DNA from: a virus
DNA: 23,052 nt
Virus record (IMG/VR): IMGVR_UViG_3300018418_001476
Coordinates: 1-23,052 of that record
Strand: one strand, 5' to 3'
Position numbers and translations under genes: made by a program. Below the pieces are notes generated by a model. It made no database searches, was not told the origin of the DNA, and saw nothing but the letters and a program-made list of their open reading frames with translations. The number at the start of each line of letters is the position of its first letter. The stretch's first letter is position 1. Positions 1 to 23,052 of this stretch are shown one piece after another.

Positions 1-284
1 CTCAGTAGTTGGCTGCGGGTCTGTAGTGCTGTCTCTACCGAGTTTGGATCTCCAATAACAACAATCTCTGTGCCTGTGGTTCCCTTATCAATAGTAATCT
101 TGGAGAAGCGGTGTTCTTTGCTTAGACCCTCTGTAAGCATTCCTTGCTCGTTTAGATTCTTCATCTGGTGTTCTTCTCTCACCATGACGACGTGTTCTGG
201 ATTGACGAACACCTCTCGTAGTGAATAACGGCGACCACTTGTTACTGCGCCTGTTCCACACACCTCTGTAAGTTTAACTAGCAT
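1..284 (-). CDS. Hypothetical phage protein, 3' end outside the window
   Basis: The reading frame opens at an ATG at 284 behind a strong AGGAGG Shine-Dalgarno and stays open for 94 codons to the window edge, so only the N-terminal part is visible. The start lies 11 bases inside the end of the gene before it. The product starts MLVKLTEV and has a region with YSLREVFVNPEHVV followed by a strand-rich stretch with TEIVVIGDP. It shows no membrane segment, signal peptide or catalytic motif. The alternation of short hydrophobic strands fits a small beta-rich protein. I do not recognise a function. Translational coupling to the gene starting at 504 suggests shared expression with groEL. Confidence 0.75.
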   Translation of the reverse strand, partial: MLVKLTEVCGTGAVTSGRRYSLREVFVNPEHVVMVREEHQMKNLNEQGMLTEGLSKEHRFSKITIDKGTTGTEIVVIGDPNSVETALQTRSQLL

Positions 285-504
285 TCTCCACCTCCTTGTT
301 GATTGGATAAATGTCTCTCATTTTTACCGACCAGACCTTGCCTTTGTAGTAGACCATTCCCCATGTTGGTTCTTTGGGGTTTCGATCCCAAAACAATGCC
401 TTGACTGGCTTGTCTGTCTTGACATACTCTTTTAGATATTCTTCTGCATCCTGAAGCAAGAAAGCATCTTGCGGGATGTGAACTAAGTCTCCTCTTATCA
501 TCAT
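274..504 (-). CDS. Small SH3-like (GDLV-type) hypothetical protein
   Basis: This 76-residue protein starts MMIRGDLVHIP. Longer readings beginning near 552 run through the end of groEL and lack a ribosome site. The ATG at 504 overlaps the groEL stop as ATGA, which favours coupled translation; the next ATG at 501 is equally possible. The GDLV motif near the N-terminus and the strand-rich remainder (VYYKGKVW, then DIYPI) suggest a small SH3-like or KOW-like beta barrel. That fold is common in phage accessory proteins and is also suggested for the MKVGD paralogs at 15810-17264. No catalytic residues are evident. The function is unknown. Confidence 0.65.
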   Translation of the reverse strand: MMIRGDLVHIPQDAFLLQDAEEYLKEYVKTDKPVKALFWDRNPKEPTWGMVYYKGKVWSVKMRDIYPINKEVENAS

Positions 505-2078
505 GATACCTGAATAATCCCATAGTTGGTCGTGATAAGTGTGCCGGCGCACGACGCTGCGTTCTTCAGTGCCGACTTGGTTACTCTCACTGGATCTAAG
601 ATACCACGCTCGTAGAGGTTTGTCAAGGTGCCGTTGCGGAAATCATAGCCCATGTCGTTTGACTGGTCTAGAACATGCGCCAGCAGGAGGTCTTCGCTCT
701 TGCCGCCGTTTCTACACATTTGACGGAAGGGCGCTTCACATGCCTTCTTTACGATCGCAATACCAATTGCCTGCTCTTCGTGGTCAGTTGTAACGACAAG
801 AGAGTTGCTTGCTCGTAGCAGGGCTGTGCCTCCACCACCGATTACGCCTTCTTCCTGTGCAGAGCGGACTGCTTCAAGGGCGTCCTCAATGCGGTGCTTG
901 CGTTCGGTCATCTCTACCTGTGTTGCACCACCAACATGAATCACAGCAACACCTGAAGATAGGCGAACAATGCGACCCTGAATGCGCTCGCACTCTGCAA
1001 AGTCGTCTGTGTTTGCAATCTCAGCCTTTAGACTCTCAATACGAGTCTCAACTGCTTCGTAGTCACAGTTACCGCCGACAAGAATGGTGCCGACCTTGGT
1101 GCTCTCAACAGACTTGGCCGTACCCAACTGATCAAGAGTTGCGGTCTGCAACTTCTGTCCTGACTCTCGGGTGATGAATGTTGCACCAGTCGAGATAGCA
1201 AGGTCAGACAAAAGATTGCGGCGTTCCTCACCATAGAATGGAGCCTTGATTCCTGCAATCTTTAGAGAGCCACGCATAGCGTTCATAATCATAGCAGCAA
1301 GTGCCTGACCCTCAATGTCTTCTGCAACAATGACGAGTGGGCGCGCTTCTCTTGCAACCAACTCAAGAATAGGAAGAATCTGCTCTACCTGTGTGATCTT
1401 GTAGTCTGTAACCATAACCAGCGGCTCTTCGTAGTGCATCACATTACGACGCTCGTCGTTGACAAATGCAGATGCACAGAAGCCAGCAGGGAAGCGGAAG
1501 CCCTCGGTCACGTCAATAGAAGTCTCCATAGAACGAGACTCTTCGATTGTGATAGAGCCGTCCTGACCTACCTTGTCCACAGCCATAGCAATGAGATCCC
1601 CAATAGTAGAATCGTTGTTGGCTGAAATAGTAGCGATGTGTTTGATGTCGTCAATGCTATTGACTGGTCGCGCCATCTCTGTAAGGTTGTTACAAATCTC
1701 TGATACTGTTGCATCTATTCCCCTCTGTAGTTCGATTGGAGAAACACCAGCAACAATGTGTCGCTGTGCTTCATTTAGGATTGCTCTCGCAAGGACGGTA
1801 GCAGTTGTTGTTCCGTCTCCAGCGCTTGTGTTTGTCTCGTTAGCAGCCTGACGGATAACCTGTGCGCCAGCGTTCTCAAACTCGTCGTCCAACTGAACGA
1901 ACTGGGCTACTGTTACTCCGTCCTTTGTTGCGAAAGCAGACTTATCGTGCTCTTTTAGAAGAACCGTTCTGCCCTTTGGTCCGAGAGTAGAAGAAACATA
2001 ATCAGCAAGTGTGTTTGCTCCGTTTAGAATCTTCTGTCGTAGTTCTTCGTTGTTTGCGAATACCATCTTGTTTGTCAT
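501..2078 (-). CDS. groEL: Phage-encoded chaperonin GroEL (60 kDa, group I)
   Basis: The 525-residue product aligns by eye over the full length of group I chaperonins. The ATP site is present: GPKGR near 33-37, TKDGV near 51-55 and GDGTTTA at 87-93. The catalytic aspartate equivalent to E. coli D398 is D399 in IEDALEA, followed by a GGGG turn at 414-417. The apical domain keeps the hydrophobic substrate groove (L235 and L238 in the ILPILEL segment), but the Tyr at E. coli 203 appears to be Ala. The protein ends NYGIIQVS and lacks the Gly-Gly-Met tail of bacterial GroEL. The start codon lies one base after the methyltransferase stop, with GAGGTTAA as ribosome site. A cognate GroES-like gene lies at 21448-21720. 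It probably folds phage structural or replication proteins. Confidence 0.96.
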   Translation of the reverse strand: MTNKMVFANNEELRQKILNGANTLADYVSSTLGPKGRTVLLKEHDKSAFATKDGVTVAQFVQLDDEFENAGAQVIRQAANETNTSAGDGTTTATVLARAILNEAQRHIVAGVSPIELQRGIDATVSEICNNLTEMARPVNSIDDIKHIATISANNDSTIGDLIAMAVDKVGQDGSITIEESRSMETSIDVTEGFRFPAGFCASAFVNDERRNVMHYEEPLVMVTDYKITQVEQILPILELVAREARPLVIVAEDIEGQALAAMIMNAMRGSLKIAGIKAPFYGEERRNLLSDLAISTGATFITRESGQKLQTATLDQLGTAKSVESTKVGTILVGGNCDYEAVETRIESLKAEIANTDDFAECERIQGRIVRLSSGVAVIHVGGATQVEMTERKHRIEDALEAVRSAQEEGVIGGGGTALLRASNSLVVTTDHEEQAIGIAIVKKACEAPFRQMCRNGGKSEDLLLAHVLDQSNDMGYDFRNGTLTNLYERGILDPVRVTKSALKNAASCAGTLITTNYGIIQVS

Positions 2079-2079
2079 T

Positions 2080-2841
2080 TTAACCTCGTGAAATAATGAA
2101 AACTTCGTTTGACTTCTTGCTCTTGTTCATTCCGTAAGCCCACTCTGCCGGAATAATCTCATAGTCAGAGTAGTGTTCGCGAATAAACTCACAATCATTA
2201 TAACATAATAACCAGTTCTGGCGATTTGTCAAGAGGGAATGTAAAAGTTTATGATCAAATCCCTCGTGCATGTCTCCGTTCTTTCCATATAACTTGCTCT
2301 TCTCCTCCAAAAAGTAAGGAGGGTCAAGATAAAGGAAACAATTTTTGTGCTGCTCTATGGACTCCTCAAAGCCCAGAAAGCCTACTTTTAGGTTGGGTGC
2401 GTCAAAGTTAGCCAGCCTTTTGATGCTGTTCTCGTTGAAGCGTCCGTCGGCTGCTTGCTGGGAAAAACCACCTGATAGTGTTGCGCCAGAGAACGAAGAA
2501 CGATTGATCGCAAAGTAAGCGGCAGCAAGTTCTACGCTCTTGCCCTGCGTTGGATCGTAGCCTCGCAAGAGCATTCGTAAAGCCTTGAATGTTTCTTTGT
2601 CTAATGGATGTAACTTCTTTACCTGCGCTACAAGATAATCTTTATCTGTCAGCAGACAATTCCAAAAGTTGTAGAGAGGATAGAACGCATCATAAGCATA
2701 GACGGCTCTATCTTTGGAGAGCACCAACTCTAACGACCCACCGCCCAAGAATGGGGAACAAATGTCCCCCTCTGGAATGTGGGGGAGTAGGTGCTTTATT
2801 GCGCGTGTTTTTCCACCGGGATAACGTAGTGGTGATTTCAA
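2080..2841 (-). CDS. D12-class DNA N6-adenine methyltransferase (Dam/DpnII type)
   Basis: The 253-residue protein opens with the D12-class N-terminus SPLRYPGGK. It has AdoMet motif I as FLGGGSLEL at 31-39 and the catalytic DPPY motif at 173-176, spaced as in Dam and M.DpnII. The length is close to the family norm. Translation begins at a TTG (2841) six bases after GGAGG; no ATG fits as well. It lies 24 bases downstream of the PD-(D/E)XK-like gene and one base upstream of groEL, so the three may be co-transcribed. A weak promoter-like pair (TTGTCA, 17 bases, TAAAAC at 2886-2858) precedes it. It probably methylates adenine in a short DNA site, either to protect phage DNA or as the partner of the adjacent nuclease candidate. 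The specificity cannot be read here. Confidence 0.93.
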   Translation of the reverse strand: MKSPLRYPGGKTRAIKHLLPHIPEGDICSPFLGGGSLELVLSKDRAVYAYDAFYPLYNFWNCLLTDKDYLVAQVKKLHPLDKETFKALRMLLRGYDPTQGKSVELAAAYFAINRSSFSGATLSGGFSQQAADGRFNENSIKRLANFDAPNLKVGFLGFEESIEQHKNCFLYLDPPYFLEEKSKLYGKNGDMHEGFDHKLLHSLLTNRQNWLLCYNDCEFIREHYSDYEIIPAEWAYGMNKSKKSNEVFIISRG

Positions 2842-2865
2842 GTTTCCTCCAAGTATTGTTTTATT

Positions 2866-3858
2866 TTACCACGGATCGCCTGACAATTTCAATGAAGATG
2901 CGAGTTTTTGATCAGCGTATTTAAATCTAATTTTCATAATTTTGGTGCCGTTTACGCTTTTTATTCCAATGCTATTGGTACCAACTGGTACAATCTCGAC
3001 ATCTTCTCCCATCAATGATTTGTATTTTTCATTGTTGATCGGATCCATAATCATTGCACCATATGACTTTCCGGGCATACCGTAACCCGTTGATTGTACA
3101 TAATACGGATATACTGTAGGAGATGCATCGAGCCAGTGAGTATACAAGTGTGCTCTTAACTCTGCCACCGGTAATTCCTTTAATCTTTCTAAGAGTATAT
3201 CTCTAAGTTGATTTACTATTTGATCGGCGTGTTTTTCTGCTGCTATTCTGATGTCTTTGTTTTCAGGTGCTCTTAGAAACTTTTTTCTTGTTGCGGCAGT
3301 TTGGCTGAGTTTATTGGTAACAATAAAATTTTCGACACTTTTATTAATTTTGTCGATATTCAAACCTAATTCTTCAACAAGCCACCCAACACCATGATTT
3401 TTAAATCCAATTTTTTGTTTTGTTTTTGTTGACTTTGCAGATATACCAAGATATTCTGTGCCGTTTATTTCGTACAAAATGTCAGAGGGGTTTCCTAATT
3501 CGGCTGCGGGTACAGCAGAAACCAAAACATTTGGTCGAGCAGTCCACCATACCTTTGTTATTTCACCCTCAAAGCCATTTTCTTGCCGCCAATCTTCAAT
3601 TTCTTCAAACATTTTAATTGCGCGCTGACTTTGTATTTCAAGTTCTGCTGATTTTTGTGCAGCAGTTAGTTGTGTTTTTCTCTGATTGATCGTTTGAAAA
3701 GCCTCTTCGTAGTTGATAAATTTTGATGTATCACCACCTAGAGAATCGGATGCTATAAGTGCCAATAGAATTTCATTTACGTCAGCCCCAAGTGTATTTC
3801 GAGATTCACCCAAAACTCCCTCCATAATTTCAAGAATTGTTAACAAACTATCAGACAT
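2866..3858 (-). CDS. Putative PD-(D/E)XK-like nuclease (restriction-enzyme candidate)
   Basis: I do not recognise a named family. The 330-residue protein has a helical N-terminus (1-90). It then has a strand-rich core with NPSD at 123-126, a hydrophobic strand, and GISAK ending at K142. D126 followed 16 residues later by Lys in a hydrophobic strand resembles the PD-(D/E)XK nuclease core, with Ser at the usual Asp/Glu position; E96 or E99 could supply the missing acid. The C-terminal third is strand-rich and could bind DNA. The gene is visibly AT-rich: hand count of 3361-3420 gives 19 G+C of 60, against 34 of 60 at 4081-4140 in clpP. That, plus its place beside an adenine methyltransferase, suggests acquisition as a module. 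The ribosome site is GAGGTTAAGTT before ATG. Gene call firm, function tentative. Confidence 0.55.
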   Translation of the reverse strand: MSDSLLTILEIMEGVLGESRNTLGADVNEILLALIASDSLGGDTSKFINYEEAFQTINQRKTQLTAAQKSAELEIQSQRAIKMFEEIEDWRQENGFEGEITKVWWTARPNVLVSAVPAAELGNPSDILYEINGTEYLGISAKSTKTKQKIGFKNHGVGWLVEELGLNIDKINKSVENFIVTNKLSQTAATRKKFLRAPENKDIRIAAEKHADQIVNQLRDILLERLKELPVAELRAHLYTHWLDASPTVYPYYVQSTGYGMPGKSYGAMIMDPINNEKYKSLMGEDVEIVPVGTNSIGIKSVNGTKIMKIRFKYADQKLASSLKLSGDPW

Positions 3859-3867
3859 AACTTAACC

Positions 3868-4521
3868 TCACATTATCTCGTCGGCAAGACCATACTTCAC
3901 TGCCTCTTCAGCAGAGAGATAGATGTTTACCTTTTCACTAAGTAGTTTCTCCAACTTCTTACGTGTGAACTTGGTGTTCTCAACCATAGCAGTGATGTAG
4001 TCGTCCTGTAGTTGCTGGATAGCCTCAAGTTCGTTTGTGAGGTTAGGTAGGATTCCAAAGTTACCTGCTGCAACGTTGTGAATCATTACGCGGCAGTTCT
4101 TGCCAATCTTGCGCTTGCCCTTGGTTCCCGCTGCGAGGAGTAGGGTGCCTGCGGACATAACCTTGCCAACACCGATGGTGTGGATTTCAGTTTCCTCCAT
4201 GACCTGCTGCATAACGTCATACATTGCAAACATGTCATCAGCAGAACCGCCATAGGTGTTGATGTAGAATTCAACAGGCTTACTTTCTTCCTTTTCCTTG
4301 TCTCTCAACTTGTTAGTCTCGTTGAGGTAAAGTAGAGCCTGTGTTAGTTCAGCAATCTTCTCGTCTTCAACGTTGGAGTAGAGTCCGATTACTCTTAGTT
4401 CCGGCTCTGGACCTCCACCTAGCATTTCGGCTAGATTCACGACTTTTGGTTCTGCTTGCGCTTCTGCGTTTGGAGAAGGTAGTAGCTTCTCAACAATCTT
4501 TCCAATAATCTGCTTAATCAT
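3868..4521 (-). CDS. clpP: ClpP-like serine protease (peptidase family S14)
   Basis: The 217-residue product matches ClpP: YINTYGGS near 87-93, the nucleophile block GKVMSAGTLLLAAG with S123, and the histidine block MIHN with H148. It closes with SAEEAVKYGLADEIM. The third triad residue appears changed: aligning the SAEEA block places N199 where bacterial ClpP has the catalytic Asp. The N-terminus (1-40) is longer than in mature ClpP and could be a propeptide. The start overlaps the upstream membrane-protein gene as ATGA. S14 proteases serve as prohead proteases in many phages, but no capsid or scaffold gene is recognisable alongside, so it could instead be a Clp subunit acting with a host or phage AAA+ partner. 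No ClpX-like gene is seen in the window. Confidence 0.9.
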   Translation of the reverse strand: MIKQIIGKIVEKLLPSPNAEAQAEPKVVNLAEMLGGGPEPELRVIGLYSNVEDEKIAELTQALLYLNETNKLRDKEKEESKPVEFYINTYGGSADDMFAMYDVMQQVMEETEIHTIGVGKVMSAGTLLLAAGTKGKRKIGKNCRVMIHNVAAGNFGILPNLTNELEAIQQLQDDYITAMVENTKFTRKKLEKLLSEKVNIYLSAEEAVKYGLADEIM

Positions 4522-4934
4522 GATTCTGCTCCTTTTCTAAATAGAATCGCTAGTTCTCTGTTCTTTTCTAAAAACCTCATGGCTGAACGCCAATCTGTAT
4601 AGGGTGCGATCTCCTTGAAGATTCCGCTGTGTGCGTTGACCAAGAACTTGATTGAATCTTCTTTGAAGTTATTCATAATCTTCTCTTGGTTCTCCTTCTC
4701 TAACTTGTAAACCTTATCGTCGGGTTCTACGCCCGACTTTCTAAGGGCGTCTAATTTAACTAGGTTCGCGTAACTGTAATTCTCTATGCACTTGGCTAAA
4801 ATAGATAACCCAATAACGCTGGAGGCTTTGACGATCAAGATCGTTGTTGAGCCTGACGCCCTGACGGAGAGCAAGAACCCAAATGTAAGTCCAAGCCCGA
4901 AGCATAAAATTCCTAATGCAATGTACCAAACCAT
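4518..4934 (-). CDS. Small membrane-anchored hypothetical protein
   Basis: This 138-residue protein starts MVWYIALGIL at 4934, because GGAGGGACTT sits just upstream; an ATG eight codons earlier would overlap that ribosome site and is less likely. Residues 3-25 are a continuous hydrophobic segment and a second weakly hydrophobic stretch follows (about 32-50). The remainder (60-138) is charged and helical with Lys/Glu-rich repeats. It looks like an N-terminally anchored inner-membrane protein with a cytoplasmic helical domain. Its stop overlaps the clpP start, so it could recruit or regulate the protease at the membrane, but that is inference. It is the first gene after the consensus promoter at 4982-5010. 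Confidence 0.75.
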   Translation of the reverse strand: MVWYIALGILCFGLGLTFGFLLSVRASGSTTILIVKASSVIGLSILAKCIENYSYANLVKLDALRKSGVEPDDKVYKLEKENQEKIMNNFKEDSIKFLVNAHSGIFKEIAPYTDWRSAMRFLEKNRELAILFRKGAES

Positions 4935-4946
4935 AAGTCCCTCCAT

Positions 4947-4983
4947 AAAAATAACCACCTAGGATGGTTGCCTAGATGGTTAT
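4947..4983 (-). terminator. Intrinsic terminator overlapping a promoter
   Basis: Read on the minus strand, the arm 4983-4971 (ATAACCATCTAGG) pairs with 4963-4951 over 13 base pairs with a single T-G wobble. The loop is seven bases and a five-T run follows (4951-4947). It would stop transcripts arriving from the acidic-protein gene at 5015. Its 5' arm begins inside the -10 hexamer of the promoter at 4982-5010, so RNAs initiated there lack about half of that arm. Confidence 0.75.
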
Positions 4984-5010
4984 TATAACGGCTCAGGAGA
5001 ATGCTGTCAA
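4982..5010 (-). promoter_or_regulatory. Consensus sigma70-type promoter for the clpP-groEL block
   Basis: On the minus strand TTGACA (5010-5005) and TATAAT (4987-4982) are separated by exactly 17 bases, a perfect match to the bacterial housekeeping consensus. Initiation would fall near 4977-4973, inside the left arm of the overlapping terminator hairpin. The next gene is the membrane protein starting at 4934. It is the strongest promoter match in the window and probably serves the genes from 4934 down to the left edge. Confidence 0.85.
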
Positions 5011-5014
5011 GTTA

Positions 5015-5650
5015 TTATTTTGAAGCCAAGCGACGGAAGATACGTTCGGCTAACTTGGTCGCCACATCTTCCTGCTTCTTCTCACGGAGTAGGCGGGCAG
5101 CCACGCGGCGAGCGACTTCTTGTACAATTTCTTCGTCACTTTCCATCATTGGTTCATCTGCCTCATCTTCGTCACCCATTTCCATTGGGGCTTCGGGAGC
5201 GGCGTCAGCCATTTCTAGATCACCACCTTCATCGGCGTCAACTTCACCCCCCATTTCCATCTCTTCTTCGCCACCAACCTCAACATCGGCGTCAAGACCA
5301 AGTAGGTCAGCAAGTTTGTCAACGATGTCAGCAAACTGCTCTTCTTTACCACCGTCTGCGTCCATGCCACCCATATCCATGTCCATGTCGCCTGCGGGTT
5401 CTTCAGCGCCCATATCCATTTCCATTTCTTCGCCGCCCTCGGGGGCTGGCATTTCTGGGGCGGGCGCTTCTTCGTCTTCAGCCTCCTGCATGTAATCGCG
5501 CATTCCGGGTTCGTCTTCTTCTTCCTCATCATCCCTCATACCGGGGACTGGTAGTTCGCCGCCCATGCCCATTTCTTGTAGGGGCTTGATGTTCGCCAAT
5601 TTCATAAACTGACGGATTTCTGATTCTGATAGTAGTGTCTTGCGAGCCAT
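5015..5650 (-). CDS. Very acidic Met/Asp-rich phage protein
   Basis: The 211-residue protein has three parts. A basic helical N-terminus (MARKTLLSESEIRQFMKLA, 1-19) comes first. A long low-complexity region (about 26-165) follows, rich in Asp, Glu, Met and Gly, with reiterated MDMDMGG and MEMD units. A charged amphipathic C-terminal helix (about 170-211) is rich in Arg and Lys. The ribosome site is AAGGAG. Acidic Met-rich internal regions with ordered ends occur in phage scaffolding or core proteins and in disordered hub proteins. No structural gene is adjacent, so that comparison is only suggestive. The DNA shows repeated CCAT-containing triplets from Met-Asp codons, which open long false frames on the plus strand. 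Transcription probably ends at the hairpin at 4983-4947. Confidence 0.85.
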   Translation of the reverse strand: MARKTLLSESEIRQFMKLANIKPLQEMGMGGELPVPGMRDDEEEEDEPGMRDYMQEAEDEEAPAPEMPAPEGGEEMEMDMGAEEPAGDMDMDMGGMDADGGKEEQFADIVDKLADLLGLDADVEVGGEEEMEMGGEVDADEGGDLEMADAAPEAPMEMGDEDEADEPMMESDEEIVQEVARRVAARLLREKKQEDVATKLAERIFRRLASK

Positions 5651-5664
5651 TGTTTTAATTCTCC

Positions 5665-5964
5665 TTAAAAACTCAATGTTAAATAGTCTACGTCACCAGA
5701 AGAAGCCAATAATTCTTCTCCGTCAGGCAAACGTTTCTGTAGTTTAATTAGTGCCTTACTTTCTATTTGTTTTATTCTCGCGAAAGAAAGTCCTTCGCGT
5801 TTTGCTATTTCCCTGAGAGTCATAGGTCCATTTTCATGGATCGAGATCAGGGAACAATTAAATTCGTCTTCATAGTCAATGTGAAATTTACATTTGTCTG
5901 CTGGGCAACATTCCCTGTCTTTAAGGCACTGCTGCGAGCATACTAGTAAGTCTTCTTTATTCAT
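5665..5964 (-). CDS. Sigma-70 region 4-like DNA-binding regulator with Cys cluster
   Basis: Residues 46-78 match the helix-turn-helix of sigma-70 region 4: GPMTLREIAKREGLS, then FARIKQIESKALIKL, the segment that reads the -35 element in sigma factors. No region 2 is present, and at 99 residues it cannot be a complete sigma factor. The N-terminal half has six cysteines (C9, C13, C19, C20, C25, C37) and a CPADKCKFH motif, possibly a small zinc site. The overall pattern, Cys-rich leader then a region-4-like helix pair, also occurs in small bacterial and phage transcription regulators. The start overlaps the previous stop as ATGA. It may redirect host RNA polymerase to phage promoters such as the TTGACA-17 set here, or appropriate host sigma contacts. 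Confidence 0.8.
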   Translation of the reverse strand: MNKEDLLVCSQQCLKDRECCPADKCKFHIDYEDEFNCSLISIHENGPMTLREIAKREGLSFARIKQIESKALIKLQKRLPDGEELLASSGDVDYLTLSF

Positions 5965-6302
5965 AGGTCTGGAAACTCCTGTGCGATTAGATCAAATAGG
6001 TTTTCTTTGTCGGCATCATCTAGGAGTCCCCAGTCTTCTAACTTTTCTTCTCCTTTCTTTCTCAGTTTGAGCGATTTGGTAAAGCGTTTGCGGCTTAGGA
6101 TCTTATGCTCTACAACATAATTGTCCAAGAAAGCCATTAGATTTGGGTCTTCCTCAATGACGCCATCGATCACGGCACGGAAGAACTGAGACACCCTTAT
6201 CTTGTTGTGTCTCAGCCTTATGATTAGTCGTGCGTGATCGTCGTCATAGACCCAAAAACGAATTGACTTTACGTCTTCTCCGTAGTTTGGATCGTCAGAC
6301 AT
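5961..6302 (-). CDS. Hypothetical protein, possible DNA-binding ribbon-helix-helix N-terminus
   Basis: I chose the ATG at 6302 (MSDDPN, 113 residues) because AGGAG lies at the right distance; a GTG at 6311 abuts that site. The N-terminal part has a strand (IRFWVYDDD) followed by two helices (RLIIRLRHN, then VSQFFRAVIDGVIEEDP). This resembles a ribbon-helix-helix fold but lacks a confident family match. The middle is basic (HKILSRKRFTKSLKLRKKGEEK) and the end acidic (FDLIAQEFPDL). It sits one base after the IMPDH-like stop and overlaps the sigma-like gene as ATGA, so the two putative regulators are co-translated. Function unknown. Confidence 0.7.
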   Translation of the reverse strand: MSDDPNYGEDVKSIRFWVYDDDHARLIIRLRHNKIRVSQFFRAVIDGVIEEDPNLMAFLDNYVVEHKILSRKRFTKSLKLRKKGEEKLEDWGLLDDADKENLFDLIAQEFPDL

Positions 6303-6303
6303 T

Positions 6304-7326
6304 TCACACACTCCTATTCAGAATGTGTGTTCTGCTTTCGCCAAGACCTGCGGAGGTCTGACGAACAAACTTGGCTCTATGTTGTAGTTCATGGATAGAG
6401 CGACAACCAGAGTAGGACAACCCAGAACGAATGCCTCGCTCAAGGTCTTCAAGAACGTTCTTTACCTTGCCTCGGTAGGGAACAGTAGCGGAGACACCTT
6501 CAAACGAAGAGTAGCGTCCTCTCCAATCCATTTGCGCCTCCTTGGACGCCATTCCTCGGTAGGTTTTAAATTTACGACCTGTTCCGTCTACAAGGGTTTC
6601 TCCGGGTGTCTCGCGCGTTCCAGATAGCAAGGAACCCAACATTACAGCGTCTGCGCCAGCAGCGAGAGCCTTTACAATGTCGCCAGAGTTGCGAATGCCT
6701 CCGTCGGCAATGATAGTAACGTCGCGGTCTGTGCGAGAACAATCAAAGATCGTCTGCAAGCCGGGGTGTCCGTGTCCTGTCTGGATTCTGGTAGAACAGA
6801 TAGAGCCACCACCAATGTTGCATCGAACGGAGTCTGCTCCCCAGTCTGCGAGGTCGTTTACGCCTTCGAGGGTTGCTACGTTGCCTGCCATGATGTGGAT
6901 TTGGGAACCCAATTCATAACGCAAATTTTTCAAGGCTTCTCGCATCTTGACGTGGTGGCCATGAGCAACGTCAACGCAAACAAATGTTGCGCCTGCCTTT
7001 ACGCCCTCTTCAGCACGATCAAGGTAATCGTTATCAATGCCAACAGCGAATCCGATGTTGGCTACGCCGCTACTTTTGGCAGCACGAATCATTTCGGTTT
7101 GCTGCCCGATTGTGTTGTAGCGGTGTAGAACACCAGCACTGCTTGCATGGTGCATTGCTTCTGCCATCATTACCTCGGAAATAGTATCCATCGGTGAAGC
7201 AAAGATGGGTAGTCCGAGTTCTAGTCCGTTCCCCAGATTAGAAGAGATATCCACTTCAGATCGAGAGCGGATATCGGAGTATTGTGGTAAGAGTAAAACG
7301 TCGTCATAGGTTAATGCTGTCTCCAT
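6304..7326 (-). CDS. IMP dehydrogenase/GMP reductase family enzyme, IMPDH-like, no CBS domains
   Basis: The 340-residue barrel has the family N-terminus ALTYDDVLLLPQYS, the catalytic cysteine loop GGGSICSTRIQTG with C177, and a phosphate-binding DGGIRNSGDIVKALAAGADAVMLG region. It also has the flap YRGMASKEA with a following RY pair (270-271). The C-terminus FVRQTSAGLGESRTHI matches bacterial GuaB better than GuaC, so oxidation of IMP to XMP is favoured over GMP reduction. Length fits a CBS-free enzyme; bacterial GuaB is about 490 residues with CBS domains. The ribosome site AGGAACTAACA lies in the end of the thioredoxin-like gene. Together with PurA (10429-11436), the phage encodes both branches that leave IMP. 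Confidence 0.9.
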   Translation of the reverse strand: METALTYDDVLLLPQYSDIRSRSEVDISSNLGNGLELGLPIFASPMDTISEVMMAEAMHHASSAGVLHRYNTIGQQTEMIRAAKSSGVANIGFAVGIDNDYLDRAEEGVKAGATFVCVDVAHGHHVKMREALKNLRYELGSQIHIMAGNVATLEGVNDLADWGADSVRCNIGGGSICSTRIQTGHGHPGLQTIFDCSRTDRDVTIIADGGIRNSGDIVKALAAGADAVMLGSLLSGTRETPGETLVDGTGRKFKTYRGMASKEAQMDWRGRYSSFEGVSATVPYRGKVKNVLEDLERGIRSGLSYSGCRSIHELQHRAKFVRQTSAGLGESRTHILNRSV

Positions 7327-7328
7327 TG

Positions 7329-7691
7329 TTAGTTCCTATTGTTGTCAATAAACTTGCGGATTCCGGTTGGGTGGAACCACATTTCTTTATGCGGTTGCGG
7401 CGGGTCTTCCATGAAACGCACACGAGGACGCATACCTCCGGTGCGGACATAACAAATGGAAGGAACTCCACTAAATCCCCACTTCTTTTCTAGACCCTCG
7501 CCGTCTTCCATGTTGAATGCATAGAAGTGAACATCACCATATTCATCGGAAATGTCTACGAACTGCGGCTTTAGAGCGTGACATAGGTGACAATTGGAGC
7601 CATAGAGTTTAATTACGACTTCGTGTTCACCTGTCACTCCGCCACCTAGGATTTGGTCTAGGTTTTTTCGATTGATTCTGCTAACTGCCAT
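7329..7691 (-). CDS. Thioredoxin-like protein
   Basis: The 120-residue protein has a strand ending VVIKLYGSNC then the redox motif CHLC (C34, C37), a helix, and the cis-proline region GVPSI (P77), in the order of the thioredoxin fold. It has an N-terminal extension of about 22 residues and lacks a signal peptide, so it should be cytoplasmic. It may supply electrons to the phage class II ribonucleotide reductase (21949 onward), which needs re-reduction of active-site cysteines, or act as a general disulfide reductase. The start overlaps the preceding DUF3310-like gene by 11 bases, with GAGAGGATAGAAA as ribosome site. Confidence 0.85.
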   Translation of the reverse strand: MAVSRINRKNLDQILGGGVTGEHEVVIKLYGSNCHLCHALKPQFVDISDEYGDVHFYAFNMEDGEGLEKKWGFSGVPSICYVRTGGMRPRVRFMEDPPQPHKEMWFHPTGIRKFIDNNRN

Positions 7692-7986
7692 TTTCTATCC
7701 TCTCGATTAGTCGGTCAAGATACCAACGGGCTTTCTTGAGGTCTTCAAGGGGATCTGCCTTGTGTTGGTGTCTCGCAACATACTTTACCACGTTACCGGC
7801 ATTGAAGTCAAGTTTCCAATCATCGATTGCGTCAATTACTTCAATCTTTCCGGTGTTGTAATGTGAAGGGTGATTGACGGCTTCGCGTCGTGCTAGACCT
7901 TCAAGTCCTGTTAGGTTGTCGGAGAACTCGTCATCATGAGAGCCCTGCGAATCAAATAGGTCAATCATCTGTGTTGGTGTGGGCAT
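7681..7986 (-). CDS. DUF3310 protein (phage nucleotide-kinase-like family)
   Basis: The C-terminal two thirds carries the DUF3310 signature: NHPSHYNTGKIEVIDAI, then FNAGNVVKYVARHQHK and DLKKARWYLDRLIE. This family is widespread in phages and sometimes named nucleotide kinase-like without good biochemical support. I chose the ATG at 7986 (101 residues, MPTPTQM) because AGGAGGTAATTG places it at the right distance; the TTG at 7989 is less likely. The first about 33 residues are acidic and may be flexible. It overlaps the preceding zinc-protein gene by 26 bases in another frame. Its location within a nucleotide-metabolism string supports a related role. Confidence 0.85.
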   Translation of the reverse strand: MPTPTQMIDLFDSQGSHDDEFSDNLTGLEGLARREAVNHPSHYNTGKIEVIDAIDDWKLDFNAGNVVKYVARHQHKADPLEDLKKARWYLDRLIERIENGS

Positions 7987-8218
7987 CAATTACCTCCTGT
8001 GCTTTATTGATGCAATCTGGGCAAAATAGGGTTACCTGCGTTGGATTTTCCCGTACAACTACTCGCCATGTGAGCGCATGTTCCTTGGATTTGGGGTCAA
8101 ATGCGGCGTTACATGCTGAGCAGTTGTCCGGTCTGTGGCTAAAGGTGGAAATTTTTTGGGCGAGTTTTTCGTTGCCTTTATTCTTCTTCTTGAGCCGTCG
8201 CCGTTGTGCCCTATTCAT
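7961..8218 (-). CDS. Small basic zinc-ribbon-like protein
   Basis: The 85-residue protein starts with a very basic segment (MNRAQRRRLKKKNKG) and then has two CxxC pairs (CSAC at 33-36 and CPDC at 66-69) about 30 residues apart, the usual layout of a zinc ribbon. The intervening strands (LTWRVVVREN, TQVTLFC) support that fold. A nucleic-acid-binding role is plausible given the basic leader, but no family is recognised. The start overlaps the methyltransferase stop as ATGA and the end overlaps the DUF3310 gene. Confidence 0.75.
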   Translation of the reverse strand: MNRAQRRRLKKKNKGNEKLAQKISTFSHRPDNCSACNAAFDPKSKEHALTWRVVVRENPTQVTLFCPDCINKAQEVIDAHTNTDD

Positions 8219-8694
8219 GGTCGCTCCATTCCTGTGATGCGGGGTCCGTCAAATGCGGACGGACGAAAAACCACCACTGCTGATGGGAATGGTGCGCTAT
8301 TCGTCTCATCACCAAATTTGATGCGTCCTCGAACAAAGCGAATCTCGTCTGCCTTCATCACGTACTCGTGCCAGTATGCAGTATCAGTACGGGCGGGGAT
8401 AAGCATAACAACCATTGTGTTTTCCTTAAGTCCCTCTTCGTATGACTTCTTGACCCAATCCTTTAGTCCGCGACCATAAGGTGGGTTGAGAAATACTCGA
8501 TGACCAGACCAATCCTGTGATAAGGAATCATCTGCCTGAGTGTAATACTTTGCGACCTTGTAGTTGTCGTCTGATGCAGCAGCGTCTAGAGTAAATGGAC
8601 CATAGATGCTGTTTAGTTTGTCAAAGATGGACTGCGGAGTAGCCCACTCGTTTGACTTTGAACTAAACATGACTTCTCGTGTATTCTTATCCAC
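8215..8694 (-). CDS. Phage DNA N6-adenine methyltransferase (phage N6A-Met type)
   Basis: The 159-residue product matches the short phage-type adenine methyltransferase: NEWATPQSIFDKLN near the N-terminus, FTLDAAAS as AdoMet-site region, and catalytic NPPYG at 70-74. The length fits this small family. Translation starts at a GTG (8694) with GGGAG six bases upstream, inside the end of the dUTPase gene. This is the second adenine methyltransferase in the window and belongs to a different family from the D12 enzyme at 2080-2841. It probably protects phage DNA from host nucleases; site specificity is unknown. Confidence 0.9.
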   Translation of the reverse strand: MDKNTREVMFSSKSNEWATPQSIFDKLNSIYGPFTLDAAASDDNYKVAKYYTQADDSLSQDWSGHRVFLNPPYGRGLKDWVKKSYEEGLKENTMVVMLIPARTDTAYWHEYVMKADEIRFVRGRIKFGDETNSAPFPSAVVVFRPSAFDGPRITGMERP

Positions 8695-9151
8695 CTGTAC
8701 TCCCTAGGGCTCCTGAGCCTCGTTCTGAAATAGTGATTGGGTGACGCTCGTCGTAAAGTATTCCGTCTACTTCCTCAAATGCACGGAAGTGGACTACTGG
8801 AATCATTACCAATTGAGCAATCTTGTCTCCGTGCTTGATGTCCTGACTACGATGCCCAACGTTGTGAAGATTGATGAAGACCTCTCCGTCGTAACCAGAG
8901 TCAACGACGTGGGCTCCAACAACAAGACCACGCTTGGCTGCTACACTTGAGCGGTTCATAACCTGTAGCATGTAGCCGTGTGGAATGCCAAACTTCAGCC
9001 CTGTTGGGATTAGGACAGAATGTCCGGGCAGAATAACCTTGAAGTCATCCTTTCCTCCGAGGAAAGCATAGATGTCAAGACCAGCATCCGAGGGGTTCGA
9101 GCGAGTTGGATGCTGCACGTCGCTGTAAAGGCGATGATACTCAATAATCAT
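8687..9151 (-). CDS. dut: Deoxyuridine 5'-triphosphate nucleotidohydrolase (dUTPase)
   Basis: All five trimeric dUTPase motifs are present in order in 154 residues: SDAGLDIYA, MNRSSVAAKRGLVVGA, VVDSGYDGEV, GDKIAQLVMIPV and RGSGALGSTG. It hydrolyses dUTP to dUMP and pyrophosphate, keeping uracil out of DNA and feeding ThyX (19865-20515). The ATG overlaps the upstream stop as ATGA, with GGAGAACCC before it. The complete C-terminal motif and standard length indicate an active enzyme. Confidence 0.95.
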   Translation of the reverse strand: MIIEYHRLYSDVQHPTRSNPSDAGLDIYAFLGGKDDFKVILPGHSVLIPTGLKFGIPHGYMLQVMNRSSVAAKRGLVVGAHVVDSGYDGEVFINLHNVGHRSQDIKHGDKIAQLVMIPVVHFRAFEEVDGILYDERHPITISERGSGALGSTGG

Positions 9152-9405
9152 GGGTTCTCCGTATCTTCGCCCGAAAGCGCCTTGTAGTTGTCGTAAACCT
9201 CATCAATGTCAATCTTACCCTTGAACAGACGGTAAGCCTTCACAGCCGCACGGATCTCGTCGGTGTTCAGCCAGCCCTGCTCACGATACTCGGTACGCAG
9301 TTCGCGCTTCTGCTCCTTGTAAGGCTCCATGGCCTCTTCAATTGCTACGAGTGAACGGATGTACTCCATGACGTAGCGCTTCTTCTCTTCGGTTGATGTA
9401 GACAT
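9148..9405 (-). CDS. Hypothetical coiled-coil protein, possibly GapR/DUF2312-like
   Basis: The 85-residue protein is highly charged and predicted helical. A central segment, AMEPYKEQKRELRTEYREQ, is followed by GWLNTDEIRAAVKAYRLFK. That order, charged coil then a turn and a helix with an alternating Ile/Ala/Val pattern, is reminiscent of the small DNA-binding DUF2312 (GapR) family, but the match is weak. It is the first gene after the promoter at 9429-9457 and heads the dut-IMPDH string. Ribosome site AAGGAGGACAGC. The GapR idea is inference only. Confidence 0.65.
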   Translation of the reverse strand: MSTSTEEKKRYVMEYIRSLVAIEEAMEPYKEQKRELRTEYREQGWLNTDEIRAAVKAYRLFKGKIDIDEVYDNYKALSGEDTENP

Positions 9406-9428
9406 GCTGTCCTCCTTGTTATGTTTGT

Positions 9429-9457
9429 AATGTAACTCGTCACGCTGCCGCTGTCAA
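9429..9457 (-). promoter_or_regulatory. Sigma70-like promoter ahead of the dut string
   Basis: Minus-strand TTGACA (9457-9452) and TACATT (9434-9429) are 17 bases apart. The -35 element lies in the last codons of the UV-endonuclease gene and helps encode its LTAAA terminus. The sequence from the -10 onward, GTTACATT then AAACATAAC, closely matches the promoter upstream of thyX. Confidence 0.72.
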
Positions 9458-10396
9458 GCGCTCAGCGTCGTTTTTTTTAAGCCCGAACAGGGCGAGTTCC
9501 TTCATCTTCGCCTCGATCATAACGTCGAGGTCGTAGCCGTAGTCGTCAACTGGTCCGTTGACGAAATCTGAGTGGGCATGTGGGCGAATCTTGGAGTCGC
9601 GCTTTTCTTCAGCACGGGACTCGGAGTAGTGGACTACCGGCTTGATGTCTCCCCACGTCGAGATTGCAATTTCCAAGGCTTCTTTTTCTGTAAGACCGCC
9701 AGTGCAAAAACCGTGATGATGATAATCAAAAACAATCGGAATACCAGTCCTGTTGTAAACTCCCTCATAGAGTTCGATAGTCGAGTAAAGTGATTCACGG
9801 TCGTCATTCTCCACGGTTAGACGAGACTTCACGCTATCTGGTAGTCTCTCAAAGTTACGAGCAAATGTATCGAGGGCTACGGGCTTGTTGCCGTAGGCTG
9901 CGCCGACATGAATGTTAATCTTTGCGTAGTGATCTCGGGGCAAGCCAAGCATGTCGAAGAACTCTCCGTGAATCTCCAAGTCTCTCAAGGTGTTCTGAAA
10001 CACCTTCTCATTTGGAGAAGCCAGCTTGTTGAATGGTCCGGGGTGAGAAGTAAGACGAATACCATGTTCCCGTGCATAGTTGCCTGCCTTCTCACAAGCC
10101 TCGAAGATTGCTTCATAGTCGGGCATGTCGTGGAGTTGGTACTCTGACGCCCAAGGAAAAACGTTGGAGGACAGACGGAAGAACTTGATCCCGTGCTCAA
10201 CATTCCATTCAAGGATCTTTTGGAGATCGAGTACGTTTAGGAGAGACAAGGAGGATGCATACTCGATCCCCTTCTCTTCAAAAGTTCTCTTGATCATGGA
10301 GCGATTAGTAGTGATTCTATCTTGCTTTTTACCACCATAATCCTGCGGGTTTGACAACTGCATGTTGATACATGCGTAGCCGTAGTTCTTGCTCAT
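9440..10396 (-). CDS. uvsE: UV-damage endonuclease (UvdE/UvsE family)
   Basis: The 318-residue protein is a UvdE-type TIM barrel. It starts YGYACINMQ, then has FRLSSNVFPWAS (73-84), LTSHPGPF with H118, INIHVGAAYGNK with H163, RLTVENDD with E196, VFDYHHHG with D224 and H226-H228, VVHYSE, and HAHSDFV at 273-279. These match the metal-binding order of bacterial UvsE, which nicks DNA 5' to UV photoproducts to start excision repair. The gene has its own promoter (10418-10446) and GGAGGACAG ribosome site. Its last codons include the -35 of the next promoter. Phage-encoded UV repair suits virions exposed to sunlight; that ecological reading is inference. Confidence 0.95.
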   Translation of the reverse strand: MSKNYGYACINMQLSNPQDYGGKKQDRITTNRSMIKRTFEEKGIEYASSLSLLNVLDLQKILEWNVEHGIKFFRLSSNVFPWASEYQLHDMPDYEAIFEACEKAGNYAREHGIRLTSHPGPFNKLASPNEKVFQNTLRDLEIHGEFFDMLGLPRDHYAKINIHVGAAYGNKPVALDTFARNFERLPDSVKSRLTVENDDRESLYSTIELYEGVYNRTGIPIVFDYHHHGFCTGGLTEKEALEIAISTWGDIKPVVHYSESRAEEKRDSKIRPHAHSDFVNGPVDDYGYDLDVMIEAKMKELALFGLKKNDAERLTAAA

Positions 10397-10417
10397 CTGT
10401 CCTCCAACGTTATAGAT

Positions 10418-10446
10418 AATGTAACCGGTCAGGCGGCTGCTGTCAA
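10418..10446 (-). promoter_or_regulatory. Sigma70-like promoter ahead of the UV endonuclease
   Basis: Minus-strand TTGACA (10446-10441), 17 bases, TACATT (10423-10418). The -35 overlaps the final codons of purA and encodes Leu-Thr of its LTAAA terminus. The downstream ATAAC resembles the element after the promoters at 9429 and 20536. Confidence 0.72.
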
Positions 10447-11436
10447 GGGATTTTCTTCGTGGATCGTGTGAGGGTTGTCAGAGAAATAGATCTTCTCGAT
10501 CCCTAGTCTCCGACTGAACTCGTCCGTGAGGTGCTTGCGGAAGTGACGCTCGCCGTGAAGGCGGCGCTCTGTGGTTCCCCAAGTGTCGATCTCGCGTAGA
10601 ACGTCCATCTTGTTGACTACAAGGCGGTTCACGCCATTCATGTCAATTGCCTGACGCACTTCCCTTGTGTTGATCCAGTTACACTGACGGACGCGACCTG
10701 TCGTAGCACCAAACTCAGCACCAACCTGCTGAATCTGATCAAACACAGCGTCGTCGGGCTGGAACTTACGCTTTCCAACATAAGTCTCGTAAGCCTTGAT
10801 AATGCCCCAGACATTGCGGATAGAGCGTGGGTTGATTCCGTTTTGGAGGGCTGCTGCTGTTCCTGTGTGTGAAGACGTTACATAAGGGTAGTCACCCCAG
10901 TCTGGGTCAAGCCAGAAGCCCTGTGCCCCCTCCATTAGGATTACAGAGTCTCCAGAAAGTTCCTCATAAATGTCGATAATGAAGGAATGAAGTTCGGGAA
11001 TCTCACCAGCACGTACCCCACGGCGAGCATACTTATCCCTGTAAGCGGGTCCATTTCCCGTCTTAGTGGTTCCAATTCGTTCATCTGTTCCGTCCTGCGC
11101 CTTGTGTAGCGAAGTGATAATGTGTGCGTTTTCCGCAATCTTTAGGTGATCTCGGACGTTGATGCCGTGAGACTCAAGATACTCTATTTCTTCAAAGAGT
11201 TTGACTGGATCGACCACGCAGCCGTTACCAATAACGGATGTAACACCAAAGAACACGCCAGCAGGAATGTGATGGGTAACCAACTTAACGCCGTCGTGAT
11301 AGATTGTGTGTCCAGCATTGCATCCCCCATTGAAGCGAACGCAGTGTGTGTATTCGCCACTCTTAAGTAGGTGGTGGGCGACCTTTCCTTTACCTTCGTC
11401 TCCGTGCTGAAGACCAATAACAATGTCGGTAATCAA
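10429..11436 (-). CDS. purA: Short adenylosuccinate synthetase (archaeal/phage-type PurA; PurZ-related)
   Basis: The best start is the TTG at 11436, eight bases after AGGAGG, giving 335 residues; the ATG at 11496 overlaps a promoter and adds 20 unrelated residues. The protein has the family N-terminus GLQHGDEGKGK with D13 aligned to catalytic Asp13 of E. coli PurA. It also has GCNAGHT (His41-type residue), TTKTGNGPAYRDKYARRG, EGAQGFWLDPDWGDYPYVTSS and GATTGRVRQCNW. At about 335 residues it matches the short archaeal and phage subfamily; bacterial PurA is about 430. The expected reaction is IMP plus aspartate plus GTP to adenylosuccinate. The related phage enzyme PurZ acts on dGMP to make 2-aminoadenine DNA and, as I recall, lacks this Asp, so PurA-like chemistry is favoured but not proven. 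Confidence 0.9.
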   Translation of the reverse strand: MITDIVIGLQHGDEGKGKVAHHLLKSGEYTHCVRFNGGCNAGHTIYHDGVKLVTHHIPAGVFFGVTSVIGNGCVVDPVKLFEEIEYLESHGINVRDHLKIAENAHIITSLHKAQDGTDERIGTTKTGNGPAYRDKYARRGVRAGEIPELHSFIIDIYEELSGDSVILMEGAQGFWLDPDWGDYPYVTSSHTGTAAALQNGINPRSIRNVWGIIKAYETYVGKRKFQPDDAVFDQIQQVGAEFGATTGRVRQCNWINTREVRQAIDMNGVNRLVVNKMDVLREIDTWGTTERRLHGERHFRKHLTDEFSRRLGIEKIYFSDNPHTIHEENPLTAAA

Positions 11437-11467
11437 GTTTCCTCCTTGTTTCTGAACTTGTACCAAT

Positions 11468-11496
11468 ACTTTAACATGGGAACGGAACTGATGCAA
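11468..11496 (-). promoter_or_regulatory. Weak sigma70-like promoter ahead of purA
   Basis: Minus-strand TTGCAT (11496-11491), 17 bases, TAAAGT (11473-11468) lies in the 116-base gap between the J-domain gene and the purA start at 11436. The -35 matches consensus at only the first three positions; spacing and position support it. Confidence 0.4.
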
Positions 11497-11552
11497 CTAA
11501 AAAGTGCCATCCATTCTCCGTGGCAGTTGAGCAGATGCTCCATTTAAGACCT

Positions 11553-12170
11553 CTAAATCTGGAAAAATTGCCTCAAAAAATTTTTGACGATCTTTGCTTT
11601 TTCATCTTCACTTTCGGCTTCAGAAAAAACATAATCATAAGTGCTCTTCTTAGATTTTATCTGTTTATCAAGCTCTTTAGTTCGTTCTTTCATCCAGCGA
11701 ATTTGTTCTATAATGTTGTCGGGAATTCGCACATCAAATTTTTCAGACATGTCAAGGAGTATAAAGTAGTCGCCGTCATCAAGCGCTCGCTTGGCTTCCT
11801 TGAACATAGATAATCTAACCTGTCGCTCTTCATCTGTCAAGCCAAAAGAGCGGTCTGGGTGAAGATTTAGCGCTAACTTCTTGAATAGTTCCTTGAAGGT
11901 CGAGTGTATTTCATCTTCTTCTTTTTGTTCCTGAATCTCAGAAACAATCAGCTTTTCTTTTCGAGGATCTCGGGGCGGGACAGGTAGCGCTCCTTTTTCT
12001 TGATTAAGTTTTTGTAAATCTATGTCGTTTTCTGAGCAGTAGTTTTCAAGAAACATTTGAAAATCAACCGCATGTGCTTCACATGTTTCTATAACAAGAT
12101 TTAGTTCTTCATGCTTGAACTTCGTTTCGTTTAGTGCTCTCTTCCACTTTAACAAATCTGTTACTCTCAA
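11553..12170 (-). CDS. Atypical J-domain (DnaJ-like) co-chaperone
   Basis: The 205-residue protein has an internal J-domain-like segment at about 90-145. The helix TFKELFKKLALNLHPDRS carries the diagnostic HPD at 104-106, followed by a third helix, FKEAKRALDDGDYFILLD. HPD is the DnaK-stimulating motif of J proteins. Here it lies mid-protein, not at the N-terminus, and no Gly/Phe or zinc-finger regions follow. The N-terminal 80 residues and the C-terminal part are charged and helical. The start is a TTG at 12170 whose ribosome site GGGAGG is the 3' arm of the upstream terminator hairpin. Base composition is low in G+C (hand count 18 of 60 at 11581-11640). With groEL and groES it suggests phage redirection of the host folding system. 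Confidence 0.75.
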   Translation of the reverse strand: MRVTDLLKWKRALNETKFKHEELNLVIETCEAHAVDFQMFLENYCSENDIDLQKLNQEKGALPVPPRDPRKEKLIVSEIQEQKEEDEIHSTFKELFKKLALNLHPDRSFGLTDEERQVRLSMFKEAKRALDDGDYFILLDMSEKFDVRIPDNIIEQIRWMKERTKELDKQIKSKKSTYDYVFSEAESEDEKAKIVKNFLRQFFQI

Positions 12171-12173
12171 AGC

Positions 12174-12203
12174 AAAAACCTCCCACCATAAATAGGTGGG
12201 AGG
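12174..12203 (-). terminator. Strong intrinsic terminator whose 3' arm carries a ribosome site
   Basis: Minus strand: CCTCCCACC (12203-12195), seven-base loop, perfect complement GGTGGGAGG (12187-12179), then TTTTT (12178-12174). It closes the dnaE and basic-peptide transcript. The 3' arm is also the only Shine-Dalgarno in front of the J-domain gene, whose TTG start is eight bases beyond. Confidence 0.88.
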
Positions 12204-12209
12204 CTGACA

Positions 12210-12353
12210 CTAACCTTTGCCCTGACCGCGATACTTCTTCTTGTAGCCCTTATTACCACCATGTGGTCCCGGTTGCTTGCGCTTTGTTAGAGCACTCTTG
12301 CCAATACTGGTCTTTTTCTTGGGTGCTTTGTTGTGTGTCTTCTTCTGTGCCAT
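12210..12353 (-). CDS. 47-residue lysine-rich basic peptide
   Basis: A short frame runs from ATG at 12353 with a good AAGGAGTAAAGC ribosome site to TAG just before the terminator. The product starts MAQKKTHNKAPKKKTS and ends KKKYRGQGKG. About a third of its residues are Lys or Arg, with only polar, Gly and His neighbours and no acidic residue. This resembles disordered nucleic-acid-binding tails of ribosomal or nucleoid proteins, though no family is recognised. It follows dnaE by 16 bases and would be in the same transcript, so a role near replicating DNA is possible but unproven. Confidence 0.72.
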   Translation of the reverse strand: MAQKKTHNKAPKKKTSIGKSALTKRKQPGPHGGNKGYKKKYRGQGKG

Positions 12354-12369
12354 GCTTTACTCCTTATTG

Positions 12370-15300
12370 TTAGCCTAGCAATCTAAAGTTTCTGTAGAGA
12401 GACCTCGTTGAGAAACCCCATTTTGGATCGTAATCCAGTCGCGACATGTAGGGGCGGTTGATCTGAATGCTATCCTTCTTTGGATCAATGCCCCAACACT
12501 TAATCTTTTCTGTCTCGTTGTTTGAGTCAATAACCTCAACAATCCAGAAGTCCTTGCCCTTCTTTGTCTTTCTCGGAACAACCTTGCGTGGGATAAACCA
12601 GCAGATCTGTAGTTCCTCGTCAAACTCGGAAATGGGTGGAATGTACTTGTCCTTCAGTTTCTGGATAGTCTCGGGACTAATGACCAAGTTCATTGGGAAC
12701 ACGCCAGTCAATTCAGTCTTAAACTGGATGATCTCTTCCTCTGAGAAGTCGCCTTCTGGTCTGTAGAGATCAATGTTGTCGTGGAACTTCTTCTTGGTCT
12801 TCGGACGATCAATCACGGACGCACACCAGAAGTGCTTGCGACCTGTGAAGCGGTCGTCAATTAGACTATCCATTGCTCCTGCCCTACAGAGGGCGTCAAG
12901 TGCCTTCTTGTTTAGTTTAGCATACTTTACCTCTTCTCGGAACAAGAAATCCTCAATGTCCGTGAATGGGCGATTATCAAGCACCTGCTCCATTGCAGAC
13001 TCACCAAAGCCCTTGATGCTTGTGAGGGGCTGGATAAGAGTCTTGCCGTCGCTAGTAATCTCCCAAGTCCTACCGGATGTGTTCACGTCTACGGGCGCAA
13101 TCTTGTAGCCAAGAGACTTAGCAATGTTGATTGCGTTCTCCTTCTTGCTCTCGGGCTCTTTGTCGAGGAAAGCAGCAAGCCACTCTGCCTCGAAGTAAGT
13201 TAGGAGCCAAGCGCACTGATAAGAAATGATAGAGTAGGAAACAGCGTGGGATTTGTTGAAACCATAGCCAGAGAAGTATTCAAACTTCTCCCATAGACCC
13301 TGTGCTTCACTTCTAGCGATGCCCTTCTCCACACAACCATCAATGAACTTCTTGTGGATCGCATCCTTGACCTCAAAACCCTTTCCGGTTCCCTTCTTAG
13401 TTAGGAGTTTGCGGAGCAAGTTACCCTCGTCAAGAGTCAAATCCTTACCAAGTGCGTGAGCAATCTTGGCGATTTGTTCCTGAAAGATCAAGAAACCAAA
13501 CGTTTCTTCGGTGATCTCCTGCACCTCTGGTGTGAGATACTTGATGTACTGAGGGCTTTCCTTGGCGTCAATGTAATCCTCGTGGACGTTAGCCGATAGA
13601 GGACCGGGACGATAGATGGAAGTGATAGCGGAAACATCAATGATGTTGTTTGGCTTTACTCGCTCTGCGAAGTTCTGCGCTCCGTCCTCGGTGAACTGGA
13701 AAGTGCCTACGAAGTTGCCCTTATGGAAAACATTTTTGTAGACTCTCGCGTCATCGAGGTTGATAACGTCAGGGTGAAGGTTGTTGTCGTAGAAGTCCTT
13801 GACCTGCTTGAATGTTGGTTCTGCAATGCCGTGGTGGCGCTTGAGAATCAACTCAATAGCAGTCTCCATCATAGCAAGGGTCGAGAGACCAAGAAGATCG
13901 AACTTGATGAAGCCCATTGGTTCAAGATGGCGAACGTTCTGTCCCTCGGACCAAGGCGTCTGACGAACGCCCTTGGAGTTGATAAGGGGCATGTTCTTGT
14001 CTAGATCCTCGGCAATCACAACACCGCCAGCGTGACGAGACGCAGAGCGAACCTGACCGACGAGAGCACGGACGTGTGTCTTGACGTGAGGATACTTGCT
14101 CAAGAATCCCTTGAGAGAACTTGAGAACTCAAGCACCTCTTCCCAAGTTGGGGTGTACATTCCTGCCTTGATGCCGTGCTTCTGCTTGGCGAGAGGCGTT
14201 GCCTCCTTAATCATAGCGTTGGTTACGAGATTGACCTCGCTGAAAGGAATCTGATAGAGTTTGGAAATGTCCTTGATAAGAGACTTCAACTGGAGAGTGT
14301 TCCAGTTAGAGATTGGAGCAACACATTCCTCACCCCACAACTCAATCAACTTGTCCTTCAGTTCCATTGGGCGACTAATGTCATAATCAATGTCTGGGTA
14401 ATCCTTGGCGTCAGAACGTAGGAATCGTGAGAATAGAAGGTCGTACTTGATTGGATCGACCTGTGTGATCCCAAGAGCATAGGCAACAAGTGAACCAGCG
14501 GCAGAACCACGACCGGGACCTGCAAGCATCATTGTGTCTGTAACGTCTACGATTGCCTTCATAGTCAAGAAATACTTTGAGAAGCCTCGGTCGTCAATGA
14601 CGTGGAGTTCTTCTTTTAGTCTCGCAAGGTACTGCTTGTTGTCGGCAAGACCCAACTTACGCAGACCTTCAAGTGAGAAGTTGATTAGCGCCTCAGTTGC
14701 GGTGTGTCCTGCGGGCACAACGAATGAAGGAAGGCGAACAGTGTTATCTGGAAGGAAGTTCTCAATGCGATCAAACGCGATTCGGTGTGTCTCTTCAATA
14801 GAACGCAACACAAGGTCGTCATCGTAGTCAGTATTACACAACTTAGAGTAGTGCCTGTAGGACTCCCACATCTCGTCACCATTCTTGGGATAGAGTTCGT
14901 AACCAATCTCGTCAACAGAGACAGGCAGATCGCTCTCGGTGTCTGCCCACTGCGGGCGACCCTTACCAAGCCAACCCAAGCGCTTGTAGAGTTCTCGGTC
15001 CTTCCAAGCATCACGATTGGGGTAGTGCGAGTCTGCGGTCGAGATCACCTTTACACCAAACTCGTCACAAACCTGAATAACAAACTTGTTTAGTTCGTGC
15101 TGCTCTGGGACATTGTTCCACTGAATCTCGCCGTGCCAGCGATCACCAAAGATGTCCACCATCTGGCGGGTTGTCTCTCGCATAGCCTCAAGCACAGCCT
15201 CTGGTCCTTCCTCTCGGTTCTCCCAGTAGTTACCAGCATAGACGCCGCCAAGGCAAGCGGAGGAAGCAATAATGCCCTCGCTGTGATCCTTGAGCATCTT

Positions 15301-15810
15301 GTAGTCCATTCGAGGATAACGATAGAAGTTCTCGTCCTTGTAACTCTCGGACACAAGTTTGAAGAGGTTGTTTAGTCCCTTCTGGTTCTGAGCAAGAAGA
15401 ACGAGATGGCGACGGCGGCGTAGAATGTTGCTGCTTTTGCCCTTGCTCGCGCCTTCGTCTTCAACAGAGGCAGCAGAAGCACCAGACTTCTTGGCTTCGC
15501 GTGCCTTCTTCTTATCCTGCATTGCCTGCTCGTATTCATCCTTCCATTCATCAATAGATGGAATGAAGTAAGCCTCGCAACCAAAGATAGGCTTGAAGTC
15601 CTTGCCTTCTGCCTTCATCTTCTTAGCGTGTAGCACCTGATAAGACAGACCATTCATGTTCCCGTGGTCGGTCAGAGCAAGCGCATCAGACCCGTTGGAG
15701 TAAGCGAACTCCATGTGGTCCTGTGGGAAGCCGAGCCCATCAAAGATAGACCCAGCGACGCTGTGGGCGTGTAGCCCAACAAACTTGATTTTACTTTCTT
15801 TTCTTTCCAT
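12370..15810 (-). CDS. dnaE: DNA polymerase III alpha subunit, DnaE type, with intact PHP domain
   Basis: At 1146 residues it is close to E. coli DnaE (1160). The N-terminal PHP domain (1-270) keeps likely metal ligands: H14 and H16, D48-H49, E79, C186 and D260-x-H262, which suggests a possible PHP exonuclease. A Lys/Ala/Ser-rich insertion (about 95-130) interrupts it. The palm has GPGRGSAAGS at 431-440, catalytic PDIDYD with D473 and D475, and the third Asp D638 in KFDLLGL. Helix-hairpin-helix-like and finger regions follow (YGFNKSHAVSYS at 849-860), and an OB-like strand set lies near 1070-1107. The start overlaps the last codon of the small gene at 15810-15989 as TAATG, and its ribosome site lies in that gene. 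It is probably the phage replicase, a less common choice than family A or B enzymes. Confidence 0.96.
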   Translation of the reverse strand: MERKESKIKFVGLHAHSVAGSIFDGLGFPQDHMEFAYSNGSDALALTDHGNMNGLSYQVLHAKKMKAEGKDFKPIFGCEAYFIPSIDEWKDEYEQAMQDKKKAREAKKSGASAASVEDEGASKGKSSNILRRRRHLVLLAQNQKGLNNLFKLVSESYKDENFYRYPRMDYKMLKDHSEGIIASSACLGGVYAGNYWENREEGPEAVLEAMRETTRQMVDIFGDRWHGEIQWNNVPEQHELNKFVIQVCDEFGVKVISTADSHYPNRDAWKDRELYKRLGWLGKGRPQWADTESDLPVSVDEIGYELYPKNGDEMWESYRHYSKLCNTDYDDDLVLRSIEETHRIAFDRIENFLPDNTVRLPSFVVPAGHTATEALINFSLEGLRKLGLADNKQYLARLKEELHVIDDRGFSKYFLTMKAIVDVTDTMMLAGPGRGSAAGSLVAYALGITQVDPIKYDLLFSRFLRSDAKDYPDIDYDISRPMELKDKLIELWGEECVAPISNWNTLQLKSLIKDISKLYQIPFSEVNLVTNAMIKEATPLAKQKHGIKAGMYTPTWEEVLEFSSSLKGFLSKYPHVKTHVRALVGQVRSASRHAGGVVIAEDLDKNMPLINSKGVRQTPWSEGQNVRHLEPMGFIKFDLLGLSTLAMMETAIELILKRHHGIAEPTFKQVKDFYDNNLHPDVINLDDARVYKNVFHKGNFVGTFQFTEDGAQNFAERVKPNNIIDVSAITSIYRPGPLSANVHEDYIDAKESPQYIKYLTPEVQEITEETFGFLIFQEQIAKIAHALGKDLTLDEGNLLRKLLTKKGTGKGFEVKDAIHKKFIDGCVEKGIARSEAQGLWEKFEYFSGYGFNKSHAVSYSIISYQCAWLLTYFEAEWLAAFLDKEPESKKENAINIAKSLGYKIAPVDVNTSGRTWEITSDGKTLIQPLTSIKGFGESAMEQVLDNRPFTDIEDFLFREEVKYAKLNKKALDALCRAGAMDSLIDDRFTGRKHFWCASVIDRPKTKKKFHDNIDLYRPEGDFSEEEIIQFKTELTGVFPMNLVISPETIQKLKDKYIPPISEFDEELQICWFIPRKVVPRKTKKGKDFWIVEVIDSNNETEKIKCWGIDPKKDSIQINRPYMSRLDYDPKWGFSTRSLYRNFRLLG

Positions 15811-15989
15811 TATTTTGCCTCCGATAGTAGTTTGAGAATCCGATAATTGTGTTTACTAATCACGCCTTTTCTTGTGGGAGTGTCGGTGGTTAGCCACCTG
15901 ATGGTGTTAGTCCCGAACTCATCAAAAGAGAGAACTACACCAAAGCACCAAGGGTAGTCCCTGTGTCTTACCAGATCACCGACTCTCAT
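15810..15989 (-). CDS. MKVGD-type small protein, paralog D, coupled to dnaE
   Basis: A 59-residue frame opens at ATG 15989 after AGGAGGG and ends at TAA overlapping the dnaE ATG. It starts MRVGDLVRHRDYPWCFGVV and ends YRILKLLSEAK. It is a paralog of the products at 16594, 16755 and 17070: the same MxVGDLV start, a Trp or hydrophobic centre, and an LLSE end. The pattern suggests a small SH3/KOW-like beta barrel. The codons for LLSEA contain GGAGG, which is the ribosome site for dnaE, so polymerase synthesis probably depends on translation of this gene. It has its own promoter at 16012-16040. Confidence 0.8.
   Translation of the reverse strand: MRVGDLVRHRDYPWCFGVVLSFDEFGTNTIRWLTTDTPTRKGVISKHNYRILKLLSEAK
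15816..15830 (-). repeat. 15-base repeat encoding LLSEA and a Shine-Dalgarno (copy 1 of 3)
   Basis: Minus-strand CTACTATCGGAGGCA, identical at 16758-16772 and 17073-17087. Each copy ends a MKVGD-type gene and supplies GGAGG for the next gene; here the next gene is dnaE. Confidence 0.9.
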
Positions 15990-16011
15990 TACAATCCCTC
16001 CTTACCCCTCT

Positions 16012-16040
16012 AATCTAACGGGTGATCGCCCTCCTGTCAA
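16012..16040 (-). promoter_or_regulatory. Sigma70-like promoter ahead of paralog D and dnaE
   Basis: Minus-strand TTGACA (16040-16035), 17 bases, TAGATT (16017-16012), 23 bases before the paralog D start at 15989. It follows a hairpin (16065-16095) that may end the upstream transcript, so it probably drives paralog D, dnaE and the basic peptide. Confidence 0.75.
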
Positions 16041-16064
16041 GGGCAGAGCCGAAGAATAAATAGT

Positions 16065-16095
16065 GAGGGCAGCACCCAAAACGAGCGCTGCCCTC
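16065..16095 (-). terminator. Hairpin, probable weak terminator
   Basis: Minus strand: GAGGGCAGC (16095-16087), 13-base loop, perfect complement GCTGCCCTC (16073-16065), then ACTATTTATTC. The stem is nine GC-rich pairs but the tail is only moderately T-rich. It lies after the gene at 16114 and before the promoter at 16012-16040. Confidence 0.5.
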
Positions 16096-16113
16096 GGAAA
16101 GAATTTGGTTATT

Positions 16114-16515
16114 TTAGTTAGCGTTTGCTTGGTTGACAAAAAGGCACTCTTCTGCCTCAATCAACTTGTCTTCTGCTCTGTCTACAACTTTGTTCAACTG
16201 GTCTAGGTGAAACTCTGCTGAGTCAAGGTTCTTTCTGTCGATTGACTCTAGAACTAGATTGTACTCAGTTCCAGCAGATTGTCCTAGCATGTGGATAGCA
16301 CTTACGCTAGAGTCTACGCACTTGTAGGAGTTCATTTCTTCCATAAAGATTGCGTCTGTGAGAACCTCGTCGGCTTCCTCAGAAATAAGGTCAAATCGAT
16401 CCATCTCTTGTTCTAGTAGGATTTCGATCTTTTCTGTTGAACCAGTGTCCTCTTTTGGTGCGACCTCGGTCATGGGGGCATTCATGCCAGCGATTAGAAA
16501 CATTAACTTAAACAT
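16114..16515 (-). CDS. Hypothetical helical acidic protein
   Basis: The 133-residue product starts MFKLMFLIAGMNAP, a short hydrophobic stretch probably too short for a signal peptide. It continues with a Glu/Asp-rich, heptad-like helical body (EKIEILLEQEMDRFDLISEEADEV, and DQLNKVVDRAEDKLIEAEE). The two helical halves could form an antiparallel coiled coil. The ribosome site is AGAAGGAG. It is flanked upstream by paralog C with a 78-base gap and downstream by the hairpin at 16065-16095. No family or catalytic motif is seen. Confidence 0.7.
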   Translation of the reverse strand: MFKLMFLIAGMNAPMTEVAPKEDTGSTEKIEILLEQEMDRFDLISEEADEVLTDAIFMEEMNSYKCVDSSVSAIHMLGQSAGTEYNLVLESIDRKNLDSAEFHLDQLNKVVDRAEDKLIEAEECLFVNQANAN

Positions 16516-16593
16516 TGTGAAACTCCTTCTTAAGTGTTCTAATGTTATTAACGGAATCCGATCGCATTTACATTAGGGGTGATCCTATTTTTT

Positions 16594-16755
16594 TTAGGTC
16601 TCGGAGAGAAGGGTGAGTTTATGGGCTAGAAGGGTGTGTAGTTGCCCTTCGATCATTACCTCTACAACATAGCCCACCATAAATTTCTTCTTTTGTTCTC
16701 CGACTATGACGCCGATCTTTTTGTCGGAGGTCATAACCAGATCACCGACTTTCAT
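16594..16755 (-). CDS. MKVGD-type small protein, paralog C
   Basis: A 53-residue frame from ATG 16755, overlapping the paralog B stop as TAATG, to TAA at 16594. It starts MKVGDLVMTSDKKIGVIVG and ends KLTLLSET. The ribosome site GGAGG comes from the LLSEA codons of paralog B. Its first 20 bases are identical to those of paralog B, showing recent duplication. It lacks the LLSEA block itself (LLSET) and ends the tandem run. SH3/KOW-like fold suspected. Confidence 0.78.
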   Translation of the reverse strand: MKVGDLVMTSDKKIGVIVGEQKKKFMVGYVVEVMIEGQLHTLLAHKLTLLSET

Positions 16756-16940
16756 TATGCCTCCGATAGTAGAATAAGATTTCTTTCGTCAAAATTGGTC
16801 GCTAGTCTAGGGAAAGTCTGTTGGTCTAGCCAGAGAATTCTGTGACACCTGATCTTTCCACCAGAATAGGTGATAGTGTGGGTAATAAAGCCGTGCCTGC
16901 CTTTATGGTTTCTGTGACAAACCAGATCACCGACTTTCAT
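16755..16940 (-). CDS. MKVGD-type small protein, paralog B
   Basis: I start this at ATG 16940 (61 residues) because AGGAGG precedes it; a longer reading to 16976 begins in the zinc-peptide gene without a ribosome site. It starts MKVGDLVCHRNHKGRHGFI and ends RNLILLSEA. The centre has strands (KIRCHRILWLD) fitting a small beta barrel. The stop overlaps paralog C as TAATG, with GGAGG inside the LLSEA codons. It overlaps the preceding zinc-peptide gene by 14 bases in another frame. Confidence 0.8.
   Translation of the reverse strand: MKVGDLVCHRNHKGRHGFITHTITYSGGKIRCHRILWLDQQTFPRLATNFDERNLILLSEA
16758..16772 (-). repeat. 15-base repeat encoding LLSEA and a Shine-Dalgarno (copy 2 of 3)
   Basis: Same sequence as 15816-15830. 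Here it ends paralog B and provides the ribosome site of paralog C. Confidence 0.9.
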
Positions 16941-17070
16941 TATGCCTCCTTGCTGCTGGCTTCTCAAACCAAACATTACATTTTAGGCAGCCCGGCTGTG
17001 GATAGAACCCACCTACATAGCGATAGAAGGTCTTGGAATTACATTTTGGACAAGAATGATAATGGCTCAT
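16927..17070 (-). CDS. 47-residue zinc-ribbon-like peptide
   Basis: A short frame opens at ATG 17070, overlapping the paralog A stop as TAATG and using GGAGG from paralog A's LLSEA codons. It starts MSHYHSCPKCNSKTFYRY and has a second pair, CLKC, at 28-31, so CPKC (7-10) and CLKC form a classical four-cysteine zinc ribbon. The end, RRHNESR, is basic and overlaps paralog B by 14 bases. Likely a small nucleic-acid or protein adaptor; no family named. Confidence 0.78.
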   Translation of the reverse strand: MSHYHSCPKCNSKTFYRYVGGFYPQPGCLKCNVWFEKPAARRHNESR

Positions 17071-17264
17071 TATGCCTCCGATAGTAGTTTGAGTTGTCTT
17101 TTATTACACCATTGATCTCGCTTTACTCTTTCTCCAAACATCCAGTTATGATAAGTCCAGACAACAAAAACAATTTCTTGTGTTCTTTTTGAGTTGTTCT
17201 CGGGAACTTCCATAATGAAGCCTTTGTTGCCCCAAGAATCTGTTACATAATCACCGACTTTCAT
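17070..17264 (-). CDS. MKVGD-type small protein, paralog A
   Basis: The start at ATG 17264 gives 64 residues beginning MKVGDYVTDSWGNKGFIME and ending QLKLLSEA. The upstream stop overlaps as ATGA and GGAGGACGAGG is the ribosome site; a reading from 17282 begins within that site's flank. The central strands (EIVFVVWTYHN) support a small SH3/KOW-like barrel. It is the first gene of the small-protein cassette and follows the promoter at 17283-17311. Confidence 0.8.
   Translation of the reverse strand: MKVGDYVTDSWGNKGFIMEVPENNSKRTQEIVFVVWTYHNWMFGERVKRDQWCNKRQLKLLSEA
17073..17087 (-). repeat. 15-base repeat encoding LLSEA and a Shine-Dalgarno (copy 3 of 3)
   Basis: Same sequence as 15816-15830. 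Here it ends paralog A and provides the ribosome site of the zinc-ribbon peptide. Confidence 0.9.
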
Positions 17265-18145
17265 TCCTCGTCCTCCACACATAATCTATTCAGTTTGTGT
17301 GGTTTTGTCAAGCGCCAGTTGGGCGATCCCACGAGATTATCTGACGCGAGATAGGCGCGGTAGCCGTCCCAGTCCCTGAGATCGTAGAACCAGTCAAGTT
17401 CTTGGCGGAAGCAGTCTTCTTCGCTTACCTTCTCAAAGATTGTTGCGAGGTCAAAGTGGCGGGCAGACCAGCGTTCTTTCAGGGGTAGTTTGCGAAGGTC
17501 TTTCCAAGTTTCGCCTTCGCCCATAGGTCCGTATTCTTTTGTCGTCAGTTTATTGACCCAACGGCGGCACTGGATAAAGTCTTCTCCGCGCATAGTGAAT
17601 GGGATTGGTAAATTATCCTTTACTGTCTTACCCTCAATAGTAAAGAAAAAGTTCTTTGTGGTGTTGAAGAGATCTTTTCTGTGTTCTCGGATAGACCAAA
17701 AGTTCATCATTCCGTGCGGGAATGAAACAAAGTATTTCTTCGGAACAACCCACTTTGAAATTCTGTAAGAGGTGTACCAAGCAGAATGCATTCCGAACAG
17801 AGCAGACCACCCGTAACTATCGCGTCTCTCTCGGTCTTTTGGAAGAATAGGCACATAATAGATTGGAATGTGGGTTCTGCGCTGGACGATTCGGTTGTCT
17901 ATGTAGTCGTCCCAGAAATAGACAGGATCATAGACCCACTCGCCTACGTGTCTCTTTACCATAGGTGCGAGGTCGTCGTTTGCTACGATCCAGATTGTAG
18001 AACAACCAGCCATAGCGCACTCAAACACGGACTTTTGGATAAGAGTAAAGTCGTTCTCTATTGGAAGCATAAACGAGTCATAGGGCAACTGGAAATTGTC
18101 CTTGAAGTTCGCTAATGGGATAATGCCTGCTAGGTGTTTAGCCAT
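17261..18145 (-). CDS. Putative GT-A-fold nucleotidyltransferase-like protein
   Basis: The 294-residue protein opens AGIIPLANF, then MLPIENDFTLIQKSVFECAM and AGCSTIWIVANDD at about 48-60. This order and pattern (a strand, a helix after TLIQKSV, then a strand ending in IV) resembles sugar-phosphate or CTP nucleotidyltransferases, but the Gly-rich nucleotide loop is replaced by LANFKDNFQLP, so activity is uncertain. A second conserved-looking block is FVSFPHGMMNFW (about 159-170). Many Trp, Tyr and Arg residues and a C-terminal segment with LVGSPNWRLTKPHK suggest a specific ligand pocket. It overlaps the preceding gene by 16 bases, so the two are probably a functional pair. A promoter for the next cassette lies in its last codons. 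Confidence 0.6.
   Translation of the reverse strand: MAKHLAGIIPLANFKDNFQLPYDSFMLPIENDFTLIQKSVFECAMAGCSTIWIVANDDLAPMVKRHVGEWVYDPVYFWDDYIDNRIVQRRTHIPIYYVPILPKDRERRDSYGWSALFGMHSAWYTSYRISKWVVPKKYFVSFPHGMMNFWSIREHRKDLFNTTKNFFFTIEGKTVKDNLPIPFTMRGEDFIQCRRWVNKLTTKEYGPMGEGETWKDLRKLPLKERWSARHFDLATIFEKVSEEDCFRQELDWFYDLRDWDGYRAYLASDNLVGSPNWRLTKPHKLNRLCVEDEE
17283..17311 (-). promoter_or_regulatory. Sigma70-like promoter ahead of the MKVGD cassette
   Basis: Minus-strand TTGACA (17311-17306), 17 bases, TAGATT (17288-17283), entirely inside the 3' end of the nucleotidyltransferase-like gene. The first start codon, paralog A at 17264, is 18 bases after the -10, giving a very short leader. Confidence 0.7.
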
Positions 18146-19020
18146 AATGGTCCTAAAATTCTTTTGTGGGCTCTCGCTATGTCGGGGAGTTGTAGGAGAA
18201 GTGTTTCCTCAGAAATCTGCGGAACTTTGATCGAATCTGTCTCCAACCAAATTGGAGGAGATGATAGGAATTTATGGCGATCGAGCGCTTCAACCTTGAA
18301 ACTTCTGTATTTTCTCGATCCGTCTGCTTGCCATCCATTTTTTGGTCCTCTTAGTCCTAAATCCTTCATTTTCTTGACGGCTGTAATCCTCACTATGGTC
18401 TCTGAAAAATCAAAGTCGCCAATCTGTTCGTCTGATAAAATTGAGAGCACACAGGCGTCTTTTACGGGGTTATTGCCGTCAATTCTGTGAGTTGGATAGA
18501 ACCAGATCTCATTACAGAAGTGGTCTTCGCTCCCTATAAAGCCAAGGTGGTGCTTGCCGCCCCTTGAAAAGGCTAGTCTATCCCACACTTGATAGGTTTT
18601 TGGTCTATTCTCGCAAGGAAGCAGATTGTAGGTTGCGTGCTCGTCAAAGTAGTAGCAAACTCCGAAGTCAATTGACCTTAGTTTAGCATAATCGGAGTAG
18701 CCCGTCAAGGTGTTTTCGTCCAAACGGATCGAAGAACATAGATCAGAGAAAGGCACAAGCCCTTTCAATCCGAGAACAAAGAGCAAGTGCTCCCAAAGAG
18801 CGATCTTTTGCTGACCTGTGGCTAGTTCGCCGTCGGGTGTAGTCCAGAGTTGAGGTTCGTTGTGAAGACCCCAACTAGACAGGTCAACAGATAGTCCAAA
18901 GAAATCAAACTCAAACGGCTTCTCTGGTTCTGTGAAGAACACGGGAATGTCCCGTTCTGCTGCGAACAAGAGGGCGCGGAGAGAAGAGCCAACTACGATT
19001 TCGTCGTAGTAAGGGTTCAA
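18130..19020 (-). CDS. Hypothetical protein with Rossmann-like N-terminus
   Basis: The 296-residue product starts YYDEIVVGSSLRALLFAAERDIPVFFTE. This is a strand, short Gly/Ser turn, helix and second strand ending in Glu, the layout of a dinucleotide-binding Rossmann unit; the canonical GxGxxG is reduced to GSS, so cofactor binding is uncertain. The rest has no recognisable motif, though HLGFIGSEDHF and IRITAVKKMKDLG are strand-rich. Translation begins at a TTG overlapping the previous stop TGA, with GGGGGA upstream. It overlaps the nucleotidyltransferase-like gene, so the pair may build or transfer a small-molecule group. That pathway is conjecture. Confidence 0.6.
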   Translation of the reverse strand: MNPYYDEIVVGSSLRALLFAAERDIPVFFTEPEKPFEFDFFGLSVDLSSWGLHNEPQLWTTPDGELATGQQKIALWEHLLFVLGLKGLVPFSDLCSSIRLDENTLTGYSDYAKLRSIDFGVCYYFDEHATYNLLPCENRPKTYQVWDRLAFSRGGKHHLGFIGSEDHFCNEIWFYPTHRIDGNNPVKDACVLSILSDEQIGDFDFSETIVRITAVKKMKDLGLRGPKNGWQADGSRKYRSFKVEALDRHKFLSSPPIWLETDSIKVPQISEETLLLQLPDIARAHKRILGPLWLNT

Positions 19021-19649
19021 CTATCCCCCTTCATCTCCTTGATTACCTGCTTTGCGAGGCGTGAGATGAGGAACTTTGTATTGTTCTGCATTTTGCTCTT
19101 GATCTCAAGTCCTTCTGCGAACTTGATTGGTCGCTTGGACTTGCCGACGCGGGTCATAAACTCGCCTTCCTTGCCGCCAAGGAAACTACCCATTTCCTCT
19201 TCTTTACCGTAGCCGGGGAACTCTGCGTCGTTAGTGCCGATAAGGTAAGACTCTTCGCCGCCTCGGGGAACGAACAAGACAGAATCCTGACAAAAGTGCT
19301 CTCCAAGACCAGCGATAGAAGCCTTGAAGTTCGGGTCGTCTTTGAGATTTACAACAAAGAATGAGTCTTCCTTTACCTCTTTTGCGGCGTCAGTTCCAAA
19401 GTCCTCAACATAAGTGCCGTCTACGTCAGTGACGCCATAGCCTTTCTGTAAAAGAACAGCCTTCATCTGGCGGTTGCGCTCGTAGTTCTCCATAGCGTTG
19501 CTGTGGTCTGGACGGCACTTTGTTCTATCCTTTGGATTATCACGAAACGCAGTCAAGAATGCTGTGTCGTGGTTTAGAATGTGCTCGTAGGTACGGCTGA
19601 TTGAACTTTCGTTTATAAAGCCCTTCCACTCGTTTAGTATTTCTTTCAT
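19017..19649 (-). CDS. Hypothetical protein, possibly DUF3293-like
   Basis: The 210-residue protein starts MKEILNEWKGFINESS, a leader I associate with large-phage proteins. The middle has NRQMKAVLLQKGYGVTDVDG, SFFVVNLKDD, LGEHFCQDSVLFVPRGG and YLIGTND. This succession loosely resembles DUF3293 proteins. The C-terminus is a basic amphipathic helix (ISRLAKQVIKEMK). The ribosome site is GGGAGAACAACA. Its stop overlaps the TTG start of the next gene. The family suggestion is low confidence. Confidence 0.65.
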   Translation of the reverse strand: MKEILNEWKGFINESSISRTYEHILNHDTAFLTAFRDNPKDRTKCRPDHSNAMENYERNRQMKAVLLQKGYGVTDVDGTYVEDFGTDAAKEVKEDSFFVVNLKDDPNFKASIAGLGEHFCQDSVLFVPRGGEESYLIGTNDAEFPGYGKEEEMGSFLGGKEGEFMTRVGKSKRPIKFAEGLEIKSKMQNNTKFLISRLAKQVIKEMKGDS

Positions 19650-19673
19650 TGTTGTTCTCCCGCTGTAATTAGT

Positions 19674-19868
19674 TTATTCCTCGCCTTCTTCTTCGCAAAA
19701 CAGATCGATGTAAGTCTCAATCTGGCTGAGAATTTCAAAAGCAAGGTTCTTTGCTTTCTTCATTTGTTTTGGGTCATTCAGGTCAAACCTGATTGTGCTA
19801 TGTTTCAGTCTCTTATTGTAGCGCGTGTGTTCGCCGTCTACAATAACAAAAACGTTATCTGTACTCAT
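19674..19868 (-). CDS. Small hypothetical protein
   Basis: The 64-residue protein starts MSTDNVFVIVDGEHTRYNKR and ends with a helix and an acidic tail (LFCEEEGEE). Its ATG overlaps the thyX stop as ATGA, with GGAGAACGA as ribosome site, so it should be made with ThyX. No motif or family is recognised. Confidence 0.7.
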   Translation of the reverse strand: MSTDNVFVIVDGEHTRYNKRLKHSTIRFDLNDPKQMKKAKNLAFEILSQIETYIDLFCEEEGEE

Positions 19869-20515
19869 TCTTCGTTCTCCTTGACTGGAAGCATTCCTGC
19901 TGCGGTCATAGCCTCAATCGTCATAGAGAAGTCGCCCTGCTCTTCTACAAGTCGTAGCATTTCTGCTGCGACCTCACGAACCTCCAACTGGGCGTGTTCG
20001 TCATTTCGTAGTTTCTGGAAATGAGCGAAAGAGCGCCAATTGAACATAATGTCGCAAGTGATCTGAATGCCGTAGGGTAGGTAAAGACGAGCACTTTCCT
20101 TCGCACGCTTTCGTGAATAGCCCTTCTCTTCTAAACGAGCAATGCACCTGTGATAGCGGTCGTAGGCGTCCTTGATAAAGGCTTCTAGTTCTGCCTGCTC
20201 TTCTTGTGGCCAATCAACAGGTAGGTGATACTTATCAACCTTGAACTCCTTGTAGCGTGCCGACTCTGCGTTGATGTTTACACCAATCCTGTGTTTGAGT
20301 AGGTGAATGTGCGTAGCAATGTCGGTCGTCACGAGAAAGTGAAGAGACGACTTCTCGAACGGCGTGTGATGACCTTCGGTTGCTAGCATCATAAGCAACT
20401 TACCCATTCGGGCACGCTTCTTTGGACCTAACTGGCGGCTGGTGCTAGTCCAAGCCGAGAGTGCGTGTGTTTCATCACTCCCGTAGGTTCCCATCAACTC
20501 AACTTCGTTTTTCAT
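19865..20515 (-). CDS. thyX: Flavin-dependent thymidylate synthase
   Basis: The 216-residue product is a complete ThyX. It has TEGHHTPFEKSSLHFLV at 46-62, then the signature at 74-88 (KHRIGVNINAESARY), a variant of RHR-(X)7-8-S with Lys for the first Arg and eight intervening residues. A later YGIQITCDIMFNWRSFAHF block matches the dUMP- and FAD-binding C-terminus. It makes dTMP from dUMP using methylene-tetrahydrofolate and NAD(P)H. With dUTPase and the class II reductase it completes a dTTP supply route independent of host ThyA. It has its own promoter at 20536-20564. Confidence 0.95.
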   Translation of the reverse strand: MKNEVELMGTYGSDETHALSAWTSTSRQLGPKKRARMGKLLMMLATEGHHTPFEKSSLHFLVTTDIATHIHLLKHRIGVNINAESARYKEFKVDKYHLPVDWPQEEQAELEAFIKDAYDRYHRCIARLEEKGYSRKRAKESARLYLPYGIQITCDIMFNWRSFAHFQKLRNDEHAQLEVREVAAEMLRLVEEQGDFSMTIEAMTAAGMLPVKENEE

Positions 20516-20535
20516 TTGTTCTCCGTTATGTTTAC

Positions 20536-20564
20536 AATGTAACAGATTACAGTTCAGTCGTCAA
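20536..20564 (-). promoter_or_regulatory. Sigma70-like promoter ahead of thyX
   Basis: Minus-strand TTGACG (20564-20559), 17 bases, TACATT (20541-20536). The -35 overlaps the last codons of the endolysin gene. From the -10 on, GTTACATT then AAACATAAC matches the promoter at 9429-9457. Confidence 0.65.
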
Positions 20565-21447
20565 GTTCAGATAGCAAAGTTTTTATGTCTAGCCCTGCAC
20601 AGTCAGTCTTCTTCTTGTTGACGTGATAATGACTGACGAATCCTCTTTCCTTACCGTAAGTCCATTTCTGTTCGTAAGTTGTAGAAGTCTTACCGAATTG
20701 ATTTGTTGGGGTCTCAAAAGGAACGTCGCAAGCGCTGTGGATTGCGCTCCATAGTGCTTTGAGTGCCTCTATCTGGATTGGGTAGAAACCAAGGAACGGA
20801 TCCAACTCGTCTCCGTGAACCCAAGCGCCTTCTACGATTGGACGCTCACCAAAGCCTTTCTTCACATAGGATTTCTGGTATTTCGGGTAGTAGCCGTTTG
20901 AGATCTCAACACCAACAGACTTGCGGTTTACGTTGCCTGCGTGCCAAGCAGCGTGTTGGAGATCGAGGGTCTGATAGATTGTGCCGTCGTTGTCGATCAA
21001 GAAGTGAACGGAGATTCCGCGCTTATCTAGAACTCTTTGGCACATTGCGGAAGACAAACACACGTCCCAGTGGTTGACGAACAACTTAACGTCGCGCTTT
21101 GGTCTGCCTGTGTAGTCATAGTAGGTGCCTGAGCGGGCAGCAAGACCACCGCGCTCGGACCATAGAACAAGTTTGTCCCATTTGATGGGGGTAAACTCGC
21201 CATTGTAAACAATGTAGTTGGAATAGTGAGGATCTTCGGGCTTATGGTCGTCAATGTTTTCTTGTCTCTCGACCCAAAGGCGACGGAAGGTGGAAGGACC
21301 ACACAATCCGTCGGCTTTGAGACCATAGGACTTCTGAAACCTCTTGATTGCTCTTACAAGTTTGTCGTCAAAATGTTTTTCCCCAAACCAAGTGGGGTCC
21401 CAGCCTAGGTTAGCAGCCGACGACTGGTTGTAAAAGTCTTTATCCAT
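20554..21447 (-). CDS. Endolysin: N-acetylmuramoyl-L-alanine amidase with N-terminal peptidoglycan-binding domain
   Basis: Residues 25-60 resemble a PG_binding_1 repeat (VRAIKRFQKSYGLKADGLCG, then PSTFRRLW). The catalytic part is Amidase_2 type: VNHWD with H126, ISVHFLIDNDGTIYQ, AAWHAGNVNRKSVGVEI, and SHYHVNKKKTDCAG with H275 and C283. H126, H275 and C283 fit the zinc triad of T7 lysozyme, with the same eight-residue spacing between the last two. It cleaves the lactyl-alanine bond of peptidoglycan at lysis. There is no signal peptide, so a holin would be needed; none is recognisable here. It starts directly after the groES stop. Domain order (binding first) is unusual for phages of Gram-positive hosts and more usual for Gram-negative ones. 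Confidence 0.93.
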   Translation of the reverse strand: MDKDFYNQSSAANLGWDPTWFGEKHFDDKLVRAIKRFQKSYGLKADGLCGPSTFRRLWVERQENIDDHKPEDPHYSNYIVYNGEFTPIKWDKLVLWSERGGLAARSGTYYDYTGRPKRDVKLFVNHWDVCLSSAMCQRVLDKRGISVHFLIDNDGTIYQTLDLQHAAWHAGNVNRKSVGVEISNGYYPKYQKSYVKKGFGERPIVEGAWVHGDELDPFLGFYPIQIEALKALWSAIHSACDVPFETPTNQFGKTSTTYEQKWTYGKERGFVSHYHVNKKKTDCAGLDIKTLLSELDD

Positions 21448-21720
21448 TTATTCCATTACTCCTATTACATAATTCTCTAAAATTGTGTAATAAGTAGAAT
21501 GGTCGATAGTTAAAACGTCCAACATCTTCTTGTCTATGATAATTTTATTGCCTTTTTCGCACCCGAAGGACACGTCGTCGGCAACGCCCAAGACCTCAAC
21601 AACAACGTGATTGAGTTCTGGGGCTTTGTAGTCGTCAGGAAGAAGAATTCCTGAATCTGACTTCTCCTGTGGGGGAGTGTAATCCACTAGAATGTGGCGA
21701 TTTACTGGCTTAAACATCAT
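21448..21720 (-). CDS. groES: GroES-like co-chaperonin
   Basis: The 90-residue protein has the GroES start KPVNRHILVDYT, a mobile-loop region with SGILLPDD (the ILL standing for the IVL that contacts GroEL), and VVVEVLGVADD. It closes with the strand segment YTILENYVIGVME. Length is near the bacterial norm (97). It is separated from groEL by about 19 kb, unlike the bacterial groESL operon. The start is ATG at 21720 or 21717, the second better placed after GAGGTAA. It caps the GroEL ring, here either phage GroEL or host GroEL, as T4 gp31 does. Confidence 0.88.
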   Translation of the reverse strand: MMFKPVNRHILVDYTPPQEKSDSGILLPDDYKAPELNHVVVEVLGVADDVSFGCEKGNKIIIDKKMLDVLTIDHSTYYTILENYVIGVME

Positions 21721-21940
21721 TTACCTCGCTTAGAATGAGTTTTTCGTGGGTTTTGTAGTCCTCGGAATGAAGGAACTTTTCTGTTCTTGCTCCACATTCC
21801 TCGCACAACATACTTACGCAGACATTGTTGCCTGCGGTTGCCTGTCCTTCTGAGACAGGCTTCCATTTACAGACAACAAGGTTTCTGTTCTTACAGAATT
21901 GTAATCGCTCTCTTTCATTTAGCAAGTGGTTGAATTTCAT
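21710..21940 (-). CDS. Small Cys-rich zinc-ribbon-like protein
   Basis: The 76-residue protein has Cys residues at C16, C24, C42 and the CEEC cluster (C47, C50). Strands around VVCKWKPVSE and VCVSMLCEECG fit a zinc ribbon in which C47/C50 form one knuckle. The ribosome site AGGAGGAAAA immediately follows the nrdJ stop, and the stop overlaps groES by 11 bases, so it is expressed with both. No family is recognised. Confidence 0.7.
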   Translation of the reverse strand: MKFNHLLNERERLQFCKNRNLVVCKWKPVSEGQATAGNNVCVSMLCEECGARTEKFLHSEDYKTHEKLILSEVNDV

Positions 21941-21948
21941 TTTTCCTC

Positions 21949-23052
21949 CTAGAGTTCACAATGATCTGAATCACAGAACTTGGTTCCTGCGCCACCTTCG
22001 TCAGTTGAGAAACGCTGAACAGGTGTAATGTTCTTGGACATTTCTTCGTACTGCTCTCTGGTGATAGGCTCGTAAGGTGCCTGAACGTAGCCGGTTTCTT
22101 CGTAGCGAAGGAATGAGACAGCCTTGAGTCTGCCTTCGTACATTTCAAGGGCAGTCTTGATGTCTGCTGCTTCTTCCGGCTTGAAGGTGACGGTAATAGA
22201 CACAGAGTTATCAGCCCAGAAGTGCTGGTATTGCGCTGCGATCTCCAACTGTTCCCACATTGTGATCTCGCGCTTACCTTTCATGAAATGTTCTTCGTGA
22301 ACAGGGAACTCGACACACATGGTATTTGGTGAGTAGTGGTCTGGCTCAATCTTGTAGCCTGCTTCTCTGAGTGCTGGTAGCATGTCGCTGTCGGCAGCAA
22401 AGCGAATGCGACGAATGTAGAACTCATCCTCTGGGTAGTGGATTCCGGGTGTAGAGCCGTTGAGAAGAGAAACCGTTCCTGAAGGCTTGATAGAAGTCAT
22501 TCTAACAGACTGCGGAATGCAGAGCCAATCAGAGTATTGCTTATCCAACTCACGGACATGTTCATAAGCATCATCGCACCAGTTTAGCATCTTACGACGA
22601 CCAAACTTGTTGAAAGCCTGAACAACACCAGACTGAGAAAGACCGATTCGGCGGTTCTTTAACATTTTTGCGTTAGTCTCAGCCCAATGGGTGTTTGCAA
22701 GAGTAACAGTCTTGCCGTAAAGGTAGGCAATTTTGAGTGTTGCGAGGTAATCCTCGTAGGTTTCGTGCTTGGCTGGGAAGGTCTCAACAAGACAGCACAA
22801 CTCAGCGTCTTCCAACTGCTGCTCAACGCAGGGGTTGAAGCCCATAACGTTCTTATCGTCGTCACGGGGAGGATCGGCAAAGCGACCACGGGTTCTTGCG
22901 TTGTCCAGCCAAATGTAGCCGGGCTCTCCGTTCTTCTGTGACTGCTCTGCGTGCCAAGTGTAGTCCTGACCAACAATAGCGTGGAAAGAGTTGTTTGAAC
23001 CCCAACGATGGTGAGCCAACTTCTCAGAGTCGTTCTTCATCTGTAGGTAATC
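21949..23052 (-). CDS. nrdJ: Class II (B12-dependent) ribonucleotide reductase, C-terminal part
   Basis: The frame is open to the right window edge, so the 5' end is missing; 367 residues are visible. It has the thiyl-radical site region FNPCVEQQLEDAELCC, a conserved TLANTHWAETNAKMLKNRRIGLS block, and the barrel motif SIKPSGTVSLLNGSTPGIHYPE. The C-terminal redox pair CDSDHC has the CX4C spacing of the monomeric L. leichmannii-type enzyme. It reduces ribonucleotides (triphosphates in that subclass) to deoxyribonucleotides using adenosylcobalamin. Oxygen independence suits varying aeration, but cobalamin must come from the host. The phage thioredoxin-like protein may re-reduce the tail. Confidence 0.93.
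   Translation of the reverse strand, partial: DYLQMKNDSEKLAHHRWGSNNSFHAIVGQDYTWHAEQSQKNGEPGYIWLDNARTRGRFADPPRDDDKNVMGFNPCVEQQLEDAELCCLVETFPAKHETYEDYLATLKIAYLYGKTVTLANTHWAETNAKMLKNRRIGLSQSGVVQAFNKFGRRKMLNWCDDAYEHVRELDKQYSDWLCIPQSVRMTSIKPSGTVSLLNGSTPGIHYPEDEFYIRRIRFAADSDMLPALREAGYKIEPDHYSPNTMCVEFPVHEEHFMKGKREITMWEQLEIAAQYQHFWADNSVSITVTFKPEEAADIKTALEMYEGRLKAVSFLRYEETGYVQAPYEPITREQYEEMSKNITPVQRFSTDEGGAGTKFCDSDHCEL

What the first reader, a model, noticed from the sequence alone, without database searches (positions are those of the whole stretch)
4947..5010. Promoter and terminator interleaved so that read-through is stopped but new transcripts may escape
Seen: a perfect TTGACA-17-TATAAT promoter whose -10 shares two bases with the left arm of a 13-pair hairpin followed by five T. 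Initiation would fall about 4977-4973, inside that arm, so new RNAs keep only about seven of its bases, while RNAs from the acidic gene form the full terminator. Inference: one 64-base element both ends the upstream transcript and starts the clpP-groEL block without self-termination.
Basis: partly seen in the sequence, partly recalled or inferred. Interest (0 to 1): 0.78.

Follow-up and report, generated by a model that had tools for sequence, protein, structure and literature searches.

The report
Phage promoter nested inside a terminator
In a large group of uncultured, mostly marine phages, one roughly 65-base stretch is both the stop signal for one set of genes and the start signal for the next; the RNA start point lies inside the stop hairpin, so RNA arriving from upstream should be halted while RNA starting there mostly should not.

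Summary
On the minus strand, a 12/12 TTGACA-17-TATAAT promoter (5010-4982) is followed by a 14-pair stem (4984-4971/4963-4950) whose left arm begins inside the -10 box, then a run of five T and the next gene's Shine-Dalgarno. Shuffles never fold as well. Comparison shows it is a conserved device. In 154 IMG/VR loci bearing the neighbouring clpP-like gene, 149 (80 distinct elements) keep promoter plus U-tract hairpin, right after the stop codon of an acidic-protein gene. Stem sequences diverge but covary. Even a -10 base change (TATAAT to TATATT) is matched by its stem partner. The predicted +1 lies in the left arm in 80/80, so the full hairpin can form only in read-in RNA. Median stem energy is -16.25 kcal/mol for read-in RNA and -0.8 for RNA starting at +1. 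Caveats: this window's own new RNA can still form a 7-pair hairpin (-5.5) beside the T run, and a few GC-rich relatives keep most of the stem, so "no self-termination" is likely but not universal. Terminator-promoter overlaps and T4 gene e-type promoter-in-hairpin logic are known; this is a new, deeply conserved phage variant.

The parts
5015..5650 (-). upstream gene: acidic 211-aa protein, conserved C-terminus KLAERIFRRLASK; its stop codon lies 4 nt before the -35
   Evidence: in relatives D+E 28-40% over the last 200 aa, stop 0-8 nt before the -35 in 79/80 and overlapping it in one
5005..5010 (-). -35 box TTGACA
   Evidence: 60 of 80 distinct elements 12/12 and 20 of 80 11/12; spacing 17 in 79/80
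4988..5004 (-). 17-nt spacer GCATTCTCCTGAGCCGT; TCTCCTGAGnCG near-invariant in the nearest clade, shares TGA...GT offsets with other promoters of this phage
4982..4987 (-). -10 box TATAAT; its last three bases are the base of the terminator's left arm
   Evidence: -10 position 5 covaries with its stem partner in L046 and L111
4971..4984 (-). left arm of the terminator stem AATAACCATCTAGG; predicted +1 (about 4975) lies inside it
4964..4970 (-). loop CAACCAT (repeats the left-arm motif AACCAT)
4950..4963 (-). right arm of the terminator stem CCTAGGTGGTTATT
4947..4951 (-). U tract TTTTT (first two T also pair in the stem); predicted 3' end of read-in RNA
4953..4969 (-). alternative 7-pair hairpin AACCATC-CTA-GGTGGTT available to RNA that starts at +1
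   Evidence: -5.5 kcal/mol
4939..4944 (-). Shine-Dalgarno GGAGGG directly after the U tract
4518..4934 (-). first gene of the downstream block, 138 aa, unknown function, hydrophobic N-terminus
   Evidence: no family above cut-off
3868..4521 (-). ClpP-like serine protease, second gene of the downstream block
   Evidence: Pfam CLP_protease 1.3e-34; PHROG head maturation protease

Best explanation
It is a compact transcription boundary in which an intrinsic terminator and a sigma70-type promoter are nested on the same strand. RNA polymerase coming from the acidic-protein operon copies the -10 region as RNA, folds it with the leader into a 10-16-pair hairpin and is released at the U tract. RNA polymerase that initiates at the promoter starts within the left arm, so its RNA lacks a large part (median 64%) of that arm. 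It should therefore pass the U tract mostly unhindered and make the clpP-groEL mRNA with a leader of about 40 nt and a free Shine-Dalgarno. Shown: the sequence anatomy, its conservation, its covariation and its confined register. Inferred: that termination and initiation happen, and how often new RNAs escape.
For: Anatomy and fold. 149 of 154 clpP-bearing loci carry it, 80 distinct elements, stems of 10-16 pairs, register -5 to +4 nt from the -10 end. Covariation: 97.1% of cells paired and 6 pairs with double changes, 0/500 shuffles; 99.2% over 10 pairs in a wider set; sliding the partner destroys it. The -10 change TATAAT to TATATT is matched by ATT to AAT in L046 and L111, placed as separate events by parsimony on a quick ClpP tree. 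66 G.U pairs against 0 A.C mismatches, as expected for RNA of this strand. +1 inside the left arm in 80/80, hairpin register changing at least 17 times on the tree without leaving that range. Median -16.25 to -0.8 kcal/mol on truncation. Identical promoter strings elsewhere in unrelated phages have no such hairpin: of 75 distinct hits, 31 with hairpin and clpP, 5 more that look like the same locus near contig ends, 37 with neither. Always in the same gap between acidic gene and next gene, 49-86 nt.
Against: No RNA data. The window's new RNA keeps a 7-pair hairpin (-5.5 kcal/mol) at the U tract, -8.4 to -8.9 in L049/L051/L063. GC-rich elements (L085, L104, L106) retain -10.7 to -14.6 kcal/mol, so self-attenuation is predicted there. 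Some elements have weak U tracts (TTATTTCATT), and L110 has the terminator without a recognisable overlapping promoter.
Confidence: 0.82

Rival explanations
1. Terminator plus self-attenuated promoter: the hairpin ends the upstream operon and also partly terminates the new transcripts through the residual or alternative short hairpin, so the downstream genes are throttled, as at E. coli frd-ampC.
For: Alternative hairpin 4969-4953 abuts the U tract; -8.4 to -8.9 kcal/mol in L049/L051/L063 and near-complete stems in L085, L104, L106. ampC precedent (PMC6045580).
Against: The loop copy of AACCAT does not follow when the arms change (L047, L068) and is absent in distant clades; 72/80 truncated RNAs keep no hairpin as good as -6 kcal/mol.
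Confidence: 0.2
2. The dyad is a DNA operator for a dimeric repressor covering -10 and +1, and the T run is incidental.
For: Half-site AACCAY/RTGGTT is common in the group and the dyad covers the start site.
Against: Half-site spacing varies from 7 to 22 nt and 15/80 lack the half-sites; G.U pairs are tolerated but A.C mismatches are not seen; the T run lies on one side only and is kept in nearly all.
Confidence: 0.04
3. Termination and re-initiation are coupled: polymerase released at the U tract stays on the DNA and diffuses back a few tens of bases to the nested promoter, so upstream transcription feeds the downstream block. (An addition to the best explanation rather than an exclusive rival.)
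For: Terminator and promoter are as close as they can be. Single-molecule work shows post-termination RNAP diffuses and reinitiates at nearby promoters, with terminator-promoter distance suggested to matter (PMC6978380, PMC6978322).
Against: Nothing here tests it; compactness alone explains the closeness.
Confidence: 0.15
4. Chance closeness of a promoter and an unrelated hairpin.
For: The other good promoters scanned in these contigs have no hairpin at this place.
Against: Conserved in 149/154 relatives with covariation.
Confidence: 0.005

Closest known systems
Inter-operon terminator-promoter overlap (tufB-secE and neighbours, Salmonella; Brandis, Cao and Hughes 2019, as described in PMC7055797)
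   Same: Terminator of one operon overlaps the promoter of the next, conserved over long times, proposed to hold operons together.
   Different: Chromosomal ribosomal/RNAP operons; here a phage. The original paper was not readable here, so exact geometry could not be compared. Here -10 and left arm share bases and +1 lies inside the stem.
E. coli frd-ampC overlap (Grundstrom and Jaurin 1982, cited in PMC6045580)
   Same: Promoter sits at the end of the upstream operon; the upstream terminator lies between it and the downstream gene.
   Different: The ampC hairpin begins about 25 nt after the -10, so ampC RNA contains it and is attenuated; here +1 is inside the stem.
T4 gene e / soc / 49 / I-TevI early-late control (PMC3014915)
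   Same: A promoter (late promoter, for gene e and I-TevI) lies in the 5' strand of an RNA hairpin: long RNAs from upstream form it, RNAs from the internal promoter cannot.
   Different: In T4 the hairpin hides the ribosome site (translation); here it ends in a U tract (termination).

Membership tests
intrinsic (Rho-independent) terminator | stable GC-containing hairpin directly followed by a U tract on the transcribed strand | tested here: met
   window stem 14 pairs, -17.5 kcal/mol, then TTTTT
intrinsic (Rho-independent) terminator | RNA 3' ends at the U tract | not testable with these tools
   no RNA data held
sigma70-type promoter | TTGACA and TATAAT hexamers at 16-18 nt | tested here: met
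   12/12 with 17 nt; 80/80 elements 11-12 of 12
sigma70-type promoter | RNA 5' end about 6-8 nt after the -10 | not testable with these tools
   predicted only
terminator-promoter overlap (tufB-secE type) | terminator of one operon and promoter of the next share sequence | tested here: met
   left arm and -10 share 3 bases; covariation includes a shared base; that both parts work is inferred
ampC-type attenuator | promoter-initiated RNA contains the whole terminator hairpin | tested here: not met
   +1 inside the left arm in 80/80; nearly met in GC-rich variants such as L085
T4 gene e-type translational switch | hairpin formed only by read-in RNA sequesters the Shine-Dalgarno | tested here: not met
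   the hairpin ends before the GGAGGG; the promoter-in-5'-strand logic is the same, the output is not

The most novel reading that the evidence does not exclude
A conserved phage hand-over element: the nested geometry is selected so that each polymerase terminated at the end of the acidic-protein operon is positioned to restart at the same spot, tying clpP-groEL expression to upstream transcription while resetting the transcript.
Probability: 0.15. Interest if true: 0.8.

Novelty: new variant of a known kind. Interest (0 to 1): 0.6.

Why it matters
It gives about 80 natural variants of one terminator-promoter overlap, with covariation reaching into the -10 box itself, in an abundant uncultured phage group. 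That makes it a good system for asking why operons are joined by overlaps (compactness, escape from self-termination, or re-use of terminated polymerase), and it is a candidate compact boundary part for synthetic constructs.

Tried and rejected
DNA search of annotated phages with 4000-6500: no match. tblastn of the acidic protein: no match. clpP query in named bacterial and archaeal genomes: no relative, so no host found. Rfam: no hit. Idea that most phage promoters here have an inverted repeat around the -10: not clearly significant overall (mean 10.6 against 10.2 +/- 0.2 for shuffled partners), though one locus has a striking one. Idea that the loop AACCAT is a selected alternative arm: it does not follow arm changes in L047 and L068, so not supported. 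Spacer TCTCC pairing with the Shine-Dalgarno in read-in RNA: plausible in the nearest clade (partner changes with it in L066), no anti-SD match seen in the distant clades looked at; left open. E. coli tufB-secE region was fetched for geometry but could not be matched to the published overlap without the paper.

Full report
What is there. The finding lies on the minus strand. The acidic 211-aa gene stops at 5015; four bases later comes TTGACA (5010-5005), 17 nt, TATAAT (4987-4982), then AATAACCATCTAGG-CAACCAT-CCTAGGTGGTTATT with the left arm starting at the fourth base of the -10 box, TTTTT, GGAGGG and an ATG at 4934. It is the only 12/12 promoter in window 1-20000. The RNA folds as stated with a z-score of -4.7.

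Whose genome. The window is a 23-kb virus record with no DNA match for 4000-6500 in annotated phages. It carries GroEL, ClpP, a DnaE-type polymerase, an adenylosuccinate-synthetase/PurZ-like gene and IMPDH. Near-identical contigs of up to 57 kb exist, and a 191-kb relative. No named bacterial genome held a clpP relative.

Conservation. A search with the downstream 138-aa protein found relatives down to 50% identity with the same arrangement and a changed stem. ClpP searches gave 74 and then 80 loci, partly the same contigs (at least 576 relatives exist). Of 154 loci, 149 carry a promoter of 11-12/12, with 17-nt spacing in 79 of 80 distinct elements, followed by a U-tract hairpin of 10-16 pairs starting -5 to +4 nt from the end of the -10 (filter allowed -6 to +8). 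Of the five left, L183, L184 and L213 have the hairpin with a short T run, L090 has a decayed stem, and L110 has a terminator without this promoter. The upstream gene always encodes an acidic protein (D+E 28-40%), its stop lies 0-8 nt before the -35 in 79 of 80 (it overlaps it in one), and the whole gap is 49-86 nt.

RNA, not DNA. In a sequence-only alignment of 25 nearest variants, 97.1% of cells pair, six pairs show double changes (0/500 shuffles), and sliding the partner by 1-3 columns drops pairing to 27-52%. In a wider set of 26, 99.2% over ten pairs. Most telling, when the -10 reads TATATT (L046, L111) the right arm reads AAT in place of ATT; parsimony on a quick ClpP tree puts these as separate events. 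G.U pairs number 66, single A.C mismatches none, which points to this strand's RNA, though the folding method favours G.U. Half-site spacing of 7-22 nt speaks against a dimer operator.

Register. With a 6-nt discriminator, +1 falls in the left arm in all 80 elements; a median of 64% of the left-arm pairs lie upstream of +1 (range 17-92%). The register changes at least 17 times on the tree and stays in this range. A hairpin whose 5' half lies upstream of +1 cannot form in full in the promoter's own RNA, so it must serve RNA from upstream: a terminator. That is the core inference.

Escape. Full stems have a median of -16.25 kcal/mol and RNAs starting at +1 a median of -0.8 for any hairpin at the U tract; 8 of 80 keep -6 or better. 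The exceptions matter: the window's loop repeats AACCAT, so its new RNA can form a 7-pair hairpin of -5.5; L049, L051 and L063 reach -8.4 to -8.9; GC-rich L085, L104 and L106 keep -10.7 to -14.6. 'No self-termination' is therefore likely for most, uncertain for this clade, doubtful for the GC-rich subgroup.

Specificity. In 13 contigs from this group, scanned for promoters of 10/12 or better and strong terminators, twelve show exactly one overlap, always this one, and the exception is G020, whose clpP locus is L110. The same string TTGACA-17-TATAATAACCAC, or its two-base-shifted form, also occurs in unrelated phages: of 75 distinct hits, 31 have hairpin and clpP, 5 more look like the same locus near contig ends, one has clpP with a short-tailed hairpin, one has an unrelated hairpin without a proper T run (L276), and 37 have neither, two of these being cut off by the contig end. 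So the hairpin goes with this locus, not with the promoter string.

Known relatives of the idea. Terminator-promoter overlaps between operons are known and functionally important in Salmonella (PMC7055797). At frd-ampC the terminator is downstream of the promoter and attenuates it (PMC6045580; geometry). T4 gene e has a late promoter in the 5' strand of an inhibitory hairpin so that only internal RNAs are translated (PMC3014915). The present element joins the first and third ideas at the level of termination. RNAP recycling after termination (PMC6978380, PMC6978322) makes a hand-over function thinkable, untested. Literature was limited to open-licence papers, so an earlier report of the same phage element cannot be excluded.

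Noticed in passing
L022-L024 (57-kb contig) position 55134 minus strand; also 191-kb contig 183915 plus, 70-kb contig 43611 minus: Another promoter has its -10 in the loop of an inverted repeat that pairs the spacer with the Shine-Dalgarno (CCTCCACCC ... GGGTGGAGG; CCTCCAGCCC ... GGGCTGGAGG in a relative), in front of a gene starting MKRVLVIDALNMF. It looks like a T4 gene e-type switch: only RNAs starting at the promoter would have a free ribosome site.
   Followed up: partly
window 9429-9457 and 10418-10446 minus: Phage promoters of the form TTGACAGC...TGA....GTTACATT overlap gene ends: the TGA is the stop codon and the -35 region encodes the tail, so two unrelated proteins both end in LTAAA.
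   Followed up: partly
57-kb contig (L022) 12435 and 11766 minus; contig of L028/L029 23228 plus: Promoters in front of tRNA-like sequence have short inverted repeats flanking the -10 (TCCCTCT..AGAGGGA, CCTCTC..GAGAGG, CCCCTC..GAGGGG).
   Followed up: partly
window 5665-5964 minus: 99-aa protein with a sigma70 region 4 match (Pfam 3.3e-7) just upstream of the acidic gene; could bear on promoter choice.
   Followed up: partly
window 15810-17282 minus: Four small genes encode similar proteins (MxVGDxV ... LLSEA), seemingly a local family of paralogues.
   Followed up: no
window 10429-11451 and 6304-7326 minus: PurZ-like adenylosuccinate synthetase and IMPDH/GMP reductase-like genes; possible modified-purine metabolism, which would affect promoter melting if adenine is replaced.
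   Followed up: no
window 4988-5004 minus and L066: In the nearest clade the spacer TCTCC is complementary to the downstream Shine-Dalgarno GGAGA; in L066 both sides differ together (CCTCA / TGAGG). A second, translational block on read-in RNA is possible.
   Followed up: partly
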